Positions 1 through 64,000 of a stretch of DNA of 64,000 bases are shown piece after piece. Every line of letters begins with the position of its first letter. Position 1 is the first letter of the stretch. The notes beneath the pieces are model-generated. The model made no database searches. It was not told the origin of the DNA and saw only the letters and a list, made by a program, of their open reading frames with translations. The DNA is from Schizochytrium sp. TIO01 (lineage: Eukaryota; Sar; Bigyra; Thraustochytrida; Thraustochytriidae): the NCBI GenBank assembly GCA_004764695.1, contig SMSO01000014.1, positions 2,989,148 through 3,053,147 on the forward strand, in the 5' to 3' direction. Position numbers and translations under genes: made by a program.

Positions 1-2098
1 GCCAAACTGCGAGCGAGCGAATAAATGAGTGAGCGAGGGAGGAGCGAGCTCAGAAGTATGGATTTCAGGCCGCCAAAGGCTGCTTGAACCACGATACTAC
101 AATAAGAATCCAGAGCCCCAACTTGCAATCCTACTCCGTCAGTTTCTATGGTCGTTCTCCACAAGCTCACGGCAGGTCAAGCCCACCGCCACGAATATAA
201 TTTGGTATGACTGCACACACGTCCACGGGGCCTTTCGACTATGCGTTCTACACAAAGTCTCTTTTAAAGGTTACCAACGAGCGCTATTTGTTGCGCTAGA
301 GTTGGTATGGAGCGAGGGGATGCAGCGAGCGCTTTGTAGAAGATGTTTTGTCCACAACGACGACACGCAGACAATATGGAAAACAGCGAGCTCCACGCTA
401 TCTTCGTGTAGAATAGCCCTATCGCTTGACACGCGCGCGCGGATAATAAACTGTTTGTAAAGGCAGAAAGGAACTTGATATTGGGAAATGCAACGTGAGA
501 CAGCGCCTGCACGTACGGCCGAGACCTGCACGCGCCAGACACTCTAGACTGGCGACACCAGCAGGGTGGCGTGTTTGCGCGACTGCAGGCAGAATACTCC
601 ACCCGACCTGCGTTGAACTTATGCAGGGCACCACTCAAGAGAAGTTCCGATGGGTATTGATTGCTCGATCGACTGACAGACCGACTAAAATCATCAAGTT
701 TTATTTACATTTTCAACAGGGTCTTTTAAATAAAATAAAATAATAATAACACCTCGTTCTCTATAGGGAGTCTTAAATAACTCTTATCCATCCTTGCAAT
801 AAAAAGTATTCCAATTTTTATTATATTTTTAACTTTATTTTAAATTTAAAATATAACATAAAAGTACTAAGTGTTTTCATTGATCATATTTTGGTTAGTA
901 AAGCAGTGGCTGCACGTGGGGAGATTCTATTTTATACTGTAGAAGAAAGCTATACTTCATAGTCCATACCATTCTTACAGAAGGGTATTTTTTTAATCTA
1001 CTGTGGAGGAGGTGCCCTATACAATGAAGAAAAGGTGGCAAGGGCAAAGGGTGTGTACAAGGCTTTCCAGCAGCGGTCTTCGCGCTGGCCTCCTCCTCCT
1101 CCTCCTCCTCCTATTGCTGTTCTTTGAAACCTTCTCTATCCAGTTGCTGTGCCGCCTCATGAGCTGCTCAGCTGCCTCATCAGCTCCCTGCTGATTCTCT
1201 TCTCTGCTCCCGGTGACGGTGGCATCGAAATGGAGATAGCCACGTGAGGGCGAGGGATGCGGCACGTGCACGCTATTAGGTGCACTTCAGTAATTTACTC
1301 TCTTTTTTCATTTTCTTTTTTTGCAATGATTATATTCAAAACCTCGAGGTTTATGTTGCTAAAAATGTTTTAAAAGAACTTTTTTATTTTGAAAAATAAA
1401 ATTAAAAAGAAATTGATAGCTGCTGGACTAAAGAAAAGTTTAGCACTCAGTGAGGGATGCATTTCTTGAAAGTGGGTGAGGGCACTGAGTTAAAGAACTG
1501 AAGGAAATCGACGTTCTGATATATCATGCAAGTGGGAGATGCATAAGTTATCGAAAGCCAATGGAAGGTGGGTGAGCGTCTGGCTTCTCGTTACTTCGTC
1601 TTGAGCAGCGCCGGAATAACTCAGAAAAGCCAGGTCTTGCAGTTGGTTTGCACAGAAGGTGCCCTGGAACTTAAGCCCAATCGCTTTAAAATAAAGGCAT
1701 TCTCTGTTATTTGAGCTTCCTGATTCACGAGTTCTTTACTCAGGACATGCCGCCTTGCACGGTGTGTACATGTGTATGGAGGTAGGTACTAATGTCAACG
1801 TAGTACACAACTTTAGAATTGAAATAAAGGATAGTGAGCTCTGTGGTCCTATGGGCGACGAACTTCAAGATTATTTATCATGCGCTAACTCGAAAATGAA
1901 CTTGAACTTGGGACCGGCTTGCAAAGACGGACGAAAATGAGTTGAGTAGTAGACATAGTTTGGGCAAACCTCGGTTGTCTCGTCTTGGAAAGCTTTCAGT
2001 CAAAACAGGGGTGGTCTTTAGGACTCAAGCAAAAGCGATGATGGTGGCCCTGGTAATAAATTCGACGACGTCAAGGCTTCAGATAGAAAAAAAACATA
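1..2098. other. Gene-poor, AT-rich leader region; no supported gene
   Basis: I see no convincing gene here. The open frames are short, mostly lack an ATG, and overlap on both strands without recognisable motifs. Positions about 690-900 are strongly AT-rich, with ATTTTAAATTTAAAAT-type palindromic stretches, and about 1087-1112 is a short CTC trinucleotide run that creates a poly-Leu/poly-Arg artefact. Decayed coding material begins just to the right, so part of this stretch may be older pseudogene or transposon debris, but I cannot show that. Confidence 0.5.
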
Positions 2099-2216
2099 GT
2101 GCTAGGGTGGGGCAACATCTTTTCTCTCTTCACTAGGCCTCTTCTTCTTTTCAAGTATTTAAGGAAGGCGCACTGTGACGATGTAACGTTTCAGAACACA
2201 ATCGAAGGTTCTGCTA

Positions 2217-2320
2217 GTTTCAATGATATCCTCATTGTCAACAAGGAAACCTTCAACGACGACGAAGATGCACGGAACTCTTTGAACGGCCTCATTGGCG
2301 AGTCTTGTACACTCAATTAG
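2217..2320 (+). pseudogene. Possible fragment of an RNA-recognition motif (RRM)
   Basis: The frame translates to a stretch containing TFNDDEDARNSLNGLIGES and then stops. This resembles the end of an RRM: the RNP1-like strand followed by helix 2 (FxDxEDAxxALxxLNG type). The upstream part of the domain is not recognisable in the same frame. It lies about 0.5 kb before a clearer broken RRM/RS gene on the same strand, so both may derive from the same family. The motif match is short and the call is tentative. Confidence 0.3.
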
Positions 2321-2816
2321 GTATAACACGTGTTTCCCAATCTGCAAACTGCGAGGCAGTTGAAATCCCGCGTAATTAGATAAAGAGTAATGTCTTCAGC
2401 AAATAAAGACATCTACTCTACAAGCAGGTAGGTGCCTGCCTTTCTACTGGCAAAGTACGAGGTAAACTATGGTTCTCACTATTCCACCTTTTCCACCATG
2501 CACGTTCCGGGTTATGGAGCGCGCTTTCATCATCGTGATGTAAACTAAGAGAAAGTCCATGGAATACTTCAAGTATTCGCGATATCTACCATCAATACTA
2601 GGTCTGCTAGGTGTGACAAGGAACACAACTATGGTATCATCCTTTCCATTGTGAGAGCGAGCGCTCATCAGCGCTCGTCAGAAGGTACTCCGTTTCAATC
2701 CTTTGACTTGGCAAAAACTAAACCAAAACATGCACTTGAGATACTAATCCCCCAACTCTCTTCTCTGCTCTGCTCTTCACTTCACGTTTCGTCACGTTTC
2801 CGTGTAAAGATCCACT

Positions 2817-3300
2817 ATGGACAGTGGCAACGAAGACCAGAACTTAATGTCGGTCATAAATGTCTATCTGACAGCACAACGTTTCGTTCCTAGTAATCTT
2901 TTGCTGATGTCGAAAAGTAGGAGGAGCAGATGGCGGTCTTGACACTGACACATTCGTGGATCACCTCAAGACGCTCCAAGATCTCTAGCTGGAATTAAAT
3001 GTTTGTCAAAGGCTGTGCACCATAACAAGCCAAAGGCGAACGGCCTCAGGAAGTTTAATGATGGTAGCCTGGTGCAGTCGGACGGTCGTCATTGCCGAAT
3101 CAATGTCAGGGCACGTTCACGTTCACGTTCACGTGATGATACTAATCGCTAATTTCGATTTAAGAGAACGGGAGCATGAACGGGAACGCGGTCGTAGTCG
3201 AGTTGATCGTGGTCGCAATGAACGCTGGCGTTACAGGGATTGTGACAAGGTGGTTCATCAGAAAGGAGAGGAGTTTAATTGGCATGACGCGAGCTATGAT
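2817..3300 (+). pseudogene. Decayed SR-type splicing factor (RRM plus RS domain)
   Basis: A recognisable SR-protein order can be followed only by changing frame several times. An ATG at 2817 opens MDSGNEDQN. A second frame then gives a VGxxCLSDSTTFR stretch that looks like the first strand of an RRM (VxVGNLSxxTTxxDL). A third frame gives DTDTFVDHLKTLQDL, like RNP1 and helix 2. A fourth gives DGSLVQSDGRHCRINVRAR, like the last RRM strand, running into RSRSRSRDD. After a stop near 3152, another frame continues with arginine/glutamate-rich sequence. SR proteins bind exonic RNA and promote spliceosome assembly. The stops and frame changes argue for an inactive copy. Very small introns could explain one or two breaks, but not all of them. 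Confidence 0.5.
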
Positions 3301-3716
3301 AGACTCGATTACATAATAAGAGTCCGTTCCATTGATCATAATGTCTGGGTCAATGCTTTCTGCAGGTTTAACTTGTGTAAAGACGAGAAATGCACAAATG
3401 CATTTTTTTCCCGAAGACTGAGGCGCTCAATGTCAAACAATGCAGTGTTTTCAACATCAAATGGTGCACTAGTTGTGCATACGAGTGCAGTATGATGGTC
3501 GGCCTGCTGGCGTTCCAGGTACGGGATCTCCTTCAATCGTGATGGGGATGTTCATTTCTGGACGCCACCTTCGCTAGGGGGGGGCATGGACGTCTTCACG
3601 ATCGACTTGCGTTGGAATGAGGATACAAGAAGATCCACGAACTGGCGCACGCATACTACAACGCCCTTTGTAAAGATCACCTTCATGATTCCAGATTTTG
3701 CCAAAACCATGCTTCA

Positions 3717-3740
3717 CACTCTCCCAATCTTGGGAGAGTG
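3717..3740. repeat. Perfect 10-bp inverted repeat (hairpin)
   Basis: CACTCTCCCA and TGGGAGAGTG are separated by four bases (ATCT) and are exact reverse complements. No gene is recognised immediately beside it. It could be a remnant of a transposon end or a structured RNA element; nothing else supports either reading. Confidence 0.6.
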
Positions 3741-5265
3741 CGCAGAGTGATCCTCACTGACGGGTGAATGAATCTCCCCTACGAGCAACGTAGCTCATAT
3801 ACAGAGGGATCGTTCGTGCATGAACGCACGCAAGCCATATTTTGAAGATGTCAATTATGAGTATAATCGATGCATCCCAGATCTCAGAAGTTGTGAACTA
3901 CAATCTGCGCCATGACGATGGCTAGCCATGATTTATTTTGTTGTTCGATCAATTTCTGCACTCACTAGCGACATGCAACACCTATTGATCCTTCAAATTG
4001 GGTAGAGATCCAGGCCAAAGCAATCACTCATTTGATCAATTTCTTACCATATCAATTAATGTACCTGCTATTATCAATTACTATACAATTTCATGACGCC
4101 TTTCTTGGTTGATAAAAGTTGTATTTATCTACAACCATAAGTTATTTTTGTGCGGTCTTTCTATAAAGAATTTTCGATCATGCGTCGCTATGTCCACCGC
4201 CAAAATGTCCTGCGCGCCTAAGATTGGACAACACGTTGATGGTTTTAACCATCTAGTCCCAGTATTTCCCTTCGGCACATCTCAATCTCCACGTATGAGA
4301 TAATCAGCGTACGCAATGTCTTGTCCAGGACGTGAAAGACATCTTCGAAGATGTAAACCATGTAAAGACCCAGGAGGAAGACAATTCCATATCGACAACC
4401 CTGAAAAGGTGCATACTCCGAACATCAATTATGATTGGAGATCAGGGTAAGACTCTTTATCGGGCAAATGCGGAAAGTTTCGGTAGATAGTGGGGAAATA
4501 AAGTTAGTCAATAATAATCGTACAATACACTCCATCGCCGAACTTGTTGCCGCCTCAAAATGTACGGCATTAGTGGTGCCCCAGCTAGGTAGTCTAGTGT
4601 GGAGTTTCCCAACCTTATCTACTTGTAGACTTACATTTTACCCCCCTTGAGTTTCCTGGAGCAAGAGCTTCAAGCAGCACCACGGGGGCTTTGCAAAAGT
4701 TTTGCGTTTGCCCGAAGTGCCGCCCTGGAGCCTCAGCCTGTTCTCTGTATCTTCAGAACCGATTAATTGATTGATTGTTTGATTGATCAAATGCTTGACT
4801 GATTCCTTGATTCCTTGATTCTACCGTATGAATTTCTGCATTGCCGGAGACTTCAGCGTCTCCATCCTTCCGTACCAAAGAACGATCGCTCGCAAAGAAT
4901 CCTTCGACGGGCCTTCTGCCCGGGTGCCAGCTTCCTTCCCTCCGCTTCAAAGGATGATCGTGATGTACTTTGTTTTGTTTCAGGTTTGATTGATTTCCCA
5001 TACTCATCGTAGAGGCTGCCACTGCTAGCCCCTTGATAGTCCTTACTGCTAGAAGTGCTGGACCCTGCATGCATGGTCCAGGTCCCTTCGGAGCATGTGC
5101 ATTCGCCATACTATATTTGACCATTGAAGTTGATGCATTCGATGCATTCGATGCACGCGATGAGTTGAGTGCATGAGATGCGCCCGATGGACTTGCGAAG
5201 CCTGAGGCTGCAGTAAGACTTCTTGGCGAGGTATGATATTCGTAATAGGCTGCGTGCATTGATCT

Positions 5266-5289
5266 ATTGATTGATTGATTGATTGATTG
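5266..5289. repeat. (TTGA)n tetranucleotide microsatellite
   Basis: About six tandem TTGA units. Related TTGA/TTCCTTGATT-type imperfect repeats lie at about 4763-4825. Tetranucleotide arrays of this kind recur throughout the non-coding parts of the window. Confidence 0.85.
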
Positions 5290-6218
5290 GGTCCGCTTAA
5301 TCGTGCATGCATGGGAGGAGTACTTTTGATGACGGATTGCTTTATTGAATGATTGAGCTTGAAGAAGGCAGTGGGATGCAGTGAAGCTGAAAGGAATGGG
5401 AGAGGAGTGGGGATACTGGTGAGTCCTCGAGCACGTAGATAGACATGTCGGGGTTGATGTAAACCTGCGCAATTGGTTTGGTTTCATGGGTTTTGGTATA
5501 TTGGTAGTTTTAGGTAAAGTCGAACTTTTATGGAATTTGTGGAATTTGTCGTTCGAATAAATCATGACTGAAAACCTCTGAAAGATCTCGAGCAATCCAA
5601 CAATCAGCTGCACTCGTCGATCACGGAGAAGAGTTTGCCTTGCTAGCTAGTTGCGACCACTCAGCGCTGAGACGTGGCAATCTCGCTTGCAGCTTTAGTT
5701 TCTGCGGTTGGTTTTCTAGTGGTCAGATCGGCATCTCCGCGGGAACCGGAACTTGGTGAGAGGCTTAGCTTTTGGGGCACAGAGCAGCAGAAGCAGCGCA
5801 GGCAGCAGTGTACTACAATTGTGCTAAACGAAGCAGACAGCGTCGAGAGAAGTTGATTCGTTTGTTCTCGCCTTTTCGCATCGACTGATCGCTGACTCGT
5901 GCATTCAATTATTCCATTATAATCTCGTGCATTCAATCATCAAGTCTCAACATTCGCGCGTTCATTGCTTGCGGGAAATACGACCGTTCCGACGTGGCTG
6001 GAGGATTCGCGACTGACGAAGATTGTGAATATCGAACAGCAGAACTTTGAGAGAAAGTCTTGGAATTTCACGAACTCTAAACTTGTTTTAGACAAAGGAG
6101 CAGCAGCGACAGCAGCGATACGATTGTCCAGAAGCAAACTCGAATCGTAAAGTCGACCAGCTCGTAGGTAAGGGGCTAGCCAGGTACCGCAGCTTCAAGC
6201 TTACATAACAAGTTGAAA

Positions 6219-7250
6219 ATGACAGGTATTGAGGTGAAGATTATGGCAATGCTTGCAATCATCATGGCTGTCATGACGGTGAGCACCCAAGCCCAGAGGG
6301 TGGTGCCTGCGACTGCCAAATCTACTACCGTATCTCCAAGGATTGTAGGTGGCTATATTGTAGATCCAAAGAACCGGCCCTGGATGGGTGCGGTGCTGCT
6401 CACACCAAGTGGATCGCAAACCTCCTCCCTTTGTGGATGCTCGTACATTGGAAGTGCTGACTCCTACCATTATATCTTGACTGCAGCTCATTGTATTCCA
6501 ACGAGCGGATCCTTTTCTGCAGCAGCCTACTTTCTCCAAAATGACCTTGCCTCGACAACTGACTCGGACGCAATTACGCTCACAAGCGGTGTTGATGTAA
6601 GTGTCCACCCAGACTTCACCGACAGCGACAACAACTTCTTGCAAAATGACCTCGCTATTATCTGGTTTTCAGACTCCGATGTTAACCTTCCGAGCCCAGC
6701 CACCCTCGCTTCTAGCAACTTTAGGGATCTGCAGGATGGAACTGAGGTTACCATCACAGGCTATGGCTCATTGCAGTACGAAGGCGACAACTCGGACCTA
6801 AACTTACGTCAAACTAATGTGAACATTGTTTCAACTTCAGAGTGCTCGTCAGATTACTCTGCTGGGTCACAGATTAATGAGGATATGCATATCTGCGCTG
6901 GGGCCTCTGGCCGGGACACCTGCCAGGGTGATTCAGGAGGCCCTTTAGTCTATAACATCACTGAGACTGATCAAGTTCAAATTGGAATCACGTCTTTTGG
7001 GTACGAATGTGCCGTCAATGGCTACCCAGGTGTCTACACTCGCGTTTCTTCTTATCAGTCTTGGATTGAAGATACAGTCACCTCTTCGGCAAGCACCAGC
7101 GATACCACGCTGCAGTTTTCTAATGGTGGTAACTCAACTTTAAGCCCTACTCCATCCCACGCCTCTCGCACTGGCGTCGCAAGCCCTTTCATTGGTGTGG
7201 TCTTTGTTGTGTCTAGCTTAGTGCTCTCCGCGCTTAGTGGTAGAACCTAA
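6219..7250 (+). CDS. Trypsin-like serine protease (S1A), secreted, probably GPI- or membrane-anchored
   Basis: Predicted 343-residue chymotrypsin-fold protease. A hydrophobic segment ending in an AQ-type cleavage site (about residues 8-26) looks like a signal peptide; a second ATG at 6243 would give a more compact one. A short propeptide precedes RIVGG, the usual activation site. The catalytic triad is visible as His in TAAHC, Asp in NDLAII and Ser in GDSGGP. Asp in DTCQGDSGGP is at the S1-pocket position, which implies trypsin-like cleavage after Lys/Arg. The C terminus is a Ser/Thr-rich spacer followed by a hydrophobic tail and a short basic end, the pattern of a GPI-attachment signal or single membrane anchor. 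FLQNDLA occurs twice, once around the catalytic Asp and once about 35 residues earlier. No intron is needed. The substrate is unknown. Confidence 0.9.
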   Translation: MTGIEVKIMAMLAIIMAVMTVSTQAQRVVPATAKSTTVSPRIVGGYIVDPKNRPWMGAVLLTPSGSQTSSLCGCSYIGSADSYHYILTAAHCIPTSGSFSAAAYFLQNDLASTTDSDAITLTSGVDVSVHPDFTDSDNNFLQNDLAIIWFSDSDVNLPSPATLASSNFRDLQDGTEVTITGYGSLQYEGDNSDLNLRQTNVNIVSTSECSSDYSAGSQINEDMHICAGASGRDTCQGDSGGPLVYNITETDQVQIGITSFGYECAVNGYPGVYTRVSSYQSWIEDTVTSSASTSDTTLQFSNGGNSTLSPTPSHASRTGVASPFIGVVFVVSSLVLSALSGRT

Positions 7251-7639
7251 GAAAGTAGTCCCAATATCGACTACAGTGTTTCAGGGTTGGCTTAGATTGC
7301 TGCTGCTTCTATTTGCGTTCATGTAGTTCGATTCTGATATGTATGCTCGGTGGCATTTAAAGTGAGAATGGTATTCAATAATTATGTGCTACCGGGAGAG
7401 CCGCCTTCTCTTTATAAACTTTAATTTTTAAAAAGGATATTATTACCATGATATCATGAAAAAATCTGTTATCTTTGTGTTTTGAAGTACACATGAACAT
7501 TGGCTTGCGTCGAGGTGTGCATTATTATCTGTATATTTGTTTCACAAACGTAGATGCGTTATGCACTACGTTAAGATTGGACGTATATCATAAAAAGAGC
7601 TTTCGTCTCATTCTGACTCAAATGCCTAAATGTGCCTTA
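7251..7639. other. Convergent intergenic spacer
   Basis: AT-rich spacer between the 3' ends of the protease (plus strand) and the leucine-rich-repeat gene (minus strand). It must contain the 3' UTRs and polyadenylation sites of both; nothing else is recognisable. Confidence 0.5.
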
Positions 7640-8724
7640 TCACGGTTTTTGACCAAACGTATTTAATTTAGGTAGGGCTTCCTTCAGACCGTGGGGAATT
7701 GAATGAAGCTTATTGTTCGCCAAATTTACGCGACAAGGCGCTAACTCTGCAAGCTCTTCGGGAACAGAGGTCAGTTGATTGCCATTTAGGAGTAGAACCT
7801 CAAGGTTCTTAAGTTGCCCTAGAAGATGCGCTGGGAGGAAAATACTGAGTTTGTTCGAGCTCAGGTTTAATGACTTTAATGCAAGCAGAGACGCAAGCTC
7901 CTCTGGAAGCTCAGTGAGGTGATTTCCGCGCAAAATTAATGTCTCAAGCTTTGCCAAGCTGCCCACGCATGGTGGAATAGACATAAACTCGTTGTTATCC
8001 AAGGCTAAAACTCGAAGTTCAGGCCAACAGTTTGATTCTGTGCACGCCTCTGAAAACTCCTCAATTCTATTTCCAGATAAACGTAACACTCTTAACTTCT
8101 TGAGCGCTGCAAGTTCTGCAGGGACCTTTGTGAACATATTGTCGTCTACAACAACTTCCTCCAAAGACTTGAGCTCTGCAAAACCCTCACTCAGGTCACT
8201 AAGGTTATTTTTACCAAGATCCAAGTGAACCAATGATTCGCATCGAGCAAGTGCTTCAATTCCTGTCAACATAGCAACATCAATAATGTCAAATCCAGCT
8301 TGTAAGTAAATCGTTTGGAGTACGTCTTTTCTTTTGGTTTTATTTCCCTCCTCTAACTTACCACCTAATGACACAAGGTTGTTTCCATAGAGTGAGAGGT
8401 TAACAAGGTTGAGCATACAGTCCACTTGCTGAGGTCTGCAGAGAACAGGCCGGATACCTCCCATTGGGAATTCCTAATTTGACGCAAAGCATACAACGTA
8501 AACCTATCAGTCAGAACATACCCTGTTCTTATTGCAATTTTTTTGTATTAACCAGGCCCCTCTCGCTACAAGTTCAAAACCCTACAACACCTGTTAAGCC
8601 CAGTGTTTTCATTTGGGGTCATTTCATTAGAAATAAAAGTACGTACCGCAGACCGTCGTGCCAAGAACATGTCATGTCGAGGATCCTCCTCATCAACGAG
8701 GATCTCCTTGATCTTGCGTGTATC
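7640..8724 (-). CDS. Leucine-rich-repeat protein, multi-exon, 5' end incomplete
   Basis: About nine leucine-rich repeats of the LxxLxLxxNxL type, probably a protein-protein interaction scaffold. Exons read on the minus strand: 8724-8647 (encodes KIKEILVDEEDPRHDMFLARR), 8473-8362 and 8262-7640 (stop TGA). The intron 8361-8263 (GTAAGT...TTGACAG) is 99 nt and contains no in-frame stop; removing it joins NNLVSLG to GIEALARCESLVHL and restores an exact repeat spacing. The intron 8646-8474 has GTACGT...TTAG borders. The first listed exon follows an AG acceptor (TATAG), so at least one further 5' exon lies upstream and was not found. If translation instead started at the ATG at 8464, the spliced protein would be 241 residues. 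The LRR assignment and the 99-nt intron are well supported, the 8724-8647 exon less so. Confidence 0.75.
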
Positions 8725-9540
8725 CTATATAATCCTCAAATTCATTATTTGCGTCAGTGTTGATTTTCCTTATTGAAGCTTCACTACCTATCCATATCTA
8801 TTGTCATCCATTCAGCCATCCAGCTAGCAAGTAGGTATCAACAGAAAAAGACACCTTGGCGTCGCTATGAACATCCGGAGCACCATCAGCATCCGTGCGC
8901 ACGGATTAACCCGGATCTTTTGTCACCTGTTGCCGGTTTCTTCAAAAACCTACTCTTTTCACAAACATTCTCCTCAAAAATCCCCCCTTCAGGATATGAG
9001 CAGCTCTGTTGCACAGATGAAGTTTGTTGGCCAAGTCTACGCAGCACAGTGCTTTTGACCTCGCCCGAATTGGCCTCTCGCCTAACGACCGCCACCTCCA
9101 TTTACGGTCTATTTGCACAACCCATTTGACAAAACATTTAGGCCATTAAATACACCGCGGCGAGGACATCTGACCCTGGGTTTGATAAGATTAGTGGGGC
9201 ATGTGTGTTGCAATGAGAGGCGGCGAAGGCACTTTCCGGCTACGATCCATTGCAGTTTCTCGATCCGCGGCTGATCGAGGAGGTGGCTCATTCTCCGATC
9301 GTGGCTCGGAGTGGGTTGGTCTAGCAGATCGACATCTCTGGGATCATCGGCGGGTTCATACCTGGAGGCCCACGTGTGTGTCTCTCTGCTGGGTTGATCT
9401 TTCGATCATCGGTCTGGAAAGACGAGCAACTAAGTTGCTGCACTTTACGTGTCTATAATAAATAGCTGGCGTTTGCTTCGCTTGGGGTTTCACAATTTAA
9501 GATCTTCTTCGTGTGTTCTTAGAGAAGCGACCGTAGGAAA
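8725..9540. other. Divergent intergenic region, LRR gene and IleRS
   Basis: Should hold the missing 5' part of the LRR gene (minus) and the IleRS promoter and 5' UTR (plus). An ATG frame at 8867-9058 (plus, 63 residues) begins MNIRSTISIRAHGLTRIF, which has the basic amphipathic look of a mitochondrial presequence, but it ends without any domain. I regard it as unproven. Nothing else is recognisable. Confidence 0.4.
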
Positions 9541-12500
9541 ATGTCATCTCAGCAGCAGCAGCAGGAGGAGGCTTCGGCCTCGTTCGAGCATGTTTCGGAC
9601 AAGTTTTCTTTCCCGGAGATGGAGCGTGAGGTTCTTGACTTTTGGGAGGAAACCGATGCTTTTCAAAAGAGTATGAAGATGGCTATCGAGGAAGGTCGTC
9701 CTGAGTACACCTTTTACGACGGTCCTCCTTTCGCCACTGGTCTTCCCCATTACGGTCATATCTTGGCTGGTACCATCAAGGATATTGTCACTCGTTATGC
9801 CTCCTTGACCGGATTCCATGTCTCCCGTCGTTTTGGTTGGGATTGCCATGGTCTCCCCGTAGAGTATGAGATTGACAAGAAGCTCGGAATTACCGGCAGC
9901 GACGATGTTGCTAAGATGGGTATTGCCAAGTACAATGCTGAGTGCCGCAACATTGTGACACGCTACTGCAGCGAGTGGGAGCGCATTGTGAAGCGCATGG
10001 GTCGTTGGATTGATTTCCAGAATGACTACAAGACAATGGAGCCGTGGTACATGGAGTCCGTATGGTGGGTGTTTAAGACAATTTTCGAAAAGGACCTTGT
10101 CTACAAGGGTTTCCGCGTCATGCCGTACTCCACCGGTTGCACCACTCCTCTCAGCAACTTCGAGGCTACCTCCAACTACAAGGATGTCTCCGACCCCGCC
10201 GTTACGGTTGCTTTTCCTCTTGTGGATAACCCCGAGGTTTCCTTCGTGGCCTGGACCACCACTCCCTGGACTCTTCCCAGCAACATGGCACTCTGTGTGA
10301 ATCCCGAGTTCGTCTACGTTCACATCAAAGATCTTGCGACTGGAAAGCAGTACATCCTCAGCAAAGACCGCCTTCCGCAGCTGTACCCGAAGATGTCTAA
10401 GCAGAAGGACAAGTACAAGGGCGGCGAGTGGGAGATTGTTCGTGAGTACACCGGAAAGGAGCTCGAGGGCATGAAGTACGAGCCTATGTTCCCGTACTTT
10501 GCCCACTGGGAAAACGCCTTTCGCGTGCTCGTCGATAGCTACGTCACTGCCGACAGTGGTACAGGTATTGTTCACAACGCACCTGGCTTCGGAGAAGACG
10601 ATTACCGCGTGTGTATGGAGCAAGGTGTCATTGTTGCTGGAGGCGAATTGCCCTGCCCTGTGGATGCCGATGGAAGGTTTACCAAGGAGGTCACCGATTA
10701 CGAAGGACGTTACGTGAAGGAGGCTGATAATGATATCTGCAATGATATTAAGAACAAGGGCCGTATGGTGAACAAGAGCTCTGTGATGCACTCGTACCCT
10801 TTCTGCTGGCGTTCCGATACGCCGCTCATTTACCGTGCTGTACCGAGTTGGTTTGTGAAGTTGGAGCCGATCAAGGAAAACCTTTTGGCGAACAACATGG
10901 AGACGTACTGGGTGCCTGCATCTGTGAAGGAGAAGCGTTTCCACAACTGGCTTGCGCAGGCGCGCGACTGGAACATTTCTCGTAACAGGTACTGGGGAAC
11001 ACCGCTCCCGATCTGGATGAGCGAGGACGAAGAGGAGATTGTGGTGATTGGATCTATTGAGGAGCTCCAGGAGCTCTCTGGAAAGACCATTACAGATCTT
11101 CACCGTGAGAGCATTGATGATATCACCATTCCGAGCAAACAGGGCAAGGGAGTGCTTAGACGCATCCCCGAGGTCTTTGACTGCTGGTTCGAGTCAGGAT
11201 CCATGCCGTACGCTCAGCTGCACTATCCTTTTGAGAACAAGGACCGTTTCGAGAAGGGATTCCCTGCTGACTTTATTGCAGAGGGCCTTGACCAGACTCG
11301 TGGATGGTTTTACACACTCATGGTGCTCTCTACGGCGCTCTTTGGAAAGCCCGCCATGAAGAACCTCATCGTTAACGGCCTTGTGCTTGCTGAAGATGGC
11401 AAGAAGATGAGCAAGCGTCTCAAGAACTACCCTGACCCCATGAATGTTGTGGAGTCGTACGGTGCTGACGCTCTCCGTCTCTATCTGATCAACTCGCCCG
11501 TCGTACGTGCAGAGCCTCTCAGATTCTCTGAGGATGGAGTTCTTCAGAATGTCAAGGAGATCTTTAACCCGTGGTACAACGCGTACCGTTTCTTTGCGCA
11601 GAACGTTTCACGCGCAGAGCGTGACCAGGGCTGGAAGTTTGACCGCAGCGTTGCCGTCGAGAGGGCCCGGGCCTCCACCAACATTCTCGACAGGTGGATT
11701 CAGGCATCATTGAACGGACTCATCAAGTTTGTGCGCGAAGAGATGGCCGCATACCGCCTGTACACGGTTGTCCCGCGTCTTGTTGACTTCATTGATTCCC
11801 TGACCAACCTGTATGTACGTCTGAACCGCATGCGTCTCAAGGGAGGCTCTGGAGAGGGCTCCGACGAGGATACTCAGACTGGACTTTACTGCCTTTACAC
11901 TGTACTTTTGTCGCTGTGTAAGCTCATGGCACCGTTCACGCCGTTCTTTACAGAGTTCCTGTACCGTAGGCTCGCAAGACCCGAGGATGACCGCCAAGAC
12001 AGTGTTCACTTCCTCAACATTCCCGACGTTGATGAGTCCCTCCTTGACGAGAAGATGGTCACCCGCGTGCGTCACCTTCGCGAGGTCATCGCTGCTGGTC
12101 GTCTCGCGAGAGGAAACGACCTTCCGCTCAAGCGCCCTCTGCGAGAGCTCATTATTGCTAACACGGATCAGGAGATCCTCGATGATGTCCTTTCCCTTAA
12201 GGAGTACATTGAGAGTGAACTCAATGTACGCAAGGTTACTGTGACCACTGCAGAGCAGGATTACTGCAAGCTCGCCGCCAAGGCTGATGGATCTGTTCTT
12301 GGTAAGAAGCTCGGCAAGAAGTTTGGTGCGATCAACAAGGCTGTGCAGCAACTCTCGCACGAGGAGCTGGCTGCTTTTCAGGCATCTGGCACCATCGAGG
12401 TCGAGGGCGAGACACTCACTACCGAGGAAATCTTCCTCAACCGTGTCGTCGTTGCTGACGAGTCTAAGTACAAGGCTAAGGTCACCCCCTCGAACGTTGT

Positions 12501-13028
12501 GGTAGTCCTTGACACCTTTTCGATAAGACGCTCTTGTATGGTCAGATTGCTCGTGAGGTGACCAACCGCGTACAAAAGCTCCGTAAGGCAGCTGGCGTGA
12601 AGATTGAGGATGTCCTTGACGTGTACTACAATGTGGAGGGCGATGCTGAGGCCGTTCAGATTGTGCAGGAATCCATTGAGGCTGAGAACGAATACATCAC
12701 ATCTGTGATCCGTCAGCGCCTCCACCCATCCTCCAAGTGCCCAAGCTACGCACCCGTACTCGCTACTAACACGGACGAGGTGAACGAGACTCAATTCACG
12801 GTCATCCTCTGCCACCCTTGCCCGGCCCTACTCAAGCAGGACGCTCTTGCCAAGTCCCTCAACGTAGATGTTGCTGTGGCACAGTCCCTTATCAGCGCCG
12901 TTTCCTCCATGGACCCCAACTGGCTCCGTACCGAAGGTTCTTCCTCTCTTGAGCTCACTCTTGACGGAAAGCTCTACAAGCTCGAGGCTGGCAAGCACTA
13001 CTTCCTTTCCATTGATGAGATGCCTTAA
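9541..13028 (+). CDS. Isoleucyl-tRNA synthetase, cytosolic type; apparent 1-nt frameshift at 12517-12520
   Basis: Class I aminoacyl-tRNA synthetase that charges tRNA-Ile. The ATG at 9541 is followed by a short Gln-rich start. The HIGH-type motif is PHYGH (residues 69-73), the KMSKS-type motif is KMSKR (622-626), and the CP1 editing domain lies between them with TTPWTLPSN and GTGIVHNAPGFGEDDY. The first frame runs to 12561 but loses homology after SNVVVVLDT. Homology resumes one frame away (DKTLLYGQIAREVTNRVQKLRK) and continues to a stop at 13028. One extra base in the TTTT run at 12517-12520 would join the frames and give about 1162 residues, normal for the eukaryotic cytosolic enzyme. No GT-AG intron explains the change. 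An AATAAA lies at 13040-13045. A sequencing or assembly error in the homopolymer is the likeliest reason; a real mutation or recoding is possible. Confidence 0.93.
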
Positions 13029-13483
13029 ATCCAGCATTCAATAAATTTCGCTGTTTTTTAATCCTTGGTTAAGATTTATATTGGCTGCGTAAAACCACAT
13101 GTAGCTACCTATTTCTTCTTGAATTGTGTCTCTTGAATCTATTTCATCCCGTCGACATTTGAATTTCCACTTATCTTGGTACAGTTCGGAAGCTACTTCT
13201 TTCTCGCGCCGCAAATATTAGTGAAGAATCCCTGTTCTCTTTTTGTTTTTTCTAATCTTACAACGAAAAGAATCCAAAAAGGTGGACATCGGTTCTTTTC
13301 TGTTGAAGAAGTCTTCCAGGGCTCATCTCTTAAGGGGTTGTTTTTCCTTTTTAAATGGAGATATTCGGGATCAATTATCTCTACTTCACTAGATCAACAT
13401 TAGAGACTCAATGATAACATTTTTATATTTATCATACGAAAGACGAAAACAGCTGTTGTCACGCTATCAAGTCATTTAATAAT
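13029..13483. other. Convergent intergenic spacer, IleRS and KdsB
   Basis: AT-rich 3' flanks of two convergent genes. AATAAA at 13040-13045 is well placed as the IleRS polyadenylation signal. No other feature seen. Confidence 0.5.
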
Positions 13484-14450
13484 TCAGAGAAGCCCTTGTC
13501 GGGCATATTGGTCTGCATAAGCAAGTTGCTCTGGAGTGTCTATACCACTATGGAATTGACCTTCAACGACGCGAAGATATATATTGTGACCAGCCTCTAA
13601 AACCCTTAACTGTTCAAGCTTTTCTTGGTCTTCAAGTGCGCTTTCGGGTAAACTGCTAAAAGCACGCAAGAAATGGAAACGAAAAGCGTATAATCCAAGA
13701 TGTCGCAACACAGTGTGAGGGTCATCTGGCCCAAGGTCGCGGGGGTAAGGGATGAGCGCGCGTGAGAAGTAAAGTGCTTTACCTTGTGCTCCACGGACCA
13801 CCTTCACAACGTTTGGGTCTGACAGAGATTGAATGGTGCCCCTCCATTCTAAAGCCACTGTGCCCATCTCATATGTGGGATTTTCCTGCATAGCCTGAAT
13901 TAGACTTTGAATATGACTAGGATTGACAAACGGTTCATCACCCTGCACATTAATAACAAGGTCATGTTGATCCAGGCCCAGAGACTCACATACTTCCAAA
14001 ACTCGGTCAGTTCCTGATGCATGATCTGGGCTTGTCATCATAGAATTGGCGCCGAATTCTTGTGCCGCTAACTGCACGCGGTCATCATCCGTCGCAATAA
14101 CAATATCGTCTATACCTGAGCATTTTGCTACCTGTTCGTATGTGCGCTGGACCATGGGTTTCCCTCCGATCTAGATCATAGAATGTATCACAATTGCGTC
14201 AGCTCTCTCGCACACATCTATCCTTGCTCAACCAGCACAACATATGCATCATAACCTCACACAATCCAATGTTCTAGGTCTCCTCGAGCAAGAAGGCTTT
14301 CCATTTGAGAATCTGTGGATTGTTCAACTGCCTTTACGAGGAGGGTGTCTGATGCTTTGGGCCTTCTATACCTTAACTTACCTCGGCCAAAGGCTTTCCT
14401 GGGAGCCGCGATGAGCCCCACCTTGCGGGGATGCACGCCACGACTCGCAT
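13484..14450 (-). CDS. kdsB: CMP-KDO synthetase (3-deoxy-manno-octulosonate cytidylyltransferase), two exons
   Basis: Activates KDO with CTP to CMP-KDO, the donor for KDO transfer into glycans (LPS in bacteria, rhamnogalacturonan II in plants). Exon 1 is 14450-14382 (23 codons, starts MRVVACIPARWGSSRLPGK); exon 2 is 14170-13484, starting IGGKPMVQRTYEQ. The 211-nt intron 14381-14171 has GTAAGT and CTAG borders, and phase-0 splicing rebuilds the family's N-terminal IPAR...SxRLPGKPL...GGKPM motif exactly. The product is 251 residues, the usual length. Other family motifs are VQGDEPF, HLGLYAFR and GIDTPEQL, with the metal-binding aspartates in QGDEP and GIDTP. No targeting extension is evident, so it should be cytosolic. 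The intron argues against bacterial contamination. What this organism uses KDO for cannot be read here. Confidence 0.92.
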
Positions 14451-14871
14451 CGAAGTAAACAGGATGATCGGCCGTGAGCCGGTTCAACTTCAATAGAAAA
14501 ATGCTGAGACCTTTCCCACGTTACTCTTTGAGTGCTAATCAAAGGGGACAAGTGTTGACCTCTGATGATGAGGGTAAAACAAGAATGGTTTGGTTTCTTG
14601 CGAAGTAAGCGAGCCTTTTCTGTTTTCTGTCGAAGAAGCTCTGTTCTTTTACCTTTTGATCATTTTATCATTTTTTTCACTAATATAATTTTATTTTTTT
14701 AATTTTAAATTTAAATAAAAAACTAAAACTAAAAAACTGAATAATTGTAACAATATAAAATCGGCGTGGGTCTAGCTAGTGGTAAAATTGATTCATATTT
14801 ATATATATATATATATATATATTAAAAGCGTTTAATGCAAATACTTGCAGAGATGCAAAAGCAATCCCTAA
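14451..14871. other. Spacer with AT-rich tract and (AT)n repeat
   Basis: Contains the putative kdsB promoter (minus strand), then an AT-rich stretch (about 14640-14760) and an (AT)n dinucleotide run at 14800-14822. It ends at the stop of the first Smc6-type gene. No gene seen. Confidence 0.5.
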
Positions 14872-17800
14872 CTACGAAGACACACGCCCAGAGTCATTTT
14901 CAGGAGGACGCATACGTACGATCTTCACATCAGACGCAGCCGAAACAGAAGACACATCGTGGGGCGTCAGCAAAATATACTGTCTCATATTACCGGTCTC
15001 AGACGCTCGCCGGGCAGCTTCCACAATAAGCTCCAATGAAATCTTACGATAATCTTGATCCATAAAAACATCGAACTCATCCATCACACGCCACGGAGTT
15101 TGTATTGCCTCACCAAGAGCCATCAGAAACGAAAGCGAGGTAAAAGACGACTCACCTCCTGAAAGTTGGCCTGCATCTTTAACAGAGGTATCTTGACCTT
15201 CATCCTGGCTCATATGGGTATTTGCAGTCTTGTTCCAAGTAAAATTCAAAGCTTTCTCCTTGTCGTCGAAATCTACTGTGCCAGAATGGTTCCGATAAGA
15301 TAGATTCTGGTCAAAGAAACGTTGGATTCTCGTTTTAAGAAAGTTCTTAAGTTGCCTAACGTTTAATTTACGTTTTCCCCTTCCATTCTCCACTCGTTCT
15401 TGTACAACAATGTGAAGTTTGATTTGATTCTTTTCGTAGGATTTACTCTTTTTCTCGCGAGTAATCTGCTTCTCCAATTGTAACTTCACTACATCTAGAT
15501 CAACACCTTCGTATTCCATGCTGACTCTCTGTTTGTCAGCTTGCAACGATTGCTGAAATGTCCGAATGTTTGCATCGGCTTGGCCAGAAGTCAAGTCTGC
15601 CGGCACATCTTCTTCAACGCCATCAGTGTACGCTAACGCTATCTTCTGAGCTTGATCATATCTATTTGATTCATCTCGGTGCTTTTTATCAGTCTCGTTC
15701 ATTCGTTTCTCTGTTTCCTCTTTCTTGGATTTGGCGCGCTCCAAAGATGCAACCACATTAATCGAACTTTGCTTGATCTTGTCCAACTCGTTCTGAGCGT
15801 CCTGCAGAGCAATAGCCAACTGTTGGAGCTTCTCTTCCACAACACGTTGTTTCTCCTGTACAGGCTGAAGCTCATGTGCAATGGATTCTTCGTCTCTTGC
15901 AAAGCGCTCTCGATCCATCTCCAGAGTCGTGATTTCGTTATCGAGATTCTGGATCTGCTGAGAAAGACTCTCCCGCTCAATTTCAACTTCATCATCATTC
16001 TTCACTTTTTCGTCCGTCGACAAAATCTGTTTCTGTAGCTCCTGGATCTCTGTCTCGAGCACCAACTTGCGCTGTCGGGTCTCGCTTATCCCTTGTTCAA
16101 GTTCTCCGCGCTTTTGATTCGAGTTTCGTATAGTTGCATCAATTTGTTGTATCTGCTGTGAGAGCTGCCGCATTTCCTTCTCGGTATCTTGTAGATTATT
16201 GCGGAGCGAGGTCTCCAGCTCTCGAGTATCTTCCACAAGCATCGGCGTCTTGTTGCTGCGACCAAAATATGCCTGCTTGTACTCGTTGCCGTTCTTACGC
16301 AGCTGATACGTATTGGCTTGCATGTCAAGCATAATACTCAAATTCTTGGGCTTGTGACGAAAGGTCACTTCTTCTGCTACCCTGCTCGACTCGCAAAGAC
16401 CAGTGGATTCGATCTTCGCCATATCCAACAACACGTTGAACACGTTGGGGTTGTCGGTCTTGATAATGTCCATCATGCATACAACACTGTCGCTTTGGGG
16501 GCGAAACGCGTTCTTATCAACTCCAGGATATCTTTCAGAAGCAAATTTGCGAATCAATACATTCGGCGCAGGGATGTTAGCCTGTCTGCACAGACTCTTG
16601 AGTATGGCATAGTCGTTGTTATCGAACAACACGAGACGATTGATTGCGTTTTTCAAATGAAACTCCACAGGGAAGCGCCACTTCTGATCGCTCAACGAGA
16701 TGTTGAGACCAGTATGGATAGGAGCATACTTGAATCTGGACTTGTTCTGCTCAATTAGACGTAAAACCTTTTGCATCTCACGACCAAAGCATGATGTGCG
16801 GTCATGGCTAGAGGCTCTCCCTTCGATGGGTGCAAGCGCTGTAAGTATGTCTTTTTTTTCGCGCTTCTTGCGATCGAGTTGTTCTTTCAGTCTAGTCAGG
16901 TTGGGAGTGTGAATATTGACATGTTCTTCAGAGAGCTGGGTAAGTTGAGCTGTGAATGCTTCACGCTGGCTGGATGTCTCGTCTCGCTCCTGGCGTTTCT
17001 CGTCCAACATGCTTCGAAGTTGCTTGGCTTCGTTGTATGCGGTTTCATTCATTCGTTTGGCATCCATGGCTAGCTTCTCACGTTTCTCCTCACAGCTGCT
17101 GCGGGCGTACTTGTGTGACTCTATAGTTCTCTCTGTAGCAACAGTTCGTCTTTTGGCCTGACGTAAGCGTTCCATGTAAGTTTCCATAGTAAGTTTGATG
17201 CGTTTCATCTCGTCGTCAAGGTCATTCTTCTCGGTGTCGAGTTTGGTGACTTGGTCCTGAATGCGAGGAGCGTCTTTTTGTGCGTGTTCAACCTGTGCCT
17301 GGAGGTGTTGTACCTTTTCCTCGCGTTCTTTGAGCTTGGCTTGCAGCTTTTCGAGCAGTGTGGCAGAGATTTGGACTTGTTGTCGAATATCCCGAACTTT
17401 GATCCAAGTTTTCTGTCGCATAGCCTTTTTGAGGTCCTCTTCTTGGTTCTCAAGTCGTCGAATGCGACCCAAACTGTCTTCTAGGAGCTTGCACTTTTTC
17501 TCAAAGTTTCCTAAGTTAGCGACACGTTTTTCGAGAGATCCGTTGCCAGACTCGAAGGACTTGAGTTGATGCTCAAACATGCTATTAATGGCAGCAAGAT
17601 GTGTTGCCTGCATGAAGATCTTATATTTCTCCTTAGGAGAGCCATGTAAAAAAGTCTTGCTGGTTTCCTGATCAAGAATACAGGATGGGTTGTCGACGTA
17701 AATATTGAACCAGCGAACAATTCTAGTCACTGTTGTTCTATTTCTAGAGATGACCTTTTGGGTCTTGGCATTCATAATTTTAAACGAAGAAGAGCCCGAC

Positions 17801-18510
17801 ACTCTAAGGGTTCTCTCTATACGAATTTGTTCGCCATAGGACTTGAACTCGAAGGGAAAAGGTCCGACGTTACAAAGCTCAACAGCTACAGTTGCATCAG
17901 AATTGCTTCCATGGCGAATAAGGCTAGAAAGGTTAGCGCCACGACTTGTGTTACGCGCTCTCAGGCCGAGACAAATTTGAAGTGCTGCGACAATAGCGGA
18001 CTTTCCTGATCCGTTTTGCCCGGTAATGAAGTTGATGCTCTTATTGAAGCTGATTCGGAATCGTCGGTGGCACATGAAGTTAGTGCACTCGATAAGCATG
18101 ACTTTGCCACAATCGTCTCGGATCATTTCTGAAGGAAGTGGTACACTGTGGTCGTTCGCATCTCCATCTTCGTTAGAGCTAGATATTGGACTGCCGGGAT
18201 AATGCTGAGTATTGCTGTCTTGTGTAGCGTCACTATCTGGTGCCTGTACTGGAAGCTGTTTTGTACCGCGGCGTGTTGCGATGTTGGGGGTGTTGGAGCC
18301 GCTGGAGTTGGGTTGGTGGTCGGTGCTAGGAGTTTCGAGTCCCCTTTGACAGTGCTCCAGGGGACCCGGAGGAGTTATAGATTCTTCGCGCTTGTGTTTC
18401 TTTCTTGGATGCATTGCATCACAGGGGGGAGACTCGCTACTATCCCCAGTCGATGTAGACGAGCATCTACCCTGAAGTACTTCAACCTCGTCGCTGGAGT
18501 CTGAGCTCAT
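14872..18510 (-). CDS. Smc6-type SMC protein, copy 1
   Basis: 1212-residue SMC ATPase of the Smc6 type, partner of Smc5 in the complex that handles joint DNA molecules and stalled forks. Order: a Ser/Thr/Pro-rich N-terminal tail of about 125 residues with a basic RKKHKREE patch, Walker A GQNGSGKS (about 164-171), N-terminal coil, hinge (begins after SSHDRTSCFGREM), C-terminal coil, signature LSGGE (about 1116-1120) and Walker B VMDEFDVFMD. The DEFDVFMD Walker B and the FDQNLSYR...GTVDFD block before the signature are typical of Smc6. The ATG at 18510 was chosen because the frame upstream has only a TTG. About 140 bp upstream of the start match copy 2. All ATPase motifs look intact. Head-proximal coil segments differ from copies 2 and 3; the C terminus ends early in SGRVSS. 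Confidence 0.93.
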   Translation of the reverse strand: MSSDSSDEVEVLQGRCSSTSTGDSSESPPCDAMHPRKKHKREESITPPGPLEHCQRGLETPSTDHQPNSSGSNTPNIATRRGTKQLPVQAPDSDATQDSNTQHYPGSPISSSNEDGDANDHSVPLPSEMIRDDCGKVMLIECTNFMCHRRFRISFNKSINFITGQNGSGKSAIVAALQICLGLRARNTSRGANLSSLIRHGSNSDATVAVELCNVGPFPFEFKSYGEQIRIERTLRVSGSSSFKIMNAKTQKVISRNRTTVTRIVRWFNIYVDNPSCILDQETSKTFLHGSPKEKYKIFMQATHLAAINSMFEHQLKSFESGNGSLEKRVANLGNFEKKCKLLEDSLGRIRRLENQEEDLKKAMRQKTWIKVRDIRQQVQISATLLEKLQAKLKEREEKVQHLQAQVEHAQKDAPRIQDQVTKLDTEKNDLDDEMKRIKLTMETYMERLRQAKRRTVATERTIESHKYARSSCEEKREKLAMDAKRMNETAYNEAKQLRSMLDEKRQERDETSSQREAFTAQLTQLSEEHVNIHTPNLTRLKEQLDRKKREKKDILTALAPIEGRASSHDRTSCFGREMQKVLRLIEQNKSRFKYAPIHTGLNISLSDQKWRFPVEFHLKNAINRLVLFDNNDYAILKSLCRQANIPAPNVLIRKFASERYPGVDKNAFRPQSDSVVCMMDIIKTDNPNVFNVLLDMAKIESTGLCESSRVAEEVTFRHKPKNLSIMLDMQANTYQLRKNGNEYKQAYFGRSNKTPMLVEDTRELETSLRNNLQDTEKEMRQLSQQIQQIDATIRNSNQKRGELEQGISETRQRKLVLETEIQELQKQILSTDEKVKNDDEVEIERESLSQQIQNLDNEITTLEMDRERFARDEESIAHELQPVQEKQRVVEEKLQQLAIALQDAQNELDKIKQSSINVVASLERAKSKKEETEKRMNETDKKHRDESNRYDQAQKIALAYTDGVEEDVPADLTSGQADANIRTFQQSLQADKQRVSMEYEGVDLDVVKLQLEKQITREKKSKSYEKNQIKLHIVVQERVENGRGKRKLNVRQLKNFLKTRIQRFFDQNLSYRNHSGTVDFDDKEKALNFTWNKTANTHMSQDEGQDTSVKDAGQLSGGESSFTSLSFLMALGEAIQTPWRVMDEFDVFMDQDYRKISLELIVEAARRASETGNMRQYILLTPHDVSSVSAASDVKIVRMRPPENDSGRVSS

Positions 18511-18540
18511 GAGGGGTCGTGGCGATCTACTGTTCGTCAA

Positions 18541-18683
18541 GTTTCCTCAGAAAGCAGCACTGGTTGATTCTGGTGCAGTGTTACTCGGCTTTAGATTGTT
18601 TGCGGGGTTCCGAGGGGCGTGAGACTGGGTGAGGCCGGGTGAGCTGTTGCTTGTGATACTGTTTTGGATCAGCTTTCGATTTA
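18541..18683. repeat. Duplicated 5' flank shared with Smc6-type copy 2
   Basis: About 140 bp immediately upstream of copy 1 are nearly identical to the segment at 26236-26378 upstream of copy 2; for example, both contain GAAAGCAGCACTGGTTGATT and GGGGTTCCGAGGGGCGTGAG. Similarity fades beyond. Copies 1 and 2 therefore share a promoter-proximal region, whereas copy 3 has different sequence here. Confidence 0.85.
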
Positions 18684-18842
18684 TGCTTTGAAGCATCCGA
18701 AAGAAGGCGTGCTCTCTGTTTCATCTGTTAGCTTTCTGCAGATAGGGAGAACTCTATTTGTAGACTGAGAGCGCTCGCTCTCAAGGGAGCAAAGGGAAAC
18801 CTGGACACCCTGATGTAAGTAGTAATGTTTAATTAGACGTCC

Positions 18843-18889
18843 CTTAGTAGTACCTAGGTCATAGTAGTACCTACTCAGGTACTACTAAG
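18843..18889. repeat. Perfect 13-bp inverted repeat with 21-nt loop
   Basis: CTTAGTAGTACCT (18843-18855) and AGGTACTACTAAG (18877-18889) are exact reverse complements. The loop contains another partial copy, AGTAGTACCT. It lies about 330 bp upstream of the copy 1 start, outside the block shared with copy 2. It could be a regulatory palindrome or a mobile-element scar. Confidence 0.75.
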
Positions 18890-19298
18890 CCTGGCTCTTC
18901 ACAACATTATTATGTTTGGTTGCTGACACTTCGCTGGGAGTGAAAGAAGCACTGCTAGTCGCACTTCGCTGTGTTTGTAAATAGGTGAGCGGTGTCTGTA
19001 TAGGTTCTATTCCATTTCCTTCCGCTCTCGCTGGCCAGAGATTGCTCATAAAAATGTTTTAACTTTGGTTGAAATGCAAACCAAAACTGTAGCCGGTCTT
19101 TTTAGAAGACGTAGAACTTGAAGCGCCGCCACGGATCGTCTTTTGTTTTTGCCTTTCTTTCTTTCTTTCTTTCTTTCTATTTTATTGCTTTAAAAAAATC
19201 CATCTCATTGGTCATATCATTAGGTTTTAAATTTCACAAAGTATCGAAAACGATTCACTTTTTAGTAAGACGATGAGTTTCACATACATTAGTTGATT

Positions 19299-21230
19299 CT
19301 ATTCGTTTCCTGGGCCTGATGAATCGAACAAGTTGTTCGTTATAACACGCTGGTTAAATACACGAAAAACTCTTTCTGAGCAAACAGGCCCAAGTCGTCT
19401 TGACGTCTTAGAAATGATAACATCTTGAAGATGTCGAGCTTGCTGTTCCTCAGGTATTCCTCGCAGTTGATTTTGGTAGAGACGACACAGAGTTCGAGGA
19501 GTCGCAAATTGCTTTGTGAGGGCCTCTGCCATGGCTCCGCTTATGCCTTTTATTTGTTTTAATTGTGCTGCAAATATCTCTCCTACGGTTCGTAGTTTGC
19601 CTTTAGCATTTGCCAAGGAGAATGCTTCGTAGGTGCGGCCGTGATTTATGGTGGATCTCAACCATTCATCACAACTTGCATTTACAGTCAGGTCTGCAAT
19701 TATGTAGTGCATCCGAACAATGAAATCTAAAGAATCCCGAAAGCTTTCAGTATGGACGAGGGTGATTCCGTCTCGAATTTGAGTCCTTGCCATGGCAGTC
19801 CGTAATGCCAGAGGTTTGATACTTGTTTGTTGAGAAGGATCTCCTTCTACAAGATAGATGACTCTCTTCAAGCCGCATCGCTGTAGGCGATACTTTTGTT
19901 CTTTGTACCTGTTGTCCTTGATCGAACTAGCTAAGTCAGCGACCTCCTTTCTTTCAATGATGTAATCAAGGACGTACTCTTTTTTATTTTCCAACCGACT
20001 TCGTACAATCCACATAAAATCTCCTAAAGACAGCGATCGGGTTTCAACATTTGGCACTTGCTCGAGGAGTTTGCTATGAACAACAGAGCGATCTCGTTTT
20101 TTATTTTCTCGAGAGTCTACCAGGAGGATCAGCTCCCACTCTGGATGCTGACCAACCCCCCTCCCAAACGTTTTCTTGATACCTGATAGCGGCTTTGGTT
20201 TTAACGTTTGAAGACAAATCGGCGACTGTGCAAAGGATTGCGAGTTCTCCTTATATACATTATTCGCGAGTTCGCCGCTAAAGTTCATTTGAGAAGAAAC
20301 CATCGGTTTAAGTCCAGAAGACGAAGAGGAAGATTTTGTGTGAGCTTTCGTTGCCAACAGGGAGCAACTGTCCTCAATGATTTCAATTTCATCATCGTCT
20401 TCTTCAGCTTTGTCTGTTTCTTTCTCCGCAATCGCAGAACCACCATACTCATACGTTAGGCTTGATGTTTTGGGTGGAGAATCTTCCAAAACTGATGCTC
20501 CAGGCAATACCGATTGAAATGGAGGTTTACTCTGGGCTCCATGTTCGACAAGCTTTTGTTTGTGTATATCTCGTGCGAAAGAATAGCCCTGATCAGTAAG
20601 CTGTATGAATTCTACGCTAGTTTCTGGGCTCTGAAATCGTTGCAGATAGCCTTCATTTTCTAGTCTTTTACAGTACTCAAATACGCGTTCTGTGCTTGGC
20701 ACTGTCAGATTCCGCTCACGGCGAAAAGTTTGCACATTTGTAGCTACTATGTCATAGGCCAAAGATTCCCTTCCTGTTCCGGCAGAATAAATACCCAAAA
20801 TCGTCGCGTAACCTAGCGTGCCACTGCTCAACGGTACCTTGCTTCTACGACGTTTTGGGCTTTGACCAATATGAATGCCGCCGTCGTCACAGGAATTGGC
20901 ATTCGAGCTAGGTTTGCGCTTGACAGGATTCCCACTTAGATTCGACTCGCCTGGAGTGGCTTGAGAAGCAGTCACATTTAGATGCGAAACCCGCAGATGT
21001 TCACATCGTGCTCGGTATAGCATTCCAGCGGACACTGTGCCTATACCGTGCACTCTGCGAAGGTCATCCTCTGTTCGTAGCTCTTCTGGGAAATTAGCAA
21101 GTGACCGTCGAGCGTAGCGAAGGCGGAGCGCTCTCTTCGAGCTCTTGTCCCTCAACTCCTCCTTGAAAATCTCACGCGAAAGCCAATCAACGAGACATTG
21201 ATTAGCCTCCACGAGCGCTCGTTTCCCCAT
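19299..21230 (-). CDS. MUS81: MUS81 structure-specific endonuclease subunit
   Basis: 643-residue XPF-family nuclease that, with EME1, cuts 3'-flap, fork and nicked Holliday-junction structures. From the N terminus: a helix-hairpin-helix region (about 8-75, with HGIGTVSAGML), a basic linker (KRKP, PKRRRSK), a winged helix (about 127-220), an acidic low-complexity linker, then the ERCC4 nuclease domain with DSREN (372 on), LGDFMW and ERKEVADL (426 on). The catalytic set D, RE, GD and ERKxxxD is intact. A C-terminal (HhH)2-like segment follows, with QIKGISGAMAEAL. The ATG at 21230 is used because only a TTG lies upstream in frame. No intron is needed. It sits between two Smc6-type genes and is transcribed in the same direction. 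EME1 is not in the window. Confidence 0.93.
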   Translation of the reverse strand: MGKRALVEANQCLVDWLSREIFKEELRDKSSKRALRLRYARRSLANFPEELRTEDDLRRVHGIGTVSAGMLYRARCEHLRVSHLNVTASQATPGESNLSGNPVKRKPSSNANSCDDGGIHIGQSPKRRRSKVPLSSGTLGYATILGIYSAGTGRESLAYDIVATNVQTFRRERNLTVPSTERVFEYCKRLENEGYLQRFQSPETSVEFIQLTDQGYSFARDIHKQKLVEHGAQSKPPFQSVLPGASVLEDSPPKTSSLTYEYGGSAIAEKETDKAEEDDDEIEIIEDSCSLLATKAHTKSSSSSSGLKPMVSSQMNFSGELANNVYKENSQSFAQSPICLQTLKPKPLSGIKKTFGRGVGQHPEWELILLVDSRENKKRDRSVVHSKLLEQVPNVETRSLSLGDFMWIVRSRLENKKEYVLDYIIERKEVADLASSIKDNRYKEQKYRLQRCGLKRVIYLVEGDPSQQTSIKPLALRTAMARTQIRDGITLVHTESFRDSLDFIVRMHYIIADLTVNASCDEWLRSTINHGRTYEAFSLANAKGKLRTVGEIFAAQLKQIKGISGAMAEALTKQFATPRTLCRLYQNQLRGIPEEQQARHLQDVIISKTSRRLGPVCSERVFRVFNQRVITNNLFDSSGPGNE

Positions 21231-22548
21231 CCCTCTACAGAAGCAAAGCTTCGGAGGCTGCAAATATCCTTTTCCTGCAAGTTATCGCAAAGCTAAATTG
21301 TCTACCACTCATAAGAACTTGAGGCCCAACATAAATTGGCGCTCCTGCAACGTGAAAACACCTTCTCCTGTGCTCTCGATGGGCTTTCTGCTGCTCTCAA
21401 TTGAGTTTTGGTTGTAAGGGTAGTACTATCCTACCAATGTACATAGGGAGGGTAAATAAGCATGATTGACTACTTGCTACCTACGTAATACTAGCAAGTG
21501 TCTCAAAATAATTATAATGCAGTAAACATAAAAATACTCGGCAGAGGGTTCCTCATGGCAACCTACATTTAAAAAGAGAATGGAATTGAGGGTAAAATAA
21601 GAATCAAGCTTAATACTTGATCCACATTCTAATATATGATATTGGCAATAAAAACTTAAATACACACCATATTTTAATTTCAAAAATAAGAAAAAGACGT
21701 CAACTGTAGTAGGCTTATTCGACTGCAAGTGGTTGATTTACAATATTGGCGTCATGCCGTACTTTTGTAAAAATTAAGGAAGAAAATAAAGATTAAGTTC
21801 TACGCAATTAAAAGATTGAGAGTCAGCTTGTCATTACTCGTCTTGATTTATATTAACACTTCTTTCATATTTGCTTTTCTCTCAAGACCAAGATACCATA
21901 CTTAGTAAAGGCAACTAGTAGAAGAAATGATATATATATATATATATATATAATTATCGCCAACGGTTCAATGTTGCTGGACTACATATCCTCTTTGAAA
22001 AACTCTATCTCACGATTGATGAGAACAGGTATTGGGAATTATTCAATTTTCTAGTTTGCCTGTGTCGATGTGTTCTTAGGGGTAAGCAATAACAGAACCT
22101 ATAATATTCGATCCGTCCTTGAAACCTGCCAAAACTATCGAAGATCTCATTCCTCACGTCTTGAATGCTGGTTTACTTAAGTGTTGATTCCGGTGTTCGA
22201 CAGCGGCCAATTCTCAATACTTCTGGTCCGTATAACCAAAGTATTTTATTTTACTACAACAAAACCCTCAACATTCAATGCGAATTGAGGAGAATTGAGA
22301 TGAATGGACGGCAATATCGAATCAATATACATTTGCCTGCTGCTTTCGATCAGTTCCGTCACTTCTTCCTGATATAATACAACAAAATATTAGACCAACT
22401 CTTTTTCACCTCGTACTAGTGAATGTGAAGAAATCCTTTAATGGTAAGATAACAAGTAAAATTAAAAATCTATCACTCTTGGAATTCCCTGCCAATGTAA
22501 CATAACAATCGTTATCTTCGAACACTGTCTGCGAAATTACCAAATCAA
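21231..22548. other. AT-rich spacer between MUS81 and Smc6-type copy 2
   Basis: Contains the MUS81 promoter and the 3' flank of copy 2. There is a (TA)n run at 21930-21952. A stretch near 22145-22210 resembles a stretch near 28670-28735 in the 3' flank of copy 3, suggesting the duplicated unit extended past the stop codon. No gene seen. Confidence 0.5.
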
Positions 22549-25500
22549 CTACGTAAAACTGGTCTGCTGCGCACCTCCAAAATCAGTTTCAGGAGGACGC
22601 ATATGTACGATCTTCACATTAGAGGCAGCCGGAACAGAAGACACATCGTGGGGCGTCAGCAAAATATACTGTCTCATATTACCGGTCCCAGACGCTCGCC
22701 GCGCAGCTTTCTCAATAAGCTCCAATGAAATCTTACGATAATCTTGATCCATATACGCATCAAACTCATCCATCACAAGCCACGGAGTTTGCATTGCCTC
22801 ACCAAGAGCCATCAGAAACGAAAGCGAGGTAAAAGACACCTCACCTTCTGAAAGTTGGCCTACATCTTTAACAGAGGTATCTTGACCTTCATCCTGGCTC
22901 ATATGGGTATTTGCAGTCTTGTTCCAAGTAAAATTCAAAGCTTTCTCCTTGTCGTCGAAATCTACTGTGCCAGAATGGTTTCGGTAAGATAGATTCTGGT
23001 CAAAGACAAAATTGATTCTCTTTTTGAGACATTCCATACGCCGGTCCCTTTCCAAGTTCTGCTTCAACATTCCCGCCCTTTCTAGATCCAACGAAGCACT
23101 CTCGCATTTGATTTTCTCCTCTTCGAGCAGCTTACTATACTTCTGGCAAGTAATCTGCTTCTCCAATTGTAACTTGATTGCATCTAGATCAACACCTTCG
23201 TATTCCATACTGACTCTCTGTTTGTCAGCTTGCAACGATTCCTGGAATGTACGGATGTTTGCATCGGCTTGGTCAGAAGTCAAATCTGCCGGCACATCTT
23301 CTTCAACGCCATCAGTGTACGCTAACGCCATCTTCCGAGCTTGATCATATCTATTTGATTCCTCTCGGTGCTTTTTATCAGCCTCGTTCATTCGTTTTTC
23401 TGTTTCCTCTTTCTTGGATTTGGCGCGTTCCAAAGATGCAACCACATTGATCGAACTTTGCTCGATCTTGTCCAACTCGTTCTGAGCGTTCTGCAGAGCA
23501 ATATCCAACTGTTGGAGCTTCTCTCCCAGAGCATGTTGTTTCTCCTTTACAGGCTGAAGCTCATGTGCAATGGATTCTTCGTCTCTTACAAAGCGCTCTC
23601 GATCCATCTCCAGAGTCGTGATTTCGTTATCGAGATTCTGGATCTGCTGAGAAAGACTCTCCCGCTCAATTTCAACTTCATCATCATTCTTCACTTTTTC
23701 GTCCGTCGACAAAATCTGTTTCTGTAGCTCCTGGATCTCTGTCTCGAGCAACAACTCGCGATGTCGGGTCTCTCTTATCCTTTGTTCAAGTTCTCCGCGC
23801 TTCTGATTCGAGTTTCGTATAGTTGCATCAATTTGTTGTATCTGCTGTGAGAGCTGCCGCATTTCCTTCTCGGTATCTTGTAGATTATTGCGCAGCGAGG
23901 TCTCCAGCTCTCGAGTATCTTCCACAAGCATCGGCGTCTTGTTGCTGCGACCAAAATATGCCTGCTTGTACTCGTTGCCGTTCTTACGCAGCTGATACGT
24001 ATTGGCTTGCATGTCAAGCATGATACTCAAATTCCTGGGCTTGTGACGAAAGGTCACTTCTTCTGCTACCCTGCTCGACTCGCAAAGACCAGTGGATTCG
24101 ATCTTCGCCATATCCACCAACACGTTGAACACGTTGGGGTTGTCGGTCTTGATAATGTCCATCATGCATACAACACTGTCGCTTTGGGGGCGAAACGCAT
24201 TCTTATCAACCCTATGATATCTTTCAGAAGCAAATTTGCGAATCAATACATTCGGCGCAGAGATGTTAGCCTGTCTGCACAGACTCTTGAGTATGGCATA
24301 GTCGTTGTTATCGAACAACACGAGACGATTGATTGCGCTCCTCAAATGAAACTCCACAGGGAAGCGCCACTTCTGATCGCTCAACGAGATGTTGAGACCA
24401 GTATGGACAGGAGCATGCTTGAATCTGGACTTGTTCTGCTCAATAAGATGTAAGACCTTTTGCATCTCACGACCAAAGCATGATGTGCGGTCATGGTTAG
24501 AGCCGCCCCCTCTGAGGTTTGAAAGATTTGCGCGCATGTCATTTGCTTCGCGTTCCTTGCAATCAAGTTGTTCTTGCAGTCTACTCTTGTCGTCTTCGTG
24601 ACTGTGAATATTGACATGTTCTTCAGAGAGCTGGGTAAGTTGAGCTGTGAATACTTCTCGTTGGCTGGATGTCTCGTCTCGCTCCCGGCGTTTCTTGTCC
24701 AACATGCTTCGAAGTTGCTTGGCTTCGTTGTATGCGGTTTCATTCATTCGTTTGGCATCCATGGCTAGCTTCTCACGTTTCTCCTCACAGCTGCTGCGGG
24801 CGTCCTTGTGTGACTCTATAGTTCTCTCTGTAGCAACAGTTCGTCTTTTGGCCTGACGTAAGCGTTCCATGTAAGTTTCCATAGTAAGTTTGATGCGTTT
24901 CATCTCGTCGTCAAGGTCATTCTTCTCGGTTTCGATTTTGGTGACTTGGTCCTGAATGTGAGGAGCGTCTTTTTGTGCGTGTTCGAACTGAGCCTGGAGG
25001 TGTTCTGCCTTTTCTTCGCGTTCTTTGAGCTTGGCTTGCAGCTTTGCGAGCAGTGTGGCAGAGGTTTGGACTTGTTGTCGAATATCCCGAACTTTGATCC
25101 AAGGTTTCTGTCGCATGGCCTTTTTGAGGTCCTCTTCTTGGTTCTCAAGTCGTCGAATGCGACCCAAGCTGTCTTCTAAGAGCTTGCGCTTTTTCTCAAA
25201 GTTTCCCAAGTTAGCAAGACGTTCTTTGAGTGCCTTCTTGCATGATTGATAGTGCAGGAATTGACTCTCAAACCTGCGTTGATCGTCATCAAGATTTGTC
25301 GCACGCATGACGCTCTTATATTTGTCTTTAGGAGTGCCACGCAGAAAAGTCTTGCTGGTTTCCTGGTCAAGAATACAGGATGGGTTGTCGACGTAAATAT
25401 TGAACGAGCGAATCATTCTAGTCACTGTTGCTCTATCTCTGGAGATGACCTTTTTGGTCTTGGCATTCATAATTTTAAACGAAGAAGAGCCTGACACTCT

Positions 25501-26205
25501 AAGGGTTCTCTCTATACGAATTTGTTCGCCATAGGACTTGAACTCGAAGGGAAAAGGTCCGACGTTACAAAGCTCAACAGCGACAGTTGCATCAGAATTG
25601 CTTCCATGACGAATAAGGCTGGAAAGGTTAGCGCCACGACTTGTGTTACGCGCACTCAGGCCGAGACAAATTTGAAGTGCTGCGACAATAGCGGACTTTC
25701 CTGATCCGTTTTGCCCGGTAATGAAGTTGATGCTCTTATTGAAGCTGATTCGGAATCGTCGGTGGCACATGAAGTTAGTGCACTCGATAAGCATGACTTT
25801 GCCACAATCGCCTCGGATCATTTCTGAAGGAAGTGGTACACTGTGGTCGTTCGCATCTCCATCTTCGCTAGAGCTAGATATTGGACTGCCGGGATAATGC
25901 TGAGTATTGCTGTCTTGTGTAGCGTCACTATCTGGTGCCTGTACTGGAAGCTGTTGTGTACCGCGGCGTGTTGCGGTGTTGGGGGTGTTGGAGCCGCTGG
26001 AGTTGGGTTGGTGGTCGGTGCTAGGAGTTTCGAGTCCCCTTTGACAGTGCTCCAGGGGACCCGGAGGAGTTATAGATTCTTCGCGCTTGTGTTTCTTTCT
26101 TTGATGCATTGCATCACAGGGGGGAGACTCGCTCCTATCCCCAGTCGATGGAGGCGAGCATCTGCTCTCGAGTACTTTGCCCTCGTCGCTGAAGTCTGAG
26201 CTCAT
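22549..26205 (-). CDS. Smc6-type SMC protein, copy 2, with altered signature motif (LSEGE)
   Basis: 1218 residues with the same architecture as copy 1 and an almost identical N-terminal tail, Walker A (GQNGSGKS) and hinge. Two differences are notable. The ABC signature reads LSEGE instead of LSGGE: the codon at 22848-22846 is GAA, where copies 1 and 3 have GGA, a single transition. Walker B is VMDEFDAYMD instead of VMDEFDVFMD. The coil just before the C-terminal head is also of a distinct type (EEEKIKCESASLDLERAG). In SMC and ABC proteins the signature contacts ATP across the head dimer, and substitutions here usually impair head engagement. The frame is open throughout, so the gene is not a simple pseudogene. 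The ATG at 26205 was chosen as in copy 1. Confidence 0.9.
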   Translation of the reverse strand: MSSDFSDEGKVLESRCSPPSTGDRSESPPCDAMHQRKKHKREESITPPGPLEHCQRGLETPSTDHQPNSSGSNTPNTATRRGTQQLPVQAPDSDATQDSNTQHYPGSPISSSSEDGDANDHSVPLPSEMIRGDCGKVMLIECTNFMCHRRFRISFNKSINFITGQNGSGKSAIVAALQICLGLSARNTSRGANLSSLIRHGSNSDATVAVELCNVGPFPFEFKSYGEQIRIERTLRVSGSSSFKIMNAKTKKVISRDRATVTRMIRSFNIYVDNPSCILDQETSKTFLRGTPKDKYKSVMRATNLDDDQRRFESQFLHYQSCKKALKERLANLGNFEKKRKLLEDSLGRIRRLENQEEDLKKAMRQKPWIKVRDIRQQVQTSATLLAKLQAKLKEREEKAEHLQAQFEHAQKDAPHIQDQVTKIETEKNDLDDEMKRIKLTMETYMERLRQAKRRTVATERTIESHKDARSSCEEKREKLAMDAKRMNETAYNEAKQLRSMLDKKRRERDETSSQREVFTAQLTQLSEEHVNIHSHEDDKSRLQEQLDCKEREANDMRANLSNLRGGGSNHDRTSCFGREMQKVLHLIEQNKSRFKHAPVHTGLNISLSDQKWRFPVEFHLRSAINRLVLFDNNDYAILKSLCRQANISAPNVLIRKFASERYHRVDKNAFRPQSDSVVCMMDIIKTDNPNVFNVLVDMAKIESTGLCESSRVAEEVTFRHKPRNLSIMLDMQANTYQLRKNGNEYKQAYFGRSNKTPMLVEDTRELETSLRNNLQDTEKEMRQLSQQIQQIDATIRNSNQKRGELEQRIRETRHRELLLETEIQELQKQILSTDEKVKNDDEVEIERESLSQQIQNLDNEITTLEMDRERFVRDEESIAHELQPVKEKQHALGEKLQQLDIALQNAQNELDKIEQSSINVVASLERAKSKKEETEKRMNEADKKHREESNRYDQARKMALAYTDGVEEDVPADLTSDQADANIRTFQESLQADKQRVSMEYEGVDLDAIKLQLEKQITCQKYSKLLEEEKIKCESASLDLERAGMLKQNLERDRRMECLKKRINFVFDQNLSYRNHSGTVDFDDKEKALNFTWNKTANTHMSQDEGQDTSVKDVGQLSEGEVSFTSLSFLMALGEAMQTPWLVMDEFDAYMDQDYRKISLELIEKAARRASGTGNMRQYILLTPHDVSSVPAASNVKIVHMRPPETDFGGAQQTSFT

Positions 26206-29134
26206 GAGGGATCGCGGCGATCTACTGTTCGTCAAGTTTCGTCAGAAAGCAGCACTGGTTGATTCTGGTGCAGTGTTGCTCGGCTTTAGATTGTGTGCGG
26301 GGTTCCGAGGGGCGTGAGACTGGGTGAGGCCGGGTGAGCTGTTGCTTTTGATGCTGGTTTGGATCAAGCTTTCCAATTCAGACACTCGAAGCATCTGCTT
26401 TGTCTATTTGTTAAGTGCACATAGAGACAACTCTAATAGTGATTTTTTAATGTTGAGGAGTTTTTTGAGAGCGCCCCTAATTGTCTGCTTTCTCTGCAAG
26501 GTAAGGAACTTTCATGGGCATATCGAGTCTAATGTAGGTTTTGGGGTACCTGCTCTCTGTAATGCGTATCTGTTTGCTACTGCGTTTACATTACAAAAAG
26601 GAATATTGTTCTGATTGGGCATGATCTGGCATTGGTTGGGTATAAGTTGTAGCACCTCGATGTTCTTTTCCTGGATGAAGAAAATGGGTTGAGCATTCTG
26701 ACAACGTATAATAGATGATGGTAACAACGGAGTACTTTCACAGTATTAAAAGTTGACAGCAGCTTAGGAACTCAGACCCTGGTGTCTTAGAAGGGAGTAA
26801 ACCGAGGTCCAGAGTTGAGTGCCTCTTAGTATGATTATTAGTATTATTTTTAATTGTATTTTGTTGTTGTTGAATAAAATATTTAATAACATTTAATGTT
26901 GAAAAATAAAATAAAAATTGAGATTAAAATATTTAATCTTTTATTTCTATTTCGCAGCAGCATAGTCGTAGAACCTATTTAATTACCCACTATTGCTAGG
27001 TAAAAATACAAAAAACAGAAAGAAACAGTTTAATCACTCTGCAGCTCGTACGGAGAAGCTCATGTTTCGTTGTCATCGCAGCCTAAAGTGTTGATTTTTG
27101 ACGTTCGGTCTTTTTTTGTCGCTTCACTCAAGGCCAACATTAACCACGGCGTCCATACCATGAGAGTCTTTCTTGAAACTAGGAACACTTCAGCTAGATC
27201 CCAGAGTATTACTGTACTAGAAGTCTATGGGTTGGCGGCCCTGATGAACGAGCTGGAGGAGGCGAAGGTAGGTGGCTATTTTGGCTTGACTTTTTACCCA
27301 AGGTAGTTCATTTTAACGCATCAATCTATCCGAGTTACCTCTGACTAGTGAGAGTATAGAAACATGGTGCTTCTTGCCAGTGGTATGCCTAGGTCTTAGC
27401 TATGTCCTTGTACCCATTCCTCCATTTAAAGCTGTCAGCCACGTTGGTCCTTCTTCATCATGGTTTCAACATCATGTTGATCAATCAGAAGTGGTATTCA
27501 TTCACAGGAGCTTCAATTAAAGGACACAACCAATCGTTCCGTGATATTCAATAACAAATAAAAATATCATAGTCGAGAGGGGCTCACCTTCTCAAAGCGA
27601 ATATGCTGATCTGCAAATTTGTTTCTGAAAGATATGACGGAAATAAGAGAAAACATTTTCGCAGCCGAGCTACCAATGCTGCATGCATGGTGGGCGTTAT
27701 CGAAAACCGATGATCCAAATCTGGTCGATGAGTTGATAGATTGTACTATGCGCTCTCCCGAAGTTATCTTTGAAAGTTTGCTTATCTAGCAACTTTATCG
27801 TGCTTCTTCTGTAATCGACACTGCCAAGTTTTAACCTTTCTTTGAATATTGCAAAGTTGAAATTAGACTATGATGGCGTCAGCCTCCTCAATTTTTAATC
27901 TCCGAAAGTTCTCACAAAGATGGACTCAACACCTAAGTAGTTAGTTGACTATGGATGGTTCAATTTCAGAGATATAGAATTTGGGATTTCATAGTCCTAG
28001 CATTTGTTCTTATACCCACATTCTTTAATCGCATTGGAATTGACTACCAAGATACTGATAAAAAGAATTAGACATTGGGAGAAAGAAGGGAGACCAACTC
28101 TCTTGGCCAAAAGAATCAAAGAGGTTGGATAGGTTGGCTCCTTCTGCTATTAAATTCAAGATATTTACAAGTTAAAAACTACACAAGCAGAATAATGTGG
28201 TTATTCTTGACCATATCTAACTAATAGATAAAGCAAAATATTTCGCTCACTAAATAGAAAATAGTACAGTTAGTTAATGATTTTGATACTACGTCTAGAT
28301 GTATATTTACGATAGATTTAACACAGTGTTGTTTCGCTTCGAGAGAACGTCTTGCTTTTTATTTTATTTTTTCTTTTTTTCTTTTTATCAATAGTAATTG
28401 CTTTTCCTTCTGAAGGCAAGAATAGCCCACTTTAGCAAAAAGGCGAGTATTGCAATAAATTATTTTTTAGACACTTCGACTATCGCTAACAATGCTAACA
28501 ATTTAGAGCTCTTAGACCACAAAATATTTACTTTAGACTAGAGGACGCGATGGAAAAGGGCCGTACTAAGGTTTATTAAGTTTTCCTGTGTATAGGTAAG
28601 TCTGGACAAAGTTTGTAACATTCAGTCTTCATTAAAAACTTAACTATTCGTAGCCCGGAGATATAAGATGCGTGGTTTCTCATTTCTCGAAGGCTGGTGT
28701 ACTTTAAATATTGATTCGAATCCTCCTCATTCGCCAGTTTTATTTAACTTAATTTAAATGACTAGAAAGAAGATTTTTCATAACCATAAATATCCACCTT
28801 AGAAAATAAAATAAAAATTAGAATAAAGTCAAAATATATTATTCATCTATACGAGGGTTTTGAAACAAATGTATAGCTCCTTGAATTAGTAAAGGACATT
28901 AACCTGTTGAAATAAAGCATCTGCTTTAATCCAGCGTATCTATAAATTTCAAGCCAGCGAAAGTGCAATTCAACCTGTCTCTTCTAACTACCTCATCTCC
29001 AAAAAAGCAAGCAATAATGTGAAAAAAAGAAAAAAAAGTAGCAACAGTTATTCATAACTTCACACATTACACCGACCTAAACATCAAGGTTTTTTCGCAG
29101 ATCAGTTGAATTTTTGCTAATATAACCTAATCAA
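26206..29134. other. AT-rich 2.9-kb spacer between Smc6-type copies 2 and 3
   Basis: No supported gene. Two short stretches read like coding remnants: plus strand 27070-27306 (no ATG start; contains KVLIFDVRSFFVASLKAN, and GTAGGT follows LEEAK), and plus strand 27634-27789, an ATG frame of 51 codons beginning MTEIRENIFAAELPMLHAWW. Neither has a recognised domain. The rest is AT-rich, with ATAAAATAAAAATT-type runs near 26870-26940 and 28800-28850. The 3' flank of copy 3 lies at the right end. Confidence 0.4.
26236..26378. repeat. Duplicated 5' flank shared with Smc6-type copy 1
   Basis: Counterpart of 18541-18683 with only scattered substitutions, directly upstream of copy 2. See that entry for the shared landmarks. 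Confidence 0.85.
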
Positions 29135-32100
29135 TTACGTCAAACTAGTCTGCTGCGCTCGTCCAAAGTCATTTTCAGGAGGACGCATACGTACGATCTT
29201 CACATCAGACGCAGCCGAAACAGAAGACACATCGTGGGGTGTCAGCAAAATATACTGCCTCCTATTACCGGTCTCAGACGCTCGCCGGGCAGCTTCCACA
29301 ATAAGCTCCAATGAAATCTTACGATAATCTTGATCCATAAAAACATCGAACTCATCCATCACACGCCACGGAGTTTGCATTGCCTCACCAAGAGCCATCA
29401 GAAACGAAAGCGAGGTAAAAGACGACTCACCTCCTGAAAGTTGGCCTGCATCTTTAACAGAGGTATCTTGACCTTCATCCTGGCTCATTTGGGTATTTGC
29501 AGTCTTGTTCCACGTAAAATTCAAAGCCTCCTTCTCGTCGTCGAAATCTACTGTGCCAGAATGGTTTCGATAAGATAGATTCTGGTCAAAGAAACCTTGG
29601 ATTCTCTTTTTAAGAAAGTACTGAAGCCGCGCAACGTTTTGGTCACGTATTTCCCTTCCATTCTTCATTTGATTTAGTAAACCACTGTGAAGTTTGATTT
29701 GATGCTTTTCGTGGGATTTACTCTTTTTCTCGCGAGTAATCTGCTTCTCCAATTGTAACTTGATTGCATCTAGATCAACATTTTCGTATTCCATACTGAC
29801 TCTCTGTTTGTCAGCTTGCAACGATTGCTGAAATGTACGAATGTTTGCATCGGCTTGTTCAGAAGTCAAGTCTGCCGGCACATCTTCTTCAACGTCATCA
29901 GTGTACGCTAACGCCATCTTCCGAGCTTGATCATATCTATTTGATTCATCTCGGTGCTTTTTATCAGCCTCGTTCATTCGTTTTTCTGTTTCCTCTTTCT
30001 TGGATTTGGCGCGTTCCAAAGATGCAACCACATTGATTGAACTTTGCTTGATCTTGTCCAACTCGTTCTGAGCGTTCTGCAGAGCAATATCCAACTGTTG
30101 GAGCTTCTCTCCCAGAGCATTTTGTTTCTCCTTTACAGGCTGAAGATCATGTGCAATGGATTCTTCGTCTCTTACAAAGCGCTCTCGATCCATCTCCAGA
30201 GTCGTGATTTCGTTATCGAGATTCTGGATCTGCTGAGAAAGACTCTCCCGCTCAATTTCAACTTCATCATCATTCTTCACTTTTTCGTCTGTCAACAAAA
30301 TCTGGTTCTGCAGCTCATCGATCTTCACCTCAAGCAACGACTCGCGACGTTGGGTCTCGCTTATCCTTTGTTCAAGTTCTTCGCGCTTCTGCTTCGAGTT
30401 TCGTATAGTTGCATCAATTTGTTGTATCTGCTGTGAGAGCTGCCGCATTTCCTTCTCGGTATCTTGTAGATTATTGCGGAGCGAGGTCTCCAGCTCTCGA
30501 GTATCTTCCACAAGCATCGGCGTCTTGTTGCTGCGACCAAAATATGCCTGCTTGTACTCGTTGCCGTTCTTACGCAGCTGATACGTATTGGCTTGCATGT
30601 CAAGCATAATACTCAAATTCTTGGGCTTGTGACGAAAGGTCACTTCTTCTGCTACCCTGCTCGACTCGCAAAGACCAGTGGATTCAATTTTCGCCATATC
30701 CACCAACACATTGAACACATTGGGGTTGTCGGTCTTGATAATGTCCATCATGCATACAACACTGTCGCTTTGGGGGCGAAACGCGTTCTTATCAACTCCA
30801 GGATATCTTTCAGAAGCAAATTTGCGAATCAATACATTCGGCGCAGGGATGTTAGCCTGTCTGCACAGACTCTTGAGTATGACATAGTCGTTGTTATCGA
30901 ACAACACGAGACGATTGATTGCGCTCCTCAAATGAAACTCCACAGGGAAACGCCACTTCTGATCGCTCAACGAGATGTTGAGACCAGTATGGACAGGAGC
31001 ATACTTGAATCTGGACTTGTTCTGCTCAATTAGATGTAAGACCTTTTGCATCTCACGACCAAAGCATGATGTGCGGTCATGGTTAGAGCCGCCCCCTCTG
31101 AGGTTTGAAAGATTTGCGCGCATGTCATTTGCTTCGCGCTTCTTGCGATCAAGTTGTTCTAGCAGTCTGGTCTTGTCGTCTTCGTGACTGTGAATATTGA
31201 CATGTTCTTCAGAGAGCTGGGTAAGTTGAGCTGTGAATGCTTCTCGTTGGCTGGATGCCTCGTCTCGCTCCCGGCGTTTCTTGTCCATCATGCTTCGAAG
31301 TCGCTTGGCATCGTTGTATGCGGTTTCATTCATTCGTTTGGCATCCATGGCTAGCTTCTCACGTTTCTCCTCACAGCTGCTGCGGTCGGCCTTGAATGAC
31401 TTTATCGTTCTCTCTGTAGCGACAATTTGTCTTTTGACCTGACGCCGGCGATCCATGTGATCTTCGATAGTAGAATTGATGCGTTTTATCTTGTCCTCAA
31501 GGTCATTCTTCTCGGTTGCGAGTTCGGTGATTTGATCCCGAATGTGAGGAGCGTCTTTTTGTGTGTGTTCAAATTGAGCCTGGAGGTGTTGTACCTTTTC
31601 CTCGCGCTCTTTAAACTTGGCTTGCAGCTTTTCGAGCAGTGCGGCAGAGGTTTGGACTTGTTGTCGAATATCCCGAACTTTGATCCAAGTTTTCTGTCGC
31701 ATGGCCTTTTTGAGGTCCTCTTCTTGGTTCTCAAGTCGTCGAATGCGACCCAAGCTGTCTTCTAAGAGCTTGCGCTTTTTCTCAAAGTTTCCCAAGTTAG
31801 CAAGACGTTCCTTGAGTGCCTTCTTGCCTGACTTGTAATATATGAATTGGCGCTCAAACATGCTACTAATGTCATCAAGATTTGTTGCACGCATGAAGAT
31901 CTTATATTTCTCCTTAGGAGTGCCACGCAGAAAAGTCTTGCTGGTTTCCTGGTCAAGAATACAGGATGGGTTGTCGACGTAAATATTGAACCAGCGAACC
32001 ATTCTAGTCACTGTTGCTCTATTTGTGGAGATGACCTTTTGGGTCTTGGCATTCATAATTTTAAACGAAGAAGAGCCCGATGCTCTAAGGGTTCTCTCGA

Positions 32101-32605
32101 TACGAATTTGTTCGCCATAGGACTTGGGCTCGAAGGGAAAAGGTCCAACGTTACAAAGCTCAACAGCGACAGTTGCATCAGCATTGCTTCCATGGCGAAT
32201 AAGGCTAGAAAGGTTAGCGCCACGACTTGTGTTGCGCGCACTCAGGCCGAGACAAATTTGAAGTGCTGCGACAATAGCGGACTTTCCTGATCCGTTTTGC
32301 CCGGTAATGAAGTTGATGCTCTTATTGAAGCTGATTCGGAATCGTCGGTGGCACATGAAGTTAGTGCACTCGATAAGCATAACTTTGCCACAATCGTCTC
32401 GGATCATTTCTGAAGGAAGTGGTACACTGTGGTCGTTCGCATCTTCATCTTCGCTGTCTGGATAGTCGTTCATACCATTGTTAGTGTGTATCTTTGGTTG
32501 AGACAGTTCATCTTGGTCACTTTGGTCACTTGTTTCGTTCATTTCAGTCTCACGTTTTACGATTGATTCCTCATCGTCGCTCAAATCGCGCCTCCGTTTT
32601 GCCAT
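29135..32605 (-). CDS. Smc6-type SMC protein, copy 3, with a different N-terminal tail
   Basis: 1156-residue Smc6-type ATPase with intact Walker A (GQNGSGKS), LSGGE and Walker B (VMDEFDVFMD). From DANDHSVPLPSEMI onward it is nearly the same as copies 1 and 2. Upstream of that point its tail is unrelated: about 57 residues, acidic, beginning MAKRRRDLSDDEES with a basic KRRR patch. Its 5' flank also differs from the other two. Head-proximal coil segments are its own (SGLLNQMKNGREIRDQ before the C-terminal head), but the C-terminal head resembles copy 1 and the C-terminal AQQTSLT end resembles copy 2. The short tail and intact motifs make it a reasonable candidate for the ancestral copy; that is inference. 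Confidence 0.93.
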   Translation of the reverse strand: MAKRRRDLSDDEESIVKRETEMNETSDQSDQDELSQPKIHTNNGMNDYPDSEDEDANDHSVPLPSEMIRDDCGKVMLIECTNFMCHRRFRISFNKSINFITGQNGSGKSAIVAALQICLGLSARNTSRGANLSSLIRHGSNADATVAVELCNVGPFPFEPKSYGEQIRIERTLRASGSSSFKIMNAKTQKVISTNRATVTRMVRWFNIYVDNPSCILDQETSKTFLRGTPKEKYKIFMRATNLDDISSMFERQFIYYKSGKKALKERLANLGNFEKKRKLLEDSLGRIRRLENQEEDLKKAMRQKTWIKVRDIRQQVQTSAALLEKLQAKFKEREEKVQHLQAQFEHTQKDAPHIRDQITELATEKNDLEDKIKRINSTIEDHMDRRRQVKRQIVATERTIKSFKADRSSCEEKREKLAMDAKRMNETAYNDAKRLRSMMDKKRRERDEASSQREAFTAQLTQLSEEHVNIHSHEDDKTRLLEQLDRKKREANDMRANLSNLRGGGSNHDRTSCFGREMQKVLHLIEQNKSRFKYAPVHTGLNISLSDQKWRFPVEFHLRSAINRLVLFDNNDYVILKSLCRQANIPAPNVLIRKFASERYPGVDKNAFRPQSDSVVCMMDIIKTDNPNVFNVLVDMAKIESTGLCESSRVAEEVTFRHKPKNLSIMLDMQANTYQLRKNGNEYKQAYFGRSNKTPMLVEDTRELETSLRNNLQDTEKEMRQLSQQIQQIDATIRNSKQKREELEQRISETQRRESLLEVKIDELQNQILLTDEKVKNDDEVEIERESLSQQIQNLDNEITTLEMDRERFVRDEESIAHDLQPVKEKQNALGEKLQQLDIALQNAQNELDKIKQSSINVVASLERAKSKKEETEKRMNEADKKHRDESNRYDQARKMALAYTDDVEEDVPADLTSEQADANIRTFQQSLQADKQRVSMEYENVDLDAIKLQLEKQITREKKSKSHEKHQIKLHSGLLNQMKNGREIRDQNVARLQYFLKKRIQGFFDQNLSYRNHSGTVDFDDEKEALNFTWNKTANTQMSQDEGQDTSVKDAGQLSGGESSFTSLSFLMALGEAMQTPWRVMDEFDVFMDQDYRKISLELIVEAARRASETGNRRQYILLTPHDVSSVSAASDVKIVRMRPPENDFGRAQQTSLT

Positions 32606-34057
32606 GTTGTGATTATCGAGATATATGCAGAACCCACACAGTCAATTTGAGAGTACTTGGCTTTGAGGCAAGGGTCCAAGGGTTAAATATATATCAGCAT
32701 ATGCAGGTTGATTTGCGCTGCCGTTGATATATATCTATCTATCTTCAATGTGAAGGTTTTTGACAAGCACACAGATGAGAGAAGCTATTTACTTTGACAA
32801 AAAGGTAAAGGTTTCTACAAGACGCTTTTGTCGAATCCACACAGACCAACAAATATTCAAGCCAGGTACAGTCGAGGATTGCAACCAGCCTATCCCCCAC
32901 CAGAGACACGCCCAGGAAGCACGCTCAGAACGTGCTTGTTGCGTGGCTGGGCCGGGTAGATAGATGATCTGCCTCTTCTCTGTATTTGCCAATGAAATAC
33001 TTACTGGTCAGGAGTGAACTAGCACTATCTAGTGAGAACATTATGATAATGAGTGTCTAAAGTTCCTTCACATTCCATGGTTAGGAAAGGCTTCGTATTA
33101 TAGAGACCGTGTATCCATCGACTCTGCGTATATCTCATCCTGCTATCCACGCGATGTTCTGCGTTCTGTTTAGCGTTCTTTCATACTAGCATCTGTGTAG
33201 CTAAATTAGTTATAATTGTGCAATAATACAGGACATGTATTTTTTATTTCATTAGCGAAACGACTAGAGCAGTAGGCTTGGGAAAAAACGTCGTTGAGGT
33301 CGATAGCTAAGCTTAGGAAGGTTCTGAGGCGCGGACAAGTAGGTTATACCGCATAAGTAGGTTAAAGTTGAGGATGGAAGTGAAGTATTTTGAGGTTTAA
33401 GTAGAGAATAGAGAGGGAAAGTCGATTGATTAAAGTGGGAAGGCAAGAGGGAAGAAATCAACGAAGAGGGAGAAAAGGAGGACGGCATAGTCGAGCGCGC
33501 GAGCTTCCGAGGCCGCGCGAGGTACCGCCACCGCTGCGCTACGATACCACGCTGCGGTAGGATCCGCCTCGATTTCCTAGTCTAGCCTCCCTTCGCCCCG
33601 CCATCTGCTTCCCTGTGGAGACCTCGCCGGTCTGCCCGAAGCGGACGGCTCAAGGATTAATTAGTGCCTCGAGGCAACTTTGCCCAGTTCACGTCTACCT
33701 CTCTCGCTTGACGTCGTGTACGGCGAGGACGAATTCGCGAGGGTCCATCATAGGGTTTGAGGTTTCATATCAGGATCCTGAATCCTCTCGGATATCGGTT
33801 TTTTATCTCGCTTGACAGGGCTGCGATTTCTTTTGTGGAGGAACGCCTTGCTTTTGAAATATCGATCTTTCAAATACAGTAGCGCTTCTTTTACTTCTGC
33901 GCCATCCGTTTGTACTGCGTCAGCATCAGAATCTACGTTTAGAACTTCTACTACTAGTCTTTTCCTTTGTTTACTTTGAAGGTGGACTAGTTCTGTAGCT
34001 TCAAACCTTTGCAGCTGATTCTGCGATTGGATATTTCGAGGATCACCACTTGCCAAG
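32606..34057. other. Divergent spacer between Smc6-type copy 3 and the kleisin gene
   Basis: Should contain promoters for both flanking genes, which are transcribed away from each other. About 33485-33735 is noticeably richer in GC and CpG than its surroundings. A 102-codon minus-strand frame at 33748-34056 has no ATG start and abuts the kleisin start codon, so I do not call it. No other gene seen. Confidence 0.45.
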
Positions 34058-36399
34058 ATGTTCTATTCCGACATTATCTTAGCTAAGAAAGGCCCTTTGG
34101 GCAAAATTTGGCTTGCCGCACATTGGGACAAGAAAATCTCAAAAACGCAAGTTTTTCAGACCGACATTGAGCGTTCTGCAAGTAAGTTTGCCAATTATAG
34201 CTTGGTATACCCATCCAATTTTTCGTAATAAGATTAAAAAAAAAGAGACTCGAGGTATGAATTAAAGAATGCCTGACTAACAACAGCATGACATATGTAA
34301 TTAATTGTTTGTACACAGTGTCGATCAAAGGAATGGGTGTGCCTCTCGCACTCCGTCTTTCTGGCCACCTTTTGTTGGGTTTGGTGCGTATCTACCAACG
34401 TAAGGTGAAGTACTTGTTCACAGATTGCAGCGAGGCCATGGTCAAAATTAAAATGGCCTTTCGCCCTGGTGTCGTGGACCTTCCCTACGAAGAGCATGGA
34501 CAGCAGCAGCAGTCTGGAAATGCTGGCATCACAGTTGCCGAATTCGAGATGAACTACGATGACAACGACTTCGAGAATGTGGAGCCTCAGATCGACGAAT
34601 GGATGCAACAAACTCTTGCTCCACAAAATGTATCCCGTAATGTGGATATCACCTTGGAAATTACTCCTCGTGCTAAGGTGCGTGGATCACGTGGATCTCG
34701 CAGCTCCCAAAGCAGCGTTGGCCAGCAAGCTGGAGACAGCGATGACGAAGAGGATGAGGAGCAGGACTGGACCCCTTTCGAGTTTGATGGTGCTGAAAGT
34801 GCCGGATTTGATAGCGCCACATCTGTGGAGCAAGCTCGTGAGGAGCCAGATCGACGTACTAGTGTTGCAAGAGCTGAAGAGGGTGCCTCTGTCACGAAAT
34901 TCTCACCAGCAGCTCAACACGATGACGACGAGGAGGAGGATGTTCCGGCACGTCTCGAGGAGCTCTCGGATGGGAGTGCTCCTGCTGGAGGTCGCGAGTC
35001 TCTTCTCTCGCGCAGAAGATCAAGTATGGCCGCAAGCAAAACTCAAGACGACATCAACGTTGCGATGGACTCTGACGATGATGATGGTGCTTTCAACGTG
35101 GCTGCGATGGATGACGATGACGATGACGATGATTATAACGAGGATGCGGAGGCTACCAAGGTCCGCAAGGTTAACGAAGAAGTTGATGAAGAGACTAAGG
35201 CTGCATCCGCTACTGCGATTCCACAAACTCCAGCTCTGACCACGGAAATGGTTCAAACAGTAGTGGAGGTGGATGACGATGAAGACGAGCCTAAGCGCAA
35301 GAGAACCAAACGTAAGAAGCGTGTATCCCAACCTGACGAAGATGTGGAGGGTGGAAAACGCAGGAAGCGCCGCCGTGCGGGCGCTCTTGAGAAAGTTACC
35401 TCTAAGAAAAATCTTAGCATTGAACCTGAAAAGCACACCAAGTCGCGTGTGCTTAGCCGCCGGCGCTTAGCAACCCGTGCTATGGAGGAGCACGGCATTC
35501 TCGCAAGCCGCTTGCTTTTCCAGGATAAGCCTACAGATTTCAAGACTGGGCTGTCTATGTGGTCTATTGGAGGTCTTTCGGAGGAGGTCGCAGCCACCTT
35601 GAACGCGCACACTCAACAGGAGCTCCCGTATCCTAAACGTAAGAAAACAGCGATCTCTGAAGAAGTTGAAGATACCGAGGCTGTCCGTCGCGCCTCTATC
35701 TCTGTCGATAGCGAAGATGTTCCAATGGGCTTTGACGAGGCCTTTGAGGAGGGGCCTTTGGTGGAGCGCCGTGCCAGCCACCGTAGTCGTCGTTCGACCA
35801 TGTCTGCGCCTCGACCTGTCCTTCCGGAGGCTGAGGACGACGATGATGATATTGCTGGATCAATGCCCCAGGATGATGATGATGACGACGACGACCGTGA
35901 TCGGGCGATTGGTCTCGAGGTCGCTGAAAGCGCCTCAAGGTCCTTGTCTAAAGGCCGCGTTTCGGTGGGAGGCCCTAAGCTTGATGATGATGAAGACGTC
36001 GTCGTTGAGACCAGAGATTCTGATGACGAGTCTGACGCTCCCGTGCCCATGGTCGAGTCTGAAGAGGAGGCTGAAGGTGAGAGTGAAAGCGAAAGCGAAA
36101 GCGGCAGCGAGAATGAAGACAATGATGAGGAAGGTGAACCTTCGAGTGAAGCCCGCTGGCATAAACGTACTGCAAACATGCTTCGTCTCTGCCAGGGCGT
36201 TCTTGAAAACACGGATTCAATCACATACCAAAGCTTGGCAGAAGGAAAGAACAAGCGCACAGTGGCAAGTTGCTTTTTTGAGATCTTGCAGCTCAAGACA
36301 TGGGACCGCATTGATCTCCATCAAGATGACCCGTACGGTCTAATCCAGATTGCGCGGGGTCCTAAGTTTGACGATGAAATTCCCACAATCAACAAGTAA
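34058..36399 (+). CDS. Rad21/Rec8-family cohesin kleisin, two exons
   Basis: Kleisin subunit that closes the Smc1-Smc3 cohesin ring. Exon 1 is 34058-34181 ([20 protein letters not shown]...), exon 2 is 34319-36399. The 137-nt intron has GTAAGT and ACAG borders and a TGACTAAC branch-like site at about 34274. Splicing yields 734 residues and joins DIERSA to [21 protein letters not shown], the standard N-terminal Rad21/Rec8 domain (about 1-100) that binds the Smc3 neck. The middle is long, acidic and Ser-rich with Asp/Glu runs, basic patches ([10 protein letters not shown]) and possible regulatory or cleavage sites. The C terminus (about 655-730, [20 protein letters not shown]) is the winged helix that binds the Smc1 head. 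The mitotic Rad21 form is more likely than meiotic Rec8, but sequence alone does not decide it. Confidence 0.93.
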
Positions 36400-39045
36400 A
36401 CAAACACGTGGCGAGGCCTTGTCCTATTGGCACGCCTTTCCCGTTCCTTACTAATGTTCTCCACACTCTTGCCAAAATACACTTCGTCGTTGTTTTAAAA
36501 CTTCACTTCCTGCACCACATATCAGTTGCACCGCTGCTAACCACCAGAAGAGCTGCACGTAGGTCTCTGTTCCTATCTTACACATTTATCCATTGTAGTA
36601 ATTTTCTGCGCTTTTATCAATTCCAAATCTTTTCTTAAAAAAATTGATCTCGTTGCGGTTATCTCAAGGAATGGAACTAATTATTTAAAAAAAGTAAAGT
36701 CAAATGTGCAGAAGGAGTGAATTTTTACTGCTTGGGAGGCAAGAAACGAACCAAAGAGATGTCCTAGATCTTCGCGGTTGCGTACAAGATGCTTCTAAAT
36801 AAGTTTCTTAGAGGTTTTTTCGTTGTGATATTCCAATCTCAATATTTTGTGAGAAACGTTTGGGCCTTGCCTTAATCCATGCAGTTATGAAACGGTTCAA
36901 GGCATTTTGTTATGACTATACTCCTGATTGCTGCTCATGAACTGCACGATCTATGAAAATGAATGGTAAAGGCTTTTTGTTCCGCATATAGCTCTGTTGG
37001 GGTACACATCATTTGTATATTGGCGTTTCGTCATCAAAGCAAAAATTCCAACTAACCAAAAAAAAAAAACTGTGAAAGTCTCCACTTGTACACAACTATT
37101 CAGAGTTGTATATTTGCCAGGTACATACAATAATTAACGTTGGTCTTATCGATGTTGAGGCATACACAAATGGCGAACCACCAAATGTGCGCCACAAGGC
37201 CTAATATTAGTGGATCCCCAAAGCGTTAAATACTATACTCAGTAACTGTTTGTAATTACAAAAACTACAACTGGAAATGTAGAATCCTGCATAAGATGTG
37301 TTTTGCAAATGTTTGGTGATTACAGGTAAAACTGACCTTCGTATGTAGGATCTTGCCGTTCGTCCTATCATGATGCATGATGTTTGTTCATATAAAGATG
37401 ATTTGGCAACTACATTTTTTCAAGAATTATGTCCTTCTATCTCGGTCTTCGGTCTTTGAGTATGCAGATATCTGCTTTTCCAAATATATGCAGATATTGG
37501 TGTTCCTGCTCAGGTCTTGTCGTGCCAATATGCACTTCGCATTGACGCATCGAAAAGAAGGCGTACTGTGACGATAGTTGGTACATATGCCACCCAAAGT
37601 GATCCTGGTTTCTCAAATTTCAATGTGCTGCTTTCATCATCTGAGCATACCTATTGCTCTATTCGAACCTTCCACTAAGAGTAACGTTGGACCTTGATCC
37701 TTCACTTTCGCTCTTCGTGTTTCTCTCAGGCTTTTCCTCATTTAAGAAAGAATAAAAGGCAGTAAAAAACAGAAAATAGAACTTTATGCTCTGTAGGTTG
37801 GCGGCCCCTTTTGGTCCAATTCTATGACAGGTACTTATGCGCTTGGCGGCTGTGCGTTTTAAAATACCAGCAAGTGCTAACTAGGTACCCACTTCTGACG
37901 TTGGCGCTCTTTCAAGTATTCCGTTACCGATTCAGGTGAAGGTGTCCCCGTGCAGTCCTTACGGTTTATAAGTCTCACTGGCAGTTTCCTGGGAGCGAGG
38001 CTCTGGGGCCTCTTTTTTCTGAAAGAAAAGTCTGCAAAATGTTCTTTCTCGGTACCAAGACTAGAGACGGAAGAGAACGATCTCATCAATTTATTCTCGT
38101 GGCGTGTTTATGCTCTGAGGAATCGAAAGGCCAAATGCAAAACAGTTATTCGTTGCGTGGCGCTTTCCTGTATCAACCAGTGCGTGCAGGAACTGGAATT
38201 GGAGGGTCTGCAGTGTACTCTACTAGATGAAGATTTTCCTCCCTCTTAAAAAAAATTAATATTCGTTCTGGTCTCAGATCCCGACTTCAATAAAACACCT
38301 CCTCGTAAGTTAAGGAAGGATTGTGCAAAGCCAAACGGAAATCAAAGCACAGTCTCTTCGTACCTCTGCTGGGTTCCGAGCCTCTGCATTGCAATGTTTG
38401 CTAATTAGCTTCAGAGTCCGCGCACAAGTTTTAGGACAAGTCTTTCGCGTTCATCATGCGACTATTAGCTATTGAAGTGTTACCCAGTCGTCAAGTAGAC
38501 AGTACCTACGTAGATAGAAAACATAATTAAGAGCAGAAAAAGCTTGAGATTTCTCAGCTTCCGCCAGTCGCCACTGCACAGTCGTATGGTTGATTTGTTT
38601 AGAGACGCTTATTCGATACAGGTCGAATGCTGCTATGAGCAGATGGTGGGCTGCCTCCTGCGTCTGCACGGGCGAGGCAGAGGCTGTTGCCGATGGCTGA
38701 CTCTAGATTTGGTTTCTCATGTTACTTGTTGTTTTTTTCTAAGGAGAAAGAAGAAAGAAGAAAGAAAGTCTCTGCTAACCAACTACCTACGCTATTAGCT
38801 ATATAAAAGTAATCTCAAATCATTTGGTCACTCGTCATTCATTTATTTATCATTGGAAATCATTGAATCAAGCAAAGCCGATTTGCTGCAGACTCCCAGC
38901 ACGGGTCGACCTAAGACGCCTCCGAGACCTTCTTCCGCACAGCGATCCACCTTCTGTGACATATATCTCTGCTTCCCTTCTGTCTTCACTGCCTTCGTAG
39001 GCTTGGTTTTCTTCGCTCGTTCGTTTTCTTCAGACGCTTGCCATC
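36400..39045. other. 2.6-kb intergenic region
   Basis: Contains the kleisin 3' flank and the promoter of the gene at 39046. One small ATG frame is listed separately (37877-38086, minus). Short AT-rich and GAAAGAAGAAAGAA-type purine stretches occur near 38745-38770. Nothing else recognised. Confidence 0.4.
37877..38086 (-). CDS. Hypothetical small protein (69 residues)
   Basis: ATG frame with a polar, basic composition that looks more protein-like than its surroundings (contains FRKKRPQSLAPRKLPVRLI and ends KERQRQKWVPS). There is no domain I recognise. An overlapping 99-codon plus-strand frame spans 37950-38249, so strand choice is uncertain. It could be a last exon whose upstream exons were missed, or chance. 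Confidence 0.22.
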   Translation of the reverse strand: MRSFSSVSSLGTEKEHFADFSFRKKRPQSLAPRKLPVRLINRKDCTGTPSPESVTEYLKERQRQKWVPS

Positions 39046-39894
39046 ATGATGGAGGACCATGAGGAGCATGTCGTGGCGGAGGCTGCACCTCCCCACGCCC
39101 CCAAAGACAACCTGCTGCTCTCTGAAGACACTGATTTGTCTCGCGCAAAGAACAAATCTTCCCCGACCGTTTTCTTTGAGGAGACTTCTGCTCAAAGCTC
39201 GAGCCAGAACCAGAATTCTAGCCAGAATCATGGCCAGGCCAGGTCGAGTTTCCGCAAGACCAGCGCTGGAGGCCTCGCGGGAACTGCTGTTGATGATGTT
39301 TCGGACGATATGTCTCGCTCCCATTTGGACGATTACTACTCGCATAAGCCGAGATCTAGCTTCGACGATGAGGATGACGAGTTCCAACAGACGACAGGTC
39401 TTGAGGGCGCCATTCCCATGGACAAGATCAAAAATGGAGCCTCAAACGCCTTCGCATTCTGGCAATGGGGTGTATCCAAGGTCGCAGAGCAGGCTAAGGA
39501 GGTCCAGAGTCGTCTCAATGAGAACGAAAACTTCCGCCAAGCTAGCGAGAAGATGGGTCATCTTTATGAGGAGCGCGTGAAGCCTGGATTTGAGACTGTA
39601 CGTGAGGGAGCTCACAGTGCTTATGAAAAGGCCAAGCCTGCTATGGATGACTTTGCAGAGCGTGCAAAGCCTACAATTAGTGACCTTTCAGCCAAGGCTG
39701 GCGAGGGTTGGAATGCCACCAAGGAACGTGTGGGCCAGTTTAGTGAGGCGTGCAAGCCTGGTCTGGACCGCGCTGCTGAGACTACTCGTGAGGCATTTGA
39801 ACGTGTCAAGGCATCTGCCCAGGGGCAAAAGGATGGCGCTGCGCAGCACAAGAAGGATGATGATGACTCCTCGCCCCCGTTTACTCAGATCTGA
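39046..39894 (+). CDS. Uncharacterised helical protein with acidic N terminus
   Basis: 282 residues, ATG at 39046 (ATGATGGAGG). The first half is polar and probably disordered, rich in Ser, Gln, Asn and Asp. The second half (about 125-265) is a run of amphipathic, Ala/Lys/Glu-rich helices with repeated patterns such as ERVKPGFETV, EKAKPAMDDF, ERAKPTISDL and EACKPGLDRA: an 11-14-residue-spaced 'KP' repeat as seen in LEA-like or apolipoprotein-like proteins. The segment FWQWGVSKVAEQAKEVQSRL resembles lipid-packing helices such as those at ArfGAP C termini, but no ArfGAP zinc finger is present. No signal peptide or membrane segment. The function is unknown; binding to membrane or lipid surfaces is a guess. 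Confidence 0.8.
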   Translation: MMEDHEEHVVAEAAPPHAPKDNLLLSEDTDLSRAKNKSSPTVFFEETSAQSSSQNQNSSQNHGQARSSFRKTSAGGLAGTAVDDVSDDMSRSHLDDYYSHKPRSSFDDEDDEFQQTTGLEGAIPMDKIKNGASNAFAFWQWGVSKVAEQAKEVQSRLNENENFRQASEKMGHLYEERVKPGFETVREGAHSAYEKAKPAMDDFAERAKPTISDLSAKAGEGWNATKERVGQFSEACKPGLDRAAETTREAFERVKASAQGQKDGAAQHKKDDDDSSPPFTQI

Positions 39895-41191
39895 ACCATG
39901 TGACTTTCTTTTTTCTTCATTCTTTCCTTTCTTTCTTTCTTTCTTTCTTCCATTCATTTCATCTCCGCGTTTTTTAAACTTTCCGGGTTTGTCCTTTCTT
40001 CTTCTTACTTTCCTGCCGAATTTGATTCCTGCGGTATTTTGCCGCGTAACTTTCAATCTTGTAACTGACATTCTGTGAAGCGAGGTACTAGCCTCCTCCG
40101 CCAGATTGCATGCCTTTTTATTCTTAGGGTGCGACGCCACCTTCATTTTCTTATGGGGCGGTCTGGCGTGCACGTACGTCTCATAAAATGCCAGTAACTG
40201 ATGCGGTGAGTTGCGTACATCCCTCGTCTGTTGGACTCAGGCAATACGAGGTCTGCTGCAACAATGTCTTTTAAACACTCTCTTCAATTGGCACTTTTGC
40301 TTGTAGGACGTGCATCCGCAATTTCATCTACCTTTTTGTATGATCTCTTTTAGATTAGCTGTTGGAAACCTTATTAGGAATAAATAAATCACGCAATTCC
40401 GCCTGTTTGTCTTGCATCTAAGGACTCCCATATCAGTTGCTTTCGTTATATGTGTTGATTATTACTCAATTGTACAAACTTTTTCTTCTGAAGAATTCTA
40501 ACTATAACTTGGGACCTCATGCCAGAAAACAGAAGCTTTAGCTAATATATGGAAATGGAGAGACAATGCATTCTATTTGTTACTGCAGGTATACTTGTAT
40601 TACTCAGATTTAATGGCTCGAATCAGCTTGCTACATTTATGAATGTGAGTATAAAAAGACATCACACGACCCCGATTCTTGGTAGATTTGTATATCAAAG
40701 AATTAACAATCATTGATCTTTAAGCATCAAGGATACAAGTAGCCAAGTTGTCTAATTTAAGGTCGAAAGAAAACGAGTTTTTGTTATTGTTAAGTATGAC
40801 TAATTATTCTATCCCTAGGAGGACAGTATTTTGGGATATGTTTCAGTTAATTCAGTCAGCCAGTCTCCCTCTATCACAGGCAAATAGCGTAGATCAGTCA
40901 CGCCAGCACTAGCAACATTGAAAGTTCATCCTTGTAACACAAACTTGAATGGAATTCGCATCTGCTAGGTGCAGTTCCAGCTTACCTTTGTTTCAGACAT
41001 CACAATCGAATGTCTTATATAAAGGGCCTTATTTTTTCTGTTCCAGACGAGAACTTTCGATTACAACCACAAGACGCTAAGGCACTTTGCACTGAATCGT
41101 TGACTTGATAAAAACATTAGCGTGATGAGCAGTGACTTGACGAAGAATAAGCAGAGCTGACTCGTTTGACGGCGAACACCATAGCAACCTA
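39895..41191. other. Convergent intergenic region
   Basis: 3' flanks of the helical-protein gene (plus strand) and PGAM5 (minus strand), with a (TTTC)n microsatellite at about 39926-39950. About 40350-41100 is AT-rich without coding signal. Confidence 0.45.
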
Positions 41192-42112
41192 TTAACTGTA
41201 GGTCACTTTACTCGGGGGCAAATGACCAACATCCCCAACACCCGAGACAGAGACGCTTCCGTTGTGCGCAACGCGAATTACAGTAATACCAGTGTTGTAC
41301 ACAGCGAAGCGGAGCCAAGCAGCAGGATCAAGTTGAAGCGCGCGGCATACAAAGTAGCGGATAACATTACCATGGCACACTAGAATCTCATGCGAGTCCT
41401 GCTCTTGGCGCAATGGGGCGCGGTGGATATGTTTGCGAAAGGCCGCTTCAATTCTAGCACCATCCTCATGGCACTCTGCGTCAGTCGGCTTGTAGGTGCG
41501 GGACGCCGGGACAGGCTGAATGGGGTGACCCTCACGGAGCATTTGCTCCATGTGTGCGGGGGGGTACATGCTCTCAGGTCCACGGACCTCCTCTAGAATG
41601 AGTTCTGCAGTCTCCTTAGCCCGCATCTGATCCGAAAAGTACATGGCATCATACTTGAAATTCTTGGCTTTGGCAATTTCCGCAAGACGCTTGCCGGTGA
41701 GCCGGGCTTGCTCGCGTCCAAGGGGGGTCAGCTTGCATGCGGCGTCCCACTCGAGCCACCAATCCTGGTCCAGACCATCATTATTTTCAATAAATTTCGT
41801 CTGAGATGCCTGCTCATATTGTCCATGACGAATCAAGTAAATTGTACGGCATGGGGCTGCAGGCTTAGCACCTCGCGACATGCGTTTGCGCTCCTCCTCC
41901 CATCGCGCAGTCCTCTTAGCGCTCACGTGTGCCATCTTGTCCCAATCGACGTTCCAATCAGCGTGTCGGTGCTGCGGATCTTGCTCAGGGCTTTCATTGA
42001 ACGCCAAGTTTCCGGTGAGACCACTTGTGATTCCCACAGCTACTAGGCCGAAACTCACGCGGGATTTTCCAGCTTCTGCTGCCTTCGCAAAGAGGCGTTG
42101 AAAGCCGTTCAT
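41192..42112 (-). CDS. PGAM5: PGAM5-like mitochondrial Ser/Thr phosphatase
   Basis: 306-residue histidine-phosphatase-fold protein. The RHG motif YLIRHGQY places the catalytic His at 96, and LVCHGNVIRYFVCRALQ places the second at 247; SDQMRAKETAE supplies the conserved Arg. An N-terminal hydrophobic segment (about 20-38) after a basic start matches the membrane anchor that holds PGAM5 in mitochondria. ADWNVDWDKM (51-60) matches the WDxNWD multimerisation motif specific to PGAM5 rather than glycolytic phosphoglycerate mutases. Length fits the family (about 290). PGAM5 is a protein phosphatase involved in mitochondrial quality control and stress signalling. No intron is needed and the ATG at 42112 is clear. 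Confidence 0.93.
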   Translation of the reverse strand: MNGFQRLFAKAAEAGKSRVSFGLVAVGITSGLTGNLAFNESPEQDPQHRHADWNVDWDKMAHVSAKRTARWEEERKRMSRGAKPAAPCRTIYLIRHGQYEQASQTKFIENNDGLDQDWWLEWDAACKLTPLGREQARLTGKRLAEIAKAKNFKYDAMYFSDQMRAKETAELILEEVRGPESMYPPAHMEQMLREGHPIQPVPASRTYKPTDAECHEDGARIEAAFRKHIHRAPLRQEQDSHEILVCHGNVIRYFVCRALQLDPAAWLRFAVYNTGITVIRVAHNGSVSVSGVGDVGHLPPSKVTYS

Positions 42113-43959
42113 GGTGTCTTAATCCTCCCTCCCTCGAGCAAGTGAGTTTGCGTGCTCCGACAAATCCTCCAAACACTTGTCTCGCCCGTCCTGATAAGTT
42201 TGGCTGTTGCCCTGCTAGCCTTGAAATTTCCCTAAACCAACCGGTTGAAACGCGAGTAGAACTGGGCTTTGTCAGGCGCTACGCCTATTCTACAGAGTCC
42301 AAACCAGCTTATGGTCTACAGCTCTGAAGAGCTTTGCTGTGCAAGGGACGCATATTCGCCGTTATATGGTCACAGATGATGTATGATCTAGCATTACTAG
42401 AAGCACTAAGAGAACCATAGCGGCTCAGCTTATCGTTAGTACTCGAGGTAGTAGAAGTAGTTAGTTCCTCATGTAAGAGCATTAAAGCATAGTGACGCAT
42501 AGGCTGAATGACGGTCAGCGTCAAAGATTAGTTGTCGTCTATAAAGAGAGCGATTACTGCAACCCAAGCTCTATCTTTCATAGATAACATGAAACCATTG
42601 GTGCCGGGGTTTAAATAAGAGCTGAGATGCTAAGTGAACTGAAGGCATATACTTTGGCCTGTCGAAGTTCTTCCGGTCAGCGACGGCGACGATTTAATGA
42701 ATTTGATGCCTATTGAATATAACACCCACCTAGTCATTATGTGGGGAGGTAATTATTGGTTGCGGTGAGACACCGTTGTGTGTCCCATTGGTAATGTGTT
42801 GAATGAATAAAGGACTATAATGAATGGCTGAAGGGGGCTGTGCATGTTCGCTCGCAACTCGAGAAGTAGGTACCAACTGTGCTTTTGATGTGTTCACGAT
42901 TGCACGTAAATGTGTATTGTACCAACTAAAGTTTTTGGAATCGATACGTTGAATATGACACATTTAATGAGCTACTGCGTCAAATTGGAGACTTTAGGGC
43001 ATCGAATGCTCATGGAGCGGTTTGTTAATTTATATTCTTTTGATAAAACGTAGGCTAACTATGCTTTTCGCAGACTCCACGTGTAACACCATTCGTGGAA
43101 ATCTCTTCGTTGAGTGGAGCAGAGAAAAGGAAAATTTGGTGTTTGTTTCAATCGAAACGTTGAACATGTTGCGTCTATTGAGGTGCTGGGTTCAAACTAG
43201 AGACATTATATACTCATGAAGTTATACTCTTTAGTTCTAGTTAGGTACGTAAACTATCTATGACTTTTTTACAAAGTCTCTTGGAGGGGTCCGAGTAATA
43301 TTGGGGCTTTCAGTATCGAGAACCCTCCCGTAGAGAGCAGGGGGTTGAGCCGAGCACGGGGGAAATTGGCACTTACTAATCACTCGCTCAGGATTTGGCA
43401 ACGACCGAGAGGTGTTCGTTCTCATTGCGAACCTCAGGATAGTGTCACAATCTCCGACACATGTTCATGTCCTTCTCCTCGAGGCTGAAGCAATGCCTTT
43501 GCCTTCCCTCAGGTCGCTTGAGCTAACCAAACCCCAGCTCACTTCAAACATAGGCTTGCGCTTGAAGATATTTCTGTTCTGGTTCGAGCTTAGTTAGTTC
43601 AAGGCCGCCATCGCCTCCGCACACCCGTGCCTCGCCTGACAGATGCACTTTCTGCAGTAGTCATCCCGGAAGCGCCACGGTGGCCCCAATCCTCACTCCA
43701 GTCGAGCCTGCCTTCTTCCGCCTGCCTAGCTTCGAAAGCTGTTTGTTTACCAAAACACGAGCAATGGCGAGCACCAGCACTGAGTCCTTCAGATCTTTGC
43801 TAGGCTACTTCTCCGTTCTTCTACCAACTCTGATTTCCAAACCCGACTAGCCCGGAACTGGATCTGACTGCTTGCCCATAGAGCCCTCAGACAGACAGAC
43901 ACTACCTACCTATAGCTAGCTAGCTACCTCTACCTCTAACCACGCCTAGGCAGGTACGT

Positions 43960-43981
43960 AGGTTGGTAGGTACGTACCAAC
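43960..43981. repeat. Inverted repeat GGTTGGTA / TACCAACC
   Basis: Eight-base perfect arms around a six-base loop (GGTACG), inside a GTAGGTAGGTACC-rich stretch. A related GTAGGTAGGTAGGTACTACT tract occurs near 56870. Short, and possibly just simple-sequence slippage. Confidence 0.55.
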
Positions 43982-43986
43982 CACAA

Positions 43987-44095
43987 ATGAATTCAAATCT
44001 CAAAATTCAAATTCGAATCTCACCATTCGGATTTGAATTTCGAAATTTGAATTCCAACCTCGGAATTCGAATTTGAACTCCAATCCGAGTTGCTC
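43987..44095. repeat. Degenerate tandem array of AATTCGAATTTGAA-like units
   Basis: Four to five diverged units of roughly 18-26 bp, each built on an AATTC/GAATT-type palindromic core (for example ATTCAAATTCGAATCTC, then ATTTGAATTTCG, then AATTCGAATTTGAACTCC). The units are AT-rich and self-complementary, so the array could form hairpins. It lies in the gene desert. Confidence 0.6.
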
Positions 44096-44174
44096 GCAGA
44101 TTCCAAGATAGCTCGAGGGCGCCCTTCGCTGCGAGGCCGCTCTGATTGGCGGGGCACGAGGCTCGCCCTACGCT

Positions 44175-44256
44175 GAGAGAGAGAGAGAGAGAGAGCCACC
44201 GTTGATCACCGGTGTCATCAGGTTTCTCTGTCTGCTTGCTTGCTTGCTTGCTTGCT
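44175..44256. repeat. (GA)n and (CTTG)n microsatellites
   Basis: A (GA)n run at about 44175-44195, and a (CTTG)n run of about six units at about 44233-44256. Confidence 0.85.
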
Positions 44257-46069
44257 ATCCAACTTGAAGGTGACCACGACGCAGCCAACCTCCAAGTGGA
44301 AACTTATTATTACAAGTTCTGCCATCTTCCATTCCGCCTTTATAAACAAACAAACAAACAAACAGATTTACTTTCTTTTGATGATAATCTCATCATTCTT
44401 ACTCTTCTTACCACGATGATAAAATGTAATAGAATAGATTAATTTATTCTTTTAACCTGAAAGCAAAAATTGAGATCCTTTCTTTTCCATCACGATTGCT
44501 TCAACTTTGTTTTTCAATCTTTCTTTATTTTTTTTACATACAAACATACATACATACATGTAGAATATATAATTAAAAAAACATTTTAAATTAAAACTAT
44601 TCAATCTTAAAAAAGAGGCCTCGAGAGTTGCCAGGAAGATCCAAATATCGCAAGGCCTTCTTTCGTCCGCTTCTTCCGACACCCGCAGCCTAAGAGTGTC
44701 CTACCGCGCCGCTGCGGAAAACCCAGAGGGCGCCTTCTTTCCTCCCTCCCTCCCTTCCTTCCTTACGTGCCTATCTACCGCTGGATGCGAAGAAAGCTAA
44801 GCTAAGATAGGCTTTGCGTTCCCAGGCGGGCACCAAACCGATGCTGAGGAGCCAGGAATTCGAGAGAACTCGCGGTTCTTCTTCTTCTTCTTCTGCTTCT
44901 GCTTCTGCTTCTGCTTCTTCTTCTCGTGGTCGTGGCGCCGTCGCGATCTTGAAAAAGATACCGCTTCTGGTGAGTTAGTTGGTAGGTAATTGACAATCGT
45001 GGGAAGTGAAAACTGCGCGGACTCACGAGCACACACACGCGGCAGAGGGTCGCGGGCTACCGTAAACTGTACCAGTCGGGACCAGGGTTATCGAGGTGTG
45101 GAGGGAGGGAGGAGGATCGTGATCTTACGATCGATGCCTTCGCCTTCGAAGTTTGCCATTCTTTGCCTTTGCCACTCTTTGCCTCTGCTGCCTCTCGGTC
45201 CCTCAGTCTCTACGTCGCTCGCTCAGCCTGCCATCCGAAACGCACAGACGGACATACATAAACACACGCACACGCACGAAGCGACGCCAGCCCAGAAGAT
45301 CTCGCTCGCCCTCGATAACCCAGGGCCCGATGGAGCCCAATCGATGATGGTGCAAACAGCGGCTGCACTAACTCCCCCCGTGACCCTCCCTGGCGCTCCA
45401 ACACCGCAGGAGATAGGCTGGTTCGCGACCGCCAAACCCGAAAAGGCCAGAACGGGGGCAGTCTCTAATTCCTCGCCCTGCTTGGAGGCATTGTTTCTGC
45501 GTACATATACGTATATATATACATATGTACATATATACGTATATATTATTTACATCTATATATTTTTAAAGGAATTAAGAAGAATAAAAAACTATGAGTT
45601 TCGATTCATTGAAAACTAATTTATTTTAGTGTAATTTGTGTTGAAAAAGATAATTAGATCTTCACTCAATTCGTAAAGTTAAAGGGATAATGAAATGAAG
45701 GATGATAAACTTCCTCTTCCTGTTGCTAATAACACTCTGCTAGCTAGAACGAGAGGGAGAAATAAGAAAGAGGCGCTTTCTTCGTTGCTATGTCCTACCG
45801 AGAGAGGGGCGATCGATCTATCTCTGCTCTTGAGGCGACCGGGATGCCGCCGCAGCTGGAGCCGAGAAGGAGAGGCCTCGCCGCGCGGCAAACAAGCCGC
45901 CGAGGCCTCCGCAGACTGGCCAAGCCCAGGCAGCAGCCGAGCCATCCTTTGCAACCGCTCCTCGGCCTCTTCGGGCCAGGACCGCTGCGATGCGCAGGCT
46001 CTTGTGCTTTCTTTCGTTTATGTAGAAAGTTTCGGCGAGCTGCCGTTTTCATCGAACTGTTAAGGCGGC

Positions 46070-46336
46070 TTTGCTTTGCTTTGCTTTGCTTTGCTTTGCT
46101 CTGTTTTCATTCATTCATTCATTCATTCTGATTGATTGATGTATTGATGTATTGATTGATGTATTGATTGATGTATTGATTGATGTATTGATTGATGTAT
46201 TGATTGATGTATTGATTGATGTATTGATTGATGTATTGATTGATGTATTGATTGATGTATTGATTGATGTAATGATTGATGTAATGATTGATGTAATGAT
46301 TGATGCATTCATTCATTCATTCATTCATTCATTCAT
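46070..46336. repeat. Compound satellite: (TTTGC)n, (ATTC)n, 12-bp minisatellite, (ATTC)n
   Basis: A pentanucleotide TTTGC run (about 46070-46100) is followed by ATTC units, then about 14 tandem copies of the 12-mer ATTGATTGATGT (46131-46304). The last three copies carry an A for T variant (AATGATTGATGT). A second ATTC block follows (46305-46336). The same ATTC unit on both sides suggests the 12-mer arose and expanded inside an ATTC/ATTG tetranucleotide array. All reading frames stay open, so the apparent Ile/Asn-rich proteins are artefacts. Confidence 0.92.
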
Positions 46337-46644
46337 GCCCAGAAAGCAAATGACGATTCCAACTGCTGAAGCATGGAAACTTGAGCTTTGCAGAGCGCCC
46401 AAAGCGAAGGCCTCGCGTTTCAAAGAAGGCGCGTGTCTGTGCGACGCAAGCGGCTCCAGAGGGCCTCGGCTGCCTTCGAATAGGATGAACGTCTGCGACG
46501 CGATGGACCTTCAACTAAATTGCGCGATGATCGCGTCGGATGGGCCTTAGGGAAGAACGAGAAGGTTGGCGTCTTGCTCTCTTTGCCCTCTTTTGCTAAT
46601 TCCAAGTCTACTCTCATTCTTTTCACGGGTTCTCATTGAAAACA

Positions 46645-46657
46645 GAAGAAGAAGAAG

Positions 46658-46687
<30 letters not shown>
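46645..46687. repeat. (GAA)n trinucleotide repeat
   Basis: About 14 uninterrupted GAA units. Long purine-pyrimidine tracts of this kind can form triplexes. Confidence 0.9.
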
Positions 46688-46688
<1 letters not shown>

Positions 46689-47142
46689 TACGGCCGAGCG
46701 AAGGGAATTGAGGCACTTTCCTCGAGTTCTCCAAATAAATACTCGAACTAAAGGCTCTGGCCCTAAAAGAGTACGCGTGGAAAACTAAATATTGCAGAAC
46801 TTGAAAGATAAGATGCGGCTGTTTCTATTTATATATATATAATTTTAAATTAAAATAATCATATATGTGTGGTGTGCTTTAAATGCTTCGTTTGTTCAGT
46901 TTTTGTTTTTAAGTTGAGTAAAGAAAACAGTAAATTTTATTCAAATCGAGTTCACGGTCTTTGAAAAGGCTCAGAGAGGCTTCAGCGGCGGCGGTTCTCT
47001 CGTTCCGGAGGGCGTAAACCCGGTCGTGAGAAACAAACAAACAAACAAAGATGCAGACCCACAAACAGGCAGATAAACAGCCGTTAGGTAGTTCGTTTGC
47101 TTATCTCTCGTCAGTCTGTTCGCTGCTTTCCAAAGAGCCTGA

Positions 47143-47196
47143 AAAACAAACAAACAAACAAACAAACAAACAAACAAACAAACAAACAAACAAACG
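47143..47196. repeat. (CAAA)n tetranucleotide repeat
   Basis: About 13 CAAA/AAAC units; a shorter run of the same unit lies at about 47033-47050, and another at 44344-44364. Confidence 0.9.
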
Positions 47197-48825
47197 AACG
47201 AAAGCGCACGAAGCCGTCTCTCCCTCTGGGTATCCGCTACCTAGCCAAATGCCTAGCCTTGCGAGTACTCCTCTAGTAGCGAGCGGCGGTGGGTTAAAAA
47301 GGTTTTGGCGTCTGTTGCCGGCTCTGCGGGAAGAAAAGGGAACTTACCAAGAACCAACTAACTAACTAATTTCTAATTCCTAATTTCTAATTTTAAAACA
47401 AAATTAAAAAATAAGTAACTAACTAAGTGCAGAACTAACGATGATGATCAATCAATCAGACCATCCTCGATTGATGATTGATACCAATTGATCAATTGAC
47501 CGAATGGTTTCGAGTCGGTTGGCGCATTGACTACTTGCTTAGTTACCTGCTCGCTTGCTTGCTTACTTGCGTACTTACTTTCTGGTCGCGAGAAGGAGAG
47601 GAGGCCGGTGGTCGATGAGTCGATAAGCTGGATCCGAAGGCGATTCAGCTGAGCCGCTCCAGTTGTTCGCCAGCCCAGCTCGAGCACCCGCCACCTCAGA
47701 GAAAGAAGGGCTCATTCATTCATTTTCATTCATTTGTTTGTTTGTTTGTTTATTTGTTTATTTGTTTCCTGTGAGTTTCAAGGTATGAGATTCTGATTTT
47801 CATGAGCATCATCTTATGATTTTATTATTTGCAGATAAATAGTAAGAAGGCTGACGAACAACGTAAAAGGTACGGCTGTTCCTCCTGGTTTGATGCAGGT
47901 TGCTTTAGTTAGGTAAATAAGCCGCTCAGGTGGGGCGGGAAGACACCTGTAAAGCGGTAGTTTCTACAGCTATTTTCCTTCGAAAGCGCTCGCCCATCGC
48001 GGGTTTGGATGATTTGTACAAAGGTCGCACACCTCGTTAAAAGTTATTCCTTTAAAAATAAATAAATAAATAACTTTTTTATTTTTATTTTTTTAATTTA
48101 TAACAAAAAGAAAGTTAAATTGTTATAGAATTAAGTGAAGAGGAGAGCGAGGAGGTCCATAGCGACGGTATTGGCTTCAAAAAGAGGCCCATCCCGCGCG
48201 AGGCAGATCGCGTTCTCTCGGGAGCGCCCAAAGGACTTGCTTTAAAGACTTTGCTTCTTTGCTTCTTTGCTTCTTTGCTTTCTTGCTTTACTCAACTCGC
48301 TCGTTCGCTTGGGTTGGATGAAATCTTTCCTTTGGCCCGTTGGCTCATCTCCGGAGAGCGGGTGATCCGAGGCGCCGCGCGGACAAGAGCTCAGCTCTGG
48401 AAAGCCGTCAAAGACGCAGAGGTGCATCACCGAAGCGTACGAAGGAAGGCACAGACAGCTTTCTTTGGGCAGATCGAGATTCGGCCCAGAGGGGCGGCGG
48501 CTTTTTTCGCGGTTCTGTGATCGTTCCACGGGTTCCGGACAGCGGGATGATGGATGATGGACTTTTAATTGAAGTGAAAATGTTGAACTTGAACTTGAAC
48601 ATTCATTTATTTATTTATTCATTCATTCATTCAGGATGGATGGATGGATGGATGGACGGTTTAAGAGATCAGAGATAGACGTGGGCTTGCGAAGAGACTT
48701 GACTTGAGGGTCTTAGGCTCTGGAGGGTGACCTTTTAAAGAGCTGGGCGGAGGAGCGAGAGAGGAGAAGAGGAGGCAGCAGACGGCTTTGAGGGAAAACG
48801 AAAACGAAAACGAAGAAGAAGGGAG

Positions 48826-48884
<59 letters not shown>

Positions 48885-48926
48885 TATTTCTTTATTTCTT
48901 TATTTATTTATTTATTTATTTATTTT
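48826..48926. repeat. (CTTT)n grading into (ATTT)n
   Basis: Roughly 100 bp of TTTC units that change to TTTA units at the right end, preceded by a short AAAACG repeat. Typical of a slippage-grown microsatellite with one variant unit taking over. Confidence 0.9.
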
Positions 48927-49631
48927 AGGAGGAGAAGAATGAACAAATCAAACTAAACGCGAACCTGCATAGATTAGTCAGTAAGGTAGGGCTGGAAAGA
49001 AAAGAAAAGAAAAGAAAAGAAAATGAAACCTGCTCTTCTGACGAATAGTTCTCTATATCGAGAGCCCGGCAGATAGGTGTACATACGTATAAAACACTCT
49101 ATCATTTTAAACAATTCAAACAATGGCGCTTGAAATATTAAAAGCTGCAATAGGATCAACCTAGGTGATACCATAACGACAAGACATGAAGACTCCCCTT
49201 TTATTCAATTTTTGCTTTTAAAAGGACGCTTCTTTTTGCTTTATCTATCAAAGTTTAAAAAGAGAGAGAGAGAGAGAATTGAAAACTTGAAAAGGGCAGA
49301 CGAGCTGGAGAACCTGGAGCAGAATAAAGCAGAATCAGAACCCGGTTGGCGGCGAACAAGACGGACACGCGAAGAGCACGCGGAGCCTGCGCAGGCCAGG
49401 CCAGGGTTGTATAGAAGCCATCGGTAGGCCGGACGCTGCTGCAGAGGGAGAACAGAGGCCAGCGAGGCCGGAAACGAAGCACCTAGCTAGCAGGCTGGTA
49501 AAAATTACAAGAGGAATTTCTATTTGGTAGTAGCAGAAGTGAGTGAGTGAGTGAGCGACTTCTTAGTTGGCTAGCCAAGGCAAGAGTGCCTACAGATAAG
49601 CGAGCAAGCATTAGCGGCAAGCAAACACGCA

Positions 49632-49666
49632 AGCAGCAGCAGCAGCAGCAGCAGCAGTAGCAGCAG
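49632..49666. repeat. (CAG)n repeat in the 5' region of the IQ/RBR gene
   Basis: About 11 AGC/CAG units with one TAG interruption, 140-175 bp upstream of the start codon at 49808, so probably in its promoter or 5' UTR. Confidence 0.8.
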
Positions 49667-49807
49667 GTCATAGAAAAGAGTAATACGTACCTAGAAGTGG
49701 TTTTGTTCGTGCTCGAGCGGGAGGAAGGCAAAACCAAATCACCTCGAGGAGGCGGGCACTTGAGTTGTTCTTGATGTCAAGTTAGGACAAGAACAAACGA
49801 GAGCAAA

Positions 49808-51649
49808 ATGACTGCCTTTTATGTTGAGGATAACTTTCGTAGCGAAGTCGTACTGTCGAAGATTGCGAACCATGTGCACGAGCATTATGTTGAAAGTCGG
49901 AGGCTGAGGTTGAGTTCGTCACTTAGCTTGTCAGACTCGATTGAAGACTCAGAGGAAGAGGAGGAAGAGGACACGGAAAACTCTTCAGAGCAATTGCAAA
50001 GGGATTATCACTATGCTGTGGGGGCCGAGGCGCAGACTCGCTGGGATCCAGCTGACCGTACCTGGGCGACAGACCTTTGGGAGATCACTGGTGTAGAACG
50101 AAGTACACTGCTTATCCGTAACACTTGCAAGTGCTCGGTCGTCGTGCTGAGTCAAGATGGCACCTTGATGAGATCGATCATGCCAGGACAAGAGGTGCTC
50201 ATCGTGCCTTTGGACTGGCCCACTGTGAATCGAATTTGGATTGCCGAGACAGGCCGCCATCTCTTCCGCTATGTACAAGTCGATTTACGCGTACCGCAAA
50301 AGCGAAAGGGCATCGTCGTACGGTCTTCACACTTGCGAGATACGCGAGGGTGGTTTCAGCCTAATGGCGCACGCAAGCGTGAACTGGTACTGGCAGGCCA
50401 CCAAATCGCTGCGACCCGGATTCAAAGCATAATCCGTGGTTTTCTTGTCAGGAAACCAACTCGTTGCCACCATTGCTGGCGCGTTGCCATGCGCTGCTTT
50501 GTTCAGGACGTGGTCCCGAGCGAATGTGACCAAAGAGCTATGCTCCGAATTTTACCCATGCTCCAAGAAGCTGGAATTGTACAAAATATTTTGCAGCATG
50601 AAAAACTAGAGCGAAACCAGGATCAGGCATTCCTACGCCCTTCATATTACAAACAGCACTCCACGAACAACTCAAAGTCTGCACAATTTGTGTGGTCTGC
50701 TCTGTACTACACTGCGCAAGCAAAGGAACTCCCCCAGCAGAGTAATCATGGTGTGAAACCAACAAAGGCTCAGTTTTGCCACTTGTGCCTTGAGAAGGTC
50801 ATTAAGGAAGAGATCGAGGTCCATCAAAACTTAAACATTGCGTTCCCTTGTTTTCACAACACCTTTATGAGCCAAGATTTAATTCATAAACTTGCAACGA
50901 AGTCTTGCCTCGACAAGACTACTGAAATTCAAAAACGCCAAAACAATGCCGCAACTCGTCTTCAAGCTACATGGAGAATGTCTGTCCTGAGGAGACGCGT
51001 TGTTTGCCTTATTTGCGCTGAAGAGAAACCCAGTGGCTTTATGGAATCGCATGACCACGATAATGGTGCTGATCCATGCTTTTGCTGCAAAGCGTGCTGG
51101 ATGCAGCATATTCGTGTTTGTGTTGAAGATGGTCGGTTCCAGGTACGATGCCCGTTTTACGCGTCCTGTGGTATGCCGCTCCAGACTGAGGATATCCAAC
51201 ACCTGGCTGGTAGTAACCTTATGCAACGCTTCATTATGAACCGTGAACGAAACCACGCCGAGTATGTCTCGACACTCCGTGAAGGCAATGCAGATGCGCT
51301 CTTCCTTTCTTGGGCAAATCAATATACTCGGGTTTGTCCGCAATGTTCAGTCATTATTTATCGGTTCCGTGGTTGCGACCTCATGCATTGCACCTGCGGA
51401 TATTCATTCGATTGGAAAGCCGGCCCTCGATTAGAAGCCCCGCTACCAGAGGGTACCAAGCAAGTGCTTGATAACGATCCATACGTTGTCGAAAGGGAAA
51501 ACAACACGATCAGCATTCCGGACCATGCTCAAGGAAATGAACAAATGTGGCAAGCCTCCACAAGCTCCTTGCCAAAAGTTCGTTCTTATCATGGCCGTAA
51601 GTCTCCACTTCGGAAGTTTTCCCGCCTTCGACGCTGGTTCGCTTTCTAA
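49808..51649 (+). CDS. IQ-motif protein with an RBR-like (RING1 plus Rcat-like) zinc module
   Basis: 613 residues, ATG at 49808, no intron needed. Visible parts: a disordered acidic N-terminal stretch (about 36-60); two IQ-type calmodulin-binding motifs, AATRIQSIIRGFLVRK (about 201-216) and AATRLQATWRMSVLRRR (about 381-397); a RING1-like cysteine set from CLICAEEK through DPCFCCKACW to RCPFYASCGMPL (about 400-455); and a final module with VCPQCSVIIYRFRGCDLMHCTCGYSFDW (about 509-536). The last matches the IBR/Rcat pattern, with a cysteine at the position of the RBR catalytic cysteine (GC in FRGCDLMHC). In RBR E3 ubiquitin ligases RING1, IBR and Rcat follow in order; here only one cysteine module follows RING1, with about 55 residues between them. 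Ubiquitin ligase activity, possibly Ca2+/calmodulin-regulated, is an inference. Confidence 0.8.
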   Translation: MTAFYVEDNFRSEVVLSKIANHVHEHYVESRRLRLSSSLSLSDSIEDSEEEEEEDTENSSEQLQRDYHYAVGAEAQTRWDPADRTWATDLWEITGVERSTLLIRNTCKCSVVVLSQDGTLMRSIMPGQEVLIVPLDWPTVNRIWIAETGRHLFRYVQVDLRVPQKRKGIVVRSSHLRDTRGWFQPNGARKRELVLAGHQIAATRIQSIIRGFLVRKPTRCHHCWRVAMRCFVQDVVPSECDQRAMLRILPMLQEAGIVQNILQHEKLERNQDQAFLRPSYYKQHSTNNSKSAQFVWSALYYTAQAKELPQQSNHGVKPTKAQFCHLCLEKVIKEEIEVHQNLNIAFPCFHNTFMSQDLIHKLATKSCLDKTTEIQKRQNNAATRLQATWRMSVLRRRVVCLICAEEKPSGFMESHDHDNGADPCFCCKACWMQHIRVCVEDGRFQVRCPFYASCGMPLQTEDIQHLAGSNLMQRFIMNRERNHAEYVSTLREGNADALFLSWANQYTRVCPQCSVIIYRFRGCDLMHCTCGYSFDWKAGPRLEAPLPEGTKQVLDNDPYVVERENNTISIPDHAQGNEQMWQASTSSLPKVRSYHGRKSPLRKFSRLRRWFAF

Positions 51650-52226
51650 ACTCCACCCCCCATATTTTGCGACAACTATTTAACACATCCTACTAATGCT
51701 TTCATAATATTAATAACTTATCAAGTTTAGAAATTAATTACGTGCATACGAATCGAAGTTTTGCCATAAAAGGGATAAATTCAATCGAAAAGCCAAGGAC
51801 TTATTTCCTACCTCCACGCGACTGGTTCCTGTTAAAGTCTCCCCTTTTCCCCTCGTTGATAAGAGACTCCTCTGAAATATCAATTGTAATCGTACTTTTG
51901 AAATGATATTTTGTTTGTTTTTTTATCACTTCGTTTCTCTCGGCATCTACTAAGTACGACAATGCTTGGCATGTAAAACCCATCTCGGCTTTGTAGACAC
52001 CTGACACGACAGTACATGAACCTTTCCAAAATTCACTTACGCCTGGCTAGACTACCAACTACTACTAATAGATTACTAGGCAGACCTTTGTAAACCAGAC
52101 AGCACGAATCCCCAAATTGGAAAAGGTAATAAAAATAAAAAAAAAAGAGCATGAGGAAACTGCAAAAGGCCAATCACAGGCCGCAAATAAACACGACGCA
52201 GCGGCCTCAGATCAGGCTGCACTGCA
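51650..52226. other. Intergenic spacer
   Basis: AT-rich 3' flank of the IQ/RBR gene and the promoter of the PCIF1-like gene. No gene or repeat of note. Confidence 0.45.
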
Positions 52227-54269
52227 ATGATAGGTCGCAAGAAGCGCCCCACTGTTAGTTTGACAGACTCGGACTCAGAGGTTTCCAAACGCCGCAACAC
52301 TCGCACTCATGTTGAGGAAACTGACGCCGCTGGAGTGCTGCCGCAATTAGCCACGGACAATAACAATAGCAGCAACGAGAATAACAATATCAGCCATAGC
52401 TTTATCGATTCGAGAGACTTCGCGCAAGAGAGCGACCTTGAGAACGAAGACATTGGTCAAGAAAATGCTGATCACGGCATACACAGGCTTGGTGATCAAG
52501 GAGATAATGAAGACTCAACTCATCATCCGCATAATCACCAGCAGCTTCAACAGCAAATTCATGATCTGAATGAGATTGAAGAGGAAGATGACAATACGGT
52601 TCAACATGAACTGCAGCCAAATTATTCTCTGAGCAATCATGAAGCTAACAACGATGATGATGCTAACCTTGACTCGGAAGCCCATGTAGTCGACATGAAC
52701 ACAGAGCATGAAAATCATGTACAGCAGAACGTTCATGATGTCACCAGCATTAACGATGGGCATGGTCATAATGACATAGACATTCACCCCGGTGAGGATG
52801 AACAGCATCATGTGGAACATCATAGTATTCAGGAAGAGACGCATTTTCACCAAGCAGATGAAAGTCAGGTCAGGGATTCGCATCACATACATGTAGAAGA
52901 AGGACATGACCACTCTGGTGCTGAAGTTGATGCACAAAATCAACACTCGAGTGACCTCACAGGATCTGGCCATGAGGAAGTTGGTCTATCTGCACTTCAA
53001 GATAACATGCCAAGCTTTGATGAATCAGGAATGATCAATGAGGCAGCTACGGGGGTGTCGGAAGGAGATCTTGATCATAACGGTTTGTCTGGAGAGGGCG
53101 ATGAAAATCAGCCACCCCTTGAACCTGACCGCGAGGTAGCTGCTCTACTTGCGATGCGTGCATTATCAGCTCACTTCAAGGCCACTGCTGGTCTATGGCT
53201 TCGAAGTCGATTGCAAAATCATTTTGAGAGCTGGCTTTGGCGACGAAGAGAGGATGTTGGTGCTCAATCAGTTTTGTTTCATGTTAGCAAGGAAATGCTA
53301 CCTGAAGAAGAACTGTGCCGCAAACTTTCAGCGGTTGGAGCAGATGATGCTGTAGGCATCTCTGCGTCACTAGATGCTAAAATTTCTGAAATTCATGATC
53401 AGATTGCTATTGCAGACCGTCACAATGAGGATAGTATGTTACCCAGAGGTTGCGTAAGTCGAGAAGATCTATCTGCACTTATGTGCTCCTTTCGGTATAT
53501 TGGCCATGATGGGACTCCACTAGTTGCAATTCCTTTACTAAAGTCATATTACGAAGGTCGTTTGCGGGACCTCTGGCGGAGTGCCAACCCTGATGTGGAC
53601 GAAAATGAAAAGCCACATGCCTATGATGAAGCAGTTTTCTGCTTGCTATGCCGATACCTTGCCTTGCAAGGTGGTGAGTTGAAGGGTTCTGGTGTGAATC
53701 AATGTGGTGTACTAGACACCGTTCTAGATGTACTACAAACAGAGTTTGATATAGAAGGAGAATGTTTTGGTTCACCACTGAACTCTCGTCTTCCTTGGTT
53801 TTGCACAATGTTTCCAGATGTAGACCGTCAATTTGGGAGCCAGGGTGACTTTTTTGATCAAGATTTTATCCGAGGATCGTTTGAGGCTCATCCACCCTAC
53901 ACACCTTCTGTGGTTATTCGTATGTATGAACACCTACGCGGCGCTTTGGAACGCGCCGAGGCAGCAGATGAAATACTTCAATTTTTTGTGATTATACCGC
54001 ACTGGCCGTCTCGAGCCCAAGTTCTTGCCTCAGATGCTTACGCGCGCTTGGACGAATCATCTTTCAAAACCAGTGATCTAGTTTTACGTCGATCTCGTCA
54101 TGCATTTCGGGAAGGCGGCCAGCACTACAAGGGTGATTCAGAGGTGAGAGTATCATCTGATGCAAGCACGGTTTTTATTCTACAAACGCGAGCAGCCTCG
54201 AAAGTCTACTCAGTAACGGCTGCACGGAGAGCTGCCTTGGAAAAGTCCTTTGAACCTCCTAGTCATTAA
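52227..54269 (+). CDS. PCIF1-like protein (cap-adenosine N6-methyltransferase family) with HPPY in place of NPPF
   Basis: 680 residues. Residues 1-300 are low-complexity, His/Asp/Glu/Asn-rich, after a basic start (MIGRKKRP). The C-terminal half matches PCIF1, which methylates the N6 of cap-adjacent 2'-O-methyladenosine in mRNA: CRYLALQGG, then CFGSPLNSRLPWFCTMFPDVDRQFGS, GDFFDQDFIRGSFEAHPPY, FFVIIPHW, and later GQHYKGDSE with STVFILQT. In the human protein the catalytic motif in the same context is NPPF. Here the Asn is His (residue 555, codon CAT at 53889-53891) and the Phe is Tyr. I see no N-terminal WW domain. Family membership is strong from the ordered motifs; activity is uncertain because the Asn contacts the target amine in this class of enzymes. 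The ATG at 52227 follows a long AT-rich leader. Confidence 0.85.
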   Translation: MIGRKKRPTVSLTDSDSEVSKRRNTRTHVEETDAAGVLPQLATDNNNSSNENNNISHSFIDSRDFAQESDLENEDIGQENADHGIHRLGDQGDNEDSTHHPHNHQQLQQQIHDLNEIEEEDDNTVQHELQPNYSLSNHEANNDDDANLDSEAHVVDMNTEHENHVQQNVHDVTSINDGHGHNDIDIHPGEDEQHHVEHHSIQEETHFHQADESQVRDSHHIHVEEGHDHSGAEVDAQNQHSSDLTGSGHEEVGLSALQDNMPSFDESGMINEAATGVSEGDLDHNGLSGEGDENQPPLEPDREVAALLAMRALSAHFKATAGLWLRSRLQNHFESWLWRRREDVGAQSVLFHVSKEMLPEEELCRKLSAVGADDAVGISASLDAKISEIHDQIAIADRHNEDSMLPRGCVSREDLSALMCSFRYIGHDGTPLVAIPLLKSYYEGRLRDLWRSANPDVDENEKPHAYDEAVFCLLCRYLALQGGELKGSGVNQCGVLDTVLDVLQTEFDIEGECFGSPLNSRLPWFCTMFPDVDRQFGSQGDFFDQDFIRGSFEAHPPYTPSVVIRMYEHLRGALERAEAADEILQFFVIIPHWPSRAQVLASDAYARLDESSFKTSDLVLRRSRHAFREGGQHYKGDSEVRVSSDASTVFILQTRAASKVYSVTAARRAALEKSFEPPSH

Positions 54270-54952
54270 AAACCAGGCAGGACAGAACCACATTATTTGA
54301 GATGGTCGGATCTGTGATTTGTTTCAACAGCTGCATATAGAAAAATGTTAATAGTTTCACGGAGGATAAATTATCTACCTTTCGATTTTTCCTACCGCTT
54401 CATTTAAATTTTTGAGGGAGCACATGAAATGACTTTGCTCATGACATGCTACTGTGTACCAATAAGTAAAGAAGTAAAGGTTTGCCTTATTTAAATTATC
54501 ATTCTCATTTACAATCGCAAACTGAGTATCTCATTTGCATTCCCCTTTTGTATGCTTGGTGATGATGTATCATCATTAATAGTAGCGCAGTGCAGAAGCG
54601 TAATAGATACATAAATTAAAGAAAAACGAAAATTTAAAGGCAAAAGTAGAAACCTCGACTTGTTTTGCGCTTTTCCTGCCAGAATTTAATGATCATAGTA
54701 TGGCAAGAGCCGGCTTGGGAACTATCCAGCTGAATGCACGGAGGGACCTGGAGGTTTCGTGTTGATTGTAATGAATAAGCACTAGTGATTAGTTCAACGA
54801 AGAAACCTCAAACTTCACAACCAGTTTCAAACCCAGATAGAGATGTACTGAGGCCACCGTTTACTTTCGCCACCGCTATGAGCGGGTCTATTGCGATTAG
54901 GTGTCCTACATATTTATTTAAGGAATACAAACAATCGCGCAAGATGCGATTT
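54270..54952. other. Convergent intergenic spacer
   Basis: 3' flanks of the PCIF1-like gene (plus) and the HAD gene (minus). AT-rich, no gene seen. Confidence 0.45.
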
Positions 54953-56338
54953 TCAAGTTTCTCCACGCAAAACAGCTTTGGCAAGAAGGATTCCTGCAGT
55001 GCGAACACGATCGACTTCAGAAACCCCAAAGGCACTGAGGCATTCTTGGTAAGCCTGTGTATAGCTAAAATCCGAGTCATTGACGACTTTCATTTGCCCA
55101 CGACTTTGCTCTTCGCTGGGATCCCACCAGGTGGACATAATGGTGCAATTTCGATGTGGAGCCTGCGCATGAATATGCGCAGGCGCCTCCTGTAACACAA
55201 AATAGGCATGGAATACATTATCATCAACAAATATCACGCGGCTACGTTCTGGTGCAATTTCGTGAGCCACAAGATGAGCGATAAGCTTGCCCTTTTCATA
55301 GCCGGCACTAAATATATTTGTCCCAGAAACTCGTTTTATTTTTGCACAGAGATGTTCGTTACGGACCTCCTCAATTAGTGCAGGTCCGCACAATTCATTA
55401 TGAGCTTCGTTCTTAAAGAACTCAAGCATAGAATGCTTTCCACCCACAGCTCTAAGCTTCGTGAAAAGGTCCTGAAGAAGTGCAGGTGTTGATCTAGCTG
55501 TGGCAATGAATAGCGGCACCCCTGCTGCCTGTAACATTGCTAACGACTCAATCGTACCAAACCCACCGCGAATATGGTCCACCGAGGTTATTTGCTGCAG
55601 CGAATCGTCAGGAACATTTGTGAGGACTTTATCGAAATCAAAAACTATGGCTGTATTACAAAGATCACCCCGTAGTTTTTCCATCAGCGTAGCTAAACCT
55701 TCGCAAGTCAAAAGTCGGATTGGTATAGCTCGAGCATTTCCTACCGAGATACCATTTCCCGGCAAAACTGTCAGTTTATTAGGAACTTGAGGCGCAAACT
55801 TGGGAGGACAACTTTCAGTTCGATTGAGCACAGTACCGCTCGGCTTTACAATTTCAAAGATATTATCTGCAGGGTTTGAGTTTTCAACTCCGCATGTTGC
55901 TGACACCATGCTAAATGTATTTTTCTTCGTCGCATTACCTTCATGAATACATTTGTCTTTATCATCCCCTCTATCCAACTGTGACAGTGTCGCTGGGTTC
56001 AAGCATGCTGTATGCGTCTTATGACGTACATGAAAGGCTTTCGCTGGTGGTGTCCATGCTAGCTCCTCCAACAGTCTGCGCGGACTTGGAATAACTGACG
56101 CCCTCCGCGGTGTTGTCTCTGCCCTCAAGGAGCCCAGGTTGCTCAGTCCTGCGCAGGAAGTGGACCCAGAGCGTCTTGCACGGGAATTTGGAGTGGATCT
56201 CGGTATACCTACATTTGTATTACCGGAACCCACATTGGCATTAGATATGAAGCCTGAATCTGTATCCACAATCACAGGTCCATGAAGGCGGCAAGGTGGA
56301 TGCGAATCGACCTCGCTGTTCTGAGGAGGTGACGCCAT
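54953..56338 (-). CDS. HAD-superfamily hydrolase-like protein
   Basis: 461 residues from the ATG at 56338 (upstream there is only an in-frame TTG). Residues 1-200 are polar and probably disordered, with Ser/Arg-rich patches. The C-terminal half has HAD motifs: motif I VFDFDKVLTN (Asp 234 and 236), motif II LFIATARST, and motif IV VIFVDDN. A Lys candidate for motif III lies between them in the GYEKGKLIAHLV segment. The arrangement of a large insert between motif II and the VDDN loop resembles DUF2608-type or other bacterial-like HAD proteins, but I cannot name a family with certainty. Likely a phosphatase of unknown substrate. No targeting signal stands out. No intron needed. Confidence 0.75.
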   Translation of the reverse strand: MASPPQNSEVDSHPPCRLHGPVIVDTDSGFISNANVGSGNTNVGIPRSTPNSRARRSGSTSCAGLSNLGSLRAETTPRRASVIPSPRRLLEELAWTPPAKAFHVRHKTHTACLNPATLSQLDRGDDKDKCIHEGNATKKNTFSMVSATCGVENSNPADNIFEIVKPSGTVLNRTESCPPKFAPQVPNKLTVLPGNGISVGNARAIPIRLLTCEGLATLMEKLRGDLCNTAIVFDFDKVLTNVPDDSLQQITSVDHIRGGFGTIESLAMLQAAGVPLFIATARSTPALLQDLFTKLRAVGGKHSMLEFFKNEAHNELCGPALIEEVRNEHLCAKIKRVSGTNIFSAGYEKGKLIAHLVAHEIAPERSRVIFVDDNVFHAYFVLQEAPAHIHAQAPHRNCTIMSTWWDPSEEQSRGQMKVVNDSDFSYTQAYQECLSAFGVSEVDRVRTAGILLAKAVLRGET

Positions 56339-57287
56339 GAACCACCTCAAGCGAGGAATTTATAGTGCAAGAACCCTAGATTTTGATTCACGAGTCAATG
56401 GACACAGAAAGGGGCTTCTACTCGAGATGAAAACTCTGCAGACACCTTAAGTCCCGGAGCTCGTGCGTTTGCAGGCTCTGGTAGTCTGAGGTCAAGAGCT
56501 CAGTGAGGCGTCGATGGATATAGCAATCGAGGGGAATGCAAACTCACCAAACGGGTTGGAATGGATTTCAAACGATGGAAAGACGGTTCGAAGGACAGAT
56601 AAGGAATGTAACAGCAGTAGACGACGTCAAGGAGCGCGAATGGGATCCAAGAGCAGGCAAGGTTACCTCGAGGCGACCGTTGCGGCTCGCAGCCGCGCCA
56701 ATGTCCGCACGGATTGCAGTCAGTCTGCTCTTAATTTTCTTCCTAACCTTGCCCTTACATTTCTTTTCTCTGGACTTAGGCTCGTCATAGGACCTACCTT
56801 ATTCTACTACTATGCAGGAACTTGCACTTTTTACTCATAGTAATTTTAAACACGAAACTAGTACCGAAGTAGGTAGGTAGGTACTACTGCTGTATTCCTC
56901 CCGATCACATGGTGCTTAGGACTCTGTTAAGCATTAGCTACGGCGGGTCCCATTTGAGGCATTTGAGGGAACTCGGCCTAGGAACACCACAGATAGAACG
57001 AATTTTGGTTGGAACGCTACGATACAGCTTTGAAAAGGACACGAAGAAGAGCTTTTTCGCGTAGAAACCCTCTCGAGGCAAGAACTTCGAGGTACCTAGC
57101 TGTGGCCTGGCCGGGGTCTCGCGCAGAAACGGGGCCCTGCAGCCCCTGGCGGAGGCCTGTGGCCGGGCGAGGGCGGCGTGGCGGCCTGGGGTTAGGGCGG
57201 CGCGGGTGGGACCGGCTTGCTCCTGGGCTTGGTCTCTCTGAAGAATAGCAGGAGGAGACCGAATGGGATTGAAGGAAGAACTGAGGA

Positions 57288-57329
57288 ATTAATTAATTAA
57301 TTAATTAATTAATTAATTAATTAATTAAC
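57288..57329. repeat. (AATT)n microsatellite
   Basis: About ten uninterrupted AATT units, self-complementary and so able to form a cruciform. Confidence 0.92.
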
Positions 57330-57952
57330 AAATGGCTAACTGACTTATAGGGCTGTTCTAACATCCCGGCGGCTCTTGCTGTGTTCCATTGGATCGTTCT
57401 ATTTTAAGATCTTATTCTTTTTTACTGTTATTGTTATTGTTGTTGTTGATGTTAGGAGAAATTATGATGATACTTTTTTAATGTATTTTAAATTGAAAAG
57501 GGTTTTGGTGAGAGAAGTTGAACGATAAAAGAACACTGAGAGGTCGAGATGGGGAACCGTGAACCGTGCAATCTCGAGCAATATCGGCGCCACCCTTTGC
57601 TCTTGGCGCAGGGGCTTGAAGGAGCATGCAAGAAAGACCTCTTGCAAAATGCAAAAGAAGGATGGCAAGGCAGTGCTCTTCATTTAGCTTTTCGTGCTTT
57701 GCAACCCACGATCAATTAGGCCATGGTTCCTAAACTTGAACTTTGGAGTTATCATGAGAAACTAAAAATATTAAAATAAAATAAGATAAAATGAAATAAA
57801 ATAAAGCCATGTACCAAATTTTTTCTTTCTTTTAAGTAAATGAAAGAGAACGGAGAGAAAGAACGACCCACACAGGTAGGGCGTGCGTAGGGCTAGTGTT
57901 TAGGTTAGGAACGCTTAAGGGAAAAGCCTACCAGGGGTTTCAAGATCGATGA

Positions 57953-58417
57953 ATGGAATTATCTATTGAATTTAACAAACTGACTGATCTTCGAGCTCAG
58001 CGATGGACAAATGCCCCGCCTTCAAAGCTACATTCCAAGCTGCCTTTCACGTTGTATCGAGCCGCACGATATTCTGAAGTGAGAAAGAAGTTCCTCGCGC
58101 CAATAGATTTGCAGATGAGATTTTGTGAGACCCTTGTCCACCGTCGTGTAAAATTCGGCAATGAATGCCCTTCTTTACTATCACAAGCGACCACGCTTGA
58201 GCTCTGCGAAGGAGAGTCTCCAAAGACGGAAAACGTTCGAGAAGATGGATTTATCGTATTCGCACGAAGAGAACGACCGCTCACAATCCACAGAAAGTTG
58301 CATTTGCTTGAGGCCTTACAGAACATGACCAAACCAATCTTGACGACAGGAACAACAACGTCTAAAACGTCGGAAACGAGCGTTGAGAACGGTGATGGCG
58401 TGGTAAACCTCTCTTGA
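57953..58417 (+). CDS. Hypothetical protein, doubtful
   Basis: ATG frame of 154 codons. The product is mixed charged and hydrophobic (for example PFTLYRAARYSEVRKKFLAP) with a Thr/Ser-rich end. No domain recognised. All three frames on this strand and a long ATG-less frame on the opposite strand (57997-58758) are also largely open here, so openness itself is weak evidence. It may be a gene fragment. Confidence 0.25.
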   Translation: MELSIEFNKLTDLRAQRWTNAPPSKLHSKLPFTLYRAARYSEVRKKFLAPIDLQMRFCETLVHRRVKFGNECPSLLSQATTLELCEGESPKTENVREDGFIVFARRERPLTIHRKLHLLEALQNMTKPILTTGTTTSKTSETSVENGDGVVNLS

Positions 58418-59878
58418 AGGTTTAGGCATGATTTGTTCGGGCATTTGACGATGCTCCTCTGTAATTCGAAGGGAGGTTTTCGAGTAACATGCGTAAGCCA
58501 CACCGAAAGCCTAAAATGGACGGTTTGCAGAGCATCGATGTGGCGACCGTGATTTTTGAGATGTGCGAAGATCGACTGCGGGTACGTGCGAAGATTTGAG
58601 GATGTCCATGGGTTCTGTAGAGTGGGCTCTACGAAGAGTGAGTGGAGACGAGCCTCTCTTAACGGAACCCCTTGCATGTGCCACAACGGTGGGAACAACG
58701 AGGCTGACAAAACGACAGCCGAGGCGCCGATTGGGCTTGACTCATGGACAGCGCGCAATTCCGTGTATCATATCAGGACTCCGAGGCAGGCTCGAGGTTA
58801 CGGAGATTGATGTACTGTTGACCAATTGAATATCTAGCTAGGTCGAATATAACATTGGTGTTTTAGAAAGCTGTTTGACCTGGGTTCTGCACGCGTTCTT
58901 TGCTTTTTTATTTATTTAGTTTTATATTTGTTTTGAAAAAAATAAATAAATAAAAAGTTTTTAATTTTAATTGATGCATATATATAAACAACATTAATTA
59001 GCATGATCGAGAGAAGAACCAGAAACTCAGAAGGACTCCGATAAAAAGCAAGCAAAGCGCAGCACACTCAAGAGCTCTGTTGAGCATACTTTCGATCAAA
59101 GCGCGCTAGCTTCCATGCCGTTTTCTAGTCTTCTCTGTCACTAGGGCCAATTGTTTGCTACCAAGAGGCATGCGAAGAGAGAAAGAAAGAAAGAAAGAAA
59201 GAACGAAAAAAGTGGTTGTTTGGCTTCTAAATTTATTTATTTGGCTGTTTAGTTGTTTGTTTTCACTTCTTTATTTTATCTATTTTCAATTATTCATAAG
59301 AACGCCAACCCGAATGAGAATGAGGGTCTGTCTCCAGGCACGAAGATTATGTGAACCCGGTACAGCTGCTGCGCACGCTATGGTATGATATGATATGATA
59401 TGATACGGCTTGGGGTCAGAACGAGCAGGAGCGTCGAATTGCGGGACTCTGTGCAAAACGAGGAGGAAGAAAGCAGCAGTCTTCGTCGGTTTGCAAGTTC
59501 AAGAAAGCCACGTCAGTGGGAAAGAAGAAAATCAAAAAAAGAAAGGAAGGAACTAAAGAAAAGAACTAAAGCAATCAATGACACGGAAACGGTAGGAAGC
59601 GCTAAGTAGTCCTATGGACTGCTAGACAGGGGATTGATTAGATTACATTACATTCCAAAGGACCCTCATCGCAGACCGTTCTCTCCGCTGCTTGGGTCCT
59701 CCCTCTGCAGTGCGTGCTACAGAGCTGAGCGAGCTGGTGCAGCAGGAAGAGATCGGGCTTGGCGCTGAGGAGATGGCCTCGAAGATCCTCTTTGTCAGCA
59801 CGAACTCCTGCGGCACGGCGTAGGCGGCGAGGTCCGCTGACCGTCTGCTCGATGAGGCATTGACTGCCGAAGCGAAAG

Positions 59879-59912
59879 ATTGAGTGAGTGAGTGAGTGAG
59901 TGAGTGAGTGAA
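59879..59912. repeat. (GAGT)n microsatellite
   Basis: About eight GAGT units. A (TTTG)n tract follows at about 60245-60305. Confidence 0.9.
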
Positions 59913-60737
59913 TGCTTTCTCTCCCTTCGTCTTAAAACCGGACTTCGTCAGTTCATCTGTGGCGACCAAGCCAGCTCCACCTCGGCGTCGTCCCGATTAC
60001 ATCCTCTCCCTCCACGGAGAGGACGACGCAGACGTCACCGTTCCAGAGCTGGGTTTCTTTCTGCATGAGCGAGACTGAAACGAAGCAGGCAGGCAGAAGG
60101 AGACGGAGTACCTGCGAAGGGAGACCGCTCTGCGGAGTCAGATACAGCCCAGTATATGCGGACACATACAAACCTGTAGTATCACAGATAGATCACTTGC
60201 GCAAAGTTTGGCCCTTTCACGCTCTGTGTTTCTGAAGAATTTATAATTTGTTTATTTGTTCATTTGTTTGTTTGTTCATTTGTTTGTTTGTTTGTTTGTT
60301 TGTTTATTGTTTATTTATCATTCACTCATTGTTGTTGTTCTTCTTCTTCTTTGCTTTTTTAAAGTGTTCTTTCCATTCCCATTTCTTGGTTTCTTTCTTT
60401 TAAGTTTCCCGATGGTACGATTTGAATGATATGAAGTGCATGATATGGTGATGATTTACGTAGGCATGATATAATGATACTAAGTAGGGAGGTACTTGTA
60501 TTTGAATGGAACGAGTAGAAGGTTTATACGGAAAGGTATATATAGATATATATGTATTTATAGATATATGTACATGTATATATTGATTGTAGATGATAGG
60601 GTAATTGAACAATCGAAATCGAAACAGAAGAGGACAGAAAAGGGAGGAGAAAGCAAAGCGGCTTTGGCGTCGTCGCTCGCGTCGTGCTCGCGTGTGGAGC
60701 GAGCGTTGGCGCGGAGGCGTGTGAAAGGGCCTGATAA

Positions 60738-62425
60738 TCGCGGCTGCCACCCGTGGCGGCCGCGAGGAGTGGAGGCAGAGGAAGAATTGGCTGCATCGTC
60801 TCAAGCCCCGCCCGCGACTCGACGCCTCATCCGGCGGGCGAGGCTGGGTCGCCTGCTGCGGCCCCTAGAGAGCATATTGTTGACGCAAGCGCAAACTTGG
60901 AGAATACCAGCACTGGAATTGCTGGTCGAAACCTCAACGCAAACACCAACTTTGACAACTTCGGCTACCAACTGAGTAATTTTAAAAAAGGCATCAACGT
61001 CAATAACAACACTAATATCATCAGCAACAACAGCAACAATAACAGCGTTCAAGAAAGCTCGCTCGACAGCAATATAGGACACTCTTATATTCAGGGAAAC
61101 TTTCAAGGCTCTACAGAGTCCTCGTACTCGAGTCGAGGGCTTGCGCTGAGAGGCCTTGGGGAGACAAACCCAACGAGCACCACGGACTCGCAGGGCGACA
61201 ACCTCGCGGTCCAGCTTGGCCGGCAGCTGCGTGAGGAGCAGCAGGCTGAGCTGAAGGCAAGACTAAACCTAAGGCGCGAGAAGGCTTGTGAGAACAGCGG
61301 CGCAAGCACAAGCTGGTCCGTAGCGTCGTCGTCTGCAGTTTCGGAGGACACCAAAACAGCACGGCTATTGAAAGATAGCGCAGAAGACCTGGAGCCCCAA
61401 GACCAAGATCAAGATCAACATCACGCGCAAGTGCTGAGCCTTTATCAACCACCGAAGCTTCCTGCTAGGTCTGTTGAGAACCAAAGAGCACCCGTACTTA
61501 GTGACGATCTGCAGCAATCCAAGATATATAGCGACGAGGAGCGCATCCTTGCCCAAATCCAATCCCAAACTAGAATTCAAGCTCAGCCAGGCTCGCATCT
61601 AGCTCCTGTACCTTTGCTGACCTCTAATTCGACATTTTCGAACTCCACTTTTGAGACCAAGCATCCGGTGGAATCCTCGACTTCATCTTCATCGTCTGCA
61701 TCGTGGACTTCAGGCGCACCATCGCCGCAAAGCACTGCTTGCCAGGGACTTGTTCACCAAGAAAGCAGCGGAAGTGCAAAAGAGGGATCTTCTTTACCGA
61801 AGCACGAGGCGTCTTTCTCTTCACAGTCGTCAACTAGGTCGCGAGGTGGTTCGCGAGTTGTGCGAGCCTCTGACGAAGGCAGCTGGAAGGTAGTTCAACC
61901 TCGAGCAAGGACCATGGCAGGCGGCGGCAGTGGACGGCTGCAACTTAAAGTATGCAGCGCGCGCAACTTGACCAGCGAAAAGACAATTTACCCTTTTGTC
62001 CAGGTGGTTAATGGATTATATAAGGAGAAAACGTCCCATCGTAAATGTTCACTCGGACAGAAAACTGTGTATTGGAACCAAAAGTTCGTAGTCGACGAGG
62101 TTTCAGCCGGGGGTTCTGTGCGTCTTGAAGTCAAGAACAAGGAGTCTTTTCTGACCCCACCAACCCTAATGGGTGTCGTTATTCTGCAGGTTCCTGAGAA
62201 TGCGAATCAACTTGAAGACGTGTGGATCCCTATCATGGAGCCCAAGTCAATGGAATCTACAATTGCCGAGTTGCACTGTGTTTTTCAGTTCGAGGGTTCC
62301 CTCCCTAACATGCCACACCCCATGTCGCCCACACGATACAATATGGGTCCTGGGTACCACTCGAGTTCGATGAGCTCGTATTCAGAGACTTCCCCTGTAT
62401 TAGGGTCTCGCTCTCCATCGAATAT

Positions 62426-62458
<33 letters not shown>

Positions 62459-64000
62459 ACAGCAGCAACAAATAACAATGGCCAATTCGTCTAGTGCAGC
62501 CGGGTCGCGTTTCGAAATCTCTCATGCTGTGGCCGAACCGCCAGCACCTAGGCGAGCACAACGATCTCCGACACAAGAAGACGTAAACAAAGCCATACGT
62601 CCTTCATCTGGTTTTGATGGACACGCTGCTGCACTTACGATCAATGAGTTGATGGATTCCTTGGAAAGAGTTAAGCACATTATTGAGTCTCACAGTGGAG
62701 CCGGCGCTGGGGCTGGTACTACAGTAATTGTTCAAGCCTCGGATCCTGAAAGGCTCGATCTTCTTCGAAGCGCGCGTGATGAACTAGAGAGTATTCAAGC
62801 CCAGATCGAAGCTGAAGCCACCCTTTCTCCTGAATGGCGCGCCAAGCTTGTGGACCTTGCTGCAGCATATGGTTCAGATCTAGCTGTGCTCCTTAGCACA
62901 GAAGCTTGGGATGATGTGAACCGGAGACGGTCTCGTGTTGTTGGAGGTAACAGTAAAATGCAACACCAGCAGCAGCAAAACCCTCTTCAAGAAGCATTGT
63001 CTAACCACAACAATAGCAGTAGGTCGTCTAATGGAAAGGCACCTGTGTTCAAAGAAACCACCAAAACCTTTGCCTTAGAAAGCCTTGAGCTTTTTGATTC
63101 ACTTCTGGATAAAGGCTATGCAGTGGAGATACTCGAGCCAGGACAACCTGGCGCTGCACCGATCGCTAAGGGCGATAAGGTTTCTCTTGAGTATATTGTG
63201 TACATATGGGATTCGGTGAATATGCTTGCTGTGTCTTATGCAGATTCTGCCTCTTCGGGAAACTTAGAGTTCGTTGTAGGAGATGATGAGCAGCCTGTGG
63301 GACTTAGTTTAGGACTTGAATCACTCAGCGAAGGCGCACGATTTAACATTTGCATTTCGCCACCACTTGCCCATGGTGAGAATGGCACAACTGACGTCCC
63401 ACCCAATACACACGTCCTCTATGAAGGCAAAGTTGTTGGCGTTGAACGCCATGCGGCTTCAGTAGCCTCAGAAACAGTGGAGCTTGCCGAGACTCATCCA
63501 GACGCGTTATTGAAAAATAAACGCGCTTCCTTGCGTTATCCTGCACGCCAAAATCGGGTGTCTCTTGCTATTCCGGGTGAACCTATTGACTCTACAGATT
63601 TGCAGCAACCTCCACCTCCAACTTTGCAGACACCACTCATTTCTCCTGCTGCATCTTCGTCGTATAATTCATCCTCATCCACGAATACTCTCACTACCTG
63701 TCCCTCTGGAGACGGGGACTCTAACTCAGCTCCTGGAGCACTCCCTGCACGCACCAAATCACCTTTCCAACAAGAACTCTCGACTGCTGTGACTTCGAAG
63801 TCTAATGCACGTGCTAATGCGGAGTTAAGCAACACCAAAAAACACTCAAGTCATGAGCAACAGCCACCACCATTGCCTCCACGCAGTGATTACTTGTTCC
63901 CCAAGACTGGAGGCCCTATGAAGGTCCCCCCTCGCCCAACCCGGAACCTAGCTCCAACCGTTTCTGCTTCTAGTACAGCGAGTGCGCCAGTGCCCCCTGT
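60738..64000 (+). CDS. Large C2 plus FKBP-like domain protein, partial at both ends
   Basis: One frame stays open from 60738 (after a stop at 60735-60737) to the window edge, over 1080 codons. The first in-frame ATG is at 61914, in a perfect ACCATGG context, but the preceding 390 open codons are compositionally coding-like (Ser/Gln/Asn-rich), so an upstream exon probably supplies the start; I could not place it. A C2 domain begins right after that ATG (RLQLKVCSARNLTSEK ... YPFVQVV ... VYWNQKFVVDEV ... SVRLEVKNK, about 61932-62250). Then come a poly-Gln tract (62428-62475) and a helical segment. An FKBP-like domain (about 63110-63445) has KGDKVSLEY, LSLGLESLSEGARF and PPLAHGENG...VPPNTHVLYEGKVVGVE. 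Several FKBP active-site aromatics look replaced, so prolyl isomerase activity is doubtful. A Pro/Ser-rich tail continues past 64000. A Ca2+/lipid-binding scaffold role is inference. Confidence 0.8.

Follow-up and report, generated by a model that had tools for sequence, protein, structure and literature searches.

Three mosaic SMC6 genes clustered in Schizochytrium sp. TIO01, with divergence centered on the neck

Where tandem gene copies evolve in concert or are partly converted by one another, a homogenized backbone occurs together with blocks of older divergence. Duplication of SMC6 as such is already known from two organisms. In the available part of PMC2680839, Daphnia is described as having SMC6A and SMC6B, located 165 kb apart; Arabidopsis also has an SMC6A and an SMC6B. 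The earlier note on the DNA analyzed here, made from the letters alone, treated Smc6 as single-copy in eukaryotes, which these pairs show to be too strong. According to the sections of the papers available, the SMC6 neck is bound by the helix-turn-helix of Nse4 (PMC9191643, PMC7297730), and DNA enters when the SMC6-kleisin neck gate opens, a step promoted by Nse5/6 (PMC10191858). Binding of the kleisin Nse4 and of the Nse5/6 loader at the neck applies to SMC6 of yeast and human. The control of this gate in the SMC5/6 ring is still being worked out.

The genome assembly of Schizochytrium sp. TIO01 (GCA_004764695.1) comprises 64.06 Mb in 37 contigs. The window, i.e., the whole stretch of DNA analyzed, is 64,000 nucleotides long (C13:2989148-3053147), and its G+C content was mostly 42–50% (2-kb steps). 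The assembly has four pfaD-family matches, two of them over the cut-off (672–674 bits). Thraustochytrids carry PUFA synthases of this kind, so these matches are a hint at such a host, and no more than that, as the family also matched in 3 of 14 bacterial control genomes (1 over the cut-off). An elicitin search gave no match in the assembly, nor any in 14 controls, which is weak evidence against an oomycete host. The following features are given in window positions:

14872..18510, reverse strand, SMC6 copy 1 (1212 aa; open frame, SMC6 chain matches)
18511..18677, reverse strand, 5' flank of copy 1 common to copy 2 (26206-26373; sequence similarity)
19299..21230, reverse strand, gene for the Mus81 endonuclease, separating copies 1 and 2 (Pfam ERCC4 and EME1-MUS81_C; PDB Mus81)
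22549..26205, reverse strand, SMC6 copy 2 (1218 aa; open frame)
27453..27741, forward strand, decayed SMC6 hinge fragment between copies 2 and 3 (~34–35% identical)
29135..32605, reverse strand, SMC6 copy 3 (1156 aa; open frame)
34288..36399, forward strand, Rad21/Rec8 cohesin kleisin gene (Pfam), head-to-head with copy 3

The SMC6 copies are intronless and stop-free over 1212, 1218, and 1156 codons, and the frames together with the matches to SMC6 chains confirm the three full-length open Smc6-type genes reported earlier. Their description as a head-to-tail array holds for the shared orientation; copies 1 and 2 are not directly adjacent, as the Mus81 gene is situated between them. This gene matched Mus81 in the PDB (E 6.6e-32) and had one match genome-wide, which leaves its inclusion in a duplicated unit unsupported. 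The Rad21/Rec8 gene is the sole Rad21_Rec8 match in the genome, and it is a neighbor of the SMC6 array, not a member. The hinge relic was recognized at positions 27453-27701 by its similarity to copy 1 (E 1.4e-6 when the window was searched and 3.2e-4 when the whole assembly was). It contains one TAG, one TAA, and a frame change, and the match of the second frame, extending to 27741, was weak, with E 1.7 over the window and 3e-4 over the intergenic stretch alone.

Upstream, only copies 1 and 2 share flanking sequence, and the similarity stops ~170–190 bp from the genes, short matches aside; no such similarity was found for the 5' flank of copy 3. Downstream, only copies 2 and 3 are similar, for ~20 bp, again short matches aside. 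Short flank matches were present on either strand. Flank similarity that ends so soon fits an old cluster in which the genes, and not the spacers, have been homogenized.

Three similar genes in 18 kb could also be an assembly artefact, produced by false duplication or by chimeras of alleles. This is very improbable: the copies adjoin different genes (Mus81, the relic, and Rad21), the window is without any N, and identity is ~93% at the DNA level for each pair over the aligned spans, unevenly spread, yet falls to 43–45% in 20-codon stretches of the C-neck. Moreover, the other SMC family loci are not tripled. The Pfam SMC search of the assembly returned 13 matches, among them four additional SMC loci, which are presumably SMC1–4.

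Copy 1 matched the SMC6 chain 9lwi_A (1091 residues) over nearly the full length (E 9.6e-75, 255.8 bits) and the yeast SMC6 chain 7ylm_B with E 3.2e-56, whereas its best SMC5 match reached only E 3.3e-8 (35.5 bits). We regarded 9lwi_A as human, since the numbering of human SMC6 in the available part of PMC12656486 agrees with its residues. The full-length comparison with the PDB was made for copy 1, and copies 2 and 3 were assigned through their protein identity to it (86%, 1045/1212, and 84%, 970/1150 aligned residues, respectively); two fragments of copy 3 also matched SMC6 rather than SMC5. That the copies belong to different SMC families, a possibility raised against the original reading, was examined and is excluded by the SMC6 and SMC5 match scores of copy 1. 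When the assembly was searched with the copy 1 protein, eight matches were obtained: the three copies, four partial matches in two genes on contig C6, and the decayed fragment. No canonical SMC6 was found elsewhere in the 64 Mb assembly by the six-frame search, which a strongly intron-split gene could escape.

The Walker A motif GQNGSGKS is identical in all three copies. The ABC signature LSGGE and the Walker B sequence DEFDVFMD are intact in copies 1 and 3; copy 2 has LSEGE in place of the signature and WLVMDEFDAYMD as the Walker B context. By homology copy 2 is an SMC6, and its motifs make its ATPase function doubtful. Compared with the solved SMC6 sequences, the genes share the full-length match, Walker A, and, in copies 1 and 3, DEFDVFMD and LSGGE. 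They differ from them in forming three mosaic copies, in the LSEGE of copy 2, and in the residue after the signature, which is S or V here and R or K in two solved SMC6 sequences.

Partner genes were identified in the same assembly. The two genes on C6, which are adjacent and on one strand, are both SMC5 (E 1.6e-63 and 4.7e-71), with a mutual identity of only 31%. Nse4 had one match genome-wide, confirmed by Pfam, on the same contig as the SMC6 cluster and ~100 kb away from it, and MAGE/Nse3 had one genome match, on contig C33. A zf-Nse (NSE2) search gave four matches, three of them over the cut-off (one only with its neighbors), and these may be other RING proteins. SMC5, Nse4, and Nse3 are candidate complex partners of the SMC6 copies. 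As a single Nse4 and a single Nse3 were found, there is no matching kleisin set for three SMC6 copies, which counts against the explanation favored below.

The similarity among the copies is a patchwork. In the N-tail (alignment columns 1–112), copies 1 and 2 are alike (dN 0.043) and copy 3 has an unrelated, short N-tail of its own, while in the N-neck (columns 288–330) each copy differs from the other two. Copy 3 is distinct at columns ~405–469, where copies 1 and 2 are closest, and again at 811–834; copy 1 is distinct at 535–570, where copies 2 and 3 are closest. In the C-neck (columns 1020–1067) it is copy 2 that is strongly distinct (dN 0.51–0.57 against the others), and copies 1 and 3 are closest (dN 0.197), with smaller differences that fall within columns 1036–1058. 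The C-lobe follows the same order, with dN 0.020 between copies 1 and 3 and 0.047 and 0.061 for the pairs with copy 2. Segment by segment, these values bear out the earlier observation that copy 1 resembles copy 2 N-terminally and copy 3 C-terminally. Hidden compensating frameshifts were considered as a source of the divergent blocks and rejected, as the nucleotide alignments of blocks B–F had no indels save one 6-base gap (block D).

Each pair is the nearest in some block, and thus no single tree fits. The site patterns formed 159 runs against 240 expected (p <= 1e-4), and the run count was also low among the 62 codons with synonymous changes only (p 0.0025), for which the longest-run test was not significant (p 0.13–0.41). 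Over all sites, a 3SEQ-style walk gave p 5e-5 when either copy 1 or copy 3 was treated as the recombinant, and 0.014 when copy 2 was; over third positions, the values were 1.5e-4 (copy 1), 0.010 (copy 3), and 0.14 (copy 2). The signal for copy 2 as the recombinant is weak. Segments with conflicting relationships, the pattern looked for in gene conversion, are therefore present.

Silent divergence was compared segment by segment. The backbone dS was 0–0.17 in every pair and segment. In the C-neck, dS was 0.72–0.73 between copy 2 and the others and 0.06 between copies 1 and 3. Counted as silent differences, the two C-neck comparisons with copy 2 gave 14/32 and 14/31, versus 36/519 and 37/518 in the backbone (p 6e-8 and 5e-8), and copies 1 and 3 differed at 2/32 silent sites (p 1.0). 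The silent divergence of copy 2 thus shifts five- to tenfold between the C-neck and the neighboring segments. In the N-neck, dS was 0.26–0.43 in all pairs (p 5e-5, 6e-5, and 0.015 versus the backbone). The N-neck of all copies and the C-neck of copy 2 keep older divergence that is lost elsewhere in the frame, the pattern left by conversion or by sequence brought in from a divergent copy. Recurrent gene conversion among old duplicates, the first part of which was proposed in the earlier note, is supported by both the shift in copy 2 and the recombination test, which rejects a single history (copy 1 or 3 as the recombinant).

Other blocks behave differently. At columns 421–480 and 531–572, dN was high and dS was not significantly raised (p 0.11–0.74); between copies 1 and 3, the C-neck showed the same combination. 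At columns 801–835, the silent excess was borderline (p 0.022 for copies 1 and 3, 0.22 for copies 2 and 3). High dN without raised dS at columns 421–480 and 531–572 indicates protein-level change, by selection or relaxation, there too, and conversion alone does not explain these two blocks or the C-neck of copies 1 and 3.

One alternative takes the copies as three recent duplicates whose coil and neck changed under rapid positive selection, with no conversion involved. In its favor, dN exceeds dS in the divergent pairs at columns 421–480, 531–572, and 881–910 and between copies 1 and 3 in the C-neck. For every pair, the blocks also had a higher ratio of nonsynonymous to synonymous changes than the backbone (p 6e-4, 3e-5, and 8e-3), a comparison biased by the fact that the blocks were picked for their divergence. 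Recent origin is nevertheless unlikely, as the silent divergence of the N-neck (all copies) and of the C-neck (copy 2) is ~4–10 times that of the adjacent head, the flanks are mostly unalignable, and the relationships conflict block by block.

The divergence is concentrated in the neck. Across the aligned core, 201/1091 columns are variable: 18/170 in the N-lobe, 11/184 in the hinge, 18/134 in the C-lobe, 55/90 in the neck, and 96/491 in the rest of the coil, i.e., 146/1001 outside the neck overall. The near identity of hinge and Walker A noted previously is borne out by these counts and by the unchanged Walker A motif. Columns at which all three copies differ are also found mainly in the neck (19/25). 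The limits of the neck were initially set by the observed variation (58/89 variable), and the neck was then defined as the first 40 and last 50 coil residues, using alignments with human and yeast SMC6 and the helix ends of a structure model, which was of low confidence (pLDDT 45, pTM 0.23) and served for the helix ends only. Both definitions agree, and neither is fully independent of the data.

Part of the variable region corresponds to a known contact site. In the accessible text of PMC12656486, SIMC1-SLF2, the human counterpart of Nse5/6, contacts SMC6 around residues 939–957, and this segment aligns with the end of the C-neck block. Human position 943, which faces the groove, corresponds to column 1066, which is R in copy 1, F in copy 2, and G in copy 3; every copy has R at the equivalent of human 940 and D at that of 946. 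Columns 1053 and 1056 have R in copy 2 and hydrophobic residues in copies 1 and 3. Taken with the signature change, these substitutions suggest that both the gate and the ATPase of copy 2 may be altered.

The main rival explanation is that the copies are redundant and turn over by birth and death: homogenization would be passive, the coil and neck would drift under relaxed constraint, copy 2 would be nearing a pseudogene, and only one or two copies would matter. The changed signature and Walker B context of copy 2, together with the highest C-lobe dN, point in this direction, and so do the decayed SMC6 fragment inside the cluster, dN and dS of the same order in the blocks, and the fast evolution of SMC5 and SMC6 reported in the available part of PMC2680839. 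The earlier suggestion of an unstable locus holds in this birth-and-death sense, given the fragment and the altered copy 2. Against redundancy, all three frames are stop-free over more than 1150 codons, and under unconstrained change of the observed size the chance of stop-free frames would be ~1e-5 to 3e-5 per pair. Simple relaxation would also be expected to spread change more evenly than 55/90 columns in the neck and 96/491 in the other coil. On balance, redundancy with decay is a possible explanation, though the less probable one.

The explanation we favor, at a probability of roughly 0.55 with its functional part included, is that gene conversion has acted on parts of an old SMC6 cluster, so that the copies have head and hinge in common while their necks have diverged. 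The conversion part taken alone is highly probable. Repeated conversion would keep the ATPase head and the hinge alike, and with these in common each copy could pair with SMC5. The neck would be left to diverge, or be selected to diverge, and the SMC5/6 rings built with the different copies would hold or open the kleisin gate in different ways. Copies 1 and 3 would act as ATPase-competent subunits, and copy 2, with G to E in the signature, as a weak, regulatory, or failing one. Functional diversification of the copies is a plausible hypothesis. Selection for a diversified Smc6 set, as put forward in the earlier note, is possible, since the differences cluster in a single functional region.

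A more specific proposal, made by analogy and regarded as improbable, is that the cluster is a set of swappable neck gates, in which diversifying interfaces for kleisin and loader are mounted on one head and hinge chassis. Conversion would maintain the set, and conflict with extrachromosomal DNA would be the driving force. With diversified necks, the host could retain SMC5/6 function and escape antagonists that bind the loader site. In the part of PMC12656486 available, human SMC5/6 is described as a repressor of circular DNA, viral and plasmid, that a viral protein antagonizes, and, according to the accessible portion of PMC12911909, a mirusvirus is present as a high-copy episome in the thraustochytrid Aurantiochytrium limacinum.

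A mosaic SMC6 triplet with neck-centered divergence was not found in searches of an open-licence library, nor was anything on smc6 in Aurantiochytrium. Searches for relatives of the locus in viral and prokaryotic contig collections gave 3 and 135 pattern matches, respectively, none of them confirmed, and these collections say little about eukaryotes. Paralogs with a common head and hinge and different necks offer a natural variant series for the specificity of gate and loader. Should the copies act in separate complexes, the cluster would be an uncommon case of a core chromosome machine becoming diversified; otherwise, it is still a clear case of partial homogenization of a chromosome-maintenance gene.

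Like SMC6A and SMC6B of Arabidopsis and Daphnia, as far as the source excerpts describe them, the cluster is a lineage-specific duplication of SMC6. It differs from those pairs in having three copies in 18 kb, patchwork identity, and neck-focused divergence. With tandem families under concerted evolution it shares the homogenized backbone and the blocks of older divergence. Unlike that general class, it involves a gene with a core chromosome function, of which the organisms compared are described as having one or two copies.

Four further features were recorded in the window:
13484-14155 (-), cytidylyltransferase (CTP_transf_3) frame adjoining SMC6 copy 1
27453-27741 (+), decayed SMC6 hinge fragment
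46143-46313, minisatellite (12-base unit, 14.2 copies, 97% matches)
52227-54269 (+), PCIF1-type gene (PCIF1_WW, E 2.4e-43)

The hinge relic is oriented opposite to the three SMC6 copies and is far more divergent than these are from one another, hinting at an older SMC6 lineage that has since been lost. The CTP_transf_3 family includes CMP-KDO synthetases.

Rad21/Rec8 (window 34288-36399, +), Mus81 and SMC6 were located on the same stretch of contig C13, with an Nse4 match (C13:2902573-2902839) approximately 100 kb away. Genes for chromosome maintenance are thus loosely grouped here, an arrangement that may be due to chance.

Elsewhere in the host assembly (G000), the following were found:
C4:589107-590444, strong pfaD-family (PUFA synthase) match, open frame of 2044 codons
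C30:1474872-1476209, strong pfaD-family (PUFA synthase) match, open frame of 1647 codons
C6, stretch L022, 1249-4716 (-), first SMC5 gene
C6, stretch L022, 6318-9617 (-), second SMC5 gene

The neighbouring SMC5 genes share just 31% identity, and their Walker A motifs are AMNGAGKST (first gene, unusual) and GPNGSGKST (second gene). The pair is an old duplication, within a genome that also holds the SMC6 copies.
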